Source: Microvirga antarctica
GTDB taxonomy: Bacteria > Pseudomonadota > Alphaproteobacteria > Rhizobiales > Beijerinckiaceae
NCBI RefSeq assembly: GCF_017921815.1
Contig: NZ_JAGEMM010000003.1
Span: 186,001 to 250,000 of the forward strand
Direction: 5' to 3'
Length of the DNA stretch: 64,000 nt
In this document: positions 1 to 64,000 of the stretch, in pieces
How positions within the stretch are numbered: position 1 is the first letter of the stretch
How the letters are laid out: each line of letters opens with the position of its first letter
Translations under genes and position numbers: made by a program
Notes under the pieces: generated by a model
The model's input: only the letters and a program-made list of their open reading frames with translations
Told to the model about the DNA's origin: nothing
Databases searched by the model: none

Positions 1-129
1 GGCGAAAGGGTCGGGGTCATGGCAGGCTCCGGTGATGCCCCACTATAAGCGTCAAGGAGCCGCGTTTCGATGGCATTATGGCGCAATCTCCCTTAGAAAA
101 TCCGGACAATATCTGTAAAGGCCGCTGAT

Positions 130-591
130 ATGGCGAATATCGACCGGATCGACCGCAGGATTCTGAAGGAACTCCAGGCCGACGGGCGGATCAGCAATGT
201 GGATCTGGCCGACAAGATCGGGCTCTCGCCCACCTCCACGGGCGAGCGGATGAAGCGTCTTCAAAGAGACGGTTACATCGCGGGCTTCGGGGCGCGCCTC
301 GACCCCCACAAGCTCGGCCTCGAACTGCTCGTCTTCGTCGAGGTCTCCCTCGATAAGACGACGCCGGACGTGTTTGAGAAATTCGCCGCAGCGGTCCGCC
401 GCGCGCCGGAGGTCCTCGAATGCCACATGGTGGCGGGCGGCTTCGATTATCTCGTCAAGACCCGGGTCGCCGACATGAGCGCCTATCGAGCCTTCCTCGG
501 CGAGATTCTTCTGGCGCTTCCCGGCGTCAAGGAGACCCGCACCTACGCGGTGATGGAGGAGGTCAAGAACGATGGCGCTTTGCCGGTCTAG
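130..591 (+). CDS. Lrp/AsnC-family transcriptional regulator
   Basis: This 153-residue protein has the usual Lrp/AsnC length and plan. Residues 1-60 form an N-terminal winged helix-turn-helix (IDRRILKEL, then DLADKIGLS, with recognition segment STGERMKRLQRDG). Residues 65-145 form the alpha/beta RAM/AsnC ligand-binding domain (LVFVEVSLD, then the GGFDYLVK core). It should bind DNA as a dimer or octamer and respond to an amino acid. The ATG at 130 follows an AAAGG stretch and begins exactly at the family N-terminus. The 129 bp before it run to the window edge, so a divergent target gene may lie outside. Members in this order often control proline or branched-chain amino-acid genes (for example PutR), and the short C-terminal tail resembles those, but the effector is inference only. 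Confidence 0.92.
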   Translation: MANIDRIDRRILKELQADGRISNVDLADKIGLSPTSTGERMKRLQRDGYIAGFGARLDPHKLGLELLVFVEVSLDKTTPDVFEKFAAAVRRAPEVLECHMVAGGFDYLVKTRVADMSAYRAFLGEILLALPGVKETRTYAVMEEVKNDGALPV

Positions 592-728
592 CCGGCCTGC
601 TCAAATCCGCGACATCTGCCGGTTCGGACGTCACTGTGCCTTGACGCGTCGCCGGGATCTGCTGGCATGATGCCGGAAAACCGGGACCGCGGGCGAAACG
701 CGCGGCTGGCATGAAGATTGCTTCGTCA

Positions 729-758
729 TTGACAATGCCCGGTCCGCGCGCGGACCGG
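729..758. promoter_or_regulatory. TTGACA box followed by a perfect 20-bp palindrome
   Basis: A TTGACA hexamer lies at 729-734 and a perfect palindrome at 739-758 (arms 739-748 and 749-758). The palindrome sits 25 bp before the ATG of the binding-protein gene. If TTGACA is a -35 element, the palindrome covers the expected -10, as an operator would. It could also fold as an RNA hairpin near the ribosome binding site (GAGGGAAGAGGG at 763-774). Confidence 0.4.
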
Positions 759-783
759 CACCGAGGGAAGAGGGTTCTGGCCA

Positions 784-1827
784 ATGCGTTTTGATCGTTC
801 GACGAGGGCTGCCGCCGCCTGTGCGGCCATCTTGGCAGGCGCTGCGGCGCTGTTCCTGTCCGCCGGCGCGCAGGCGCAGACGCCCGTCCGCTTCAGCCTC
901 GACTGGCGCTGGGAAGGCCCGGCCGCCCCCTTCGCGGTCGCCCTCGATAAAGGGTACTTCAAGGCCGAAGGCCTCGACGTGACGATCGATCCGGCGGCGG
1001 GCTCTCGCGAGCCGATCTCCCGGGTTGCCTCCGGCACCTATGATGCGGGCTTCGGGGACGTCAATTCGCTGGTGCGGTTCCGCGACGAGAATCCCGGCAC
1101 CGACATCAAGGCCGTGATGGTGATCTACGATCGCCCGCCCTTCGCCTTGATCGGCCGCAAGAGCCGCGGCATCAGCACCGATGTGGCGAGCCTGCAGGGC
1201 AAGAAGTTCGGAGCGCCCGTGGCCGATGGGGCGTTTGCCCAATGGCCGATCTTCAAGTCGGTCAACAAAATCGACGATTCCACCATGAAGTTCGAGAATG
1301 TCGGCTTCCCGGTACGCGAGCCGATGCTCGCCCAGGGCGACGTGGATGCGGTGTTCGGCTTCTCGATGTCGTCCTACATCAACCTGAAATCCCGGGGCGT
1401 TCCCGCCGAGGATATCGTGGTCTTGCTGATGAGCGATTACGGCGTCGATCTCTATGGAAACACGATCATCGTGTCGGAGAAATTCGCCAAGGAAAAGCCC
1501 GAGGCCGTGAAGGGGCTTCTGCGGGCGATCATGAAGGGCGTGCAGGACACCATCAAGGACCCGTCGGCAGCTGTCGATTCCATCATCAAGCGCAACGATG
1601 TGGCCAAGAAGGATGTGGAACTCGAGCGGCTCAAGATGGTGCTCGACCAGAACATCCTCACGCCGTGGGTCAAGGCCAACGGCTTCGGCGGCATCGCCAA
1701 GGACCGGTTCGCCCAGTCCCTCGACCAGATCGGGCTGACCTTCACCTACAAGAAGAAGCCCGCGGTCGAGGAGGTGTTCACCGAAGAATTCCTCCCGCCC
1801 GCCGAACAGCGCAAGGTCTCTCCCTAG
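784..1827 (+). CDS. ABC transporter substrate-binding protein, NMT1/THI5 type
   Basis: This 347-residue periplasmic binding protein begins with a Sec signal peptide: basic N-terminus, hydrophobic stretch at about 11-27, cleavage near AQA-QT at residue 32. The mature part opens VRFSLDWRWEGP and contains the KGYFKAEGLDV segment characteristic of the NMT1/THI5/SsuA-like (PF09084) fold. It is the first gene of a three-gene importer followed by its ATPase and permease in the same direction. The substrate is unknown: members import nitrate, sulfonates, taurine, pyrimidine thiamine precursors, riboflavin and other small molecules. No TPP riboswitch is visible upstream, so a thiamine role is not supported by sequence. 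Confidence 0.9.
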   Translation: MRFDRSTRAAAACAAILAGAAALFLSAGAQAQTPVRFSLDWRWEGPAAPFAVALDKGYFKAEGLDVTIDPAAGSREPISRVASGTYDAGFGDVNSLVRFRDENPGTDIKAVMVIYDRPPFALIGRKSRGISTDVASLQGKKFGAPVADGAFAQWPIFKSVNKIDDSTMKFENVGFPVREPMLAQGDVDAVFGFSMSSYINLKSRGVPAEDIVVLLMSDYGVDLYGNTIIVSEKFAKEKPEAVKGLLRAIMKGVQDTIKDPSAAVDSIIKRNDVAKKDVELERLKMVLDQNILTPWVKANGFGGIAKDRFAQSLDQIGLTFTYKKKPAVEEVFTEEFLPPAEQRKVSP

Positions 1828-1882
1828 CGTCATCACCCCTCGCGCGCCGCTGTCGACCCCAGCGCAGAAACGGAGCCTTCGC

Positions 1883-2674
1883 GTGGCGGCTTTCGTCGAG
1901 ATCCAGGACGTCACCCATGTCTACGCGCGCGCGGAAGATGGGGCTCCGGCTGTCGCGCATCTGAACCTCAAGGTCATGGAGGGGGAGTTCGCCGCCATCG
2001 TCGGACCGTCGGGCTGCGGCAAGTCCACCCTGATGAAGCTGGCGACAGGGCTGCAATTTCCCCGCGAGGGCACCGTCATCGTGGGTGGTCGTGAGGTGGG
2101 AGCGCCGGTCAAGCTCGCCGGCATGGCGTTTCAGAATCCGACCATGCTGCCCTGGCGCACCACCCTCGACAACATCCTGCTGCCGCTGGAAATCGTCGAG
2201 CCGCACCGGTCGCGCCTGCGACGACACAAGGCCGAATATGTGGACAAGGCCGAGCGTCTGCTCGCCTCGGTCGGGCTCAAGGGGCAGGGCGACAAGTTCC
2301 CGTGGCAATTGTCCGGCGGCATGCAGCAGCGCGCTTCCCTGTGTCGGGCACTGATCCACGAGCCCAAGCTGTTGATGCTGGACGAGCCCTTTGGCGCGCT
2401 CGACACCTTCACGCGCGAGGAATTGTGGTGCGTCATGCGGGATCTGCATGCGGCCCAAAAGGTCACCATCATTCTCGTCACGCACGATCTGCGCGAGGCG
2501 GCGTTCCTGGCCGATCGGATCTTCTGCATGAGCAGCAGGCCGGGTCGGATCGTGGCGGAGCGCGAAGTGGACTTTCCACGGCCGCGCGAACTCGACATCA
2601 CCTACACACCGCCCTTTTCCGCGCTGGTGCAGGATTTGCGCGCCCATATCGCGCAAGCCCGGGCCGGAGGCTGA
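1883..2674 (+). CDS. ABC transporter ATP-binding protein (SsuB/TauB-like)
   Basis: This 263-residue ATPase has Walker A GPSGCGKST at residues 41-49, a Q-loop (MAFQNPTMLPW), the signature LSGGMQQR, Walker B LLMLDEP and a D-loop/H-loop (VTHDLREA). It energises the importer formed with the flanking binding protein and permease. The start is GTG at 1883, the only start leaving a complete first beta strand before Walker A; it lies 55 bp after the binding-protein stop. The stop is one base before the permease ATG, so translation is probably coupled. Sequence type matches nitrate/sulfonate/taurine importers, but the substrate cannot be assigned. Confidence 0.93.
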   Translation: MAAFVEIQDVTHVYARAEDGAPAVAHLNLKVMEGEFAAIVGPSGCGKSTLMKLATGLQFPREGTVIVGGREVGAPVKLAGMAFQNPTMLPWRTTLDNILLPLEIVEPHRSRLRRHKAEYVDKAERLLASVGLKGQGDKFPWQLSGGMQQRASLCRALIHEPKLLMLDEPFGALDTFTREELWCVMRDLHAAQKVTIILVTHDLREAAFLADRIFCMSSRPGRIVAEREVDFPRPRELDITYTPPFSALVQDLRAHIAQARAGG

Positions 2675-2675
2675 C

Positions 2676-3449
2676 ATGGCACTGAGCACGAAACGCAAGC
2701 TTGCCCTTGCGCCCTGGGTCTTCACGTTTGCGTTCTTCGCCGCCTGGGAAATCGTCTGCCGGGCCTTCGGGGTGTCCAGTTTCGTGCTGCCCGCGCCCTC
2801 CACCATCGCCATGGCGATCTGGGAATACCGCACGCAGCTTGCCTATCACGCCGTGTTCACCCTGTGGATGACGCTGGCCGGCTTTGGCATGGCGGTAGCG
2901 TTCGGCCTTGGGCTCGGAATGGTGCTGGGATCGTCACGGCTGATCAATGCCGGCACCTATCCGCTTCTCGTGGGCTTCAACGCCATCCCCAAGGTCGCGG
3001 TCGTGCCGATCCTCGTGTTCTGGTTCGGCGTCGGCTGGGTGCCGCCGGTGATGACGGCGTTCCTGATTTCGTTCTTCCCCATCGTGGTCAACGTGGCGAC
3101 CGGCATCTCGACCGTCGAGCCGGAGATGGAGGACGTGCTGCGGGCGCTGGGCGCCTCGAAGCGCGACATCGTCTTCAAGGTCGGGCTGCCGCGCGCGATG
3201 CCCTATTTCTTCGGCTCGCTGAAGGTCGCCATCACCCTGGCCTATGTGGGCTCGGTGATCGGCGAACAGAACGCCTCGAATGTCGGCATCGGCAATCTGC
3301 TCACCCGCGCGTCTGCCGCGTTCGAGGTGCCGCTCGTCTGGGCGGCGCTTGTGGTGCTGGCGGTTCTGGGCGTCATCATGTACGCCGCGACCGCGTCCGT
3401 GGAGCGCGCGATGACGGGGTGGGCGCAACGCTCCGAAATGGCGAATTAG
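2676..3449 (+). CDS. ABC transporter permease (SsuC/TauC-like)
   Basis: This 257-residue inner-membrane protein has about six hydrophobic helices and the BPD-type EAA loop (EDVLRALGASKRDIVFKVGLPRAMP region, about residues 151-175) that contacts the ATPase. It is the last gene of the 784-3449 operon, with ATG one base after the ATPase stop. It ends seven bases from the convergent cobW-type gene. Family and position fix its role as the membrane channel of the NMT1-type importer. Confidence 0.93.
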   Translation: MALSTKRKLALAPWVFTFAFFAAWEIVCRAFGVSSFVLPAPSTIAMAIWEYRTQLAYHAVFTLWMTLAGFGMAVAFGLGLGMVLGSSRLINAGTYPLLVGFNAIPKVAVVPILVFWFGVGWVPPVMTAFLISFFPIVVNVATGISTVEPEMEDVLRALGASKRDIVFKVGLPRAMPYFFGSLKVAITLAYVGSVIGEQNASNVGIGNLLTRASAAFEVPLVWAALVVLAVLGVIMYAATASVERAMTGWAQRSEMAN

Positions 3450-3456
3450 AGCGCCG

Positions 3457-4599
3457 CTAGCGCCGCAGCGAGAGAGGACTGTCGGACAGCGCCGCGGCGT
3501 CCGGCTGATCGATGCCGGGTGCGCCGATGAAGGCATTCCAGAGTTTTTCGACCGGCTCGCGGGCAAGGTCCTGCACGATGAACACGACCCGGCTGCGGCG
3601 ATCCTCGCTCGGCCAGCGCGGCAGCACCGCCGGGACATGGATGACGTGCTGGACGCCGTGAATCACGACGGGGTGCTCGGGGTCCTCGGCGATTGCCACC
3701 AGACCCTTCACCCGCAGCAGCTTCGCGCCTTGCGACGAACGCAGGAAATCGAGGAACGTGTCGAGCGCACCCTGTCGGATCGGCCGCTCGCTGGTGAGGC
3801 AGAAGGCATGAATGCCGGCATCATGCCGGTTCACGTCGTGATGATGATGATGGCCCCCATGCCCGTGCGCGTGATGGCCGTGCTGGTGCGCGTGGTGCCT
3901 CTGTTCGGCCTCCTCGACCGCCTCCGCGCTGAGCCAGTCACGCACATCCGCGATCTTGCCGTCGAGGCCGAACAGGCCGCCGGCGACGATCGCCTCGACG
4001 GGTGCATCCGCGCTCAGGATCCGCGCGCCGGGATTGAGCGCCTGCAGTCGGTCGCGCAGGCGAGCAAGATCGGCCTTGTCCGCGAGGAGGTCCGCTTTCG
4101 CGATGACGATCCGTTCGGCCACCGCCGCCTGTCGGACGGCCTCGCGATGGGCGTCCAGCGTGCGCTCTCCGTTGACCGCATCGACCACGGTAACGACGCC
4201 CTCGACCGCATACCGCATCGACAGATAGGGATGGTACAGGACCGCGTGCAAAATCGGCGCCGGATCGGCAAGGCCCGTGGTTTCGATGATGACGCGGCGG
4301 AACGGCGCAATGCGGCCATTGTCGCGCTTGCGCAGGAGATCCTCGAGCGTCGAAATCAGGTCGCCCCGCACGGTGCAGCACAGGCACCCGGCGGACAGCA
4401 GAATCATCCCGTCGTCGACCGTCTCCACCAGCAGATGGTCGAGACCGATCTCGCCGAATTCGTTGATGATGACGACGGTGTCGTGCATCGCCGGGTCCTG
4501 CACCAGCCGGTTGAGCAGCGTCGTCTTTCCCGCCCCCAGAAACCCGGTGAGGATTGTCAGCGGAATGGGCGGCAGCGGGCCGGCGGGGCGGTCGGACAT
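3457..4599 (-). CDS. CobW/ZNG1-family GTPase metallochaperone
   Basis: This 380-residue G3E GTPase has Walker A GFLGAGKTT at residues 19-27, the metal-binding GCLCC motif at about 71-75, Walker B/switch ETTGLADP, and the guanine-specificity region IAKADL. A histidine-rich loop (about residues 228-255, with runs of HH and HHHHH) separates the GTPase from the C-terminal CobW_C domain. Family members load zinc, cobalt or nitrile-hydratase metals into client proteins; the metal here is not determined. I chose ATG at 4599 over the TTG at 4620 because the latter would overlap the upstream transporter stop. It follows the EamA gene with four bases between them, so they are probably co-transcribed. 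Confidence 0.9.
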   Translation of the reverse strand: MSDRPAGPLPPIPLTILTGFLGAGKTTLLNRLVQDPAMHDTVVIINEFGEIGLDHLLVETVDDGMILLSAGCLCCTVRGDLISTLEDLLRKRDNGRIAPFRRVIIETTGLADPAPILHAVLYHPYLSMRYAVEGVVTVVDAVNGERTLDAHREAVRQAAVAERIVIAKADLLADKADLARLRDRLQALNPGARILSADAPVEAIVAGGLFGLDGKIADVRDWLSAEAVEEAEQRHHAHQHGHHAHGHGGHHHHHDVNRHDAGIHAFCLTSERPIRQGALDTFLDFLRSSQGAKLLRVKGLVAIAEDPEHPVVIHGVQHVIHVPAVLPRWPSEDRRSRVVFIVQDLAREPVEKLWNAFIGAPGIDQPDAAALSDSPLSLRR

Positions 4600-4603
4600 C
4601 GGT

Positions 4604-5500
4604 TCAATCCGTTGGAACAAGAGGCGCGGCGGGACGCCGCTCCGAGATGATATTGGTGACGATGGCGCAAAGCACGAGGGAGCCCCCGAGGATTTGTACC
4701 GGTGTCAGCGTCTCGGCGAGCACGAGGGTCGAGGCGACAGCCGAGACGACGGGCTCGATGCAATAGGCGATCCCGGCCGTCGCCGCCGAAAGGCGGCCCA
4801 GAGCGGCGACCTGCAACAGGAATCCCAACAGATATCCGCCGATGGTCATGGCCACCGCCAGCGGAGCAAAGGCCAACATGCGCGGCGACACGAGGCTGTC
4901 GGTGAGCATGCCGACGGCAAGCGCTGTCGGCAGCACGATCAGGTGGACCCAGAACACCTTGGCGACGATGGGGGTCTTGCGGCAGCGGGCGGCGGCGAAG
5001 AACTGCGTGGCGGTCGCGGCGGCCGCCGCCAGCGCCAACGCCAGACCCCGCCAATCGAGATGATCGAACGCGGGCCCCACCACCATCACAACGCCCAGCA
5101 GGGCCAGCGCCACGACGCCCAGCAGGCGGGCGGTCAGCGGCGTACCCTCCACAAGCGGGCTGGCAAGCACGATCAGCGAGGGATAGGCATAGAACAGCAC
5201 GGCCGCGACGGTGACGGGAATAAAGGCCACCGACGACAGGTAGCAGAGCCCTACCGCGGCCGTCGACAAGCCCAGCACCAGGACGATGCCGCGTTCGCCC
5301 TCCGCGACCTTCATCCGGCTCTTCGCCACGACTGACGCGGCCGAGATCAGCACGAGCATCAGCAGGACCCGGTAGACCACGAGCGCAGGCCCCGGCACGC
5401 CGGCCAGCGACGCCGCCCCGGCATAGACAATGTTCAGGCCATAGAGGCTCGCAGAAGCAAGCGCGAGCAGGAGGCCATGTGAGGCGAATGAGGAGAACAT
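4604..5500 (-). CDS. EamA/DMT-family transporter
   Basis: This 298-residue hydrophobic protein has about ten membrane helices arranged as two EamA repeats; the second begins near AAATATQFFAAARC and ends in GGSLVLCAIVTNI. It belongs to the drug/metabolite transporter superfamily, whose members export amino acids, sugars or drugs, or are orphans. ATG at 5500 (MFSSFASHG) leads directly into the first helix; an upstream in-frame start at 5551 would add a charged non-membrane leader. Located directly upstream of the CobW-type gene on the same strand. No substrate can be inferred. Confidence 0.88.
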   Translation of the reverse strand: MFSSFASHGLLLALASASLYGLNIVYAGAASLAGVPGPALVVYRVLLMLVLISAASVVAKSRMKVAEGERGIVLVLGLSTAAVGLCYLSSVAFIPVTVAAVLFYAYPSLIVLASPLVEGTPLTARLLGVVALALLGVVMVVGPAFDHLDWRGLALALAAAAATATQFFAAARCRKTPIVAKVFWVHLIVLPTALAVGMLTDSLVSPRMLAFAPLAVAMTIGGYLLGFLLQVAALGRLSAATAGIAYCIEPVVSAVASTLVLAETLTPVQILGGSLVLCAIVTNIISERRPAAPLVPTD

Positions 5501-5594
5501 GCGGCGACCACGGTGGAGCCCACCGTTCGCCTGCTTCCAGCGCGATTGCAAGGTCCCTGCCGCCGGTTCCGGTCCCGGGGGCTTGGTCCAGCGT

Positions 5595-7160
5595 CTATTC
5601 GACGGTGGTTTTGGGCTTTGCCGGAACGGCAGCTTTCTTCGGCTTGGCCTTGGGGTCGGTGACTGGCGCGGCCTTGCCTGCCTGTGCCGGATCCTTCGCC
5701 GGGGCCGGATCCTTCACGGCGGCATTCCTGGCCGGCGCCGCTTTGGCAGGGCTCGCCGTGTCAGTCGAGGTCTTGGCCGCTGGGGTCTTGGCCGCCGAAG
5801 TCTTGTCTCCCGAAGTCTTGTCTCCCGAAGTCTTGTCCCCCGAAGTCTTGGCAGCGGGCGCTGCGGCCTGCCCGGCGACAGGCTTCACGCTGATGACGGC
5901 CCGGGCCTTGCCTTTGGACGCGGCCGGCTTGTCGTCCGCAGCATCGTCGGTCGCCACCGCCTCCACAGCGGACTTGTCCTTCTTGCCCTTGCTCTTTGCG
6001 GCTTTTTCCTGCGCGGCCTTGAGTTTCTGGGCCTTGGCGTCCTTCGCCTTGAGGGCCGCCTCTTCCTTGGCGGCCTCGGCCGCGAGATCGCGTTCGGAGG
6101 GTGGGTTCAGGCCGACCCAGACGAGCTCCGGCTGGACGGCCGAGCGCGGTCCCAGGCTCGTGCGCAGGGGTTGGGCTCCACCGGCAAAAGCGAGCATGTC
6201 GGACGAGAAGAGATTCGGAACCCCGCCATTGTCCCCGGCAAGCGTTGTCGGGCTGTCCTCTTCCTTGGGCATCGGGCCACGCCGGTCGCAGATGACCGAG
6301 CGCATGTCAGGCGGGGAGGTGGCGTTGGAGGCGGGCAGGGCGGCAAGCGTCGGGCTCGTCCAGCCGGCCTGGTTGTTGAAGCCCCGGTCGAACAATTCGG
6401 CAGCCTTCATGGTCCGCTCGTTCGCCGAGGGCGCGCCCATCACCACGGTGATGAGATGGCGTCCGTTGCGGGTGGCGCTCGCCACCACGTTGAAGCCGGC
6501 CGAGCAGATGAAGCCGGTCTTCATGCCGTCGGCGCCCGGATAGCGTCCGATGAGCCCGTTGGTGTTGCGCATGATGCGGCGGCCGTACTGGATCGCCCCG
6601 ATATGGAACAGCTCTTGGTAGGCGGGAAATTCCGTCAAAAGGGCGCGGGCGAGGATCGCCATGTCGCGCGCCGTGGTCTGGTTGCGCTCGTCCGGCAGCC
6701 CGTGCGGATTGGCGAAGTGACTGTCGCGCATGCCCAGCCGGACCGCGTTGCTGTTCATGAGGTCTGCAAAGCCTTCGATGGAGCCGCCGAGATTCTCGGC
6801 AATCGTGGCTGCGACGTCATTGGCCGACTTCACCATCAGGATCTTGAGGGCGTTGTCGAGGCGGACCTGGGTGCCAGGCTTGAAGCCCATCTTGGAAGGC
6901 GGTTGGGCGGCTGCGCTGTCCGAGACGGTGAGCAGGGTCTCGAGGCTCGCCTGATTGGTGCGGATGAAGTCCAGCGCCACGTACGTGGTCATCAGCTTGG
7001 TGATGGAGGCCGGAAACCACGGGTCGGTCGCGCGCTCCGCATGGAGCACCTTGCCTGATTCAAGTTCGACCACCAGCGCCGGCCCACCTGCAAGCGCCGT
7101 TGCGCTGGTGAAGGCGGCGATGGCGAACGCTACAAGACGAACGGCTCGATTGGCGCTCAT
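5595..7160 (-). CDS. D-alanyl-D-alanine carboxypeptidase (DacF/PBP5-6 type) with long Lys/Ala-rich tail
   Basis: This 521-residue periplasmic S11 peptidase trims the terminal D-Ala of peptidoglycan pentapeptides. All three active-site motifs are present: SITK (Ser52, Lys55), SAN (112-114) and KTG (214-216). A Sec signal peptide ends near ALA-GG at residue 25. After the catalytic domain (to about residue 260) comes a roughly 150-residue Lys/Ala/Pro-rich tail containing tandem copies of GDKTS, encoded by a 15-bp repeat. ATG at 7160 begins the signal peptide; a further start 21 bp upstream adds only a few residues. The gene is divergent from the EamA gene at 7357. The tail may contact cell-wall polymers, but that is inference. 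Confidence 0.9.
   Translation of the reverse strand: MSANRAVRLVAFAIAAFTSATALAGGPALVVELESGKVLHAERATDPWFPASITKLMTTYVALDFIRTNQASLETLLTVSDSAAAQPPSKMGFKPGTQVRLDNALKILMVKSANDVAATIAENLGGSIEGFADLMNSNAVRLGMRDSHFANPHGLPDERNQTTARDMAILARALLTEFPAYQELFHIGAIQYGRRIMRNTNGLIGRYPGADGMKTGFICSAGFNVVASATRNGRHLITVVMGAPSANERTMKAAELFDRGFNNQAGWTSPTLAALPASNATSPPDMRSVICDRRGPMPKEEDSPTTLAGDNGGVPNLFSSDMLAFAGGAQPLRTSLGPRSAVQPELVWVGLNPPSERDLAAEAAKEEAALKAKDAKAQKLKAAQEKAAKSKGKKDKSAVEAVATDDAADDKPAASKGKARAVISVKPVAGQAAAPAAKTSGDKTSGDKTSGDKTSAAKTPAAKTSTDTASPAKAAPARNAAVKDPAPAKDPAQAGKAAPVTDPKAKPKKAAVPAKPKTTVE
5796..5855. repeat. 15-bp tandem repeat inside the carboxypeptidase gene
   Basis: Four consecutive copies start at 5796, 5811, 5826 and 5841 (unit cgaagtcttgtctcc; the last two copies differ near their 3' ends). 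They encode GDKTS/AAKTS units in the C-terminal tail. In-frame unit length means copy number can vary without a frameshift. Confidence 0.9.
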
Positions 7161-7356
7161 GCGACACGGCTCCAAAGTCAAAACAGCGGAAAAAGGGGAG
7201 TGCGCCGCAGCGGCCCCGCTTGTCTTGTCGAGGCATTTTTAGTCCCGGACCGCCGATTTGACTAGGCCGGGAGAGCATTTTCGCCTCTAACCTCCTCCCT
7301 GTCTGAAGATTCCATGGCAAGAGCATGGCAAGAGTTGCGCGAATTGAAGATCGACC

Positions 7357-8259
7357 ATGAGCCTCTCCCTCCTCTGGATCCCCGTCACGCTCGTGGCCGC
7401 GGCCGCTCAGACCGCCCGGAATGCGACGCAGCGCCGCCTGACTGAGACAATCGGAACGGTCGGCGCCACCCAGGTCCGGTTTCTCTACGGTTTCCCCTTC
7501 GCGCTCTTGTCGCTCGCGCTTTTGCGCCTGATCGGCGGAGAGATCCTGCCCGCGGTCAATCCGGAATTCTTCGCCTATGTGCTGGCGGGCGCCGTCTCGC
7601 AGATCCTGGCCACCGGCTTGATGCTGTCGGCCATGCGACAGCGCTCCTTCGGGGTCGTGACGGCCTACACCAAGACCGAGCCGGTCCAGGTGGCGCTCTT
7701 CGGCCTTGTCCTTCTGGGCGACCACATCACGCCCCAGATCGCCATGGCGATCGTCATCGCAACTGCCGGCGTGCTGGTGATGTCCATCAAGCCCGGCACG
7801 GACCTCAAGCATGCGGGCCTGCGCCCGATGATCTTCGGCATTGCGTCCGGGGCCTTTTTCGCACTGGCGGCCATCGGCTTCAGGGGGGCGATCCTGTCGC
7901 TCGACCAGGGTTCGTCCGTCATGCGGGCGACGACGACGCTCGCCTGGGGCCTGGGTCTCCAGACTGCCATCCTCGTCGCCTGGCTTGGCGTTTTCGACCG
8001 CAGGGCCCTTCTGGCAAGCTTCGGTGCCTGGCGGCCGTCGCTGGGCGCGGGCTTTCTCGGCGCGCTGGCGTCCCAGTTCTGGTTCATCGGCTTTGCGCTC
8101 ACCACCGCCGCCAATGTGCGCACCCTGGCCCTCGTCGAGGTCGTGATGGCCCAGCTCGTGTCACAGCGTTTCATGGGGCACGTGACCACGCGGCGGGAGC
8201 TGGCCGGCATGGTGCTCATCATCCTCGGAGTCGGGCTCCTATTGCTCGGTCAGCGCTGA
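7357..8259 (+). CDS. EamA/DMT-family transporter
   Basis: This 300-residue integral membrane protein has ten predicted helices in two EamA repeats (about residues 1-130 and 155-300). Conserved DMT features include the PVQVALFGLVLLGD segment at the end of the first repeat and the LVEVVMAQLVSQRF segment in the second. It reads away from the carboxypeptidase gene across a 196-bp divergent spacer and its 3' end overlaps the convergent Nudix gene by 21 bp. The two EamA proteins in this window are not close copies of each other. The substrate is unknown. Confidence 0.88.
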   Translation: MSLSLLWIPVTLVAAAAQTARNATQRRLTETIGTVGATQVRFLYGFPFALLSLALLRLIGGEILPAVNPEFFAYVLAGAVSQILATGLMLSAMRQRSFGVVTAYTKTEPVQVALFGLVLLGDHITPQIAMAIVIATAGVLVMSIKPGTDLKHAGLRPMIFGIASGAFFALAAIGFRGAILSLDQGSSVMRATTTLAWGLGLQTAILVAWLGVFDRRALLASFGAWRPSLGAGFLGALASQFWFIGFALTTAANVRTLALVEVVMAQLVSQRFMGHVTTRRELAGMVLIILGVGLLLLGQR

Positions 8260-8658
8260 CGTTTCGTCATTGATCGCCCGGGCCAGGGGCAGGATGCTGT
8301 CGCGCGTCAAGGCGGCGAGCGGAACGTCCCCCGGCGCGGACGGGTCGAGCCACAGGGACTCGGCGATTTCGCCCTTGCAGGAGATCCGGCCTGTCACCGC
8401 GACGGCATAAACGGCCGCCCGGACACGACGTCCCGGTTCATGGGCGGCCTCAGCTTCGCAGAGGCCCAATGGCCGGGCCGAGCCTGGCAGGATGCCGCAA
8501 CCGAGTTCCTCGTCGAGTTCCCGCGCCAGCGCCGTGAGATCGTCCTCGCCCGGATCCCGCTTGCCGCCCGGCTGCATGAAGACGTGCGTCCCGGCCTTCC
8601 GGACCAGCAGCACATGGCCCCTCTCATCCCGGATCAGCCCCACCACAACCTCGATCAT
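8239..8658 (-). CDS. Nudix hydrolase
   Basis: This 139-residue protein contains a complete Nudix box, G-x5-E-x7-REL-x-EE-x-G, starting at about residue 31 (PGGKRDPGEDD...RELDEELG). The box binds Mg2+ and hydrolyses nucleoside diphosphates linked to another moiety. Size and lack of extra domains fit a MutT/NUDT-like housecleaning enzyme; the substrate cannot be inferred. ATG at 8658 starts the first beta strand (MIEVVVGLI); the longer open frame upstream lacks domain similarity and would run into the divergent thiolase gene. The 3' end overlaps the convergent EamA gene. Confidence 0.9.
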   Translation of the reverse strand: MIEVVVGLIRDERGHVLLVRKAGTHVFMQPGGKRDPGEDDLTALARELDEELGCGILPGSARPLGLCEAEAAHEPGRRVRAAVYAVAVTGRISCKGEIAESLWLDPSAPGDVPLAALTRDSILPLARAINDETSALTEQ

Positions 8659-8788
8659 GCGGATGGCTCCTTCGAACGGCAGTTTGAGAAAAATCAAACG
8701 CTTGTTAGAGAGGCTCCTCGACCGCGCCGCCCTTGCTGGCTTGGTAAAATAACCCCATCTTGCGTTCAACGCCTTATCGGAGATCGCC

Positions 8789-9955
8789 ATGACAGCCTGC
8801 ATCGTCGGTTGGGCCCATACGCCCTTCGGGAAACACGACACGGAGACGGTCGAAAGCCTGATCGTGCGGGTCACGAATGAGGCCCTCGCGCATGCGGGCA
8901 TCGGGGCGGAAGATGTGGACGAGGTCGTCCTCGGCCATTTCAACGGCGGTTTCTCGGCGCAGGACTTCACCGCCTCCCTGGTCTTCCAGGCCAGCGACAA
9001 ATTCCGCTTCAAGCCGGCGACCCGGGTCGAGAATGCCTGCGCGACGGGATCGGCGGCGGTTCACCAGGCGATCAAGAGCATCGAGGCCAAGCGCGCCAGG
9101 ACGGTGCTGGTCGTCGGCGTCGAGCAAATGACGACGACGCCGGGTCCGGAGATCGGCAACATCCTGCTGAAAGCCTCCTACCTCCCCGAGGATGGTGACA
9201 CCAAGGGCGGGTTTGCCGGCGTATTCGGCCAGATCGCCGGCCAGTATTTCCAGCGCTACGGCGATCAGTCCGATGCGTTGGCGCTGATCGCCGCCAAGAA
9301 CCACAAGAACGGCGTCGACAATCCCTACGCCCAGATGCGCAAGGATCTGGGCTACGATTTCTGCCGCGCGGAGAGCGACAAGAATCCATTCGTGGCCGGC
9401 CCCCTGAAGCGCACCGATTGCTCGCTCGTCTCGGATGGAGCGGCAGCCCTGGTGCTGGCCGATACGGAGACGGCGCTTCGCATGCGCCGCGCCGTGGCCT
9501 TCCGGGCGACCGCTCACGCGCAGGATTTTCTGCCGATGTCGAAGCGTGACATCGTCCATTTCGAGGGTTGCACCGAAGCCTGGCAGCGCGCGCTGACCCA
9601 GGCTGGCATCACGCTGGACGACCTGTCTTTTGTCGAAACCCACGATTGCTTCACCATCGCCGAATTGATCGAATATGAGGCGATGGGTCTGACGCCGCGC
9701 GGCGAGGGGGCTCGTGCCGTTAAGGAAGGGTGGACCAACCGGGACGGCAAATTGCCGGTCAACCCGTCCGGCGGCCTGAAGGCCAAGGGGCATCCGATCG
9801 GCGCCACCGGCGTCTCCATGCATGTGCTCTCGGCCATGCAGCTCTGCGAGGAGGCCGGCGGGATCCAGGTGAAGAGCCCGGTTCTGGGCGGGATCTTCAA
9901 TATGGGCGGGGCAGCGGTCGCCAATTACGTGAGCGTGCTCGAACGGATCAAGTGA
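8789..9955 (+). CDS. Thiolase-family acetyl-CoA acetyltransferase (SCP2-thiolase-like)
   Basis: This 388-residue condensing-enzyme-fold protein has the acylated Cys84 in ENACATGSAA, an HDCF segment near residue 286 and the C-terminal GHPIGATG catalytic-His motif near 335. This arrangement matches the lipid-transfer/SCPx-type thiolase branch rather than biosynthetic PhaA thiolases. The expected reaction is thiolytic cleavage or Claisen condensation of acyl-CoA, with unknown chain specificity. It stands alone: divergent from the Nudix gene and convergent with bolA, so context gives no pathway. Confidence 0.87.
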   Translation: MTACIVGWAHTPFGKHDTETVESLIVRVTNEALAHAGIGAEDVDEVVLGHFNGGFSAQDFTASLVFQASDKFRFKPATRVENACATGSAAVHQAIKSIEAKRARTVLVVGVEQMTTTPGPEIGNILLKASYLPEDGDTKGGFAGVFGQIAGQYFQRYGDQSDALALIAAKNHKNGVDNPYAQMRKDLGYDFCRAESDKNPFVAGPLKRTDCSLVSDGAAALVLADTETALRMRRAVAFRATAHAQDFLPMSKRDIVHFEGCTEAWQRALTQAGITLDDLSFVETHDCFTIAELIEYEAMGLTPRGEGARAVKEGWTNRDGKLPVNPSGGLKAKGHPIGATGVSMHVLSAMQLCEEAGGIQVKSPVLGGIFNMGGAAVANYVSVLERIK

Positions 9956-9964
9956 GGTCTTGGC

Positions 9965-10231
9965 CTATTCGCCGGGTCCCTTCGCGTCGATGGCGAGCGC
10001 GTGGAGGCCCCGGTCGAAGGCGCCTGCCAGCGTCTCGTTGACGAGGCGGTGACGCTGCAGCCTGCTCTTGCCGGTGAAGGCATCGGACACGATATGGATA
10101 CGAATATGCGTTTGAACGCCTTCCCGAAAGCCGCCGTGTCCGCGATGCTGTTCTGATTCGTCGATGACGTCGAGGCGCGTGGGTTGCAGGCTTTGCTGCA
10201 GCATTTGGGTGATCCAGTCGGACAGTGTCAT
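9965..10231 (-). CDS. bolA: BolA-family protein
   Basis: This 88-residue single-domain protein has the BolA class II KH-like fold. It has the conserved histidine-rich H-x-GH-x-G segment (ESEQHRGHGG at residues 25-34) and the RLQRHRLVNE helix. BolA proteins pair with monothiol glutaredoxins and take part in iron-sulfur cluster trafficking and iron signalling. It is divergent from the J-domain gene that precedes cobS-cobT, an order common in Hyphomicrobiales. The exact BolA subtype is not certain. Confidence 0.88.
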   Translation of the reverse strand: MTLSDWITQMLQQSLQPTRLDVIDESEQHRGHGGFREGVQTHIRIHIVSDAFTGKSRLQRHRLVNETLAGAFDRGLHALAIDAKGPGE

Positions 10232-10320
10232 GGTCTCAAGGTTCCCTTTTCTATCCGGTCTGCGGCCAAAAGCGCTCGGGCCTTGGCTCTTTGCCTCAAG
10301 CCACTCATAATCGCCAGGTC

Positions 10321-10950
10321 ATGAATCTCAACTCGCCCTTCTTCAACCGGATCCGAATCAAGCCCGCTCGCGACGAGCCGCGGGAAACCACCGGTCCGGT
10401 CTGCGACCACCCCGCGTGCAATCTGGCCGGGGAATTCCGCGCGCCCAAGGGCCGGGATGCGGAGGGCAAGTACTGGCAGTTCTGCCTCAATCACGTGCGC
10501 GAGTACAACGCCTCCTACAATTACTTCGCGGGCATGTCCGACAACGCCGTGGTGGCGTTCCAGAAAGACGCGGTGATCGGTCACCGGCCGACGTGGGCCA
10601 TGGGCGTCAACCCCACGAGCAAGGCCGCCCAGGACGGGTCGCCGCACCTCCCGCGCGAATGGGCCTATAGCGATCCGCTGGGTGTGCTCCATGGGAAGGA
10701 CTTCACGCAGGCTCGCTTTCGGCCCGCTCCCGCCCAGCCCAAGCGTCCTCGCTACACGGGAGCGGCCAAGCGCGCGCTGGACGTTCTCGGCCTCGACGAG
10801 ACCGCCGACGGCCCCGCCATCAAGGCGCAATACAAGCTGCTGGTGAAGCGCTTCCATCCCGATGCCAATGGCGGCGACCGGTCCTTCGAGGAACGGCTCC
10901 GCGACATCATCAAGGCGCATGATGTGCTCAAGACCGCCGGGATGACCTGA
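10321..10950 (+). CDS. J-domain (DnaJ-like) protein upstream of cobST
   Basis: This 209-residue protein has a C-terminal J domain (about residues 150-205: ALDVLGLDETADGPAIKAQYK and the HPD tripeptide in RFHPDANGGD). J domains stimulate Hsp70 ATPase activity. The N-terminal 140 residues contain a CDHPAC-x(n)-FCLNH Cys/His arrangement that could bind zinc, and no Gly/Phe or DnaJ zinc-finger region, so this is a type III-like J protein. ATG at 10321 (MNLNSPFF) is preferred over 10225, which would overlap bolA. The gene lies 123 bp upstream of cobS on the same strand; whether its client is the cobaltochelatase is inference from context. Confidence 0.87.
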   Translation: MNLNSPFFNRIRIKPARDEPRETTGPVCDHPACNLAGEFRAPKGRDAEGKYWQFCLNHVREYNASYNYFAGMSDNAVVAFQKDAVIGHRPTWAMGVNPTSKAAQDGSPHLPREWAYSDPLGVLHGKDFTQARFRPAPAQPKRPRYTGAAKRALDVLGLDETADGPAIKAQYKLLVKRFHPDANGGDRSFEERLRDIIKAHDVLKTAGMT

Positions 10951-11073
10951 AAAAAAGCCCCGCGAGACAGTCCTGGAATGCGCCAATGAGGTTTGCGCCC
11001 TCCGGGTGAGGTTGTTAAGACACCCTCAGCGCTTGTGACAATCCGACAAAAACCGACCGAGAGGCCCGAGATC

Positions 11074-12060
11074 ATGGCAAGTACCGAACCCGCGACCCTT
11101 TTGCCCGACATGAAGGTGTCCGTGCGGCAAGTCTTCGGAATCGACTCGGATCTGGATGTTCCTGCCTTCTCGTCCAGCGACGAGCACGTGCCGGATCTCG
11201 ATCCGGATTACCTGTTCGATCGCGAGACGACCCTTGCCATCCTGGCGGGCTTTGCGCGCAACCGCCGCGTCATGATCACCGGCTACCACGGCACCGGCAA
11301 GTCGACCCATATCGAGCAGGTGGCGGCGCGGCTGAACTGGCCCTGCGTGCGCGTCAACCTCGACAGCCATGTCTCACGCATCGATCTGGTCGGCAAGGAC
11401 GCCATCGTGCTGCAGGACGGCAAGCAGATCACGGCCTTCCAGGATGGCATCCTGCCCTGGGCTTTGCAGAACAACGTGGCGCTGGTCTTCGACGAATACG
11501 ACGCCGGCCGCCCGGACGTGATGTTCGTGATCCAGCGCGTGCTCGAACAGGCCGGCAAGCTGACGCTTCTCGATCAGAAGCGGGTGATCCGGCCGCATCC
11601 CGCCTTCCGGCTGTTCTCCACCGCCAACACCGTCGGCCTCGGCGATACGTCGGGCCTCTACCATGGCACCCAGCAGATCAACCAGGGTCAGATGGACCGC
11701 TGGTCGATCGTCACGACCCTCAACTACCTGCCGCACGACAAGGAAGTCGATATCGTCCTGTCCAAGGCGAAGCACTATCAGGAAGACCCGAACGGGCGCG
11801 ACATCGTCAACAAGATGGTGCGGGTGGCCGATCTCACCCGCAGCGCCTTCATGAACGGCGATCTCTCCACCGTCATGAGCCCGCGCACGGTCATCACCTG
11901 GGCCGAGAACGCCGAGATTTTCGGCGAGACGGGCTTCGCGTTCCGCGTCACGTTCCTCAACAAGTGCGATGAACTCGAGCGGGCGCTCGTGGCTGAATTC
12001 TACCAGCGTTCGTTCGGCAAGGAACTGCCCGAGAGCTCCGTGAACATCGCCCTGTCGTAA
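11074..12060 (+). CDS. cobS: Cobaltochelatase subunit CobS
   Basis: This 328-residue AAA+ ATPase is close to the usual CobS length. It has Walker A GYHGTGKS at about residues 70-77, Walker [10 protein letters not shown] near 137 and the [18 protein letters not shown] sensor region. With CobT it forms the ATP-driven ring that helps CobN insert cobalt into hydrogenobyrinic acid a,c-diamide in aerobic cobalamin synthesis. ATG at 11074 (MASTEPAT) matches the family start; the upstream in-frame start at 10993 lacks support. cobT follows after 8 bp. No cobalamin riboswitch is visible in the 123-bp leader. Confidence 0.96.
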
Positions 12061-12068
12061 GGATCTCA

Positions 12069-13961
12069 ATGTCCCTCTCGAACCGCAAGCCAGGTGAGAA
12101 AAAAGAAGCGCCGGCCGAGCCGCTGAAGCGCTCCATCGCCGGCTGCATCAAGGCCCTGGCGCGAAAGCCCGACCTCGAGGTGACCTTCGCGTCGGACCGG
12201 CCCGCCTTCATGGGCGACAAGATCCGCCTGCCGGAGCCACCCCGGCGGCTGACGGCCGAGGACGTGGCCATCCTGCGGGGCAATGCGGATTCGATGGCGT
12301 TGCGGCTGGCCTGTCATGACGGCACGCTGCATCGCAAGCTCGCGCCCGAAGGTCAGGCCGCCCGCGCTGTCTTCGATGCGGTCGAGCAGGCGCGCGTCGA
12401 GTCCATCGGCTCCCGCCGCATGGCCGGTGTGGCGTCCAACATCACGGCGATGCTCGAGGACCGCTATCACCGCGGCGGCAAGTTCGAGGACATCACCGAC
12501 CGGGCGGATGCGCCCATCGAGGATGCGGTCGCCCTGATGGTTCGCGAGCGCCTCACCGGTGCAAGGCCGCCGGCTGCCGCCTCGAAACTCGTCGAGCTGT
12601 GGCGCGACTTCATCGAGGAGCGCGCCGGAGAGGATCTCGATGCGCTCCTCAAGAACATCGAAAACCAGCGCGATTTCGCCCGCGGCATCCGCGATCTGCT
12701 GACGTCGCTGGAGATGGCCGACGACTCGTCGCTTGATTCCGACGACGAGGACAATGACGAAGAGAACGACAGCGATCAGCAGGAACAGCAGGGCGAGGGC
12801 GAATCCGAGCAGGAATCGCAAGGCGACCGCGCCGACATGGAGGTCAGCGAGGACGCCAGCGACGAGATGGAGGAGGGGGCGAGCGAGGATTCGGACGGGC
12901 CGTCCGGGGAAATGCCCGATGAAGCCGACGAGGCCGATTCCGAGAACGCCGCCGAATCCATGCGTCCGCCGTCCCGCGCCAACGACCATCGCGGGCCGGA
13001 TTACAAGGCTTTCAGCACCAAGTTCGACGAGGTCATCTTTGCCGAGGAACTCTGCGATTCGGATGAGTTGACGCGCCTTCGCGCCTATCTGGACAAGCAG
13101 CTCGCCCATCTGCAGGGCGTGGTGGGCCGGTTGGCGAACCGCTTGCAGCGCCGCCTTCTGGCGCAGCAGAACCGGGCATGGGAGTTCGATCTCGAGGAGG
13201 GGACGCTTGACCCCGCGCGGCTGCCGCGGGTGGTGATGGACCCGTTCCAGCCGTTGACCTTCAAGCACGAGCAGGACACGAACTTCCGCGACACCGTCGT
13301 GACCCTGCTGATCGACAATTCCGGTTCCATGCGCGGACGCCCGATCACGGTAGCGGCGACCTGCGCCGATATTCTGGCGCGCACGCTCGAACGTTGCGGC
13401 GTGAAGGTCGAGATCCTGGGTTTCACCACCAAGGCGTGGAAGGGCGGGCAGGCGCGGGAATCGTGGTTGCAGAGCGGCAAACCCGCCAATCCCGGGCGTC
13501 TCAACGATTTGCGCCACATCATCTACAAATCCGCCGATGCGCCCTGGCGGCGGGCGCGCAAGAATCTCGGGCTGATGATGCGCGAGGGCCTCCTCAAGGA
13601 GAACATCGACGGCGAGGCGCTGGACTGGGCCCACAAACGCCTGCTGGCCCGTCCCGAGCAACGCCGGATCATGATGGTGATCTCGGATGGCGCGCCGGTG
13701 GACGATTCCACCCTGTCGGTCAATCCCGGCAACTACCTCGAGCGGCATCTGCGCTACGTCATCGAGGAGATCGAGACCCGCTCGCCCGTGGAGCTGATCG
13801 CCATCGGCATCGGCCACGACGTCACCCGCTATTACCGTCGCGCGGTCACGATCGTCGACGCGGAAGAGCTTGGTGGCGTGATGACCGAGAAGCTCGCCGA
13901 ACTGTTCGAGGAAAAGGCGCCCTCGACGGCGCGCGGCGCACGCCGCAAGGCCTTCGCGTGA
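12069..13961 (+). CDS. cobT: Cobaltochelatase subunit CobT
   Basis: This 630-residue protein shows the CobT layout: an N-terminal alpha-helical domain (1-215), a strongly acidic Asp/Glu/Ser/Gln-rich linker (about 216-310), and a C-terminal von Willebrand A domain. The MIDAS motif DNSGSMRG is at about 416-423, followed by the [11 protein letters not shown] segment. It works with CobS as the chaperone-like complex for CobN, which is not in this window. It follows cobS after 8 bp and is followed after 13 bp by an exported esterase-like gene, suggesting one transcript. Confidence 0.96.
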
Positions 13962-13974
13962 CCGCTACCCGTCG

Positions 13975-14997
13975 ATGAGGCTGAGCCGTCGCTCGTTTTT
14001 GCTCGGCGGCGGAACGGTCGGCGCGGTGACGCTGGCCGGCACGGCTTGGGCGCAGCGGCCGCCGGTCTTTCCGAAACCGACATCCATCCCGATCCAGGCC
14101 ACCTCCATCGACCGCTTCTCGGTCGCCGAACCTGACCGGGTGAGGTTTGGCGAACTGGCTTTCCGGTCCGGGCTGCACCTGCGATCCAGCGCCCGGGAAT
14201 TCGGCGGGTTCTCGGGATTGTGGCGCTCCGCCGATGGCGGCGAGTTGGTGGCTCTGTCCGACAACGCCCAATGGCTGCGCGCCCGCGTCGCAACGGCTGA
14301 CGGACGAATGACTGGGCTCGCCGCGCCGGTGCTCTCGCCGCTCGCCTTCGCCAATGGAAAGCTCCTGCGCGCGTCGCGCTACTACGACACGGAAAGTTTG
14401 GCGATTTCGGGCACCACCGCTTTCATCGGTATCGAGCGCCATCATGCCGTCATGCGCTTTTCCTGGAACGGCGAGGTTCTGTCGGGCGGGGACCTGATCC
14501 GGATCCCGGACGAGACCAGGAGCCTGCCGGGCAATGCGGGCTTGGAGGCCCTGGCCGTGGCCCCGCCGGGCTCGGCGCTCGCCGGCGCCGTGCTGGCGGT
14601 GGCCGAACGGTCGTCGCCGGGCGACGAGACGCCGACGCGGGGCTACATCCTGACCGGGCCGGCGCGCGGGACCTTCGAGGTCAGCCGCTCGGACGGCTTC
14701 GATATCTCCGACATGGCGTTCCTGCCGACCGGCGAACTGGTGCTGCTGGAGCGGCGGTTCTCGCTCTTTTCGGGCTTCGCCACCCGCCTCCGTCGCGTTC
14801 CGACCGACGCCATCCGGGCGGGACGTCGCCTCGATGGCGCCGTCATCTTCCAGAGCGACGCGTCGCAGCAGATCGACAACATGGAAGGCTTGTCGGTCCA
14901 CCGGGAGGGCGCCGACACGGTGCTGACGATGATCTCCGACGACAATTTCAACGGCTTCCAGCGCACGCTGCTGCTGGAATTCGCACTGGTCGGATAA
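13975..14997 (+). CDS. Tat-exported esterase-like/phytase-like protein (PF13449 type)
   Basis: This 340-residue protein opens with a twin-arginine signal (LSRRSFLLGG, hydrophobic stretch, then AWA-QR near residue 28). This predicts export as a folded protein to the periplasm. The mature part resembles the esterase-like activity of phytase family: a beta-propeller-like fold with repeated FGGFSGLWRS, GNAGLEALAV and DNMEGLSVHR segments carrying acidic residues. The substrate is not known; the family name reflects fold similarity rather than proven phytase activity. It follows cobT by 13 bp but has no evident role in cobalamin synthesis, and is convergent with the YhhQ-type gene. Confidence 0.83.
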   Translation: MRLSRRSFLLGGGTVGAVTLAGTAWAQRPPVFPKPTSIPIQATSIDRFSVAEPDRVRFGELAFRSGLHLRSSAREFGGFSGLWRSADGGELVALSDNAQWLRARVATADGRMTGLAAPVLSPLAFANGKLLRASRYYDTESLAISGTTAFIGIERHHAVMRFSWNGEVLSGGDLIRIPDETRSLPGNAGLEALAVAPPGSALAGAVLAVAERSSPGDETPTRGYILTGPARGTFEVSRSDGFDISDMAFLPTGELVLLERRFSLFSGFATRLRRVPTDAIRAGRRLDGAVIFQSDASQQIDNMEGLSVHREGADTVLTMISDDNFNGFQRTLLLEFALVG

Positions 14998-15003
14998 GCG
15001 GGC

Positions 15004-15636
15004 TCAGGCGCGCTGCGGCGACAGCCGCCGCATCAGCACAAGGACGGCCCCATAAGGCGCGATCGACAGGGCGGCGAGCAGCAGCTTCACGGCGTAATCG
15101 GCCATGGCGAGGTTCGTCCAGGGCAGGGCGATGCAGCTGTCGGCGATGCCCACGCTTCCCATGAGATCGGAGATCGTCAGGCCGAGACCGGGGATCGGGC
15201 CGCAATAGAATGCGATCGAGAAGAACAGCACGGTGTCGAGCGCCGACGAGATGACGGAGGAGACGAAGGGCGGCAGCCACCAGGCGCGATCACGCAGGCG
15301 GGCGAAAATCCGGATATCCAGCAGCTGGGCAACCAGGAAGGCGGCGCCCGACGCGATGGCGATTCGCGGCGTCGCCAGGGCCACCGAGAGGACCACCGCC
15401 AGGACGAAACCCGCATAGACCACACGCCGCGCGCCGGCGGGGCCAAAGCGGCGGTTCGACAGGTCGGTGATCAGGAACGAGAACGGATAGGTGAACGCGC
15501 CCCAGGTCAGATAATCCTGCAGGCCCAGATGGCCGAACGGATACTGAACCAGAATATTGGACGCCAGCACGATGAGCGTCATGGCCGCAAGGGCGATGCC
15601 GAAGTCCCGACGGTCGGATGGGGTCAAGGCGCGCAT
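15004..15636 (-). CDS. Queuosine-precursor transporter, YhhQ family
   Basis: This 210-residue membrane protein has about six helices and the COG1738/YhhQ signatures: an early LASNILVQYP segment, FLITDLSNRRFGP near residue 60, and AFYCGPIPG. Family members import the 7-deazaguanine precursors preQ0/preQ1 used for tRNA queuosine. ATG at 15636 (MRALTPSDRR) starts just before the first helix; the longer open frame upstream runs into the rpmB end and looks non-coding. It lies downstream of rpmB on the same strand. Confidence 0.88.
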   Translation of the reverse strand: MRALTPSDRRDFGIALAAMTLIVLASNILVQYPFGHLGLQDYLTWGAFTYPFSFLITDLSNRRFGPAGARRVVYAGFVLAVVLSVALATPRIAIASGAAFLVAQLLDIRIFARLRDRAWWLPPFVSSVISSALDTVLFFSIAFYCGPIPGLGLTISDLMGSVGIADSCIALPWTNLAMADYAVKLLLAALSIAPYGAVLVLMRRLSPQRA

Positions 15637-15718
15637 GAGAACCACCTGAGGGCTGGCCGAAAACGCAAAACGGGCAGCCCCAAGAGCCACCCGCCTGCAA
15701 CATGCCGTGATCGAAGGA

Positions 15719-16009
15719 TCAGCTCGCGGCAGCGAGCTTCTTCTCGATTTCGCGCTTGATGGTACGGGCGTTCTGCGACAGCTCGTCACCCTTCGCCTTG
15801 GCGAGGAAGGCATCGAGACCGCCACGATGCTCGACGGAGCGGAGCGCGTTGGCGGAAATGCGCAGGCGCACCGACCGCTTCAGCGTGTCGGAGAGCAGCG
15901 TGACATTGCAGAGGTTCGGCAGGAACTTCCGCTTGGTCTTATGGTTCGAGTGGCTCACGAGATGGCCACTCATCACGGCCTTGCCAGTCAGTTCGCAACG
16001 GCGCGACAT
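15719..16009 (-). CDS. rpmB: 50S ribosomal protein L28
   Basis: This 96-residue basic protein is recognisable as bacterial L28 from [10 protein letters not shown], the [11 protein letters not shown] segment and the [14 protein letters not shown] segment. It binds 23S rRNA near the E site of the large subunit. The typical zinc-binding cysteine pairs of some L28 proteins are not complete here, which is common in alphaproteobacteria. A divergent spacer of 249 bp separates it from the DUF3108 gene. Confidence 0.97.
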
Positions 16010-16258
16010 GGTTTCGATCCTATTGTCAAAAACGGCGTCAAAGCGTCAAAAGCAACGGGTTTGCTTCGCAGATCCCGCGCCGCCGGACACCAGAAGTCCT
16101 TGGAAGGTGCGAGCCTATAGGCTGAAAGCAGGGTGCCCGTCAAGAATGGCCCGCGAGACCCGATGGGTTTTTTGCAATCTGCTGGTCACGATTTATACTA
16201 AATTTCGTGACAATGCACGCCAGCGATTCTGTTGAGCCGAATCGCCCGGGACACATCC

Positions 16259-17080
16259 ATGCGCCAGATCGCCGTCTCCACCGTCATCGCCCTTGCTGTC
16301 CTGGCCACAGGATCGCGCCTCGAGGCGCAGACTCTCAAGGTCGATTATGACATCACCCTGGCGGGGCTGTCGCTGGGCACCGCCGACCTCTCGTCGACCT
16401 TCGAGGGCTCGCGCTACAAGATGCTGGCGGCCGTGAAGCTCTCGGGGCTTGCCAAGATGCTGACCGGCGGCAAGGGCGCGGCCACCGCCAATGGCGCGAT
16501 TGCCGGGCCGCGGCCGCAGCCTGCCGCTTTCGCCGTGACCTCCCGCTCCTCCAGTGACCAGCGCACGGTTCGCATGGGACTGACGTCGGGCAATGTGGCG
16601 GCCGTCGAGATCACCCCGCCGATCGACGAGAAACCTGACCGGGTGCCTGTGAAAGACGGGGACAAGCTCGGCGTCGTCGACCCCGTCAGCGCGCTCTTGA
16701 TGCCCGCCATGGCCAGCGGCGACCTGATGAATGCGGCCAATTGCAACCGCACCATCCCGGTTTTCGACGGAGCGGCCCGGTTCGACGTGGTGCTGTCCTA
16801 TGATGGCACCAAGACTGTGGACAAGGTTGGGTACAAGGGCCCGGTTCTCGTGTGCAAAGCCCGGTATATCCCGATCTCGGGCCACCGCTCCCTGCGTCCT
16901 GCCACCAAGTTCATGGAAGAGAACAAGGACATGTCGGTCTGGCTGGCGCCCCTCACGGCGCAGCGCGTTCTCGTGCCATTGCGGATTGCCGTCCGCACCA
17001 TGGTTGGCCTCAGCGTCGTGGAAGCCTCCCGCTGGGCCATGGAAGGCAACGCCAAGGTCGTCCCGATCTCCCTCGACTAG
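16259..17080 (+). CDS. DUF3108 exported protein
   Basis: This 273-residue protein has a Sec signal peptide (hydrophobic stretch to about residue 18, likely cleavage after LEA near 22) and then the DUF3108 fold. The mature sequence starts LKVDYDITLAGLSLGTADL, and later has YDGTKTV and a CKARYIPISGHR segment. DUF3108 proteins are periplasmic beta-rich proteins of unknown function, often encoded between rpmB and a SUV3-like helicase in this order, as here. ATG at the start of MRQIAVS was chosen because the upstream TTG adds a short charged leader ahead of the signal. Confidence 0.85.
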   Translation: MRQIAVSTVIALAVLATGSRLEAQTLKVDYDITLAGLSLGTADLSSTFEGSRYKMLAAVKLSGLAKMLTGGKGAATANGAIAGPRPQPAAFAVTSRSSSDQRTVRMGLTSGNVAAVEITPPIDEKPDRVPVKDGDKLGVVDPVSALLMPAMASGDLMNAANCNRTIPVFDGAARFDVVLSYDGTKTVDKVGYKGPVLVCKARYIPISGHRSLRPATKFMEENKDMSVWLAPLTAQRVLVPLRIAVRTMVGLSVVEASRWAMEGNAKVVPISLD

Positions 17081-17234
17081 CGACGCCCTCGCCATTGGCG
17101 GAGGAGGCTTCGAGCCCCATATAACGATGTAAGCTGCGGCCCGGCGCATGGCCGGATCCTTGCCTCAGGGCCCGCCCCGTCGTCTCCGCGACAGGCAGCC
17201 CTTTCCTCCTGACCGGGATAGTCCGCGAACACCG

Positions 17235-20597
<3,363 letters not shown>

Positions 20598-20609
20598 GAT
20601 CCTGCCTGC

Positions 20610-20912
20610 GTGCGCGCGGACAGGCAGCGACTCGACAAATGGCTCTGGTTCGCCAGGTTTGCCAGGTCGCGCACGTTGGCCGCCAAGCTTGTCGGAAGCG
20701 GCTATGTCCGCGTCAACGGGCAGCGGGCGACGGACCCTGCCAAGGGATTGGCTGTTGGCGACGTCGTGACGCTGGCGCTCGACCGCAGCACACTTGTGAT
20801 CCGCGTGCGCGATCGCGGCACCCGTCGCGGCCCGGCCTCCGAAGCCCGCCTTCTCTATGAAGACCTTGGCAGCGACGACGCGGCGCTTGTCACGAACCCC
20901 GACAGCGGCTAG
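20610..20912 (+). CDS. S4-domain RNA-binding protein (Hsp15/HslR-like)
   Basis: This 100-residue protein consists mostly of an S4 RNA-binding domain (RLDKWLWFARFARSRTLAAK, then GYVRVNGQR) with a short basic/acidic tail. Hsp15-type proteins recognise stalled 50S subunits carrying peptidyl-tRNA and help recycle them. The start is GTG at 20610, directly before the domain and 12 bp after the helicase stop, so it is probably translated from the helicase transcript. Its link with an RNA helicase fits a role in RNA or ribosome quality control. Confidence 0.9.
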   Translation: MRADRQRLDKWLWFARFARSRTLAAKLVGSGYVRVNGQRATDPAKGLAVGDVVTLALDRSTLVIRVRDRGTRRGPASEARLLYEDLGSDDAALVTNPDSG

Positions 20913-20978
20913 AGCGGCGGCGGCCATTCGTTTCGCCTCACCCGAACCGCCAGCGCCGAACGCCTGCGAAGGACCCTC

Positions 20979-21317
20979 ATGACCTACGTCGTCACTGAAA
21001 ATTGCATCAAGTGCAAATACATGGACTGCGTCGAAGTCTGTCCAGTCGATTGCTTCTACGAAGGCGACAATATGCTCGTCATTCATCCTGACGAGTGCAT
21101 CGACTGCGGTGTCTGCGAGCCAGAATGCCCCGCCGAGGCGATCAAGACCGATTCAGAGCCCGGCCTCGAGCAATGGCTGAAGATCAACGCCGAGATGGCC
21201 AAGAGCTGGCCCAATATTACCCAGAAGAAAGATGCCCCTTCGGACGCCAAAGAATTCGACGGTGTCGACGGGAAATTTGCGAAATATTTCTCACCCGAGC
21301 CCGGCGAGGGTGACTGA
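20979..21317 (+). CDS. fdxA: Ferredoxin FdxA (7Fe-8Fe type)
   Basis: This 112-residue soluble ferredoxin has two cysteine clusters near the N-terminus: C9-x2-C12-x4-C17-x3-CP and C40-x2-C43-x2-C46-x3-CP, which bind one 3Fe-4S and one 4Fe-4S centre. The C-terminal 55 residues ([17 protein letters not shown]) are typical of alphaproteobacterial FdxA. It is a low-potential electron carrier and appears essential in some relatives. It lies 66 bp after the S4 gene and 344 bp before carD. Confidence 0.95.
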
Positions 21318-21661
21318 CAGGAAGCTTGAGCGGAGCCGCCGCATCTTTATGCTGTCATTGAAATATTTTGCTTTTGCGGACGACCTGTGATAGGGTTCGT
21401 GCATGCCGTCGCTCGTGCCCGACGTGCGTAAAATCCGCAGACCGACGGTTTATAAGATGAAGCGAAACGCACGCCCCTTGTCTTCAGGTAGTTTCGATTG
21501 CCTCTTTTCGAGGGTGTGGGCATTTTTCTAGTTGCCGGTCCGTTCAGGCATATCAGCGGAAGACGACGTTCCGCAATCATCATGACAGTTCTTCCGGATC
21601 TGACCGGTCGAACGAACCACCCCCGTCGCGCGGCGGGGGAGTGCAAGGAGGCCTCTCTCGC
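21318..21661. other. 344-bp intergenic region between fdxA and carD
   Basis: No convincing gene or tRNA is present; the short open frames here lack a ribosome binding site and domain content. The middle is locally AT-richer (about 21350-21375 and 21445-21460), so the carD promoter is probably inside. A GC-rich inverted segment occurs at about 21622-21640 just before the AAGGAGG ribosome binding site that sets the carD start. Confidence 0.6.
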
Positions 21662-22252
21662 ATGACGACCGCCAAGAAGTCCGCCCACCGCCTGGGATTC
21701 AAGACCGGCGAAGCAATTGTTTACCCCGCTCACGGCGTCGGCCGTATCACCAATGTTGAAGAGCAGGAGATCGCGGGCTTCAAGCTGGAGCTTTTCGTCG
21801 TCTCGTTCGACAAGGACAAGATGGTTCTGCGTGTCCCGACAGCCAAGGCCGCCAGCGTGGGCATGCGCAAGCTTGCCGAGCCGGCCCTTGTCGAGAAGGC
21901 TCTGGAGGTCCTCACCGGTCGGGCGCGTGTGAAGCGCACCATGTGGTCGCGCCGCGCGCAGGAATACGAGGCCAAGATCAATTCCGGCGACCTCATCGCC
22001 GTGACGGAAGTGGTTCGCGACCTCTATCGGTCGGATGCGCAGCCGGAGCAATCCTACAGCGAACGGCAGCTCTACGAATCCGCCCTTGACCGGGTCGTGC
22101 GCGAAATTTCGGCCGTCAACAAGATCACCGACACCGAATCCCTGAAGTTGATCGAGCAGAGCCTCGCCAAATCCCCGCGCCGCGCTGGCAAGGGTGAGGT
22201 CGATGCGGAAGCCGAGGCCGAAGGGGAAGACGTCCAGGAAGAAGCGGCCTGA
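21662..22252 (+). CDS. carD: CarD-family transcriptional regulator
   Basis: This 196-residue protein has an N-terminal CarD/TRCF RNA-polymerase-interacting domain (GEAIVYPAHGVGRI, then KMVLRVP) and a helical C-terminal half (MWSRRAQEYEAKINSGD, then the SYSERQLYESALDRVVREI segment). CarD proteins bind the RNA polymerase beta subunit and the upstream edge of the -10 element to stabilise open complexes. ATG at 21662 follows AAGGAGG at a normal distance; the earlier in-frame start at 21641 overlaps that site. The acidic tail (about the last 25 residues) is typical. A strong terminator follows. Confidence 0.93.
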   Translation: MTTAKKSAHRLGFKTGEAIVYPAHGVGRITNVEEQEIAGFKLELFVVSFDKDKMVLRVPTAKAASVGMRKLAEPALVEKALEVLTGRARVKRTMWSRRAQEYEAKINSGDLIAVTEVVRDLYRSDAQPEQSYSERQLYESALDRVVREISAVNKITDTESLKLIEQSLAKSPRRAGKGEVDAEAEAEGEDVQEEAA

Positions 22253-22274
22253 TTGCACGCTTCCTGACCATCAG

Positions 22275-22302
22275 AAAGCCCGGCCTTGTGCCGGGTTTTT
22301 TA
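22275..22302 (+). terminator. Rho-independent terminator after carD
   Basis: A perfect stem CCCGGC (22279-22284) / GCCGGG (22290-22295) with a five-base loop is followed by TTTTTT from 22296 and preceded by AAA. It lies 23 bp past the carD stop and separates carD from the sigma-factor gene. Confidence 0.9.
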
Positions 22303-22363
22303 TTGTGGCTAGGCTTGTCGCGGCTCGATGGCGGTCTATCTGAGCAGGCTCTGCTGTTTCGCC

Positions 22364-22388
22364 TGAACTTTTTCTCGCACTGTCCGTT
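22364..22388 (+). promoter_or_regulatory. Possible EcfG-type (general stress) promoter before the rpoH-type gene
   Basis: TGAAC at 22364-22368 and CGTT at 22385-22388 are separated by 16 bp. This is one mismatch from the GGAAC-N16/17-CGTT pattern used by the alphaproteobacterial ECF sigma factor EcfG. It lies 24 bp upstream of the ATG at 22413, with the AAAGGAGG ribosome binding site between. Short motif, so chance occurrence is possible. Confidence 0.35.
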
Positions 22389-22412
22389 GAGAGCAAGCCA
22401 AAGGAGGACGCG

Positions 22413-23285
22413 ATGGGAGAAATCTCAGGGGTTCGTCGCAAATTCGTCCGCGCTGCCATGAACGCTCCGTTCCTGGAACGCGAGGAGGAGCGCCTTTTGG
22501 CGGTCCGCTGGAAAGACGACCGCGACGAGGGCGCGCTCCATCAGTTGACCTCCGCTCACATGCGTCTCGTGATCGCCATTGCGGCCCGCTTCCGGCACTA
22601 CGGCTTACCGATGGCGGATCTGGTCCAGGAGGGCCATGTGGGCCTGCTCGAGGCCGCAGCACGGTTCGAGCCGGAGCGGGAGGTTCGGTTTTCCACCTAC
22701 GCTACCTGGTGGATCCGGGCTTCCGTTCAGGATTACATCCTGAGGAACTGGTCCATCGTCCGCGGTGGGACAAGTTCTGCCCAGAAATCCCTGTTTTTCA
22801 ACCTTCGGCGCCTGCGCGCGAAACTGACCCGCAGCGGCGAGGAGCGGATCTCCTATGAGGTGCACGAAAAGATCGCCAAGGCGATCGGCGTGTCCCGGGC
22901 AGACGTCGCCCTGATGGACGCCAGGCTTTCGGGCCCGGACACGTCGTTGAACGCTCCGGTGATGGATGCGGATTCGTCCAATTCGGCCGAAAGGGTCGAA
23001 TTTCTTGTCGACGGGAGCCCTCTCCCGGACGAAAGCGTGAGCAACGTCATCGATACGGAGCGCCGGGTGCTTTGGCTGAAGCAGGCGCTCGAAGTGCTGA
23101 ACGAGCGGGAATTGCGGATCCTGCGCGCGCGCCGGTTGGACGAGGAGCAGGTGACCTTGGAATTTCTCGGCAACAGGCTCGGGATTTCAAAGGAACGCGT
23201 CCGCCAGATCGAGAACCGCGCACTCGAAAAACTCAAGCGCGCACTCGAGGAACGCTACCCACACGCCTACGGCACTTTCGTCTGA
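22413..23285 (+). CDS. RpoH-type (sigma-32) RNA polymerase sigma factor
   Basis: This 290-residue group 3/4-border sigma-70 factor has region 2 (LVQEGHVGLLEAAARFEP; FSTYATWWIRASVQDYI), the RpoH box (QKSLFFNLRRLRAKL at about residues 125-139), and region 4 with helix-turn-helix (FLGNRLGISKERVRQIE). Heat-shock sigma factors direct chaperone and stress genes. Many Hyphomicrobiales carry two or more rpoH paralogues; this copy may be a secondary rpoH2-like one, which I cannot prove from one window. A strong AAAGGAGG fixes the ATG at 22413, and it is transcribed from its own leader after the carD terminator. Confidence 0.92.
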   Translation: MGEISGVRRKFVRAAMNAPFLEREEERLLAVRWKDDRDEGALHQLTSAHMRLVIAIAARFRHYGLPMADLVQEGHVGLLEAAARFEPEREVRFSTYATWWIRASVQDYILRNWSIVRGGTSSAQKSLFFNLRRLRAKLTRSGEERISYEVHEKIAKAIGVSRADVALMDARLSGPDTSLNAPVMDADSSNSAERVEFLVDGSPLPDESVSNVIDTERRVLWLKQALEVLNERELRILRARRLDEEQVTLEFLGNRLGISKERVRQIENRALEKLKRALEERYPHAYGTFV

Positions 23286-23319
23286 CATCGCGGCGCCAGG
23301 CGCTGAACGTCATGGGTTC

Positions 23320-24744
23320 CTATTCGACGGCGATCTTGTAGCGATAGCCCACCTTCAGGGCATCGCCTCGATCGAGCCCGTTGATCAGCAGGAACTTGTC
23401 GAGGGGCCGATCCACCGCCATGCGGTCCGACAGGCTCTGGGCCGTGTCTCCGTCGCGAGCCGTCACCACGTCGATACGCAGGGGCCGGATGGCGCGGGCC
23501 TCGTCGGCCTGAACCTGCCTCACCGTCGCCAACGTGCGCTGGAAGATGGCGTCGAGGTCGCCGGCGCCGGTTCGAACGGCCATGATCAGCCGGAACGTCG
23601 TGTTGCCGATGCGAATCGCCGAGAGGCGGAATGACCATTCCTTGCCGACCGAGAGACCGGTGGCGACCGGCAGGCCGTTGATGGTCTCGGTTCGCAGGCT
23701 GCCAGGTTCGATGGTGTCGTTCCAGGTGGTGCGCAGGACCTCCTCCAGGCTCTGGCCGTTGGGCGTGTCGGCCGCGTCGAAGAGGAGACGTCGGGACCCG
23801 TCGGATGATGCCCCGAGGACGGCCTGAGAGGTATTCTCGAGGCTGAAGCCTTCGGGCGCCTCGAACGCCACCCCAAGCCGGGAATGGATGAACCGCCGCC
23901 CGCGCACGACACCGTCGGCCGGGTCGTCGCCATAGGCGATGCCCTCGATCGCCGTCAGGTACTCGACCCGTCCGGCCTCTCCGACGCCGGGCGCATTCGC
24001 CCGCCTTGCGGATTGGAGCGCAAGGGTGACCCGTTCCTTCGTGCTCGGGTGACTTGCCATCATGTCAGCGCTACCGTCCGAGCCACTCGCGGAGCGTCCG
24101 AGCGCGGTCAGGAAGCGGGAAGCGCCGTAGGGGTCGAACCCGGCGCGCGCGAGAACCTTCACGCCCGCCTGGTCGGCATCGAGCTCCTGCGAGCGCGAGA
24201 AGCTCGCCAGGGTCGAGCGGGACTCGTTCTGCATCGCGGCCGCCTCCTTGGCGTCGTTCAGCACATTTTCGGTGACGCGCTTGATCAGGGTCGAACGAGC
24301 CTGCAACTCGCTGCGCTGAGACGCATGTCGAAGCGTCACGTGGGCAATTTCATGGGACAGAACGGCCGCGATCTCCGAGGTGTCGTTGGCGAGCGCCAGA
24401 AGCCCCCGCGTCACGTAGAGCCGGCCGTTCGGCAGCGCGAAAGCGTTGACCGCGGGCGAGTTGAGGATGGTGATCTGGAAGGATTCATCCGGACGGTCGC
24501 TGGCATCGACCAGCCGCTTGGTGATCTCGGTGAGGAGGCGCTGGGCCTGAGGCGCCCGGGCCTCGCCGCCAAAGGCCGCCACCAGGCGCTCGTGGTCGCG
24601 ATCCCGCGGGCGGTCGGCACCCACGACGCGCGGCGCATCGGCCGGCAGCGGCGTCGAGCCGTCGAGGCCCGCACAGCCTGAAAGCAGCAGGCCGGCGAGG
24701 AGGGCCGCGATGGCCGGTCGTTGGTTCAGAGGTCTTTCGCTCAT
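23320..24744 (-). CDS. M48-family metalloprotease lipoprotein with C-terminal LysM-like part
   Basis: This 474-residue lipoprotein has a lipobox LLSGC with Cys24 as the lipidated residue. The zinc-protease motif HEIAH is at residues 131-135 and the third-ligand helix is ELDADQAG. The family (BepA/YfgC/LoiP-like) performs outer-membrane quality control in the periplasm. The last 60 residues (VVTARDGDTAQSLSDRM and KFLLINGLDRGDALKVGYRYKI) look like a LysM-type peptidoglycan-binding module. The GTG at 24750 or the ATG at 24744 can serve; I chose ATG. The gene starts just after the SNase-like stop, so the two are one operon. Confidence 0.9.
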   Translation of the reverse strand: MSERPLNQRPAIAALLAGLLLSGCAGLDGSTPLPADAPRVVGADRPRDRDHERLVAAFGGEARAPQAQRLLTEITKRLVDASDRPDESFQITILNSPAVNAFALPNGRLYVTRGLLALANDTSEIAAVLSHEIAHVTLRHASQRSELQARSTLIKRVTENVLNDAKEAAAMQNESRSTLASFSRSQELDADQAGVKVLARAGFDPYGASRFLTALGRSASGSDGSADMMASHPSTKERVTLALQSARRANAPGVGEAGRVEYLTAIEGIAYGDDPADGVVRGRRFIHSRLGVAFEAPEGFSLENTSQAVLGASSDGSRRLLFDAADTPNGQSLEEVLRTTWNDTIEPGSLRTETINGLPVATGLSVGKEWSFRLSAIRIGNTTFRLIMAVRTGAGDLDAIFQRTLATVRQVQADEARAIRPLRIDVVTARDGDTAQSLSDRMAVDRPLDKFLLINGLDRGDALKVGYRYKIAVE

Positions 24745-24750
24745 ACTCAC

Positions 24751-25572
24751 TCAGCGCGGCAGCCGTTCGATCATGTCCGGTATCTCAACGGTAAGAGACG
24801 CGCCTTGCCAAGCCTCCAAAATGCCTCGGACCCTGACCTGACGCCCCTTCAACGCCGCGGCATCGATGCCGCGCTCTGTCATCCGCTTCCATGTCCTTTT
24901 CGGAATGATGACCGTGAAATCGTCTGCCCATTGCCCTCCGAAGTTCAGATATGTCCGCTGCGGGCGCTCCCCGACACTGCGCACCCGCCCTTCGACGAGG
25001 GCGAAGGTGCCGATGCGCGCTGTCAGCCGGTCCAATTGCTCGCTGCCGATAGGCTTATAGCCAGCATCGGCCCAGACACCAAGACTTCGCTGTCGCGCCG
25101 CCTCTTCCTGCGCGAGAAAATCGTCCGGACAGGCGGGATCGGCGCTTTGTGGGTCGGCGAGGCCAAGACCGCGGGCGATCAGGCTCCGGCCGAGATCGGC
25201 CTCCTCGGCCTGATCGTCCCGCAGCAGGCGCACGGTGCGACGCGACCAGCGGTCCCGGCCGGCCGGCCCCTGGACGCGCACGCGCGCGCCGCTGTGGCCG
25301 CGGAGGTAGGCCAGCGCCTCATCCCGGAAGGGGCCGTCATCAGGAAGCCGGACAGCACCAAGCCGGGCAGGCCCGCCCGCCAGCATCAGCAGATCGCCTT
25401 CCGCCGACACCCCCGCAATGACATCCCAATCGCCCGGAGAGGAGCAAGAAGCAGGAGCGGGCCGCGCGACCCGCTCGGCCGCAGATAAAGTCGTCGCCCA
25501 TACCGCCCCCAGCAGCCCGACGACGATAAAGGCCCGCCATCTCCGCACCCCCGAGCCCCCACGCCACCCCAA
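24751..25572 (-). CDS. Exported thermonuclease (SNase)-like protein
   Basis: This 273-residue protein has an N-terminal hydrophobic signal (VVGLLGAVWATTLSA) and an SNase/OB-fold-like core (residues about 55-150; ALAYLRGHSGARVRV, then GRSLIARGLGLADP). A second OB-like C-terminal part follows (IGTFALVEGRVRSVGER). The usual catalytic VRLAGIDAPE segment is replaced by VRLPDDG, so nuclease activity is doubtful. The start is TTG at 25572, favoured by a GGAGGG eight bases upstream; GTG at 25548 is an alternative. It precedes the M48 lipoprotein protease gene with no gap, which hints at a shared envelope role. Confidence 0.78.
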   Translation of the reverse strand: MGWRGGSGVRRWRAFIVVGLLGAVWATTLSAAERVARPAPASCSSPGDWDVIAGVSAEGDLLMLAGGPARLGAVRLPDDGPFRDEALAYLRGHSGARVRVQGPAGRDRWSRRTVRLLRDDQAEEADLGRSLIARGLGLADPQSADPACPDDFLAQEEAARQRSLGVWADAGYKPIGSEQLDRLTARIGTFALVEGRVRSVGERPQRTYLNFGGQWADDFTVIIPKRTWKRMTERGIDAAALKGRQVRVRGILEAWQGASLTVEIPDMIERLPR

Positions 25573-25654
25573 AGCCAGGTCCCTCCACAGGCTGCGCCGG
25601 GGAGCCTAACACCCGTTTACGGGATTGCGAATTGTGCTAATCAATCCCCCATGC

Positions 25655-25731
25655 GGTCCCGTAGCTCAGCCGGACAGAGCGGCGGTTTCCTAAACCGTAG
25701 GTCGGAAGTTCGAGTCTTCCCGGGATCGCCA
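25655..25731 (+). tRNA. tRNA-Arg (anticodon CCT)
   Basis: A complete 77-nt cloverleaf. The acceptor stem pairs 25655-25661 (GGTCCCG) with 25721-25727 (CGGGATC). The anticodon loop TTCCTAA reads CCT for arginine AGG codons, the T-loop is TTCGAGT between GGAAG and CTTCC, the discriminator is G, and the CCA end is encoded. The 3' end of tRNA genes is a common integration site, but no integrase or repeated 3' segment is seen nearby. Confidence 0.97.
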
Positions 25732-25955
25732 GTTTTACAAGTGCTGAAGACATCGGCCCTCGACCGAGGGGTGGTCGCCCCCTCCGAGACGGGCTGCACA
25801 AGCCGCGCCGCTTGGCATGCGCCTTCCCACGCTGCGCGAGAATCCCGCCGTGACCTGCCGCGCATCAAGATGTCGTCGGTCCGGACGGCTGTGAATACTT
25901 ACCGATAGGAGCGCTCCCGTAAAATTGGTATGATCCTCAAAACAAAGGGTCTGCT

Positions 25956-28676
25956 GTGCACGAAGTTCGGGACGGCGCCAGTGTTCACCCGATTCAGATC
26001 GATGCCGCCGGGACGTCGCCGGACAATGGTGCTGACGGCTCCTCCCTCGTCTTTCCTGACGCAGACATGCTCTTCACGGCCGATTTCAAGCGGTCGGGGG
26101 TCGATCTTGTGCTCGTGGGGCCGAACAAGAAGACGGCGATCGTCTACAACTACTTCAAGGACGACAGGCGCGCGACGATTGCCTCCCCGGAGGGCGCTGA
26201 CCTCAAGGGATCCGTTGTCGAGGCGCTGGCGGGGCCTGAGAACCCCGGCGAATACGCTCAGGTCGTCGCTGCCGCCGCAACCTTGAAGCCGATCGGACGC
26301 GTGGAGAAAGTCTCCGGCTCCGCCACCGTGCTTCGCAACGGCGTGCCGATCTCCCTGAACTTTGGCGATGTTGTCGCAAAAGGCGATGTCGTCCAGACGG
26401 CGTCTGGTTCGTCGCTCACCATCAAGTTCAGCGACGGGACGGTGTTTACGCTGTCGTCGAGCGCGCGCATCGTGCTCACCGAGATGGTCTATGCGGCTGA
26501 ATCCCACCAGAACGCGGCGGTGATTACCCTCGTGCAGGGCGTGATCGGGTTCGTGGCCGGGATGGTGGCCAAAACGGGCGACCTCAAGGTCGAAACGCCT
26601 GTCGCGACCATGGCCATCCGGGGAACGGCGGTGAAAGCGGAGATCTCGGCCTTCAGCGGAACGACCAAATTCTCCCTGCTTACCGAACCGGATGGGCGTG
26701 TGGGCTCGTTCACGATCCTCGACAAGCATGACCTGTCCCGCGTGCTCGCGTCGATGTCCGACGCAAACGTGGCGACGATCATCGCGCCGATGGCGGCCTC
26801 CGATCTACGGGTCACACAGGTGTTCAAAACCGGGGACGAGATCCGCTCCGATGCCGACTTCGTCCGCGAGCTTTTTCGGACATTCGCCACGGAGCCGAGA
26901 CAGCGGCGCGGCAGCAGCGACGATGATGGGATTCCCGTCCTGATTCCCATCAACGCGCATCAGCCCTTGATCGAGACGGGGCCCTTTCCGGCCGTGGCGC
27001 CGATCTTCCTGACGCCCGCCATCCTGCCGACGATCTCCCCCATGTCCACCCGATCGCCGGTGGCGATCCGTGGCGCCGCGACCGAAGACGGTCCGCAGAT
27101 CGGCCTTCAAGCGCTCGCCATGGCGCTCTCTCAGGTCGTCAATGTGAAGGCAGCTGTGGTCGCCGTGCCCGCCTCCTTGCCGCCCGGCGTGACGTTTGTC
27201 GACGGGACGCGAACCTTTGCGCTCGACCCGTCGCATCCGGCCTACCAGCACCTGGCGGCCGGGGAAAAAATCACCATCACGGTCAACTACACCGTGTCGG
27301 ATTTCCGCACGCAGATCCCCACCTCGGTGTCATGGGTCGTCACCGGGCGGAACGATGCGCCGATCGCCCGGAGCGATCACGTTGCGGGCGTCGACGAAAG
27401 CCACAAGACTGTGCTTGCCCTCGGGGCGAACGATTCCGATATCGACGGCGATTCCCTCCGGATCGTCCGGTGGACCGCGCCGACCGAAGGCAGCGTCGTG
27501 AAGGACCCGTCGGGGCATCTGATCTTTGACCCGGGAGATGATTTCCGCGCGCTGAGCACCGGCGAGACCGCAACCGTTTCGTTCACCTATACGGTTTCGG
27601 ACGACCGGGGCGGCACGGACACCGCCACGGCCAGCGTGCAGATTCGTGGCGCCGGCACCTTCTCGTCGAAGCACGTGACCGCTGAAACCAGCAGCACGCT
27701 TGCCGACACCCACCAGTCCGTCTCTCTTACCCTCGACGGGCCGTCGCAAACCACGGCAGCCACCGCGGATCTGCGCATCGCCGTCGGTCTCGGCCCTGTC
27801 GCCCAGCCGCAGATGAACATTTTGTATGTCGTGGATGTATCGGAGAGCACGTCCGGGGACTTTGCCGGCGCTCCGGTGGGTGATCTCAACCAGGACGGGC
27901 GGTCCAACACGATTCTGGATGCAGAGATCGCGAATCTGCTTGGGCTCACCGAGCGGATTCGCAGCCTCGGGTTCTCGCCCGCTGACGTCACGGTGACGGT
28001 CATTCCGTTCAATGGCAGCGCCAATCCCGCGCACGAAGCGAATCCTGCGCAGGATGCAAGCAACACGGCGGCGGTGACAGTCGCCCTCGACAGCGCGGGA
28101 AGCGAGACGCTCGCCAGTTTCCTCGCAAGCCTGAAGGCCGGAGGCGAGACGAATTTCGAACACGCCCTCCGAGCGGCCTCCGAGAAACTCCAGACGCTCG
28201 ATCAGGGCGGCGAGCAGAACCTTGTCTATTTCCTGTCGGATGGCAGCGGGATGGGCGCCCTCGCCAATGATCTTGCCAATCTGAACGGCATCCATCACGC
28301 CAAGATCGCAGCGTTCGGAATCGGCGACAATGTCGACCTTTCCATTCTCGACATGATCGACAACACCGGTGGCGCCGAGAGAGTCGCCTTCGGCCAGCAA
28401 CTCGGCGCCGCGTTCTCCCTGTCTCCCCGGCAGAGCGGCAGGGTCGTCGACCTCGATGTGTTCGTGAACGGCAGGGCAATTGCCGATATCGGACCCGAGG
28501 ACCTGGTCATGACCTCGACCGGCCTTGCACTCGACGTGACACTGGCGGATCTCGCCCGGACGGTGGGCGATCAGAACCGCGTGACGGCGTCGATCACGTT
28601 TGCCGACGGCGAGACCTTGACGACGCAGCTCGCGATCGCCGGGGCGTTGCCGCGCTCCACCGACTTCATTCTGTGA
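25956..28676 (+). CDS. FecR-domain / von Willebrand A surface protein
   Basis: This is a 906-residue multidomain protein without a classical signal peptide. A FecR-type domain occupies about residues 113-235 (SGSATVLRNGVPISL, GDVVQTASGSS, then TPVATMAIRGTAVK). Ig/cadherin-like modules follow (about 440-570, with NDSDIDGDSLRIV and YTVSDDRGGTDTATASV as in VCBS/Cadherin_5 repeats). A VWA domain from about residue 618 has the MIDAS DVSESTSG near 625. The plan is that of a large secreted or surface-attached adhesin. GTG at 25956 follows an AAAGGG site. It lies 70 bp upstream of a CHASE2 cyclase gene; FecR proteins next to CHASE2 cyclases recur in proteobacteria, suggesting a sensing pair (inference). 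Confidence 0.83.
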   Translation: MHEVRDGASVHPIQIDAAGTSPDNGADGSSLVFPDADMLFTADFKRSGVDLVLVGPNKKTAIVYNYFKDDRRATIASPEGADLKGSVVEALAGPENPGEYAQVVAAAATLKPIGRVEKVSGSATVLRNGVPISLNFGDVVAKGDVVQTASGSSLTIKFSDGTVFTLSSSARIVLTEMVYAAESHQNAAVITLVQGVIGFVAGMVAKTGDLKVETPVATMAIRGTAVKAEISAFSGTTKFSLLTEPDGRVGSFTILDKHDLSRVLASMSDANVATIIAPMAASDLRVTQVFKTGDEIRSDADFVRELFRTFATEPRQRRGSSDDDGIPVLIPINAHQPLIETGPFPAVAPIFLTPAILPTISPMSTRSPVAIRGAATEDGPQIGLQALAMALSQVVNVKAAVVAVPASLPPGVTFVDGTRTFALDPSHPAYQHLAAGEKITITVNYTVSDFRTQIPTSVSWVVTGRNDAPIARSDHVAGVDESHKTVLALGANDSDIDGDSLRIVRWTAPTEGSVVKDPSGHLIFDPGDDFRALSTGETATVSFTYTVSDDRGGTDTATASVQIRGAGTFSSKHVTAETSSTLADTHQSVSLTLDGPSQTTAATADLRIAVGLGPVAQPQMNILYVVDVSESTSGDFAGAPVGDLNQDGRSNTILDAEIANLLGLTERIRSLGFSPADVTVTVIPFNGSANPAHEANPAQDASNTAAVTVALDSAGSETLASFLASLKAGGETNFEHALRAASEKLQTLDQGGEQNLVYFLSDGSGMGALANDLANLNGIHHAKIAAFGIGDNVDLSILDMIDNTGGAERVAFGQQLGAAFSLSPRQSGRVVDLDVFVNGRAIADIGPEDLVMTSTGLALDVTLADLARTVGDQNRVTASITFADGETLTTQLAIAGALPRSTDFIL

Positions 28677-28746
28677 GCGTTCCCGTGCACCGGCGACATG
28701 CAGCCGACGGACAATTCGGTTGTTCCCGCCTCGCACCGGCCCGGCC

Positions 28747-30963
28747 ATGAGGCGCGTTCTGCGCAGGCTCCGGCGCTTCGGGCTCGGGCGAATCGTGGGC
28801 CTTCTGCTGCTGGTCAATCTGATCGCCCTTCGGATCTGGGACCCGGCGCCGGTCGAGGCGCTTCGACACCGGGCCTTCGACGTCTATCAACTGCTCCAGC
28901 CGCGACTCACGCCCGCGCGGCCCGTCGTCATTGTGGATATCGACGAGCCGAGCCTGCAGGCGCTCGGCCAATGGCCATGGCCGCGCACGATCATGGCCGA
29001 CATGGTCACACGCATTGCCGCGGCCGGAAGCGTCGCCATCGGTTTTGACGTGCTCTTTCCCGAGCCGGATCGGGGCTCTCCGGAGGTCGCCGTCGAAACA
29101 TTCAGGGGGCTGGATGACGCGACGCGCGACAAGCTCCGGAACCTTCCTGGCAACGACGCGATTTTCGCCGCCGCCATTCGTCGGTCCAACGTGATCCTCG
29201 GCCAATCAGGATATCGTGTCGCCGGTGCGGGGTCTGCCGAGCCGACCGCGATTCAGACGGGCATCGCGGTCATCGGGCCCGATCCGCGCCCTGATCTCGT
29301 CCGGTTTCCGCGCCTTCTGCGCAATCTTCCGGTGCTTGAGACCGCGGCCCAAGGACGCGGGATCTTCTCCATCATTCCGGAAGGCGACGGCACCATCCGG
29401 CGCGTTCCCGTGGTGGCGATCGCCGACGGAACAGTCGTCCCGTCGCTGGCGCTCGACATGCTGCGCGTGGTGACCGGATCAGGCGCCATTCTCATCAAAT
29501 CCGATGAAGGCGGTGTGCGCAGTGTCGGCGTGCAGGGCTTGGAAATACCCACCGACGGGAAGGGAAGGGTCTGGATCCACTTCTCGCCGCCGGACCCGAA
29601 CCGGTATCTGTCGGCGCTCGATCTGCTTCAGGGCAAGGTTCCTGCCGATCGGATTGCGGGCAAGCTGGTGCTGATCGGGACCTCCGCGGCCGGCCTTCTC
29701 GATCTCAAGATCACGCCCGTCCACCCCGCAACGCCCGGGGTTGAACTTCATGCGCAACTCCTCGAGAGCGCGCTTTCGCAAGCGACCTTGAGCCGGCCGA
29801 GCTATACGGCGTTCGTCGAAATCGGTCTGGCGACCCTGCTGAGTCTCACGCTCATCGCCCTCGCCCCCAAGGTGAGCGCCGGAACGTTGTTCATCCTCGG
29901 CGGAGGGATCGCCACCCTGACCATCGGCGTCTCATGGTATTGCTTCTCGTACCTCGATCTCCTGATCGATTACAGCTTTCCCCTGTTTGCAAGTCTGCTT
30001 GTCTACTCGATTCTGGTCTGCACCAATTACATGAGCGTGTCGGCGGACCGGCACCGGATCCGCTCGGCTTTCGGCCAATACATCTCGCCCGCTCTTGTCG
30101 AGCAACTGGCGCAGTCGCCCGAGAAACTGACGCTTGGCGGTGAGCAGCGCGATCTGACGGTTCTGTTCGCCGATGTCCGCGGCTTCACGGCGATCTCGGA
30201 GCTGTACGGGGACGATCCCCAGGGCCTGACCGCGCTGATCAACCGCCTCTTTACGCCTCTGACGAATGACATCATCGAGCGGAAAGGAACGATCGACAAG
30301 TACATGGGCGACGCCATCATGGCGTTCTGGAACGCGCCGCTACCCGATTCCGGGCATGAACTGAACGCCTGCGATGCCGCGGTTGCGATGTTGGAAAGCC
30401 TCGCATTGCTCAACCGCCAGCGTCAGCTCGAGGCGGGGGAGGGAATCCTGGTGCCGCCGTTGCGGATCGGCATTGGGCTCAATACCGGGACATGCGTCGT
30501 CGGCAATTTCGGATCCGATCTGCACTTCAACTACTCGGTCTTGGGAGACACGGTGAACCTGGCGGCGCGCCTCGAGGGGCTGTCAAAGCTGTACGGCGTG
30601 CCCATCATCATCGGCAAGCGAACGGCCAGGGCGGCGCGGGAGCGGTTTGCGGTGGTCGAGCTCGACCGGTTGCAGGTCAAGGGCAAGACCGAGCCGGAGC
30701 GAATCTTCACGATCGTCGGTCGTGCCGATGTCGCGGCAAGTCCTGCCTTCCAGGAGTTCTCGAGCCTGAACAAGGCGATGCTGTCGGCCTATCGGCGCCG
30801 CGAGTGGGCGGTGGCGCTCGAGACGATCATGGCGTGTCGCGATATCGGCCGGAAATTCGGTCTGGACGGATACTACGCGGTTTATGTGGATCGTATCCGC
30901 AGTCTGATGGACGCCCCTCCGCCCGACCATTGGAACGGGGTCTTTGCGATCGAGATCAAGTGA
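28747..30963 (+). CDS. CHASE2-domain class III adenylate/guanylate cyclase
   Basis: This 738-residue membrane cyclase starts with a membrane segment (GRIVGLLLLVNLIAL), then an extracytoplasmic CHASE2 sensor (about 50-345: PVVIVDIDEPSL, GFDVLFPEPDRG, KLVLIGTSAAGL). Three hydrophobic helices follow (about 360-430). The cytoplasmic class III catalytic domain from about 465 has VLFADVRGFTAISE with the first metal aspartate, KYMGDAIMAFW with the second, and SVLGDTVNLAARLE. It should make cAMP (or less likely cGMP) in response to an envelope signal. ATG at 28747 sits right before the membrane segment. It is downstream of the FecR/VWA gene, probably co-transcribed. Confidence 0.9.
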   Translation: MRRVLRRLRRFGLGRIVGLLLLVNLIALRIWDPAPVEALRHRAFDVYQLLQPRLTPARPVVIVDIDEPSLQALGQWPWPRTIMADMVTRIAAAGSVAIGFDVLFPEPDRGSPEVAVETFRGLDDATRDKLRNLPGNDAIFAAAIRRSNVILGQSGYRVAGAGSAEPTAIQTGIAVIGPDPRPDLVRFPRLLRNLPVLETAAQGRGIFSIIPEGDGTIRRVPVVAIADGTVVPSLALDMLRVVTGSGAILIKSDEGGVRSVGVQGLEIPTDGKGRVWIHFSPPDPNRYLSALDLLQGKVPADRIAGKLVLIGTSAAGLLDLKITPVHPATPGVELHAQLLESALSQATLSRPSYTAFVEIGLATLLSLTLIALAPKVSAGTLFILGGGIATLTIGVSWYCFSYLDLLIDYSFPLFASLLVYSILVCTNYMSVSADRHRIRSAFGQYISPALVEQLAQSPEKLTLGGEQRDLTVLFADVRGFTAISELYGDDPQGLTALINRLFTPLTNDIIERKGTIDKYMGDAIMAFWNAPLPDSGHELNACDAAVAMLESLALLNRQRQLEAGEGILVPPLRIGIGLNTGTCVVGNFGSDLHFNYSVLGDTVNLAARLEGLSKLYGVPIIIGKRTARAARERFAVVELDRLQVKGKTEPERIFTIVGRADVAASPAFQEFSSLNKAMLSAYRRREWAVALETIMACRDIGRKFGLDGYYAVYVDRIRSLMDAPPPDHWNGVFAIEIK

Positions 30964-31131
30964 GTGCGGCAAGGCCGAGGGAGATGCGGATTCGCCGAAG
31001 TCCAGCGCCGCCGCAGGGCGGCGCTCAAGGCGCGCCGATCCGCCCGAATGCGCACTTGTGTCGTGTCGGGGCGGCGCGCAGACTATCGGTCGCGGGGGCA
31101 GCTTCATCACCTATACCGGGAGGAGCCGACC

Positions 31132-32559
31132 ATGACGGATGTGACTTTCGTGACCCTGCAGGCTGGACAGACGACGGTGGACGACGCGGCGATCGCGGCG
31201 CTTTCGGCGCGCTTGCACGGCAAGGTGCTGACAGCAGGCGACCCGTCTTACGACGAGGCCCGCGTCATCTGGAACGCGATGATCGATCGCCGGCCCGCCT
31301 TGATCGTTCAATGCGCCAACGCCGATGACGTCGTCCACGCCGTGCAGTTCGCCCGGGATAACGGCCTGCTGGTGGCGGTCAGGGGCGGCGGTCACAACAT
31401 CGCGGGCAGTTGCGTGTGCGATGGCGGTCTCATGATAGACCTGTCGCAGATGACATCGGTGCGGGTGGATGCCGGTGCCGAGCGCGCTGTCGTCGAGCCC
31501 GGCGCGACCTTGGCGGATGTCGATAGGGAAACCCAATTGTTCGGCCTCGCCCTTCCAACGGGGATCAACTCGACGACGGGCATAGCTGGATTGACGCTGG
31601 GCGGGGGCTTCGGCTGGATCACGCGTAAATGTGGACTGACGATCGACAACCTCGTGGCGGCGGACGTCGTGACGGCCGAGGGCGAGCGGGTGCGCGCCAG
31701 CGACACGGAAAACCCAGAGCTGTTCTGGGCGCTCCGCGGCGGGGGCGGCAATTTCGGAATCGTGACGTCGTTTGTCTTCACGCTGCACCCCATCGGACCG
31801 CAGGTCCTTGCCGGGCTCGTGGTGCATCCGTTCGATGCGGCAGAGACGGTTCTCCGGCAATACCGCGAGGCCCTCGAAACGGCCCCGGATGAGCTGACTT
31901 GCTGGGCGGTGATGCGCGAGGCCCCACCGCTGCCGTTTCTTCCGCCGGAATGGCACGGGAAGCCGGTCATCGTGCTGGCGATGTGCTATTGCGGCGACCT
32001 GGCGGCCGGCGAGGCGGCCACCGCGCGCCTGCGCGCGATCGGCACGCCGATTGCCGATGTGGTTGGCCCCACTCCCTTCACAGGATGGCAGCAGGCCTTC
32101 GATCCCTTGCTCACGCCCGGCGCCCGGAACTACTGGAAGAGCCTCGATTTCTTGGCGCTCTCCGACGCGACGATCGGCATCCTCCTGGACGCCATCCGCG
32201 CCTTGCCGGGGCCGGAATGCGAGATCTTCATCGGGCATGTGGGTGGGGCTGCGGGCCGGGTGGCTGTCGAGGCGACCGCCTTCCCCCAGCGCCATTCGCA
32301 TTTCGTCATGAATGTGCATTCCCGTTGGCGTGAGCCGGCGATGGACAGCGCCGGCATTGGCTGGGCACGGGACGTGTTCGAGAGGGCCCAGCCCTATGCG
32401 GCCGCCACCGCCTACATCAATTTCATGCCGGAAGACGAGCATGACCGGGTCGAGACCGCCTACGGGCCGAATTATCGGCGCCTGGCGGAGATCAAGCGGC
32501 GCTACGATCCACAGAACCGGTTCCGCCTGAATCAGAACGTGAAACCGATGGCTGCGTAA
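31132..32559 (+). CDS. FAD-linked oxidase with berberine-bridge (BBE) C-terminus
   Basis: This 475-residue flavoprotein has the FAD_binding_4/VAO fold with the RGGGHNIAGS segment (about residues 83-92), whose His normally forms the 8-alpha covalent FAD link. Next come TGIAGLTLGGGFGWITRKCGLTIDNL and the LRGGGGNFGIVTSF motif. The C-terminal BBE tail YDPQNRFRLNQNVKP closes the enzyme. Members oxidise sugars, alcohols or alkaloid-like amines with O2, so the substrate cannot be assigned. A GGAGGAG site upstream supports ATG at 31132; the longer frame from 30964 is unsupported. It follows the cyclase by 168 bp and is followed by a 305-bp gap. Confidence 0.88.
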   Translation: MTDVTFVTLQAGQTTVDDAAIAALSARLHGKVLTAGDPSYDEARVIWNAMIDRRPALIVQCANADDVVHAVQFARDNGLLVAVRGGGHNIAGSCVCDGGLMIDLSQMTSVRVDAGAERAVVEPGATLADVDRETQLFGLALPTGINSTTGIAGLTLGGGFGWITRKCGLTIDNLVAADVVTAEGERVRASDTENPELFWALRGGGGNFGIVTSFVFTLHPIGPQVLAGLVVHPFDAAETVLRQYREALETAPDELTCWAVMREAPPLPFLPPEWHGKPVIVLAMCYCGDLAAGEAATARLRAIGTPIADVVGPTPFTGWQQAFDPLLTPGARNYWKSLDFLALSDATIGILLDAIRALPGPECEIFIGHVGGAAGRVAVEATAFPQRHSHFVMNVHSRWREPAMDSAGIGWARDVFERAQPYAAATAYINFMPEDEHDRVETAYGPNYRRLAEIKRRYDPQNRFRLNQNVKPMAA

Positions 32560-32864
32560 GTTCTGCCAAAGCGGGCCGGCACGCTCCGCGCGGCCAGCCG
32601 ACAGGGGTATGGCAAGGGGTCCGGACGCCGATCTTGACGATATCGGACATGGTCCGAAGGGGCAACTGCGGGCGGCCGCCAGGACCGGTATGATGAAGCT
32701 GCGGTCCGTCTCCCCCTGTCACCGGAGAGAGCGACGGACCCGGCTCCCGCTGGCCGCGACCTTTGCGACCGGCTTTCTCCCCAGGCTGCAAGCGGCGGCC
32801 TGAACCGACGGGGCCGCTGGAGCAAGCAGCCGGTGAGCGATGAAACACCTTGCTGGAGGTTGCC
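32560..32864. other. 305-bp intergenic region, no gene seen
   Basis: Short open frames here (for example 32609-32803) have no ribosome binding site, domain or coding-like composition. The region holds the leader of the next gene: a CTTGACG hexamer at about 32634 could be part of a promoter, and the GGAGG before 32865 is the ribosome binding site. Nothing else is recognised. Confidence 0.6.
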
Positions 32865-33965
32865 ATGGGCACACTTGCTGCCAAACCGGATATCCTGTTT
32901 GTCGACATTGGAGCGGGTGCGACCGATGCGACGACGACCATCAGCTACGAGAAGAACCTCGACGACGAGCTCTGGGAGCGCTTTTCCAGCGGGTCGACGG
33001 TCGGCGCGTGGGCGTTGATCGATCCCCAGTTTCGCACTGGGCTTGGTGATGAGGCCGATCGCGCGGCGAGCTATCCGATTACCCTGACGCCCGGCCAGAA
33101 ATATGAGGTTGGGCTCTTTACGCAGCAGCAGCGGCCCGGCACGGGCAAAGAGTTTCGAACGCTGATTTTGACGGTCTATTGCCTGTTCCTGAAACCGCGT
33201 GCCGCAGCGCTCATCACCGATGAGAACCGCGCCTTCGGCGGAACCTGGTACGCCCATCAGGTCGCCACGAACCGACCGACCGAGATCGTGATGATCGGCG
33301 CATCGCGCAAGGCACCGCTCATCGATGCCGATGGCCTCCCCCATCCCGTCGAGCCCGATGGGGCACCGACGGCGCCCCTCGGCCTCTCGACGAACCATGT
33401 GGTCGAGATCAAGCCGCTGCTCCCGGGCAACGGCTACTTCGCCGTGACGATGGTGACCGACAGGTTCGGCAACTGGGACCTGAGACAGTGGGATTTAGTC
33501 ACGTTGCGCCGCCAGCTCACCGTCGTGTTTCCGACGATCCACATCTACAACGACGGTGATCCCTTCAGCGAGGGCGAGGGCGAGTTCTGGTTTCGCATCT
33601 ATACCGGGGCGTTCAACAACCCGGTTCTCGTGCGGCCCGACTTTCATCTGCCAACGCAGGACATCGATGACTGGAACGAGACGGATCGCCCCTACACGGT
33701 CGGCTTTGCCCATGTGGGCCCGCTGACGGCCGTATCGCCCGAGGAGGCGGAGGTTTCCGTCCAGTCCTGGGGCGTCGAACATGATGGTGTGTTAGAGGCT
33801 GATGAGGGAGCCCAGGGAGACCGGACCCTCCCGCTGCCCACAGGGCGACTTTCCGAGAATGTGCCCGTCCTGGTTGGCTTTACGATGGATTGCCCCGTCT
33901 CGACGACTGATGACGATTTCCACTATGGGGTCGATGTGCAGTGGTCTGTCACCTACGCTCCGTGA
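32865..33965 (+). CDS. Unrecognised 366-residue soluble protein
   Basis: I do not recognise a family. The protein is acidic, has no signal peptide or membrane helix, and looks like a beta-rich cytosolic or non-classically exported protein. It contains aromatic-strand segments such as FAVTMVTDRFGNWDL, PTIHIYNDGDPFSEGEGEFWFRIY and DWNETDRPYTVGFA, and a DDDFHYGVDVQWSV C-terminus. The central EGEGEFWFRIYTG and LTPGQKYEVGLFT segments recall fibronectin-III/Ig-like domains, but this is a weak resemblance. ATG at 32865 follows GGAGG at a good distance. It is a stand-alone gene convergent with the NRPS-like gene. Codon use and GC match its neighbours. Confidence 0.72.
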   Translation: MGTLAAKPDILFVDIGAGATDATTTISYEKNLDDELWERFSSGSTVGAWALIDPQFRTGLGDEADRAASYPITLTPGQKYEVGLFTQQQRPGTGKEFRTLILTVYCLFLKPRAAALITDENRAFGGTWYAHQVATNRPTEIVMIGASRKAPLIDADGLPHPVEPDGAPTAPLGLSTNHVVEIKPLLPGNGYFAVTMVTDRFGNWDLRQWDLVTLRRQLTVVFPTIHIYNDGDPFSEGEGEFWFRIYTGAFNNPVLVRPDFHLPTQDIDDWNETDRPYTVGFAHVGPLTAVSPEEAEVSVQSWGVEHDGVLEADEGAQGDRTLPLPTGRLSENVPVLVGFTMDCPVSTTDDDFHYGVDVQWSVTYAP

Positions 33966-34083
33966 GGCGAGGCGATCCAGTCGTGACGGTCGTTGATCTG
34001 CGTGGTGCTCTGTTGTCGTGCGAGACAGCAGCGGCCACGCAACCGCGTCTCTGACGGGCTGGCGCGCGGCCAGCCCGGGAATG

Positions 34084-37000
34084 TCAGGCGGCAGCGCCTT
34101 CCGGGGAGAGAATCGGCGCCTGCGTCGGAACCTGGGCGGGCGACCCCCACCAGTCGCTGCCGGCCGGGATCGACTCACCCTTCATCACCAGTGTCAGCGG
34201 CCCGAGGCTCGAGAGCCGGCCGAGCGAGGTGTCGTAGAGAACCGTCGAGCCGGAGCCCACCGTCACGCTTTCACCGAGTTCGATCCGACCGACCTTCATC
34301 AGGCGGTCTTCATAAAGGTGGGTCTGCAGGCAGGCATTGGAGTTGATGGCCGAGTAGTCGCCGATGGTCACGCAGTCGAATTCGGTGATGTCGGCCGTGT
34401 CCATGAACACACCCTTGCCGGTCTTGGCGCCGAACAGGCGAAGCGCCCAGGGCAGAAACGGCGTGCCCCTGAAAGGCTCGAGGATCGCCTTGCCGGCCAT
34501 GCCCCAATACATGACGGCGACGGCCTCGGTCTTGAGGGCCCACCACGACCACATGGGGTGCATGGTCGGACGGTAGACGCCCATGAGAAGCCATTTGTAG
34601 CCGACCGCCACGAAGAGCTGCACGACGGCGATCACGACGCTTGCCACGACGCACAACGCCAGCGCCGTGCCCCAGCGCCCGTCGAGAACCGACGGTGCCA
34701 GCACCTCCATGGCCATCGTCGCAAAGGTGATGAACAGGGCGGTCGGAAGGGTGATGTTGAAGGCTTCGAACAGGGCACGGCCGAGCTTCAGCCAGCGGGA
34801 GGGCTCGTAGGTATCGGTCGCGGCCGAGGCGAAGCGCTGCCGGACCGGAAGCTGGATCGGCGGAGAGCCGAACCAGGTCTCGTCCGAGCCGACCTGGCCG
34901 CCTGCCGGAGGCTGCGACTTGACGCCGATGAGAGCACCGGACGCCAGCGCGCTGCCGAGGGGCACGACGGCGTCGTTGCCGATGAACACCCGCGAGCCGG
35001 TGGTGACCTTGCCGAGCGTCATCCAGCCGCGCCGCATTTCTTCGTCGCCCAGCACCACGTCGTCGGCCACGAAATTCTGGTCGCCGATGTCGATCAGGTC
35101 GAAACGTCCTGCGAGATTGGTCGAGATCTCGGATCCCTTGCCGATCTTGGCACCCATGAGACGGTACCACGCGCGCATGTAGACGGTCGCAAACAGCGAC
35201 GACAACACTTCGAGCATGACTTCGGTCGCGAGCGACACCATCCACTTGCGCGCATAGAGGCCGCTGTAGACGGAGTAGACGCCGGGGCGCAGGCGGGGCA
35301 GCAGGAGCCAGCGGATGGCCGCGATCAGCAGCACCGTGGCGAAGATCATGACGGCTGCGGCGGGAAGCGCCAGGGCCGGCATGTAAAAGAGGTAATTGAT
35401 GCCGATCAGCGGATTGATGAACGAGTCGACCTTCTCCATCAGGTCGAAGGCCGGCACGATGGGGATCAGCGCGATGGGCGGTGCGAGGATCAGCATGACC
35501 ACGTAGAAGACCGTCAGGGCGAACTTGCGTACGGGGCCTGCTTCGGCTGCCTTTGGCAGATGATGGGGATCGAGCACCCGCACGAATGTTCCCGGCGATC
35601 CGCGAAGGGCATGCCAGGGATCCACGCGCGTCCCGGCGCGCAGGGAGGTCAGGTCGGCGAGTTCCGCGCCTTCGCCGATGAAGACATCGTTCTCGATGAC
35701 GCAGGACGTGCCGATGCAGGCGTCGTTGTCGATCGTGACCGGGCCGATGATCAGCTCCTGGCCGACGACGCGCGCATTGGCGATCGTCACCTTGCCGCCG
35801 ACGCTGGCATGGTCGCCGATGGTCACGAGATCGATGGCGCCCGCGTCGATTTCGGCGATCAGCGCCTCACGGCCAACCTTGGCGCCCAGCAGCCGCAGAT
35901 AGATGCGGATGGCGGGCGAGCCCTGGAACCACTTGATGTGGACAAGGCTGAGGATCCGCTGCACGAGCCAGAGACGGTAATAGTAGGTGCCCCAGAGCGG
36001 GTAACGGCCGGGCTTGATCCGGCCGATGATGGCCCATTTGGCCACCACCGCGAAGGCCGTGGTGAACACGTTGACGGCCATGTAGGCGCCAAACACCACC
36101 GCCATGTCGCGCACCATCGAGGCGTCTTCGCCCGAGATCAGCGAATAGCCGATGAAGATGCACAGCCACGGGGCCGACATCAGCGTCAGGAGCATTGGCA
36201 TGGCGGCCGTCTGCGCGAGGCCGCACAGGAACCGGCGCATGCGCGGCGGTGGTTCGAAGGTGCCCTGCGCGGCCGCATCGTGCGAGCGCAGCTTCATCTC
36301 GACGATCGAAGCGATGCCCCGCAAGGTGCGGCCCGTATAGACGTCCGGGAGCGTGATGGCGCCCAGATGCGGCACGGTGCGGACAAGGGAGACAAAGCGG
36401 GCGGCAAGGAGGGAATGGCCGCCGAGATCGAGGAAGAAGTCTGCGGTCAGCGGAACCGCCTGATCGGGGAAGATCTTCCTTGCCGCCTCGAGGAGGGCGG
36501 CCTCGGTGGCGGTTTCGGGCTCATCCTGCTCGAACGACGGCAGGGCCGCGGTGAGCGGGGCGATCCTCAGCGCCTTCCGGTCGATCTTGCCGGATGCGGC
36601 AAGGCGCGGAAAGGCGGTGACGGTTTCGAAATGGGCCGGAACCATGTAGGCGGGCAGCCGCTCGCGCAGCGCGAGCCGGAGCTGGGGCGAATCCGGCAGG
36701 ATCCCGGGCTCGGGGATCAGGAAGGCCACCAACCGGTCGAGCCCGTCGTCGTTGCGCAGGGCGACCGCCGCCTGGGCGATGCCCGGCAGGGTGGCGAGAA
36801 CGGTCTCGATCTCGCCCAGTTCAACGCGGAATCCGCGGATCTTGACCTGGTCGTCGATCCGCCCCTGGAACAGGATCTGTCCCGCCGCATCGATCGTGAC
36901 GGCATCGCCCGAGCGATACAGGACGGGATCGAGGCCCCCGGTTGAGAACGGGTTGGGAACGAACTTCTCGGCCGTCAGATCCGGCCTGCCCACATAGCCG

Positions 37001-38073
37001 GTCGCAATGCCGGGGCCGCCGATGAGCAATTCGCCGACCGCGCCGGGTTCGACGAGCTTGAGGGAATCGTCGACGACGTAGCACGTGTAATTGGCAATCG
37101 GCGTGCCGATGGTGATCGCGTCGCCGGCTGTCAGTTCGGCGGCGGTTGCCACCACGGTCGCCTCGGTCGGCCCATAGCTGTTGAAGAGGCGACGGCCCGG
37201 CTTGGCGAATTTATTGACTAGCGCGGGCGGGCAGGCCTCGCCCCCGAGGATGACAAGGCGCAGCGACGGCACATCGTCGCCCAGCATGCCGAGCAGGGTC
37301 GGCACGGTGTCGATGACCGTGATACCGGCCTCCCGCATGGCGGCGGCGAGCATATCCGTGTCGCTCAGGAGGTCCTTTCCGGCAACCCAGAGGCTCGCGC
37401 CGGCCAGATAGGGAATCCAGATCTCTTCCATCGACAGGTCGAACGCCACCGAGCTGCCCTGGAACATCACGTCATCGCCCTGAATCCCGTAGAGCGCATT
37501 GGCGCTGCGCAGGAAATGGCAGATGTTGCGATGGGTGATGCGGATGCCTTTGGGACGTCCGGTCGAACCCGAGGTGTAGATCACATAGGCGGTGTGATCG
37601 GCCGTGAGCCCCCGCTCGCGGGCAGTCGGGGCCGGCGGTGCCTCCTCGGCCAGAAGCGATTGTGGCGTCAGAACCGTGACGCCGGCCGTTGCCTGTGGGC
37701 GCCACTCGTCCGGAACCAGGAGGGCTTTGGCCTGAACGTCTTCCAGGCAGGTCGCGATCCGATCGATGGGCGCCTCGGAATCGAACGGGAGCCAGGCTGC
37801 GCCCGAACGCGCGATCGCCACCTGGGTGACCAGCAGTTCCCAGCCTCGCGGCATCCACAGGCCGACCACGTCGCCCGGTCCGATGCCCTTGGCCACCAGC
37901 CCGTTTTCCAGCCGCCGCGCCGCCTCGTCGAGGGTCGCGTAGGTCAGTCGGATGTTCCCGTCGATGATGGCGGTGTTGCCCGGATTCGCGAGGACGCTGG
38001 CGTCGAAGAGGTCGACGAGCGTGTCTTCGCGCAGGAGATCGGGGCGGTCGGGACCGCGAAGCGGATTGTTCAT
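34084..38073 (-). CDS. Single-module NRPS-like membrane synthetase (Pls/homopoly-amino-acid synthetase architecture)
   Basis: A 1329-residue protein. An adenylation domain (about 20-505) has A3 YTSGSTGRPKG at 166-176, A5 NSYGPTE at 298-304, A7 YRSGD at 386-390 and A10 GKIDRK at 495-500. A carrier domain has the phosphopantetheine Ser554 in LGGHSLL. Membrane segments near 620-670, 852-920 and 1103-1165 alternate with three soluble hexapeptide/left-handed-helix-like repeats. Each repeat begins with a related motif (LRLLGAKVG 727, YRLMGAKIGKG 970, LRLFGAKTGKG 1211). There is no ordinary C or TE domain. This A-T-TM-C1-C2-C3 plan is known from epsilon-poly-L-lysine synthetase and relatives. ATG at 38073 (MNNPLRGP) was chosen; the longer frame overlaps the upstream gene. 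The product is unknown. Confidence 0.88.
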   Translation of the reverse strand: MNNPLRGPDRPDLLREDTLVDLFDASVLANPGNTAIIDGNIRLTYATLDEAARRLENGLVAKGIGPGDVVGLWMPRGWELLVTQVAIARSGAAWLPFDSEAPIDRIATCLEDVQAKALLVPDEWRPQATAGVTVLTPQSLLAEEAPPAPTARERGLTADHTAYVIYTSGSTGRPKGIRITHRNICHFLRSANALYGIQGDDVMFQGSSVAFDLSMEEIWIPYLAGASLWVAGKDLLSDTDMLAAAMREAGITVIDTVPTLLGMLGDDVPSLRLVILGGEACPPALVNKFAKPGRRLFNSYGPTEATVVATAAELTAGDAITIGTPIANYTCYVVDDSLKLVEPGAVGELLIGGPGIATGYVGRPDLTAEKFVPNPFSTGGLDPVLYRSGDAVTIDAAGQILFQGRIDDQVKIRGFRVELGEIETVLATLPGIAQAAVALRNDDGLDRLVAFLIPEPGILPDSPQLRLALRERLPAYMVPAHFETVTAFPRLAASGKIDRKALRIAPLTAALPSFEQDEPETATEAALLEAARKIFPDQAVPLTADFFLDLGGHSLLAARFVSLVRTVPHLGAITLPDVYTGRTLRGIASIVEMKLRSHDAAAQGTFEPPPRMRRFLCGLAQTAAMPMLLTLMSAPWLCIFIGYSLISGEDASMVRDMAVVFGAYMAVNVFTTAFAVVAKWAIIGRIKPGRYPLWGTYYYRLWLVQRILSLVHIKWFQGSPAIRIYLRLLGAKVGREALIAEIDAGAIDLVTIGDHASVGGKVTIANARVVGQELIIGPVTIDNDACIGTSCVIENDVFIGEGAELADLTSLRAGTRVDPWHALRGSPGTFVRVLDPHHLPKAAEAGPVRKFALTVFYVVMLILAPPIALIPIVPAFDLMEKVDSFINPLIGINYLFYMPALALPAAAVMIFATVLLIAAIRWLLLPRLRPGVYSVYSGLYARKWMVSLATEVMLEVLSSLFATVYMRAWYRLMGAKIGKGSEISTNLAGRFDLIDIGDQNFVADDVVLGDEEMRRGWMTLGKVTTGSRVFIGNDAVVPLGSALASGALIGVKSQPPAGGQVGSDETWFGSPPIQLPVRQRFASAATDTYEPSRWLKLGRALFEAFNITLPTALFITFATMAMEVLAPSVLDGRWGTALALCVVASVVIAVVQLFVAVGYKWLLMGVYRPTMHPMWSWWALKTEAVAVMYWGMAGKAILEPFRGTPFLPWALRLFGAKTGKGVFMDTADITEFDCVTIGDYSAINSNACLQTHLYEDRLMKVGRIELGESVTVGSGSTVLYDTSLGRLSSLGPLTLVMKGESIPAGSDWWGSPAQVPTQAPILSPEGAAA

Positions 38074-38113
38074 GGGGGAGCCATATCGGCGTTGGGGTGA
38101 AACAGGGTCGCTT

Positions 38114-38833
38114 TTAGTCCAAGGTTCGTGCGAACGCACTTAGCATTTCGTCATTGCAAAAGGTTTGATCCTGCCATTCGGTCACGTTGAAATCCGGCAC
38201 GGCCTCGTAGGCGGCCAGCGCCACAACGGAATGGTTCAGCCACGGTTTGAGGCGGACGCAGACATGGGGGAACGGCCCGCGTCCCGAGCGCGAGGCCCGC
38301 ACCGCGAAAACGTCGCCCTTGCGGTAAACCGCGATGTCCTGCGGCGAGATCATGACCTCGCCGGTCAGCTTCAAGGCCGCCTCCTTGAGGCTCCAGAGGA
38401 CGATTTCGGCCTCGCGAGGATCGTGTGCCAGATGCGGCAGGAGCGGCATTTCCTCATCCGTCACGGCGATGGAGAGCGGCGACGCCTGATCGTCCGATTC
38501 CAAGATCGCCACATCGATTCCCACATGCGCCCGCGCCGAGACGGCGATGACCGTCAAGGGGCCGGCGTGGCTCATGTTGAAAGCGGGGCCGTCGACGCAG
38601 AAGGGCTTGCCGGTGCTGTCCAACGACAGGGTCGGAGATGTTCTGGTGGCTTCGCGGAGAGCCAGACGCAGGGCGCCATGGCCGAACCGATAGGCAGCGC
38701 CCGCCTCGGTCCGGCGAAAGCGGGCGGCTGCGTCGCGCTCCCATGTCTGCGCAGACGCGTCGAACGCCTCAAGGCATGCGGCCTCGAGCCGTGCCGAAGC
38801 GTGACCGCGATCGAACGAGAAAACCGAAATCAT
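38114..38833 (-). CDS. 4'-phosphopantetheinyl transferase (Sfp type)
   Basis: This 239-residue enzyme has the three Sfp-superfamily motifs: GKPFCVDGPAFNMSHAG (about 84-100), VGIDVA (about 113-118) with the Mg-binding aspartate, and WSLKEAALK (about 157-165). It transfers the phosphopantetheine arm from CoA to the carrier-domain serine. The gene ends 40 bp before the NRPS-like ATG on the same strand, so it most likely activates that protein. ATG at 38833 (MISVFSFD) begins the first strand; 38851 is a longer alternative. The second metal residue, often Glu in GIDVE, is Ala here, with acidic residues one to two positions later (ILESDD). Confidence 0.9.
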   Translation of the reverse strand: MISVFSFDRGHASARLEAACLEAFDASAQTWERDAAARFRRTEAGAAYRFGHGALRLALREATRTSPTLSLDSTGKPFCVDGPAFNMSHAGPLTVIAVSARAHVGIDVAILESDDQASPLSIAVTDEEMPLLPHLAHDPREAEIVLWSLKEAALKLTGEVMISPQDIAVYRKGDVFAVRASRSGRGPFPHVCVRLKPWLNHSVVALAAYEAVPDFNVTEWQDQTFCNDEMLSAFARTLD

Positions 38834-38930
38834 CGGCAAACATCCTAGCAAGCCGCGACATTAGGCGGAGGTTCCTGAAGGGCGCGTGAACAATGACGCG
38901 CAGGCTGGCGGGTCGGCGCTGCGGTCCAAA

Positions 38931-38963
38931 AGCGATTCAGGAGCGATACAGGAGCGATTCAAG
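38931..38963. repeat. Three 11-bp direct repeats between divergent genes
   Basis: Three head-to-tail units occur at 38931-38941 (agcgattcagg), 38942-38952 (agcgatacagg) and 38953-38963 (agcgattcaag). Spacing of 11 bp equals about one helical turn, placing all copies on one face of DNA. They lie between the phosphopantetheinyl transferase start and the imuA LexA box, so they could be a regulator binding array. Confidence 0.7.
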
Positions 38964-39057
38964 GGACAGGGACGGCGCGTCCCAACTGCCGGCCTGAGCC
39001 GGAGCAGGCAAACGTCCAATAGGCTCCAAGACTCCGGTTGACTCTCCAATCCCTAAA

Positions 39058-39072
39058 GAACAAAATAAGAAC
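39058..39072. promoter_or_regulatory. LexA (SOS) box upstream of imuA
   Basis: GAAC (39058-39061), seven bases, GAAC (39069-39072) is the alphaproteobacterial LexA operator GTTC-N7-GTTC read on the other strand. It ends seven bases before the ATG at 39080, the right place to repress the imuA-imuB-dnaE2 operon until DNA damage. Confidence 0.85.
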
Positions 39073-39079
39073 ATCATGA

Positions 39080-39856
39080 ATGAAAATGAGTTGGGCAAGG
39101 TCCATGCGTGCCGGGCAGAAGGACGTTTTTGCCGCCTTGCGGCAGGAAATCAGGCGGCTGGATGGAGATTTTCGCCAGCGGGAAACGCTGTCCTTCGGCG
39201 TGAAGGCTCTCGATCGGCGGCTTCCCGGGGGCGGGCTGCCGCGGGGGGCCCTGCATGAGATCACCGAAGGGGGGCCGGCAGCGGAATTCTCCGGTTCGGC
39301 CACGCTTTTTACGGCAGGGATCGCGGCCCGCCTCAAGGGGCCGATCCTATGGTGCCTGAACCGGCGCGATCTGTTTGCGCCGGGCCTGGTGAATGCAGGG
39401 TTGCACCCGGACCGGGTGATCTATGCGGAGACCTTTCGCGAGCCGGACATTCTGCCGGCCATGGAAGAGGGCCTTCGTGAGAAGGGGCTGGGCGCGGTGA
39501 TCGGCGAAGTGACCCGGCTGGGTCTGACCGCCTCGCGTCGTCTTCAACTGGCCGCCGAGACATCGGGCGTTCCGGTTTTTGCCCTGCGGCGCTGGTGGAC
39601 GATGGCCGAGCGGGATCTGACCGGTCTGCCCACCGCCGCCGTCACGCGCTGGCAGATCTCGCCCTTCATCTCGCAGGCGCCGCCGGCCCCGGGCCTGGGA
39701 CGTGCCCGCTGGCATGTGGACCTTCTGCGCTGCCGCGGCGGTGAACCGTACTCCTGGATTCTCGAGGCCTGCGATGCGAAGGGTCGTCTCGCTCTACCTG
39801 CCGACCTGGCCGACCGACCGGATCAGGCGCCAAGGCGCCGCGCCGCCGCCGGGTGA
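39080..39856 (+). CDS. imuA: Mutasome protein ImuA
   Basis: This 258-residue RecA-like protein is the alphaproteobacterial ImuA type. Core segments are LSFGVKALDRRLPGGGLPRGALHEIT and ILWCLNRRDLFAPGLVNAGL, with a RecA-fold middle and the family tail [30 protein letters not shown]. With ImuB and DnaE2 it makes the SOS-inducible mutasome for error-prone lesion bypass. A LexA box lies directly upstream. ATG at 39080 is given; ATG at 39104 (MRAGQKDVF) is nearly as likely because the LexA box ends only seven bases before 39080. The 3' end overlaps imuB by 83 bp. Confidence 0.93.
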   Translation: MKMSWARSMRAGQKDVFAALRQEIRRLDGDFRQRETLSFGVKALDRRLPGGGLPRGALHEITEGGPAAEFSGSATLFTAGIAARLKGPILWCLNRRDLFAPGLVNAGLHPDRVIYAETFREPDILPAMEEGLREKGLGAVIGEVTRLGLTASRRLQLAAETSGVPVFALRRWWTMAERDLTGLPTAAVTRWQISPFISQAPPAPGLGRARWHVDLLRCRGGEPYSWILEACDAKGRLALPADLADRPDQAPRRRAAAG

Positions 39857-41279
39857 GCCGCTGGTCACCGTCATCACGCAAGGCTCGCGCCGTCTCGTCG
39901 GCGCGGCCGATCACGCAGCCCATGCCCTCGGGTTGCGGGTCGGGCAGACCGTGGCGCACAGCCAGGCCCTCGTGCCCAATCTCCACATCGCCACGGCCCT
40001 GCCGGATCAGGACGCGGCGGCCCTGGTCGAGCTGGCGCGCTGGTGCATCGGCTATTCGCCCGTCGTGGCCCCCGATCCGCCGGACGGAATCTGGATCGAC
40101 ATCGCCGGATCCTCCGCGCTCTTCGGCGGCGAGCAGAAGCTGCTGGCCGACCTGATCCGCAGGCTGTCCGCCCAGGGCATTCATGCGCGCGCCAGCGTCG
40201 CCGACACGCCGGGGGCCGCCTGGGCCATGGCACGCTACGGGTCCCACGCCGTCGTGTCGTCCGAGCGCACGATAGCGGCTGTCGCCGATCTGCCGGTGGC
40301 GGGCCTGCGCCTGGCCGATTCGATCCTCGAGGGCCTGAACCGGTTGGGAATCGAACAGATCCGGCAATTGGCCGCGATGCCCCGCGCTCCCATGACACGC
40401 CGGTTCGGCAAGGAGGTCGGGCTTCGTCTTGACCAGTTGCACGGCCATGCCTTCGAGCCGCTCAATCCGCTGGTGCCCAAAGAGACACCGGCCCGGCGTC
40501 TGGTCTTTGCCGAACCGATCGGGCAGCTCGCCGATCTCAAGGATGTGCTCCATCGGCTGGCCGCGGCCCTGTGCCAGGACCTCGCCGAACAGGATCGCGG
40601 CGTGCGCCGGCTCGATCTGATCTTCGAGCGGATCGACCGGCATAACGTGGCCCTGCGGGTCGGGACCGCCCGGGCGACGCGGGATGCGCCGCATCTGGCC
40701 AAACTCTTCGACGAACGCCTGGAGACCGTCGATCCGGGTTTCGGCATCGAGGCCGCCCAGCTCGTGGCGAGCCAGGTGGAGCCCCTGAGCGCCGATCAGG
40801 TCGAGGCCCAGGATATGGGGATTGCCGAGGGATCGCCGGTGGATCTCAGCCGGCTGGTGGATCGCCTCGGCGCACGCCTCGGGCCGAAACGCATCTATCG
40901 GCTGGAGCCTGTCGAAAGCCACATTCCGGAGCGCTCGGTGAAGCGAATTTCCGCGCTTGCGCCCCTCACCGGGCAGGCTTGGCCCGCCACCCTGTCGCGG
41001 CCGACGCGGCTGCTGGAATATCCGGAGCGGGTCACCGCAACCGCGCTGCTGCCCGATCATCCGCCCGCCTTCTTCGTCTGGCGGCGCGTGCGCCACCGGG
41101 TCATCAAGGCCGACGGCCCGGAACGCATCACCGGCGAATGGTGGCGCGGGGCGCAGGACGATTTTCTGCTGCGCGATTATTATCGGGTGGAAGACGAGAA
41201 GGGCGCGCGGTTCTGGATTTTCCGCGATGCCCCGGCCGATCAATCGGCGCGCTGGTGGCTGCATGGAATTTTCGCATGA
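39774..41279 (+). CDS. imuB: Y-family polymerase-like mutasome protein ImuB
   Basis: This 501-residue protein is related to Y-family polymerases, with DinB-like segments [24 protein letters not shown] and [22 protein letters not shown]. As in other ImuB proteins, the first catalytic acidic motif (DMD in DinB) is absent; here the strand reads SLYLPTW, so it is probably a non-catalytic hub that brings DnaE2 to the beta clamp. ATG at 39774 (MRRVVSLYL) lies inside the imuA end, and the stop overlaps the dnaE2 ATG (ATGA). It is the second gene of the SOS operon. Confidence 0.94.
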
Positions 41280-44200
41280 GCTACGCCGAACTTCAGGTCA
41301 CGACCCATTATTCGTTTCTGCGCGGAGCCTCGAGCCCGCGCGAATTGTTCGAGCAGGCCAAGCAGCTTGGCCTGAAGGCCCTGGGCATCACCGACCGCAA
41401 TTCGCTGGCGGGAATCGTCAAGGCTTTCGAGGCCGCGAAGGAAACCGGCCTGCGCCTCGTGGTCGGCTGCAGGCTCGATCTCGTGGATGGCACGTCGCTC
41501 CTGGTCTATCCCACCGATCGTGCCGCCTATGCGCGTCTGTGCCGGCTGTTGAGTCTTGGCAAGGGCAGGGCCGGGAAGGGCAAATGCGACCTTTCCTGGG
41601 ACGATGTGGTGGCCTGGAGCGAGGGCCTTCTTGGCGTGCTGCTGGGCGACGAGGCGAACGACACGCTTGCCCGCAATCTGTCCCGGCTGAAGGCCACCTT
41701 CGGCGACCGCGCCTATCTGGCGCTGGTCCGGCGGTTCGGCGCGGACGAGCATCTGCGTCTCTGGCATGTGGAACAGGCAGCGCAGGCCGCCCGCGTGCGC
41801 ACGGTGGCAATGGGCGACATTCTCTACCACCATCCGGATCGGCGTCTGTTGCAGGACGTGGTGACGTGCATTCGACAGGGCTGCACCATCGATGCCGCAG
41901 GCTTCCGCCTGGAACGCCATGCCGACCGGTTTCTCAAGGATGGAATGGAGATGGCGCGGCTGTTCGAGCGGCATCCCGAGGCGGTCGCGCGAACGGACGA
42001 AATCGTGCGGCGCTGCTGCTTTTCCCTCGATGAGCTGGCCTACCAATATCCGTCCGAAACGGAAGCGGGTGAGAGCGCGCAGCAGAAACTGGAGCGCCTG
42101 ACCTGGGCGGGCGCGCGGGATCGCTATGCGGAGGGTGTTCCGGATGCCGTCACGGCGCAATTGCGGCACGAATTGCGGCTGATCGAGAGCCTGAAATACG
42201 CACCCTATTTCCTCACCGTCCATGCCATCGTGACGTTTGCGCGGGGCCGGGGAATCCTGTGTCAGGGGCGGGGGTCGGCGGCCAATTCGGCGGTCTGCTA
42301 CGTGTTGCGCATCACCTCCATCGATCCGGTGCGCACCGAGCTTCTCTTCGAACGGTTCATCTCGCAGGAACGTAACGAACCGCCCGATATCGACGTGGAT
42401 TTCGAGCATGAGCGGCGCGAAGAGGTCATTCAGTGGATCTACGACACCTACGGCCGCCAGCGCTCGGCCCTGACGGCGGTGGTGAGCTGCTACCGGGCGC
42501 GGGGCGCGGTGCGCGAGGTCGGCAAGGTTCTGGGCGTGCCGGAGGATGTCACCGGAGCTCTCTCAGGCCTCGTCTGGGGATGGAGCACCGAGGGGGTCAG
42601 CGAACGGGAGGTCAAGGATCTCAACCTCAATCTCGACGATCCGCGCCTGCGCCTCACCCTCGATCTGGCGCGCGCCCTGATTGGCGCGCCGCGTCACCTG
42701 TCGCAGCATCCGGGCGGTTTTGTGCTGACGCAGGACCGTCTCGACGATCTCGTGCCCATCGAGCCGGCCGCCATGGAAAACCGGCAGGTGATCGAATGGG
42801 ACAAGAACGACATCGAAACCCTGAAATTCATGAAGGTCGATGTGCTTGGGCTCGGCATGCTCGGCTGCATGCGCCGCGCCTTCGATCTGCTGAAGGCGCA
42901 TAAGGGCCTGTCGCACGACATGGCGTCGATCCCCCCCAAGGACGGCCCCACCTACGCGATGATCTGCAAGGCCGACACGGTGGGCGTGTTCCAGATCGAA
43001 AGCCGCGCGCAAATGGCCATGCTGCCGCGCATGAAGCCGACCCAGTTCTACGATCTGGTCATCGAAGTCGCCATCGTGCGGCCGGGGCCGATCCAGGGCG
43101 ACATGGTGCATCCCTATATCCGCCGACGGGAAGGCCGCGAGACGGTTTCCTATCCGACCCCGGAGCTGGAACGGGTGCTGGGCAAGACGCTCGGCGTGCC
43201 GCTGTTCCAGGAACAGGCGATGCGCGTGGCGATCGAATGCGCGGGGTTTACGGCCTCCGAGGCTGACCAGCTGCGGCGCTCCATGGCGACTTTCAAGTTC
43301 AAGGGCGACGTGTCGAAATTCCAGCGCAAGCTCATCGATGGCATGCGCGAGCGCGGCTACGAACAGGCCTTCGCAGAGCGCATCTTCAAACAGCTCGAAG
43401 GCTTCGGCTCCTATGGGTTTCCGGAAAGTCACGCGGCGTCGTTCGCGCTCATCGCCTATGCGTCGTCATGGATGAAATGCCACCATCCAGATGTGTTCTG
43501 CTGCGCGTTGCTCAATGCCCAGCCGATGGGCTTCTACGCGCCTGCCCAATTGGTGCGCGACGCAAGGCAGCACGGGGTCGCCATCCGACCGGTCGACATC
43601 AACCGCTCGCAATGGGACTGCACCCTCGAGGAGCATCACGGCTCCCTTGCGGTCAGGCTGGGATTGCGGATGGCCAAGGGCCTGGCCGGTGCGGAAGGCG
43701 AGCGGATCGTTGCCGCCCGGGGCATCGCACCGTTCGAATCCGTCGAGGATCTCTGGCGGCGGGCGGGGGTCGCGGTGGCGGCTCTCGAGCGCCTGGCCGA
43801 GGCCGATGCCTATGGGTCCCTCGGCCTCAATCGCCGCGATGCCCTGTGGCAGGTCAAGGGCCTGGGCGACAAACCCCTGCCGCTTTTTGCAGCCGCGGAT
43901 GATCGCGACGAGCAGCGGGTGCCGGAATCGGTGGAGCCGGCGGTTGCCCTCACCCCCATGACGACCGGTCGCGAGGTGGTGGAGGATTACCGCTCCAAGG
44001 GCCTCACGCTGCGTCAACATCCGGTCGCCTTCCTGCGGCACGATCTCGATGAGCGCCGCATCCTGCGCTGCGCCGACCTGCGCTCGGCCCGCCACGGCCA
44101 GCGGGTGACGGTGGCGGGCCTCGTGCTGGTGCGGCAGAAACCGGGTTCGGCCAAAGGCGTGATGTTCATCACCATCGAGGACGAGACCGACATCGCCAAT

Positions 44201-44527
44201 CTCATCGTCTGGCCGTCCCGGTTCGAAAAGCAGCGGCGCCTGATCCTGTCGGCCGGCATGATTGCCTGCCGGGGGCAGGTTCAGCGGACCAAGGACGTGA
44301 TCCACGTGGTTTCCGAACACATGATCGATTTCTCGGAATCCCTGAAATCCGTCGGTGACCGGCAGGAGCCTTTTCCCTTGCGGCATGGTCGGGGCGACGA
44401 GGCCAAGCGCGGCGGCGGGCCCGATCCGCGCGATGGCCCCGCACTGGGCCGCAAGGCGCGGGAGATCTACATTCCGGATCTGCGCCTCGGCAGCGGCATC
44501 AAGATCAAGACCCGGGATTTCCGTTAG
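41276..44527 (+). CDS. dnaE2: Error-prone DNA polymerase DnaE2
   Basis: This 1083-residue C-family polymerase has the DnaE2 length. An N-terminal PHP domain ([19 protein letters not shown]) is followed by the palm with [10 protein letters not shown] catalytic aspartates (about residue 370) and [17 protein letters not shown]-terminal helix-hairpin/OB part comes last ([26 protein letters not shown]-like ETD segment). It performs lesion-bypass synthesis after DNA damage with ImuA and ImuB. ATG at 41276 overlaps the imuB stop by four bases, so it is translationally coupled and shares the LexA-controlled promoter. Confidence 0.96.
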
Positions 44528-44575
44528 CTCCTATCAAGGGGTGGATTTTTGCCTGTGCTGGCCCAGAATGGCCGG

Positions 44576-45790
44576 ATGGATAAAAACGACATCGATCACA
44601 TCGCCGCCTGGATCATCCAACGCGGCCTCTCCGGCGCGTCGGAAACCGAGCTGCTGCAAGGGTTCTGCACGAAATGTCAGTCAGCAGGCCTCCACCTGAC
44701 GCGGGCCATCACGCTGATCGACACGCTTCATCCCACCTATGAGGGCCGCGCCTTCCGGTGGCGCAGCGACGACGTGACCGAAGACGCCGTGGTGGAATAC
44801 GGGCGGACCAACGAGGGCGAGGCCGCGGCGAACTGGCAGCGCAGCGTCTTCTATCACCTCCTCACCACGGGCGCTGACGAGTTCCATTGCGCCCTGACGC
44901 CGGGCGCGCCGCTGCAATTCTCCAACCTCGGCACCTTCAGCGAGGAAGGCTATTCCGCCTACCTGGCCCTCGTGCACCGGTTCGCCAGCGACGGCGTCAT
45001 CGGCGAAATGGATTGCTTCTACTCCCACTGGCTGACCGCAGAGCCGGGTGGCTTCAAAGAGCCGGATCTGGCGGCCCTGCGGGATCTCGTGCCCAAGCTC
45101 GCGCTGGCGATCAAATGCGCGTCGCTGGCGCGGATTGCCCAGACCCTGGTGCAGGTCTATCTTGGCCGGGATGCCGGCCAGCGGGTGCTCAGCGGACGCA
45201 TCTCGCGCGGCGTTGCCGATCGCATCAGCGCGGTTCTGTGGTTCTCGGATCTGCGCGGCTATACGGCCATCACGGATGCGGCGGCGCCCGGCGAGGTGAT
45301 CCCGCTCTTGAACGATTACGCGGATGCGGTGATCTCGGCGATCCATGCGGCAGGTGGTGATGTGCTGAAGCTTATCGGCGACGGCATTCTCGCCATCTTC
45401 AAGGCCGACGATCCGGGCGATGCGTGCCGCTGCGCGCTCGAAGCGCACCGCAACCTGCGCCGCGACATCACCACCCTCAACGCCCGCCGCAACGCCGAAG
45501 AGCGGCCGGTCACCTCGGTCTATCTCGGCCTGCATATCGGCGATGTGTTCTACGGCAATATCGGCAGCGAGGACCGGCTCGATTTCACGGTGGTGGGCCC
45601 TGCCGTCAACGAGGTCAGTCGCATCGCTTCCATGTGCCGCTCGGTTGATCGCGGCGTCGCCATCTCGTCCGACTTCGTGGCCGCGACGCCCCTCGATCAG
45701 CGCCAGAATCTCGTTTCGCTCGGCCGCTTCGCCCTGCGGGGCGTTGGCCGCGCGCAGGAGCTGTTCACGCTCGATCCGGCGGCCTTGTGA
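44576..45790 (+). CDS. Soluble class III adenylate/guanylate cyclase
   Basis: This 404-residue protein has an N-terminal part of about 210 residues without membrane helices, containing short helices and a GAF/PAS-like sensory core (LTPGAPLQFSNLGTFSEEGYSAY; DGVIGEMDCFYSHW). A class III cyclase domain follows (about 215-400): LWFSDLRGYTAITD with the first metal Asp, VLKLIGDGILAIF with the second, and FTVVGPAVNEVSRIASM. The last motif lacks the usual GDTVN aspartate (GPAVN), which may alter purine specificity or activity. ATG at 44576 (MDKNDIDH) is preferred over TTG at 44549. It is 48 bp from dnaE2 but not clearly in its operon, and convergent with the ABC importer. Confidence 0.88.
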   Translation: MDKNDIDHIAAWIIQRGLSGASETELLQGFCTKCQSAGLHLTRAITLIDTLHPTYEGRAFRWRSDDVTEDAVVEYGRTNEGEAAANWQRSVFYHLLTTGADEFHCALTPGAPLQFSNLGTFSEEGYSAYLALVHRFASDGVIGEMDCFYSHWLTAEPGGFKEPDLAALRDLVPKLALAIKCASLARIAQTLVQVYLGRDAGQRVLSGRISRGVADRISAVLWFSDLRGYTAITDAAAPGEVIPLLNDYADAVISAIHAAGGDVLKLIGDGILAIFKADDPGDACRCALEAHRNLRRDITTLNARRNAEERPVTSVYLGLHIGDVFYGNIGSEDRLDFTVVGPAVNEVSRIASMCRSVDRGVAISSDFVAATPLDQRQNLVSLGRFALRGVGRAQELFTLDPAAL

Positions 45791-45802
45791 GAGGAGAGGC
45801 CG

Positions 45803-46717
45803 CTACTGGCCGACCTTGCTGAGCACGTCGGCCTTCAGGAAACGTTCGATGAACAGCATGAACAGCACCGAGGGCACCAGCAGAATCAACGCGGTGATCG
45901 ACGCGATCTGATAATTGCCGCCCATGCTGGCATTGTAGAGCAGCAGCGGCAGCGTCGTGACCTGCGGCACGCCGACGAAGAAGGTGCCGGTGAACTCGTC
46001 GAGCGATTCGAGAAACACGAAGATGGCGCTCGCCATGATGCCGGGGGCCGCCAGCGGCAGGGTGATGGTGAAGAACGTGCGCAGCGGCGAAGCGCCGATA
46101 TTGCGCGCCGCCAGTTCGAGATCCCGGTCGACCGCCGCGAAGGCCGCGGCTGCAATCCACACCGAATAGACCAGACCATGGGCCGCATGAACAAGCACGA
46201 CGCCGGGAATCGTGCCGGTCAATCCCAAGGTGTAGAACACCCGCGCGACGTTGATGTAGATCGCCACCGACGGAAAGGCCTGCGGCAGCAGGAAGACGAT
46301 CATCAGCAGCGTGCGGAGGGGCAGTTTCAGCCGCGCGAGCGCATAACCCGCCGGCACCGAGACAGCGAGCGCCACCACCACCGTCAGGCACGCAATGCTG
46401 ACGCTGGTCGCCAGGGACGACATGGCGTCGCCGGTCGGCCGGAAGACCACCTCCCAATAGCGAAGCCCATAGGTCACCGGCAGCTTGAAGGGCGTGTACC
46501 AGCGCTCCGCCACCGACCACAGGGCAAGGTTGGCAAGCGGCCCGAACAGCATGAAGGCGAAGACCGCAAGGCCGAGGCCCTTCAGGATCGTGCCCAGATA
46601 GCCGCCCCAGCGGACGCTTGACGCCGAGGGCGCCCGCGCGCGCGTTTGAGGGAGTTTCCTGAACGCCGGAATCGCTCCGGCGACGCGAGGGGCGGTGAGG
46701 GGATGATCGGTCGTCAT
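45803..46717 (-). CDS. ABC transporter permease 2 (PotC-like)
   Basis: This 304-residue inner-membrane permease has about six helices and the EAA loop (ELAARNIGASPLRTFFTITLPLAAPG, about residues 200-225). Its ATG overlaps the stop of the first permease by four bases (ATGA), so the two subunits are made together. The N-terminal 40 residues (MTTDHPLTAPRVAG...) are a Pro/Arg-rich cytosolic leader. It is the last gene of a four-gene importer (ATPase, binding protein, two permeases) and converges with the cyclase gene. Confidence 0.93.
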   Translation of the reverse strand: MTTDHPLTAPRVAGAIPAFRKLPQTRARAPSASSVRWGGYLGTILKGLGLAVFAFMLFGPLANLALWSVAERWYTPFKLPVTYGLRYWEVVFRPTGDAMSSLATSVSIACLTVVVALAVSVPAGYALARLKLPLRTLLMIVFLLPQAFPSVAIYINVARVFYTLGLTGTIPGVVLVHAAHGLVYSVWIAAAAFAAVDRDLELAARNIGASPLRTFFTITLPLAAPGIMASAIFVFLESLDEFTGTFFVGVPQVTTLPLLLYNASMGGNYQIASITALILLVPSVLFMLFIERFLKADVLSKVGQ

Positions 46718-47547
46718 GCGCCGACCTCGCGCTTCACGTTGTGGCGCAGATAGATCCAGGCGACGGCGCCCGCGATGGCGTAGGAGATCACGCCGAGCGC
46801 ATTGGCGGTCGCGTAATCCCCATAGGAGTTGATGCGGAACGCCATGTCGACCGTCATCATGGTGGGCTGCGATCCGGCCACCATCATGGGCACCGACAGC
46901 ACCGACAGCATGGTCACGAACGACAGGACGAGACCCACGAGGAGGGTCTGCGTCACCTGCGGCAGGACGATCTCGAACAGCACGCGCAGGCGCGACGCCC
47001 CCAGATTGCGCCCCGCCTCGATCGTCGCCCGGTCGATGGAGGCCATCGCGCCGGCGAGCATCAGGGTCACGAACGGCACCTGTTTCCACACGAAGGTGAT
47101 GACGATACCGCGCCAATCCAGAAAGCTCGTCGTCTGAAGCGGTTCGAGCACGCCCATGGCGACCAGCGAGTTGTTCATCAGGCCGTTCTTGGCCAGAAAC
47201 GTCCGCATGCACTGGGCCGCGACGATGAACGGGATGAACAGCGGCCAGCGATAGAGAAACCGCAAGGAGGCGATCAGCCACGGCGTTTCGCCGAGTGTCA
47301 GCGCTCCCGCGATCGCAATCGAAATCGCGGCTGTGAGCAGGGTCGACAGGATGACGATGAAGAGCGTGAAGAGAATATCGGTCGAATAGAGATCGATGGC
47401 CTTCTCGAAATGCGTCAGCGAAAAGCCGCCGCCCGGCACCGTGAAGGCCGATACCAGCGAGAAGCCAAGCGGGTAGAGAAACAGCGCGGCGATCATCGCC
47501 AGCGCCGGGGCGATCAGGATCAGACCAAAGAAGGACGGTCGCGTCAT
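46714..47547 (-). CDS. ABC transporter permease 1 (PotB-like)
   Basis: This 277-residue permease has six helices and the EAA loop (IEAGRNLGASRLRVLFEIVLPQVTQTL, about residues 160-186). Together with the following permease it forms a heterodimeric channel of the spermidine/putrescine, Fe3+ or 2-aminoethylphosphonate importer type. It starts 100 bp after the binding-protein stop. That gap contains a strong hairpin, so permease levels are probably lower than binding-protein levels. Confidence 0.93.
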   Translation of the reverse strand: MTRPSFFGLILIAPALAMIAALFLYPLGFSLVSAFTVPGGGFSLTHFEKAIDLYSTDILFTLFIVILSTLLTAAISIAIAGALTLGETPWLIASLRFLYRWPLFIPFIVAAQCMRTFLAKNGLMNNSLVAMGVLEPLQTTSFLDWRGIVITFVWKQVPFVTLMLAGAMASIDRATIEAGRNLGASRLRVLFEIVLPQVTQTLLVGLVLSFVTMLSVLSVPMMVAGSQPTMMTVDMAFRINSYGDYATANALGVISYAIAGAVAWIYLRHNVKREVGA

Positions 47548-47598
47548 GGTACGATTGGGTCCCGATGCCGGAGACGGCAGGAAGTCGAAGAGCGAAAG

Positions 47599-47631
47599 CG
47601 GTCGGCCCGCACGAACCGTGCGAGCCGACCG
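47599..47631 (-). promoter_or_regulatory. Intercistronic hairpin between binding-protein and permease genes
   Basis: An inverted repeat has arms 47599-47612 and 47618-47631 with one mismatch and a five-base loop. The stem is GC-rich, and on the transcribed strand it is not followed by a strong U run. Hairpins here typically protect the upstream binding-protein mRNA or attenuate transcription of the permeases. Confidence 0.7.
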
Positions 47632-47646
47632 TTATGGATCACCCAA

Positions 47647-48780
47647 TCAGTTGGCGACCTTTTTCTCGTAGGTCTCGAGAATGTCGTTGAAGTAGGGCCC
47701 GATCGGGAACGCCTTGCCGTTGGCGGCGAGCGCCTCGGGGGTGATGTCCACGAAGAGCTTGTCCCAGTCGGCCTTGTCGAGCTTGCTTTGCACGTTGTTG
47801 GCGTCGATGCCCGGATACCAGTTGAAGCGCTTGACGATTCCCTCGGCCTGCACCTCGGGGCTGGTGGCAAGCGCGATGAATTCCTCAGCCAGCTTTTCCT
47901 GGCCGGTCTTGGCCGGAACCGCGTAATACATCGGCTGGCCGGGCATGCCGGGCGAGACGAGCTTCAGGCGGGTGTTCGGCGGCAATTTGCCTTCGGCCTT
48001 CCAGGTATAGAACATGTCGACCCAGACCGGCCCCATGGCGATCTCGCCGCGGTTCAGCATGTCGAGGGTGCCGGCATTGCCGGGGGTGATCACGACGTTC
48101 TTGTTGAACTCCTTGAGATCGCCCATGGCCTTGTCCCAGCTGGCCTTGGTGGCGGCGTCATAGGGGCCGACCTCGAGCTTGGCGGCATCGCCGCCGAAGG
48201 CCGAGACCCAGCCGGTCACGAAAGCCACGCCCGACATGCCGCCCTTGATGCCGTTATAGCCGAACTGCTTGGGGTTCTTCTTCACCCATTCGCTCAGTTC
48301 CGCGTAGCTGTTGGGCGGCGATTTCACGAGATCGGGGTTGTAGGCGATGGCCGTCTGCGAATGGAACATCGGCATCACATAGCCGCTGACGTCGGTGCCG
48401 AGCGAGTTGTTGGCGGTGTCGCGGGTCACCAGCTTGCCGGTAGGCAGCGTGTCCCGGTATTTCTTGATCAGCTCGTCCTTCACCAGCGTGCCGGCGGCCT
48501 TCTGGTGGATGACCACGACGTCGAAGTCCGAATTCGCCCCGGCCTTCTTCTGCGCATCGAGCTTCTCGAAGATCTTCTGCGAACCACCGTCGCCGGGTCC
48601 GGTGCCGACCGCCACCACCTTGACGCCCGGATGGCTCTTTTCGAACATCGGGCCGAGATAGTCCTTGATGTAGTCGACCATGTTCTGGTCGCCGGCGGTG
48701 GCGACGTTGAGGGTCTGGGCGCTGGCCGGACCGGCCAGCAGAACGGCCGAAATGCCAGCCGCCACTATCGTCTTATGCAT
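47647..48780 (-). CDS. ABC transporter substrate-binding protein (PotD/Fe-type)
   Basis: This 377-residue periplasmic protein has a Sec signal peptide (MHKTIVAAGISAVLLAGPASA-QT, cleavage near 22). The mature fold (LNVATAGDQNMVDYIKDYLGPMFE; SGYVMPMFHSQTAIAYNPD; GPVWVDMFYTWKAEGKLP; KRFNWYPGIDANNV) is that of extracellular solute-binding proteins family 1/PotD/AfuA, which bind polyamines, iron or phosphonates. The substrate cannot be read from sequence. Its ATG lies within the last eight bases of the ATPase gene, so translation is coupled. Confidence 0.92.
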   Translation of the reverse strand: MHKTIVAAGISAVLLAGPASAQTLNVATAGDQNMVDYIKDYLGPMFEKSHPGVKVVAVGTGPGDGGSQKIFEKLDAQKKAGANSDFDVVVIHQKAAGTLVKDELIKKYRDTLPTGKLVTRDTANNSLGTDVSGYVMPMFHSQTAIAYNPDLVKSPPNSYAELSEWVKKNPKQFGYNGIKGGMSGVAFVTGWVSAFGGDAAKLEVGPYDAATKASWDKAMGDLKEFNKNVVITPGNAGTLDMLNRGEIAMGPVWVDMFYTWKAEGKLPPNTRLKLVSPGMPGQPMYYAVPAKTGQEKLAEEFIALATSPEVQAEGIVKRFNWYPGIDANNVQSKLDKADWDKLFVDITPEALAANGKAFPIGPYFNDILETYEKKVAN

Positions 48781-49864
48781 GGGTTTCTCCCGGGGTCTCA
48801 AGGGTAGGGAACAGGTGCAGGGATGCGAGCGGAAGGCGAAGGCCGACCGCGCGATCGAGCTCGTGATAGCGATCGTCCGTCACGGTGAAATGACGGTCCT
48901 TGATGGCCACCACATAGCGGTAATGGCCGCCCGGATAGGTTCTCTGCGTGATGCGTCCGGGCAGGATGATGGACCCGTCGATCAGCGCATCCGGATCGTC
49001 CAGGGAGGCAACGTCGTCGCGGAAATAGGCCGTGACCGGACCCATGACGCCCGACCCGTTCCATGATGCGGAACGGCCGTTCTCCACGCTCACCTCGACG
49101 CCGTCGGCCGCAGGCCGGACATCGAGCGCGATCGTGTTCTCTGCGCCCATGAAGCTCGCGACAAACGGAGAGCTGGGATGGTCGAACACTTCCTTCGGCG
49201 AGCCGATCTGGGCGATCCGCCCCGCATCCATCACGACGATCCGGTCCGCCATGGTCATGGCCTCTTCTCGATCGTGGGTCACATGGATCGCCGTGAAGCC
49301 GAGCCGGTTCTGCAGGGACTTGATCTCGGACCGCAGCTGGATGCGCACCTTGGCGTCAAGATTGGAGAGCGGCTCGTCGAGGAGCAGGATCTCCGGCTCG
49401 ATGGCGAGCGCCCGGCCGAGCGCCACGCGCTGGCGCTGCCCGCCCGACAGGTTCGTGACCTTGCGGTCCTCAAGGCCCGACAGGTTCAGCATCTTGAGGA
49501 TCGCGGCCACCCGTTGGCGGATCTCGTCCCTGGCGATGCCCCTGAGGCGCAGGCCGTAGCCCACATTGCCCAGCACCGTCATGTGCGGCCACAACGCATA
49601 GGATTGGAACATCATCGCCATGCCGCGTTTTTCGGGCGGCATGTTGACCACGTCCCGCCCAAACAGGCGGATCGCCCCGTCGGTGGCTTTCTGGAAGCCC
49701 GCAATGGTGCGCAGAAGCGTCGTCTTTCCGCACCCGGACGAGCCGAGGATGGCGATGAATTCACCGGCCGCGACGGACAGGTTCACGCCATGCAGCACGG
49801 GCTGTGAGCCATAGCTGACGTGGAGGCGATCGATGTCGATCGCCGGAAAAGCAGAATGATCCAC
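48773..49864 (-). CDS. ABC transporter ATP-binding protein (PotA/UgpC-like)
   Basis: This 363-residue importer ATPase has Walker A GSSGCGKTT at about 41-49, signature LSGGQRQR near 142, Walker B ILLLDEP near 165, H-loop VTHDREEA, and a C-terminal TOBE/OB regulatory domain (about 240-355; GSIILPGRITQRTYPGGHYRYVVAI). It is the first gene of the ATPase / binding protein / permease / permease operon and begins 197 bp from the GH3 gene end. No promoter consensus is secure in that gap. Confidence 0.94.
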   Translation of the reverse strand: MDHSAFPAIDIDRLHVSYGSQPVLHGVNLSVAAGEFIAILGSSGCGKTTLLRTIAGFQKATDGAIRLFGRDVVNMPPEKRGMAMMFQSYALWPHMTVLGNVGYGLRLRGIARDEIRQRVAAILKMLNLSGLEDRKVTNLSGGQRQRVALGRALAIEPEILLLDEPLSNLDAKVRIQLRSEIKSLQNRLGFTAIHVTHDREEAMTMADRIVVMDAGRIAQIGSPKEVFDHPSSPFVASFMGAENTIALDVRPAADGVEVSVENGRSASWNGSGVMGPVTAYFRDDVASLDDPDALIDGSIILPGRITQRTYPGGHYRYVVAIKDRHFTVTDDRYHELDRAVGLRLPLASLHLFPTLETPGETHA

Positions 49865-50061
49865 GATGGCCGTAACCTCCCAGACACGCTTTCCGCGTTC
49901 TTATGTAGCCAGCAAACCACAATCCCGGTTCGGGGGGAAGGGAGAGTGTGACAATCCGTACACCGGCCGTGTGACACTTCCACGACGAGGACAGCAGCCC
50001 TTTGGCGTCGCCTGCCCATGACAGGGCGACGCTCTCGAGGTCAGGCGTTGGGAGGGTGTGC

Positions 50062-52305
50062 TTACTGGGCGGTCGAGAGGGGTAGGCCGGCGCGCCTTTG
50101 ATTGAAGGGAATCCGCGTCGTTTCCCGGATGCGCGCCTCGCCGATCGCCGGCGCATTCGCATTTCCCCCGACGAAAACCTGGATCGCGCCTTCCTCGATC
50201 ACGTAGGTCCCGTCGTCGAGATGAAAGCCGAGATCGGTGACCGGCACCCGCAAGGTCACCCGCCGGGATTCGCCCGGCTGCAGCAGGATCTTCTCGAAGG
50301 CCTTCAATTGCCGGAGCGGTCGACTGCGGGTTGCAATGGGATCGCGGATATAGAGCTGGGCAACCTCCTGACCCGCACGGTCGCTCCCGTTGGTAAGCGT
50401 CACGCTCGCCTCGAGCTGATCGCCCGCCGACAGGTTCGCCTGTCCGATGGTGGCATCCGAATAGGCGAAGGCGGAATAGCTCAGGCCCCAGCCGAAGGGG
50501 TAGAGCGGCGAGATCGCCTCGTCGATGTAGTTCAGGGTGAAGCGGTTGTTCTCAAGCGTCGGGCGGCCCGTTGGAAGGCGGTTGTAGTAGAGTGGCAATT
50601 GGCCGATCGTGCGCGGCCAGCTGAGCGGCAGCTTTCCGCTCGGATTGGCGTCGCCGAAGAGAATATCCGCAACCGCGGTGCCAGCCTCGGTGCCCGGGTA
50701 CCATGCCATGAGAATGGCCGGCAGCGTGTCGGCCAGCTTGCCCAGCTCCAGCGGTCGGCCGCCGATGATCACCAGCACGACCGGCTTGCCGGTGGCCGCA
50801 AGCGCTTCCAGAATCTCGGCCTGCTTGCCGCTCAGCGTCAGATGAGCGCGCGAGGCGGCCTCGCCGGACAACTCCTGCGGTTCGCCGAAGACCGCGATCA
50901 CCAGATCCGATTCGCGCGCGACGGCGAGGGCTGCCGGCAATTGGTCGGTGGTCCGGCACATGAGATCGCAGCCGTCAGCCTGCCGAACGGCAATCCCTGC
51001 CCGCTGGGCGCGGTCCCGCACGCCCGTCAGAATGGAGACGCTGTCCTCCTGATGACCGCGGGCCCCGTGCGGCCCGATCTGGTCGCGCGGCGCGTTCGCC
51101 AGCGGGCCGATCACGGCGATCGAGCGGGTGGTTGGGGCGATCGGAAGGACAGCGTCGCGGTTCTTCAGCAGCACCATCGTCTCGCGCGCGACCTCGCGGG
51201 CGGCCTGTCGCGATTCCGCCGTGGGGAAGATGGAATCGACCCGTGTCGGATCGATGTCCGGCTTCTCGAACAAGCCGAGGCGGACCTTCGTGCGCAGCAC
51301 ACGCCTGACGGCCTCGTCCACAACGGCTTCGGGGATCCGGCCGGCGCGAACCTCCGTCGGCACATGCTTGATGTAGAGCTGGCCCATCATGTCCATGTCG
51401 ACGCCGGCCAGAAGGGCCTTGCGGGAGGCCTCTGCACCGTCTGCCGCGATGCCGTGGCCGAGCAACTCCTGGATGCTCGCCCAATCCGACGTGACAAAGC
51501 CATCGAAGCCCCATTGGTCGCGCAGGACCTCCGTCAGGAGCCAGGGATTGGCCGCAGACGGCACGCCGTTCAGCGCATTGAACGCCGCCATGAAGCTCAT
51601 GGAACCAGCATTGAGGGCCGCACGGAAGGGCGGCAGGTAGGTGTCGTACATCTCCGCCGGCGGAATATAAGTGGTGTCGTAGTCGCGCCCGCCCTGTGGG
51701 GCGCCGTAGCCCGCGAAGTGCTTGGTGGCGGTGGCAAGGCCGCCCGCGCGGAAGCCCTCGACCCGCGCGGCGGTCAGGACCGAGCCCAGATAGGGATCCT
51801 CGCCGAAACCCTCGACAATCCGGCCCCAGCGACTGTCCCGCGACAGGTCGGCCATGGGGGCAAAGGTCCAGTTGACCCCGACATAGGAGGCCTCGCGGCC
51901 AGCCCATTCTGCGGCCAGACGTGACAGGCGCGGGTTGAAGGCCGCAGCTTCTCCAAGCGGAACCGGGAACTGCGTCCGGAAACCATGAACGATGTCGAGG
52001 CCGAACAGGGGCGGGATCTTCAGGCGCGACTGACGCGCGAGCGCCTGGGCACGGGCGACATCCTGGGCATTGTTGAAGTTGAGAAGGGCCCCGCTTCGTC
52101 CTTCCTGAATGTCCGCCCAGCGCAAGGGAGGGCCGTGAGAAATCAGGTTGAGTTGGCCGACTTTCTCCTCAAGGGTCATTGTGGCCAAAAGGCGCGAGAC
52201 GCGGCTTTCCACGTCCTCCTGGGCCCAGGCGGCCGAGATCATGGCCGACAGGACAGCGCAGGCGCCGAGGGCTGCCTTCAGAGGTCTGAAACGGAAAGCC
52301 CTCAT
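50062..52305 (-). CDS. Glycoside hydrolase family 3 beta-glucosidase (BglX-like)
   Basis: This 747-residue periplasmic enzyme has a signal peptide ending near AWA-QE at residue 29. The GH3 N-terminal barrel carries KHFAGYG (195-201) and the nucleophile Asp274 in FVTSDWAS. The GH3 C-terminal alpha/beta sandwich follows (VIAVFGEPQELSGEAASRAHL; VVLVIIGGRPL), then a fibronectin-III-like tail (QVAQLYIRDPIA-type and LRVPVTDLGFHLDDG). It cleaves beta-glucosides or gluco-oligosaccharides. ATG at 52305 (MRAFRFRP) starts the signal peptide; the longer frame overlaps the divergent kinase gene. It stands alone on its strand, divergent from the kinase gene at 52439. Confidence 0.92.
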   Translation of the reverse strand: MRAFRFRPLKAALGACAVLSAMISAAWAQEDVESRVSRLLATMTLEEKVGQLNLISHGPPLRWADIQEGRSGALLNFNNAQDVARAQALARQSRLKIPPLFGLDIVHGFRTQFPVPLGEAAAFNPRLSRLAAEWAGREASYVGVNWTFAPMADLSRDSRWGRIVEGFGEDPYLGSVLTAARVEGFRAGGLATATKHFAGYGAPQGGRDYDTTYIPPAEMYDTYLPPFRAALNAGSMSFMAAFNALNGVPSAANPWLLTEVLRDQWGFDGFVTSDWASIQELLGHGIAADGAEASRKALLAGVDMDMMGQLYIKHVPTEVRAGRIPEAVVDEAVRRVLRTKVRLGLFEKPDIDPTRVDSIFPTAESRQAAREVARETMVLLKNRDAVLPIAPTTRSIAVIGPLANAPRDQIGPHGARGHQEDSVSILTGVRDRAQRAGIAVRQADGCDLMCRTTDQLPAALAVARESDLVIAVFGEPQELSGEAASRAHLTLSGKQAEILEALAATGKPVVLVIIGGRPLELGKLADTLPAILMAWYPGTEAGTAVADILFGDANPSGKLPLSWPRTIGQLPLYYNRLPTGRPTLENNRFTLNYIDEAISPLYPFGWGLSYSAFAYSDATIGQANLSAGDQLEASVTLTNGSDRAGQEVAQLYIRDPIATRSRPLRQLKAFEKILLQPGESRRVTLRVPVTDLGFHLDDGTYVIEEGAIQVFVGGNANAPAIGEARIRETTRIPFNQRRAGLPLSTAQ

Positions 52306-52438
52306 AATGGTGTCCTTCAGAACAAGCCTCCTGTGGCCAGCGTGGAAAAACGTCCTTGCGAAGGCTGTGCAATGCGAGGACAATTCGTGGCATTGGCGCT
52401 TGCCAGCCGCTCCGTCAATACCCTTAGTCGTCAAAGCC

Positions 52439-53929
52439 ATGGATCAGCCTCCGTTCCAACCGCGCTTTCTCCTGTCTGCCCTGGCCGTGCTGTTGATCGG
52501 ATCGGCGCTTGTTCTGGTCGCCGCCGCCTTCAGCGGTGAGCCGGACTGGATGATGGCGACCGTGGTCGCCTTCATGGCCGTCGTGACGGCAAGCACCGTC
52601 CTGATCGCCCGGGAGATGACACGCGTTCGGCAAGGTCCGTCAGATGCAGCAGCCCGGATCGGGCGGCTGGTGCCGCGGCACAACGCTGCCAACCCAAGCG
52701 AAACCGTATCGGTGGGACGCAATCCGACCCCTGAACCCGAGGACGACATCGCTTTTCGGCGCGCGCAGAAGGCCGAGGCGGTGGACCGGTTGCGGGATGG
52801 GATCGTTCACGATCTCAACAACCGGCTGATGGTGATCAGCGCGAATATCGACGCGGTCGCGCGCCAGATGAAAGAGCAGCCCATCCTGCAGCGCAAGCTG
52901 CTCTCGGCCCTTGTGGCTGCTGACCAGGCAGCAGCCTTGCTCGCGCGGTCAACCGCCTTCTCCCGCCAGCAGGGGCCGCATGTTGAAAACATCGACCTGG
53001 GGGCGCGGATCCAATCTGTTGCGGCGCTGCTCAGCCGGTCCCTGCTCCGCGATACCGTGGAGTTGCGGGTCTCCTTGAGCGATAACCTCTGGCCCGTCGC
53101 GGTCGACCCGGACGAGTTGGAGACCGCCATCGTGACGCTGAGCGCGCATGCGCGCGACGCCCTCGCACAGGGTGGCGCCATCCGGATCGAGGCGTCCAAC
53201 CAGCAGGTTCAGCGGGGCGCCCTGTCCGACCCACTTCTCGAAGGCGATTTCGTCCGGGTGATGATCGACAGCAGCGACGGTTCGGAACTGCCCGTCGCAG
53301 GCCGCGCGCGGGCAGACGCCTTCAGCCCACAGGATCTGGATAAGGGAGCGTCGATGACCCTTAACCGGGGTCTGCATTTCCTCCATCGGCTGGGCGGGGC
53401 GACGGAGGTGCGCAGCAACGGCAATGGATTGACCATCACCCTGTATCTGCGGCGTGCGGATTTGCCGGCGCGTCTTGGCGCCGCTGCGGCAGACGATGAC
53501 CCAAGTCCGTCCGAAAAAATCCGCTCGGCACTGGAAATTCTGGTGGTGGACGATGAGGTCGAGGTGGCGCTTGCGGTCCAGACGATGCTGGAGGAATTCG
53601 GTTACGTCACCCATGTGGCCACCGATCCGGGCCAGGCCCTCCGCAGCTTGCGCGCCAGGACGCCCGAATTGGTTCTGATGGATGTGTCGATGCCAGGCAC
53701 CATGAGCGGCGTGATGCTGGCCCGCGAGGTGCGGCAGAGCTTCCCTGATTTGCCGATCGTGCTCTTCACCGGCAACCCGCTCGTCGCTGAGGAACAGAGT
53801 GAGTTCCCACTCCTGCACAAGCCCATTGTGAGCCGTGATCTCCATGCGGCCATTCAGCGAGAGCTGCGCTTTGCCGGCGAGGTGAAAGTGGTGGCCCTGT
53901 TTCCCAATCAGGCGCGCCGCGCGCCTTGA
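52439..53929 (+). CDS. Membrane hybrid histidine-kinase-like protein with degenerate ATPase domain
   Basis: This 496-residue protein has two N-terminal membrane helices (about 10-31 and 37-57), a DHp helix with His124 (GIVHDLNNRLMVIS), a HATPase-like region (about 220-338), and a C-terminal receiver (Asp371/372, phospho-acceptor Asp415 in LVLMDVSMPG, Lys461). The ATPase N-box, usually NARDA, reads AHARDA with His237 replacing the Mg-binding Asn. The G1 DTG and G2 motifs are also poorly kept (SSDGSELP; DKGASMTLNRGL). Kinase activity is therefore doubtful; the receiver looks intact. The gene is divergent from the GH3 glucosidase and overlaps the amidotransferase gene by 22 bp at its 3' end. Whether it senses sugars is unproved. 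Confidence 0.85.
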   Translation: MDQPPFQPRFLLSALAVLLIGSALVLVAAAFSGEPDWMMATVVAFMAVVTASTVLIAREMTRVRQGPSDAAARIGRLVPRHNAANPSETVSVGRNPTPEPEDDIAFRRAQKAEAVDRLRDGIVHDLNNRLMVISANIDAVARQMKEQPILQRKLLSALVAADQAAALLARSTAFSRQQGPHVENIDLGARIQSVAALLSRSLLRDTVELRVSLSDNLWPVAVDPDELETAIVTLSAHARDALAQGGAIRIEASNQQVQRGALSDPLLEGDFVRVMIDSSDGSELPVAGRARADAFSPQDLDKGASMTLNRGLHFLHRLGGATEVRSNGNGLTITLYLRRADLPARLGAAAADDDPSPSEKIRSALEILVVDDEVEVALAVQTMLEEFGYVTHVATDPGQALRSLRARTPELVLMDVSMPGTMSGVMLAREVRQSFPDLPIVLFTGNPLVAEEQSEFPLLHKPIVSRDLHAAIQRELRFAGEVKVVALFPNQARRAP

Positions 53930-54633
53930 TCGTGGGCCGCAGGGGTGCCTGTGGCCGGGGCGCTCGCGCTCTGTCGCGCCGCATCAACAAGAGCTGAAAA
54001 GAGCCGCTGTTGCTGGGCTTTCCAGAACAGCAGTTCGGGATGCCATTGAACGCCCAGCAGAAAGGGGCCGGCCTCGGCTTCGATCGCCTGCACGATGCCG
54101 CTCTCGTCCTGGGCGGCGATCGCGAGACCTTTGCCGAGGCGGTCGACGGACTGGTGATGCAGGGCATTCACCTGGCACGGATTGCAGCAAAGAATTCGGT
54201 CGAGCCGCGTGCCCGGCATGATGGAGACCCGCTTCTTCGGCAGCACGGTACGCATCTTTGGCGCCTGTTCGTAGACCGCATAGATATCCGTGTGCAGTGT
54301 GCCCCCGAGCGCGACGTTGATCATCTGCGATCCGCGGCAGATTCCCAGTACGGGCAGGCCTGACGGCAGTGCACCCTTCAGGAGGTCCAGTTCAAGCCGA
54401 TCCCGGTCGGGATCGATGCGCACATCAGGCAGAACCTGACCGCCATAGATCTCCGCTCCGATGTCGTCCCCGCCGCCAATCACCAGACCGTCGAGCGGCT
54501 CCATCGGGCGGGCATCTCCCGGGACGAGCCGAACGGCGCGCCCGCCTGCTCGTCCAATCGCCAGTCGGTGCATCAGGTAGCTGCGCCACCCGCCGCGCCG
54601 TGATGTGGTGACGCCGATGAGTGGTCTGCTCAT
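53908..54633 (-). CDS. Class I glutamine amidotransferase-like (gamma-glutamyl hydrolase, PuuD family)
   Basis: This 241-residue protein has the triad class I amidotransferase fold of peptidase C26: nucleophile Cys99 in GICRGSQ and His198/Glu200 in VQWHPE. It also has the VIGGGDDIGAEIYGG oxyanion/substrate segment. PuuD-type members hydrolyse gamma-glutamyl-GABA and similar gamma-glutamyl amides. ATG at 54633 overlaps the stop of the amidoligase gene (ATGA), so the two are translationally coupled. Together they would make and break amide bonds to glutamate, or edit the same metabolite (inference). Confidence 0.9.
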   Translation of the reverse strand: MSRPLIGVTTSRRGGWRSYLMHRLAIGRAGGRAVRLVPGDARPMEPLDGLVIGGGDDIGAEIYGGQVLPDVRIDPDRDRLELDLLKGALPSGLPVLGICRGSQMINVALGGTLHTDIYAVYEQAPKMRTVLPKKRVSIMPGTRLDRILCCNPCQVNALHHQSVDRLGKGLAIAAQDESGIVQAIEAEAGPFLLGVQWHPELLFWKAQQQRLFSALVDAARQSASAPATGTPAAHDQGARRA

Positions 54634-55607
54634 GGCCGCGCGATCTGCTCGACGATTTCGGCCCAGCTCTTGTCTTGGCCGTCGAAATCCAGATAGGCGG
54701 CGCACACCGATTCCAACCGCTGCCTGTCGGAGGCCAGCCGCTCCACCGCGACCCAGCGGTTCCAGTCCGGCGCCATGCTCCAGCCAGGGTCGCTGACCCG
54801 CGCATCGGGCAGGCGGTAGTGAAAGGTCGGCCGGCCGTTGATCTTTTCGCCCGGCAGAACCGCACGGACGCGCGCTTCGTCGAAGTGCAGCAGCAAGGGC
54901 AGCAGGTCCAGATCCCGGTTGCGGGTGGGATTGGCCGCCAGATAATCGTCGATGAAAGCGTCCATCGCCGGCCAATACTGGGGGGATGTAATCTTGCGCA
55001 CGTAGGCGGCCGGAAAGGGATCGGCGAAACCCAGGAATTCCCGGGTCGCGTCAGGCGCGACTTCCCGGCGCAGCCAGGGATTGAGCAGGACGAAACTCTT
55101 GAGAAAAGCCAGTGCCGTCTCGGCATCCTGGCGCGGGATTTCAGGGTTGAAGTGCAGGCCGAACGCGTAGAAGGCCGCGTCCTGGGTTCCCTTGGCGCCG
55201 AGCGCCCGCAAACTCGACAGGACCCGATCGACCTCCTGCAGACGGTCGACGGCGATCGGACCGGTCACCAATTCGCATGGGATGAGATAGCTTGCCGCAA
55301 AGCCGAACCAGGCGGCAAGCTTCGGCACGACGGTGAGAGTCCCGCTCCCTGTCTTGCCGGGATGCAACATGCGGCTGTCGAGCTCGACGGTTACGTCGCC
55401 GATGGCCGACCCCACGAGCGTGAAGGCATGGGGATCGATCTCAATGACCTCGCCGCCCAGGCTCTCCTGCAGGGCCCGGACCGTCTTCTCCGCCGACGGG
55501 CCGGCAAATTCGACTTCGACTCCGACCGTGCGCATCTGCCCGTCGCCGTTTGTAATGGCCGGTGGGAGGCTGAACGCGATCGCGGTGGAAAGGGCCACCT
55601 GCGCCAT
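54630..55607 (-). CDS. Amidoligase-family enzyme (glutamine-synthetase-fold, predicted amide ligase)
   Basis: This 325-residue protein matches the putative amidoligase family (PF12224 type), a minimal glutamine-synthetase/GCS-like fold. It has the metal-binding Glu pair in VGVEVEFAG (about 28-36), a second acidic strand (GDVTVELDSRM), LKSFVLLNPWLRREV and a DYLAANPTRNRDLDLLPLLLHF segment. It is predicted to join an amine to a carboxylate with ATP. The substrate is unknown. ATG at 55607 (MAQVALS) follows GGAG at a good distance. The gene forms a two-gene operon with a gamma-glutamyl hydrolase-like amidotransferase and is divergent from a MATE exporter across 173 bp. Confidence 0.83.
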   Translation of the reverse strand: MAQVALSTAIAFSLPPAITNGDGQMRTVGVEVEFAGPSAEKTVRALQESLGGEVIEIDPHAFTLVGSAIGDVTVELDSRMLHPGKTGSGTLTVVPKLAAWFGFAASYLIPCELVTGPIAVDRLQEVDRVLSSLRALGAKGTQDAAFYAFGLHFNPEIPRQDAETALAFLKSFVLLNPWLRREVAPDATREFLGFADPFPAAYVRKITSPQYWPAMDAFIDDYLAANPTRNRDLDLLPLLLHFDEARVRAVLPGEKINGRPTFHYRLPDARVSDPGWSMAPDWNRWVAVERLASDRQRLESVCAAYLDFDGQDKSWAEIVEQIARP

Positions 55608-55780
55608 GGGAAGCTCCGTGACAGGGTTGGAGGGTGAACCAGTGAACGGGGGCCGTGCTGCCAAGTTCCCGATGGGACAGTCCGGAAGCGCGCCATCGGC
55701 GGGCATTGCCGCCTGTGAACTTCGCCCGCCGGGCCTTTGCGGTGGCCTTTTTCGCGCGTTTCGTCCTAAAAGACCGCATT

Positions 55781-57196
55781 ATGATGCCCAAAAGACCTCA
55801 AAAAACAAAGAATACGGCCTGGAAACTCGAAATGGCCGCCATGCTCGCCTTGAGCTGGCCGCTGATTCTCACCAACCTGGCCCAGCATTCCCTGATGACC
55901 TCGGACGTGATCCTCATGGGCTGGCTGGGCTCCGATGCCCTGGCGGCCGGAGCGCTCGGGACCAATCTATATTTCGCCTTCCTGATTTTCGGCATCGGCC
56001 TCGTCAGCGCGACCGCGCCCGTGATTGCCGAAGAGCTTGGACGTCGCCGCCACTCCGTTCGCGAGGTCCGGCGGACGGTGAGGCAGGGGTTCTGGGTGGC
56101 TGTGACGGTTGCTGTCCCGATCTGGATCATCACCTGGAACGGCGAGGCCATTCTCTTGGCCACCGGCCAGGAGCCGAGCCTGGCGAAGGCTGCAGCCTCC
56201 TATATGCGCGCCCTGCAATGGAGCCTGCTCCCCTTCCTGCTCTACCTTGTCCTGCGGTCGTTCCTGTCTGCGCTGGAGCGGCCCGGATGGGCGTTGGTGA
56301 TCGGATTGCTGGCCATTCCGGTCAACTTCGCAGCCGCCTACGGGTTGATGCTGGGCCATTTTGGCCTGCCGGCCCTCGGGCTGATCGGCGCGGGAATCGG
56401 CACGGTGATCTCGAGCACGTTCATGTTCGTCGCGCTGGCCATCGTCATCAGCCACGACCGCCAGTTGCGGCGATACCATCTCTTTGGCCGGTTCTGGCGA
56501 CCGGATTGGGCCCGCTACCGGGGGCTCTGGCGCATCGGGTTGCCCATTGCCCTCACAATGGCTTTCGAGGTGACGATCTTCAACGCCGCCGCCCTGTTGA
56601 TGGGGCGCCTCGGCGCCAACGAACTGGCGGCCCACGCCATTGCGCTGCAGATCGCGTCCGTGTGCTTCATGGTGCCGTTCGGAATCAGCCAGGCCGTCAC
56701 CGTTCGCGTCGGCCGCGCCTTTGGCGGGCAGGATCGGGACGGGGTGACGCGCGCCGGCTGGAGCGGGTTCGCCCTTGGGGTCGGGTTCATGGTCTTCACG
56801 GCGGCTCTCATGCTGATGGCGCCCCATGCGCTGATCGGGGCCTTTCTGGATATGGCCGATCCCAGAAACGCGCCGGTCATTGGCTTTGCGGTGTCGTTCC
56901 TCATCCTGGCGGCCCTGTTCCAGCTGGTCGACGGAGCCCAGGTCGTCGGGGCCGGAATGCTGCGGGGCCTGCAGGATACCCGCGTGCCCATGGTGTACGC
57001 CGCCATCGGGTATTGGGGCGTCGGCTTGCCGCTCGGGATCTGGCTGGCCTTCTTCACGCCCCTTCGAGGAGTCGGAATCTGGATCGGACTGGCGACCGGT
57101 CTTGCCGTGGTCGCGTCGCTGATGCTGTGGCGCTGGCTCCGGCGCGACCGTCTCGGTCTCGTCGTCCTGCCGGCTCAGGAGACACTGGCGGCCTGA
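55781..57196 (+). CDS. MATE-family multidrug/metabolite exporter (NorM-like)
   Basis: This 471-residue protein has about twelve membrane helices in the two-lobed MATE fold; conserved segments include SWPLILTNLAQHSLMTSDVILMGWLGS and the second-lobe repeat VTIFNAAALLMGRLGANELAAHAI. It exports small cations or metabolites using H+ or Na+ gradients. ATG ATG occurs at 55781/55784; the longer frame from 55655 has a charged leader without a membrane role. The gene is divergent from the amidoligase pair, which suggests export of its product, and its 3' end overlaps the ispH gene by 22 bp. Confidence 0.9.
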   Translation: MMPKRPQKTKNTAWKLEMAAMLALSWPLILTNLAQHSLMTSDVILMGWLGSDALAAGALGTNLYFAFLIFGIGLVSATAPVIAEELGRRRHSVREVRRTVRQGFWVAVTVAVPIWIITWNGEAILLATGQEPSLAKAAASYMRALQWSLLPFLLYLVLRSFLSALERPGWALVIGLLAIPVNFAAAYGLMLGHFGLPALGLIGAGIGTVISSTFMFVALAIVISHDRQLRRYHLFGRFWRPDWARYRGLWRIGLPIALTMAFEVTIFNAAALLMGRLGANELAAHAIALQIASVCFMVPFGISQAVTVRVGRAFGGQDRDGVTRAGWSGFALGVGFMVFTAALMLMAPHALIGAFLDMADPRNAPVIGFAVSFLILAALFQLVDGAQVVGAGMLRGLQDTRVPMVYAAIGYWGVGLPLGIWLAFFTPLRGVGIWIGLATGLAVVASLMLWRWLRRDRLGLVVLPAQETLAA

Positions 57197-58143
57197 TGGG
57201 TCAGAAAGGACAGGTCGACGGGGGCAAAGCGCGTGCCCTCATGGGTAACGCGCACCTCCTCGACTGACAAATCCCGCCATTCCGCAAGACGTGCCAGCGC
57301 CTGATTGATCATCTGCTCGGGCGCCGATGCGCCCGCCGTGAGACCGATCACCGCGACGCCGTCGATGAACGACAAGGTGAGATCGCGCGGGTCCTGCATC
57401 AGAAGCGCGGGCCGTCCGTGGCTCTCTGCGACTTCGCGCAGCCGTGCGGTGTTGGACGAATTGCCCGACCCGCAGACAATGACGCGTTCGGCCCGTGCAG
57501 CGATCACCCGCACCGCCAGCTGGCGATTTTGCGTGGCATAGCAGATCGTCTTGGTGTCGGGGCCCTGGATCGCCGGGAAACGCATTCTGAGCGCCGCGAT
57601 GATGCCGCGGGTGTCGTCCACCGACAGGGTCGTCTGCGTCACGTAGGCCACGTGATCAGGATCGCTGACGCAGACCGAGCGAACATCCTCGACGGTTTCG
57701 ACCACGTGGACGATCCCGGCAATCTGGCCGATCGTTCCCTCCACCTCCACGTGCGACCGGTGGCCGATCAGAATGACGTCGCGCCCGGCTTGGGCATGCC
57801 GTCTTCCTTCCACATGCACGCGACGCACGAGCGGACAGGTCGCGTCGAGAACCGCCAGATCGCGGCCGGCCGCCTCACGCTCGACTTCGCGCGACACCCC
57901 ATGGGCGCTGAAGATCGCCACGGCGCCGTCGGGAATCTCCGACAACTCGTCGACGAACACTGCGCCTTTTCGTTTCAGGGCGTTGACCACGAAACCGTTG
58001 TGGACAATCTCGTGGCGCACATAGACCGGCTTGCCCGTTTGCGCGAGGGCGTCCTCGACCGCCTGAATTGCCCGTTCCACGCCTGCGCAAAACCCACGCG
58101 GCGCTGCCAGCAGCACAGTCAAGGGTTCCAGCCCACGCTTCAT
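57175..58143 (-). CDS. ispH: 4-hydroxy-3-methylbut-2-enyl diphosphate reductase (IspH/LytB)
   Basis: This 322-residue iron-sulfur enzyme carries out the last MEP-pathway step, reducing HMBPP to IPP and DMAPP. The three cluster cysteines are present in GFCAGV, DATCPLV and ICYATQNRQ. The histidine/threonine set is AHGVS, TQTTLS and GHRSHVEVEG (HPE of most IspH reads HVE, with His and Glu kept). ATG at 58143 overlaps the hpnE stop (TGATG). As the last gene of the carotenoid operon it would raise the isoprenoid precursor pool for squalene. Whether the genome carries a second ispH cannot be seen here. Confidence 0.94.
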   Translation of the reverse strand: MKRGLEPLTVLLAAPRGFCAGVERAIQAVEDALAQTGKPVYVRHEIVHNGFVVNALKRKGAVFVDELSEIPDGAVAIFSAHGVSREVEREAAGRDLAVLDATCPLVRRVHVEGRRHAQAGRDVILIGHRSHVEVEGTIGQIAGIVHVVETVEDVRSVCVSDPDHVAYVTQTTLSVDDTRGIIAALRMRFPAIQGPDTKTICYATQNRQLAVRVIAARAERVIVCGSGNSSNTARLREVAESHGRPALLMQDPRDLTLSFIDGVAVIGLTAGASAPEQMINQALARLAEWRDLSVEEVRVTHEGTRFAPVDLSFLTHQAASVS

Positions 58144-59420
58144 GCAACCTCCTCCGTCGTCGTCGCTTGTGCAGCCCGCACCGGGGTGCGCCAGAGGCGC
58201 CTGCCCAACGCCGCCACGGCCCGTTCGCCGGCAATCACCGCGCTCTCGATGGTGGCGGGCAGCGATCCGATCCAGTCTCCAGCCAAGGTCAGATTCGTCA
58301 ACGGACGGACGGGCGGCTGGGGCAGTGGCCCCGCGCACTGGCTGATGGTGGCGCGACGTTCCTTGACGAGCCTCGATGCGGGCATCGGGCCGGTTCCGGC
58401 GTCGATGCCGAGCGCGATCAGGACCGGACTGATTTCGCGCCATATGTCGGCGGCTAGCACATCCGTGTCGCTATCGATGACAGTGCCGGCGGCTGATACG
58501 GTCACGCTCACATGGTCCGCTCGGACAAGCATCCATTGAGCAAGGCCGCCGGTCAGGCCGATCAGGCGTGGCGTGACCAGTCCTTCGAGACGGAAATGCA
58601 CGTTCAGGATTGGTTCGAATTGCGTCGGGACTGTGAGCCACGGAAGGAGCCGCCGGATCTCCTGAGGTTGCAAGGCAAGGATCACGCGATCCTCCGGGCC
58701 CAGTGCCACAAGACTGTCGGACAGGCGCAGGCGCGTTGCCCGTCTTCCGTCGGTTTCGACGGCGCGGAGCCGATGCGACGGGAGAAACCGGACCTGTCGC
58801 GTGGACAGACATTGCAGGGCGGGCTCTACGAGATCGGCCGTCAGGCCGGACTGCGCAACGAGAAGCCGGGCGGCACCCGGCAATGCGAGCCGCCACAGGC
58901 CCCGTCGCAACCGTTTGGCGGAGGCCTGCGCCATCGGCGTATTGAGAATGGCGACCGTAAGCGGCTCGATAAACGTGTCGCGCGCCTGACTGCCTTCAAA
59001 GATCTGACCTACCGGCCGATCGACAACAGAAAAAAAGAGCCGGGCAAAGCGGGGGATGTCGGCGAGGGTCAGACCGGGAGGTCGGCGATTGCGGTGTCGC
59101 CATGACAGCGGCTGGAGGCCCGCATGTCGCGTCACTCCCGTAAGGCCGTCGTAAAGCGGCAGCCCGGCCGGCTCCGGCGCGATCCATTGGTTGCGCGCGC
59201 CAACCTCGTCGAGCAGCCGAATGGCCGCACGGTTGCCGGTAAACAGCACATGAGTGCCGTTGTCATGGTGAAAACCGTCGGGCGGAAAAAGGGTGCGGCA
59301 GCGGCCGCCGGCCTGGGGCGCCGCCTCATACAAGGTCACGCGGTCGCCGCTGCGGGACGCGGCCAAGGCTGCGCTCAGACCCGCAACGCCGGCGCCCACG
59401 ATGTGCGTATGCGCCACCAT
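58140..59420 (-). CDS. hpnE: Hydroxysqualene dehydroxylase HpnE (squalene-associated FAD desaturase)
   Basis: This 426-residue flavoprotein has an N-terminal Rossmann motif (HIVGAGVAGLSAALAA, with GxGxxG) and EAAPQAGGRCRTL, then the HpnE-specific LAGDWIGSLPATIESAVIAGERA C-terminus. HpnE reduces hydroxysqualene, made by HpnC from the HpnD product presqualene diphosphate, to squalene. Its start overlaps the hpnCD stop (TGATG) and its stop overlaps the ispH start in the same way. It should lie at the membrane with the other squalene enzymes. Confidence 0.92.
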   Translation of the reverse strand: MVAHTHIVGAGVAGLSAALAASRSGDRVTLYEAAPQAGGRCRTLFPPDGFHHDNGTHVLFTGNRAAIRLLDEVGARNQWIAPEPAGLPLYDGLTGVTRHAGLQPLSWRHRNRRPPGLTLADIPRFARLFFSVVDRPVGQIFEGSQARDTFIEPLTVAILNTPMAQASAKRLRRGLWRLALPGAARLLVAQSGLTADLVEPALQCLSTRQVRFLPSHRLRAVETDGRRATRLRLSDSLVALGPEDRVILALQPQEIRRLLPWLTVPTQFEPILNVHFRLEGLVTPRLIGLTGGLAQWMLVRADHVSVTVSAAGTVIDSDTDVLAADIWREISPVLIALGIDAGTGPMPASRLVKERRATISQCAGPLPQPPVRPLTNLTLAGDWIGSLPATIESAVIAGERAVAALGRRLWRTPVRAAQATTTEEVA

Positions 59421-61081
59421 CAGGCTGGCCTCATCGCGAGGCCGAGCAGTTGCAGGCGATCGCCCGTGGTCAGCCGCAACCGGCCGCGTCGCTCAGTCCA
59501 TCCGCGCGCGATCAGCCGATCGAGGATCAGCCGGTAGCTCTCCAGCATGAGGATTGCGGGTTTCAGGGCCGCCCGGTCGAGAGATCGAAGGGAGCGATCG
59601 GCCGCGGCGAAACCGGCAGCCGCCTCGCGCGCCAGCTCCTCGCACGCCCTCGCAAAGCGCGGATCGGACACCATGGCGGAAGCCGTCCCGTCCGCAACAC
59701 CCCATGCGTTCAATCGCGACAGGGGGACATAGACGCGATCGCGTTCGGCATCCTCATCGACGTCGCGCAGGATATTGACCAGCTGCAAGGTGTGACCCAG
59801 ATCGAGTGCGAATTCGTGCGCGTCCTTGGCCCCAAAAATGCGCACGGACAGCGCACCCACGGAGCCCGCAACCTGTCGAGCGTAACGCGCAAGGTCGGCA
59901 TCCTGGGCGAAACGGAGACGGTCGGCACTGTCCGTGGCCATCCCGTCCAGCACGGCGTGAAACTCGTGTAACGGCAAGGCAAAACGAGCCGCGGCATGGG
60001 CCAGCTCCCGTCCGACCGGACTCACCGCTCGCGTGTCGAGCGTGTCGATTTCCTGCCGCCAGCAGTCGAGGAACTCCTCTTTCTCCCGGACCGGGGCGGC
60101 CCCGTCGGCGATGTCATCCACCGCGCGGCAGAACGCATAGACGGCGTGGATCGCGCGGCGCTTCTCGTCCGTCAGGCTTTGCATGCCGAGGCGGAAAGAG
60201 GAGCCGGACCGATTGACGATCGCGGCCGTGATGTCACGGTCGCGTCTTGTCCGCGCAAACACCCGGTCGCCGACGCTCTGCAGGAAGGCCGCGGCTGCGT
60301 CCGCTTTGGTGACCTCCACGCGCTCGCGGACAGGATCGCGGCTGCGCAGCCGGTCGCGCAGCCGCTTGGCCAGTGCCAGGGTCGCGACGCTCTGGGCGCG
60401 CAGACGTCGGCTCTTCAATTGTCCGGGAAGGGCCTCGGCGACGTCGATCAAATGATCGACGCGATCAAGCGCGGTATCGAGAATCCTGCGCCGATGTTCC
60501 GGACGGCTGGGGTCGAAAAAGGCCATCTGGCCGCCGGCCCGGTCGAGCCACGGCAGGGGCAGATAGATCCGGTCGAGATCCCGGGCATCCTTGCTGCAAT
60601 CCTGAAGGTGATTGAGGATCTGCAGGGCCGTGCAAAGGCCATCGGCAGCAGCGTTCGCACTCTCCGGCTCGCCATGAAGCCGCAGCAGAAAGCGGCCGAC
60701 GGGGTTGGCGGAGTGTCGGCAGTATTCGATCAGCTCCGCCCAATCCGCGTAACGATCTTTGGTGGCGTCCTGTCGGAAGGCCTTGAGCATCGCCCTCGCC
60801 TCGGCCACGCCGGCGCCATGAGCCGCGTCGACGGCGTGCAGGCTTTCGGCTTCCGCGCAGGTCGAAAGGCCCGTTGTGAGTCCGCTCTCAAGGGCCGCGA
60901 GCTGTGCGATCTTGTCGTCCGCTGTCAGGCGGTCCGAGTCCGCGATGTCGTCTGCCAGACGCACAAAGCGATAGAAGGCCAGAACGGCTGCGCGATCATG
61001 CCTGGACAGCAGAAGGGACGCGACCGGAAAATTCTCGTCGCGCGGCTGTTTGGTGGCAGGTGGCCGGGCTTCACGCATCAT
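59420..61081 (-). CDS. Fused HpnC-HpnD: presqualene diphosphate synthase and hydroxysqualene synthase in one protein
   Basis: This 553-residue protein contains two complete squalene/phytoene synthase domains. The N-terminal half (about 10-265) is HpnC-like: ENFPVASLLLSRHDRAAVLAFY, first Asp motif DDIAD, then LQILNHLQDCSKDARDLDRIYLP. The C-terminal half (about 290-540) is HpnD-like: GSSFRLGMQSLTDEKRRAIHAVYAFCRAVDDIAD, then LQLVNILRDVDEDAERDRVYVP. HpnD makes presqualene diphosphate from two FPP and HpnC converts it to hydroxysqualene. Normally these are separate genes. ATG at 61081 (MMREARPP) lies two bases after the upstream stop; the longer frame from 61165 runs into that gene. No frame break appears between the halves. 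Confidence 0.9.
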   Translation of the reverse strand: MMREARPPATKQPRDENFPVASLLLSRHDRAAVLAFYRFVRLADDIADSDRLTADDKIAQLAALESGLTTGLSTCAEAESLHAVDAAHGAGVAEARAMLKAFRQDATKDRYADWAELIEYCRHSANPVGRFLLRLHGEPESANAAADGLCTALQILNHLQDCSKDARDLDRIYLPLPWLDRAGGQMAFFDPSRPEHRRRILDTALDRVDHLIDVAEALPGQLKSRRLRAQSVATLALAKRLRDRLRSRDPVRERVEVTKADAAAAFLQSVGDRVFARTRRDRDITAAIVNRSGSSFRLGMQSLTDEKRRAIHAVYAFCRAVDDIADGAAPVREKEEFLDCWRQEIDTLDTRAVSPVGRELAHAAARFALPLHEFHAVLDGMATDSADRLRFAQDADLARYARQVAGSVGALSVRIFGAKDAHEFALDLGHTLQLVNILRDVDEDAERDRVYVPLSRLNAWGVADGTASAMVSDPRFARACEELAREAAAGFAAADRSLRSLDRAALKPAILMLESYRLILDRLIARGWTERRGRLRLTTGDRLQLLGLAMRPA

Positions 61082-61082
61082 T

Positions 61083-62189
61083 CTATGCCGCCGGATAGAG
61101 CCGTCCCTTCCACCCTGGCCGTCGTGCCGTGCCGATGCCGAGGAGCACACTCCACTGGATCGCAAGGCCGACGAGAATGGTGAAGGGATGAAAGAGGATC
61201 GAGACCGGGTTTTCCCGCGTGCTCAGGGTGATCAGGGCTCGCAGGCCGACCGTCAGCATGACCGCGAGAATGATAGGCACGGTCGGCTGGAAGGCAAGCA
61301 GGACGAACGGAGCAACGTGCCCCCCCAGCAGAAGAAGGGTCCAGATCGGCAAGCCGACGGGCGTGGCCATGCCTTCGCGCGCATTCTTGGCAAAGCCGTC
61401 CCACGCCTCGTCAAATCCACGATACATCCGGCATGTCCCAAGTCGGTCGCCTTGAATGAGATCTGTCATATGGCCCTTGCGCCGGAACAGGCGCGCCAGC
61501 TGGATGCCATCATGAAGGAGAGCGCGGATCGCCGCATGACCGCCGACGGCGCGGTAGGCCTGCGCGTCCACCAGCACAAGCTGGCCGCAGGCAGCGCCCA
61601 GTCCCGGATCGCGTGACAGGCGCATGAAGCCGATCGGCAGATAACCCAGAAGCAGCAGATTGATGGTCGGGACCGTCAGCCATTCCCCGACGCTTTTCAT
61701 GATCTGCCGCGGCACCGCGCTGACGAGGGCCATCGCGTTCTTGCGGGCATGACCCGCGAGCATGGCGGCTGCGTTCGGGCAGAGGCGCACATCCGCATCG
61801 ACGAACAGAAGATGGGTGCCCTTCGCAGCCTGCGCGAGGTGATGACAGGCATGGACCTTGCCGGTCCATCCATCGGCCAGGGACGGCGCCAGATGCAGGT
61901 GTACCCGCGTGTCGCGCGCAGCGTATTCCGCCACAATCTGCCCGGTTCCATCCGTCGAGCCGTCATCCATTACCAGGACTTCAATGGCGATGCCGACGCT
62001 CGCCAGCGCCGCATCGAGTGCCGCCGCGATGTTGCCAGCCTCATTGCGGGCGGGGATCAGGATGGAGACGAGCGTGTCGGTGTCCGGCGAGGCCCTTGGC
62101 GTGGCGCGCAGGATGGACAGGTTCATCAGCGCAAGAAGAGCGGGGAACGCCGCCAGCACAAGAACCAGATAATGTGCAGCCTGGCTCAT
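61083..62189 (-). CDS. Family 2 glycosyltransferase with C-terminal membrane helices (CrtQ/CruC-like)
   Basis: This 368-residue GT2 enzyme has an N-terminal membrane anchor (AAHYLVLVLAAFPALLALMNLS) and nucleotide-sugar motifs VSILIPARNEAGNI, VMDDGSTDGT and the DxD-type LLFVDADVRL. C-terminal hydrophobic helices follow (about 270-345). It is proposed to glucosylate the carotenoid carboxylic acid or alcohol, as CrtQ does in staphyloxanthin synthesis. The start overlaps the acyltransferase stop (ATGA), and its stop is one to two bases from the hpnCD ATG. Confidence 0.88.
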   Translation of the reverse strand: MSQAAHYLVLVLAAFPALLALMNLSILRATPRASPDTDTLVSILIPARNEAGNIAAALDAALASVGIAIEVLVMDDGSTDGTGQIVAEYAARDTRVHLHLAPSLADGWTGKVHACHHLAQAAKGTHLLFVDADVRLCPNAAAMLAGHARKNAMALVSAVPRQIMKSVGEWLTVPTINLLLLGYLPIGFMRLSRDPGLGAACGQLVLVDAQAYRAVGGHAAIRALLHDGIQLARLFRRKGHMTDLIQGDRLGTCRMYRGFDEAWDGFAKNAREGMATPVGLPIWTLLLLGGHVAPFVLLAFQPTVPIILAVMLTVGLRALITLSTRENPVSILFHPFTILVGLAIQWSVLLGIGTARRPGWKGRLYPAA

Positions 62190-63022
62190 GACGGGCGCCC
62201 CTGGTGAGAGGGGTCAAACCGTCTGCCCCGCAGAAGCGCCGTCGCACGCCGCCAGCCGTCATAGACGCCGCCGATGCCGGCCTTGCCGCTGAGAACCGGG
62301 CGAAATTTCGCGGGGTCGCGCGACTGCACGTCCGCAGCCAGCCGATCGAGTGTTGCGGTCAGGGCCACGTCCAGCGTGGCGAAGCGCTCGTTGCGAGGTG
62401 CGGCCGACAGATCCGCTGCACGAAGCGGGGGGCCGAAAGCAATGAAGGCTTCGGCGCCGCGCTCAGACCAGAAGCTGTACTCGATCGCGAGCGGAAGAAC
62501 CGTGGCCGATGGGGCGATGTCCATCAGTCGCCCGAGCCCCGGTTTCAACCCAAGAGGACGCTGCCGCACATCGCTGAAACCGCCCTGCGCCGTGATCCAC
62601 AGCGCCCTGTTTTCGGAGGCGAGAATCTCTTTGCTGGCGGTGAGAAACTGCGTCGCACCCTTCCGGCTTTCGAGATCGACCCCAAACGCCCCGATCCGCG
62701 ACAGGACGCCGTAATGCCGAAGCATCTCGGCGTCGATGGGAGCATAGCTCTCGTGGTCGGGAAAGAAGCGGTCAGCCGCCAGCACGTAGAGCGCCGCATC
62801 CCACCATGCGGGGTGGTTCGAGTAAACGATCAACCGCCCAGTGGAGAGGTCGGGCGGCAGGCCCCACGCGGCAATGTGAAGACCGTTCAAATGCCGTCGC
62901 AGGTAACGGGCGAAATACGACACCATGAACCGATGAATGAGCACAGACCGCCGTGCGACCGGAGATGGCGAACCGGAGATCCGGTCGCTGCCATGTCCGG
63001 AGAGGCCTGCGCCATCCGTCAC
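62186..63022 (-). CDS. PlsC-type acyltransferase (CrtO/CruD-like)
   Basis: This 278-residue 1-acyl-glycerol-3-phosphate acyltransferase-family protein has the HxxxxD catalytic motif in SNHPAWWD (about residues 68-75), AFGVDLESRK, and ITAQGGFSDVRQRPLGLKPG. In this operon it most plausibly acylates the sugar of a carotenoid glycoside, as CrtO of staphyloxanthin or CruD-type enzymes do. The ATG overlaps the desaturase stop (ATGA). No membrane helix is evident beyond a short hydrophobic loop. The exact acceptor is inference from context. Confidence 0.87.
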   Translation of the reverse strand: MTDGAGLSGHGSDRISGSPSPVARRSVLIHRFMVSYFARYLRRHLNGLHIAAWGLPPDLSTGRLIVYSNHPAWWDAALYVLAADRFFPDHESYAPIDAEMLRHYGVLSRIGAFGVDLESRKGATQFLTASKEILASENRALWITAQGGFSDVRQRPLGLKPGLGRLMDIAPSATVLPLAIEYSFWSERGAEAFIAFGPPLRAADLSAAPRNERFATLDVALTATLDRLAADVQSRDPAKFRPVLSGKAGIGGVYDGWRRATALLRGRRFDPSHQGRPS

Positions 63023-64000
63023 GATGCGTTCCGCACCGCATCGCCCCGGACGTCGGAATCGAGGGCGTCGGCGGCGATCCAGCCGGACATCATCACCATG
63101 GGCATGCCGGGGCCCGGATGGGCCGCGCCGCCGGCAAGATACAGACCCTTGACCTGCCGGCTCCGGTTGCCCGGCTTGAAGGCGCCCATGAACTTGCCGT
63201 GGCTTGCCAGACCATAGATCGCTCCATTCAGCACCTTGTACCGGTCGTGGATATCCTGCGGCGTCAGATGTCGCTCGACGATGATGCGGTCCTCAATGTC
63301 GTCCATCCCGCCTGTCCGTTTCAGCTTGTCGAGAATGACTTGCCGATAGGCCGGGAACATCGCGTTCCAGTCGTGATGCGGCCGCAGATAGGGCGTGTGA
63401 ACCAGTACGTATAGCGCTTCGCCGCCCTCCGGCGCGACGCTCTGATCGGTGGCCGACGGAGCGGCGATGTAGCAGGTGGGATCGGGAGCGGGCTCGCCCT
63501 TGTGGTAGATATAATCGAACTCCTCCTTCGGATCGCGCGAGAACACGAAATCGTGGTGGAGCAGGTGATCGTAGCGCTTCTTCAGGCCGAGATAGAGCAC
63601 AACGCCCGAGCAGGCGGGCTCGAAATCCTTGCGGGCGTAATGCTCGCCGACCTCGCCGCCCACCAGTTCGCGATAGGTCCTGATGGAATCCATGTTGGAG
63701 ATCACGCTGTCGAACGCGATGCTCTCCCCCGTCGCGGTGACGATACCCTTGACGGCGCCGCCTTCAATGGTCAGCGATTGGATGTCGGATTCCGGATGGA
63801 AGGTTGCGCCGAGCTCGCCCGCCAGTTTCATCATTGCCTCGGCGACCGCACGGGTTCCGCCGACCGGATACCACACACCTTCGGCGGCCTGCATATGCGC
63901 GATGGCGCATAGAACGGCCGGGGAGCCATAGGGCGAAGAGCCGACATATTGGGTGAAATGGTCCAGCATCTGGGCCAGACGCTCGTCCTTCACCTTCGAC
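63019..64000 (-). CDS. CrtI/CrtN-family carotenoid desaturase or oxidase, 5' end cut off by the window
   Basis: This is the C-terminal part of a phytoene-desaturase-family FAD enzyme; the open frame continues past 64000, so the dinucleotide-binding N-terminus is missing. Visible are GVWYPVGGTRAVAEAM, VISNMDSIRTYREL, HHDFVFSRDPKEEF and the family C-terminal GLYLAGGAAHPGPGMPMVMMSGWIAADAL. Placed with squalene genes, it is likely a 4,4'-diapophytoene/squalene-type C30 desaturase (CrtN) or terminal oxidase (CrtP) rather than a C40 enzyme; which one cannot be told from this fragment. Its stop overlaps the acyltransferase start. Confidence 0.9.
   Translation of the reverse strand, partial: SKVKDERLAQMLDHFTQYVGSSPYGSPAVLCAIAHMQAAEGVWYPVGGTRAVAEAMMKLAGELGATFHPESDIQSLTIEGGAVKGIVTATGESIAFDSVISNMDSIRTYRELVGGEVGEHYARKDFEPACSGVVLYLGLKKRYDHLLHHDFVFSRDPKEEFDYIYHKGEPAPDPTCYIAAPSATDQSVAPEGGEALYVLVHTPYLRPHHDWNAMFPAYRQVILDKLKRTGGMDDIEDRIIVERHLTPQDIHDRYKVLNGAIYGLASHGKFMGAFKPGNRSRQVKGLYLAGGAAHPGPGMPMVMMSGWIAADALDSDVRGDAVRNAS

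Follow-up and report, generated by a model that had tools for sequence, protein, structure and literature searches.

The locus described here (Table 1) lies within the window, the whole stretch of 64 000 nucleotides of Microvirga antarctica DNA that was analysed, and consists of a gene for a phosphopantetheinyl transferase (PPTase) and, downstream of it on the same strand, a gene for a large synthetase. The open frame of the synthetase runs from 34084 to 38139, with the ATG at 38073 as its likely start; residues are numbered here as in P0001 (1331 residues), which gives values two higher than numbering from that ATG. The initial annotation had placed an Sfp-type PPTase gene 40 bp upstream of the synthetase, and the frame coordinates bear this out. 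Scans of the locus for promoters and terminators did no better than scans of shuffled sequence, no repeats that would point to a mobile element were found on either side of the gene pair, and of the six proteins scanned in the immediate neighbourhood none was recognized as a degrading peptidase, an exporter or the product of a precursor gene. Divergent from the PPTase gene and adjoining it are imuA-like, imuB and dnaE2 genes (39080–44527, plus strand), which we take to be a mutagenic repair cassette; the imuA-like frame has no Pfam match and has a relative in 18 of the 37 genomes searched. At the other end, convergent with the synthetase gene, is an open frame of 371 residues (32850–33965, plus strand) with no Pfam match at E values up to 0.001.

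Table 1. Features of the synthetase–PPTase locus (window positions; residue numbers of P0001)
Feature	Position	Strand	Basis
Sfp-like 4'-phosphopantetheinyl transferase (PPTase), 239 aa, with VGIDV and WSLKEAALK	38114..38833	-	PF01648 profile, motifs; ATG at 38833, stop ending at 38114
Intergenic gap between PPTase and synthetase genes, exactly 40 bp	38074..38113	.	Frame coordinates
Pls/PosA-family synthetase, A-T-TM-C1-TM-C2-TM-C3, 1329 aa	34084..38073	-	ATG at 38073; profile, AlphaFold2, hydropathy
Adenylation domain, residues 24–505, pocket code DLEDIGSVVK	36565..38010	-	Pfam; match to PosA A domain 8g95, 407.7 bits
T-domain serine codon, S556	36412..36414	-	Ser in 116/116 aligned rows
Membrane region, putative polymerase: three TM pairs and C1, C2 and C3 beta-helix domains	34084..36270	-	TIGR02353, hydropathy, AlphaFold2, Foldseek
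H1254 codon in C3, proposed catalytic base	34318..34320	-	Conservation; role inferred

Domain architecture and family membership

At E values up to 0.001 the synthetase matches four Pfam families, AMP-binding, AMP-binding_C, PP-binding and Hexapep, and no condensation or thioesterase family is among these matches. By hydropathy there are three membrane-segment pairs (residues 623–646/657–683, 845–879/892–928 and 1107–1130/1132–1166), and a GAKxG motif occurs three times (YLRLLGAKVGR at 725, YRLMGAKIGK at 970 and LRLFGAKTGK at 1211), each time opening a soluble domain. These domains, C1, C2 and C3, are homologous to one another (25–27 % identity pairwise by BLAST), and their likeness is far beyond chance, since the E values lie between 2.8e-13 and 9.2e-13. 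An AlphaFold2 model of the membrane region, built from 26 rows (mean pLDDT 89.4, pTM 0.89), confidently predicts three repeats of a membrane helix pair and a short-strand beta-helix. When the model was compared with the PDB by Foldseek, the best matches were mostly hexapeptide (left-handed beta-helix) acetyltransferases, with some gamma-class carbonic anhydrases, each covering a fraction of the model (query TM-scores 0.08–0.17 among the 50 matches listed). Pfam, hydropathy, BLAST and AlphaFold2 thus agree on what the initial annotation had described, an A-T module followed by three membrane-flanked hexapeptide-like domains with a GAKxG motif. The modelled architecture also matches how the PosA model has been described (PMC10522769).

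The same early reading saw in this a Pls-type plan, to be checked against TIGR02353, the curated Pls/PosA model. That model matches residues 622–1315 of the 1331 with 604.8 bits against a cut-off of 423.1, which, together with the modelled three-repeat architecture, places the protein in a known family, the CHPA synthetases (antiSMASH class ‘NAPAA’). The synthetase belongs to the Pls/PosA-type CHPA synthetases, having the profile match, a single A-T module, three membrane pairs and the Asp1/Glu3 pair of the pocket code. Its A-T-TM-C1-TM-C2-TM-C3 plan is common to Pls, PDAP, poly-Dab and PosA synthetases (PMC10522769, PMC8117764, PMC4668381, PMC8949500, PMC4361855). The description of the enzyme as ‘new’ did not hold up, the family model, the antiSMASH class and the DLED-G-TV-K type of code all being published already, and a new protein family is rejected on the TIGR02353 match.

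Pocket code and likely monomer

A motif-anchored alignment of the adenylation domain gives the code shown in Table 1. The columns used return the published PosA code, DMEHNGTVSK, for the posA-type locus of Acinetobacter baumannii, and for locus L142 they return DSECYGGVTK, as published for a Bdellovibrionales homologue (PMC10522769). Asp and Glu at positions 1 and 3, found like the T-domain serine in all 116 aligned rows, accord with the cationic homopolymer that the initial annotation had proposed; published CHPA synthetases use this pair to hold a diamino acid, and in PosA the two residues are those that bind the alpha-amine and the side-chain amine (PMC10522769). At position 2 there is Leu, near in size to the Met of PosA that the same paper names as a chain-length gate. 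Position 4, which makes no substrate contact in the PosA structures (PMC10522769), is Asp both here and in 92 of the 116 rows. Position 9 has Val; the PosA residue there, Ser313, is important for function. Given the Asp/Glu pair, Leu2, Asp4 and Val9, the monomer is predicted to be basic and would most likely be ornithine or a near homologue (e.g. diaminobutyrate or lysine), a larger basic substrate being left possible; Val in place of Ser313 at position 9 and Asp at position 4 make ornithine itself less than secure.

A DLE(D/S)-G-(S/T)VVK code is carried by 96 of the 116 full-length rows (46 DLEDIGSVVK, 39 DLEDLGTVVK, 4 DLEDVGSVVK, 3 DLEDIGTVVK, 2 DLESIGSVVK and 2 DLESVGSVVK). These rows come from 123 loci, seven having been dropped as partial or overlong, and the set is biased in that 80 loci are the best 80 among 574 that matched a query led by the window protein. 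In a tree of 83 rows, from which 33 of the 116, mostly of densely sampled groups, had been removed by hand and in which the pocket columns were kept, the 66 DLE rows fall together in a single clade with starred support, its sister being four DMEHNGTVSK rows that include the posA-type locus (quick search, LG+G4, no bootstrap; the program flagged several long branches and odd compositions). The initial annotation had also suggested a phylogeny against Pls, PosA and PDAP synthetases; the relation to PosA could be given in this way, but the tree includes no characterized Pls, PDAP or poly-Dab enzyme.

PosA, which makes delta-poly-L-ornithine in A. baumannii (PMC10522769), resembles the window synthetase in its domain plan, its Asp1/Glu3 pair, the sister position of its clade and an end-to-end identity of 41 % (to the A. 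baumannii posA-type gene), and its A domain (8g95) is the best match among solved chains of single-A-domain length; it differs in having the code DMEHNGTVSK and in that posA is reported to make up an operon by itself (PMC10522769), whereas the window synthetase has an adjoining PPTase gene. Pls of Streptomyces albulus (epsilon-poly-L-lysine; 7wew) has the same domain plan and family model (PMC8117764), but its A domain matches less closely (280 bits, compared with 408 for that of PosA) and it has Ala at pocket position 2 (PMC10522769) in place of Leu. Ala at that position occurs in two of our rows, L153 and L154 (DAESIGTVIK), which lie elsewhere in the tree. The pls gene stands in an operon with pldII, encoding a degrading peptidase (PMC8117764, PMC4361855), and no such gene was recognized among the immediate neighbours scanned here. 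The synthetase as an orthologue of PosA or of Pls is rejected on the pocket codes and the tree.

The DLED-G-TV-K signature is in print for Rhizobia, Methylobacterium and archaea with no substrate named (PMC10522769), and it is also the code of an antiSMASH NAPAA cluster, likewise of unnamed substrate, in Bosea sp. NBC_00550 and seven other complete Bosea genomes (PMC10508160). The NBC_00550 code, DLedLgTVvK, places that enzyme in the same clade as ours, and DLED codes are found at our Bosea loci L075, L083 and L088; unlike in the window, no PPTase was detected beside the three full-length Bosea loci examined. A word search of the open-access papers covered for the pocket codes, which codes printed with spaces would escape, returned the Bosea paper alone, and the open-access papers covered give no product, substrate or activity for DLED-code enzymes. 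Since the signature was published with no substrate, the DLED clade appears to have been noted in print and to be uncharacterized. A large alphaproteobacterial branch, comprising Azospirillum, Methylobacterium, Bosea, relatives of Rhizobium and the genus of the window, shares what is nearly a single, uncharacterized pocket. Few natural amino-acid homopolymers are, to our knowledge, known.

Another possibility is that the substrate is a new one, such as arginine or another strongly basic amino acid, held by the acidic residues at positions 3 and 4, and that the polymer falls outside the known set. The E and D of the DLED code would fit such a substrate, the clade is distinct from the rows with PosA-type, DAES- and DFE-type codes, and the Bdellovibrionales homologue, with its different code, prefers arginine (PMC10522769). 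The size of Leu2, the sister relationship to PosA and the lack of contact at position 4 in the PosA structures (PMC10522769) nevertheless tell against it, and we consider a substrate of this kind unlikely, if worth bearing in mind.

Proposed route to the polymer

We put the probability that the two genes form an operon for a cationic homo-poly(amino acid) at about three in four. The PPTase would attach phosphopantetheine to the T-domain serine, and the A domain, to judge from its pocket, would select and adenylate a basic amino acid and load it onto the T domain. By homology with Pls and PosA, residues linked by way of their side-chain amines would then form a short isopeptide polymer. The three beta-helix domains, each anchored in the membrane, would work jointly as a single polymerase. 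Its active centre, probably only one, would lie in C3 and, as in hexapeptide acyltransferases that are trimers, would take its shape from all three beta-helices; H1254 may serve there as the catalytic base. The polymer, its linkage, its export and its biological role are all matters that we infer; several known amino-acid homopolymers are antimicrobial. The packing of the three beta-helices follows the PosA model (PMC10522769). Polymerization by C3 alone is argued against by work, cited in PMC4668381, that found each of the three tandem domains to be essential in Pls.

The polar residues of C3 that are kept in at least 115 of the 116 rows, most of which belong to the DLE clade, are E1185, T1206, Q1252, H1254, E1257, K1262, Y1282, K1300 and E1302, compared with two in the C1 part (K681 and R702) and two in the C2 part (D1006 and N1035); H1254 is the only histidine of the C-terminal region conserved to this degree. 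The region could conceivably move a single aminoacyl group off the T domain and onto an acceptor in the membrane or cell wall, with no polymerase involved. The Foldseek matches, mostly one-step acetyltransferases, would agree with this, as would the position of the synthetase in many relatives beside housekeeping genes and outside any biosynthetic cluster (identities by eye). However, the characterized enzymes of the same plan in the papers covered, Pls, PDAP synthetase and PosA, polymerize (PMC10522769, PMC8117764, PMC4668381), and rows with the PosA code keep the same polar residues in C3; single transfer therefore seems to us improbable.

The adjoining PPTase and its genomic context

The PPTase has a marginal Pfam score (PF01648, 25.1 bits against a cut-off of 25) and is assigned as Sfp-type on the ACPS superfamily profile together with its two motifs, which follow the pattern (V/I)G(V/I)D...WxxKEAxxK that we take to be the Sfp-type form. 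Its pairing with the synthetase had been called unusual, and with respect to the literature this stands: the legend of a figure showing the context of four characterized synthetases has no PPTase among the genes it names (PMC8117764), posA is on its own, as stated above, and no report of a PPTase-paired Pls-type synthetase was found in the open-access papers covered, including passages of PMC4361855 and PMC10212144. Among the loci collected here the claim fares less well. An iterated profile run over the locus ORFs, which superseded searches from four and then nine sequences (11 matches each), found a PPTase beside the synthetase in 30 of the 123 loci, in both gene orders, and pairing as a unique trait is rejected. 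The figure of 30 is a lower bound, because the flanks extend over several kilobases and some contigs end early; within the flanking DNA examined no PPTase was detected in the other 93 loci. A strict motif expression fits 13 of the 30, the other 17 resting on the profile, with PF01648 backing four of these (L132, L133, L135 and L137) and the record annotation backing L009. Two loci, L061 and L149, whose contigs are of equal length and whose offsets coincide, are apparently one record, and further overlaps between the locus collections are possible. In 27 paired loci the PPTase is on the synthetase strand and no more than about 530 bp away (upstream in 12, downstream in 15; L006, listed as upstream through two overlapping open frames, actually has its PPTase downstream), and in three it is on the other strand, two of these at 1.7 and 3.6 kb. 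The Rhizobium loci L006 and L007 and the Sphingomonas locus L009 resemble the window in joining synthetase and PPTase in a unit on one strand, but with the PPTase downstream and, in L009, a PosA-like code. The paired or unpaired state requires 11 changes on the 83-row tree, so that, with 30 of 123 loci paired, the arrangement is a recurring minority in the sample and not a singular case.

In the genus of the window the synthetase is patchy, six of 37 genomes passing the TIGR02353 cut-off, and in all six the second ACPS-superfamily gene immediately precedes that of the synthetase, sharing its contig and strand (L131–L135 and the window). With L012 and L023 these make up a subclade of eight loci, to which the PPTase is the only common neighbour family (ORFs of at least 90 aa); other flanking genes differ or are shared by few. 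The gene pair lies at several chromosomal sites in the genus, and at the DNA level the five other genus loci resemble the window across the synthetase but, except in L133, not in the flanks; the PPTase is too diverged for a DNA match and was recognized at the protein level. One context is common to three of the five (L131, L134 and L135). Most simply, the pair would have remained together as its surroundings changed. L133 also matches window positions 44–8260, and its pair lies near genes whose window homologues are some 26–38 kb away, an arrangement that hints at local relocation. Six genus genomes do not have the pair beside imuA, G001 and G011 carrying it elsewhere; in these six, similarity to the window on the imuA side starts at 39030 or later, and since the only match to 15000–39030 is a tRNA gene in one genome, no clean empty site can be demonstrated. 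Among relatives (Beijerinckiaceae and kin), genes that by eye appear to encode enoyl-ACP reductase and chorismate synthase lie near the synthetase, in clusters of 40 and 25 loci, respectively, suggesting that there the synthetase has a stable, long-held position.

In the genome of the window (completeness estimated at 100) a single adenylation domain exceeds the TIGR01733 cut-off; there are three PP-binding matches, one of them the synthetase, and two ACPS-superfamily genes, the second of which (63.4 bits) is taken to be AcpS. Each of the five other genomes of the genus that carry the synthetase likewise has one adenylation domain at E values up to 1e-65. Two or more ACPS-superfamily genes are present in all nine TIGR02353-positive genomes and in 15 of 52 negative ones (one-sided Fisher test, P=7.5e-5; 61 genomes, own and relatives, relatedness uncorrected, the neighbour itself being the second gene in paired genomes). 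In synthetase genomes outside the genus, the PPTase is directly downstream in G054, 1.7 kb upstream on the other strand in G038 and 3.6 kb downstream on the other strand in G047, whose synthetase may be split or broken because its adenylation part lies outside the open frame. Since pairing is found in six of six synthetase-bearing genus genomes, and since the genome of the window has just one further ACPS-superfamily gene and no second NRPS adenylation domain that exceeds the cut-off, the PPTase is, from its sequence context, very probably the dedicated activator of the synthetase. That it is instead the general Sfp-type enzyme of the cell, adjoining the synthetase by chance, would suit the unpaired relatives, which seem to use a PPTase encoded elsewhere (two ACPS-superfamily genes in ten of ten tested, read as AcpS and one other), but is highly improbable given that it is the only neighbour family shared by the whole subclade and that the six genus genomes have no other A domain over the cut-off.

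A synthetase with its own activator and no other NRPS adenylation domain above the cut-off in the genome makes the two-gene form a convenient unit for learning the product of this branch. We would go further only tentatively, with the proposal, itself rather doubtful, that the polymer of the DLE(D/S) clade consists of an amino acid new to homopolymers and is widespread in Alphaproteobacteria, and that the pair of the subclade is a self-sufficient unit that changes site as one piece, bringing its activator into genomes that have no other NRPS adenylation domain.

Elsewhere in the window, a single frame of 581 residues (59420–61165, minus strand) is a fusion of HpnC (residues 39–297, 339.5 bits) and HpnD (317–573, 339.6 bits), two enzymes of squalene synthesis. 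A single match across both halves was obtained in 25 of the 37 genomes of the genus, that of the window included and three with in-frame stops, and the two halves match as separate stretches in G011, G040 and G060 and in a second copy in G007.
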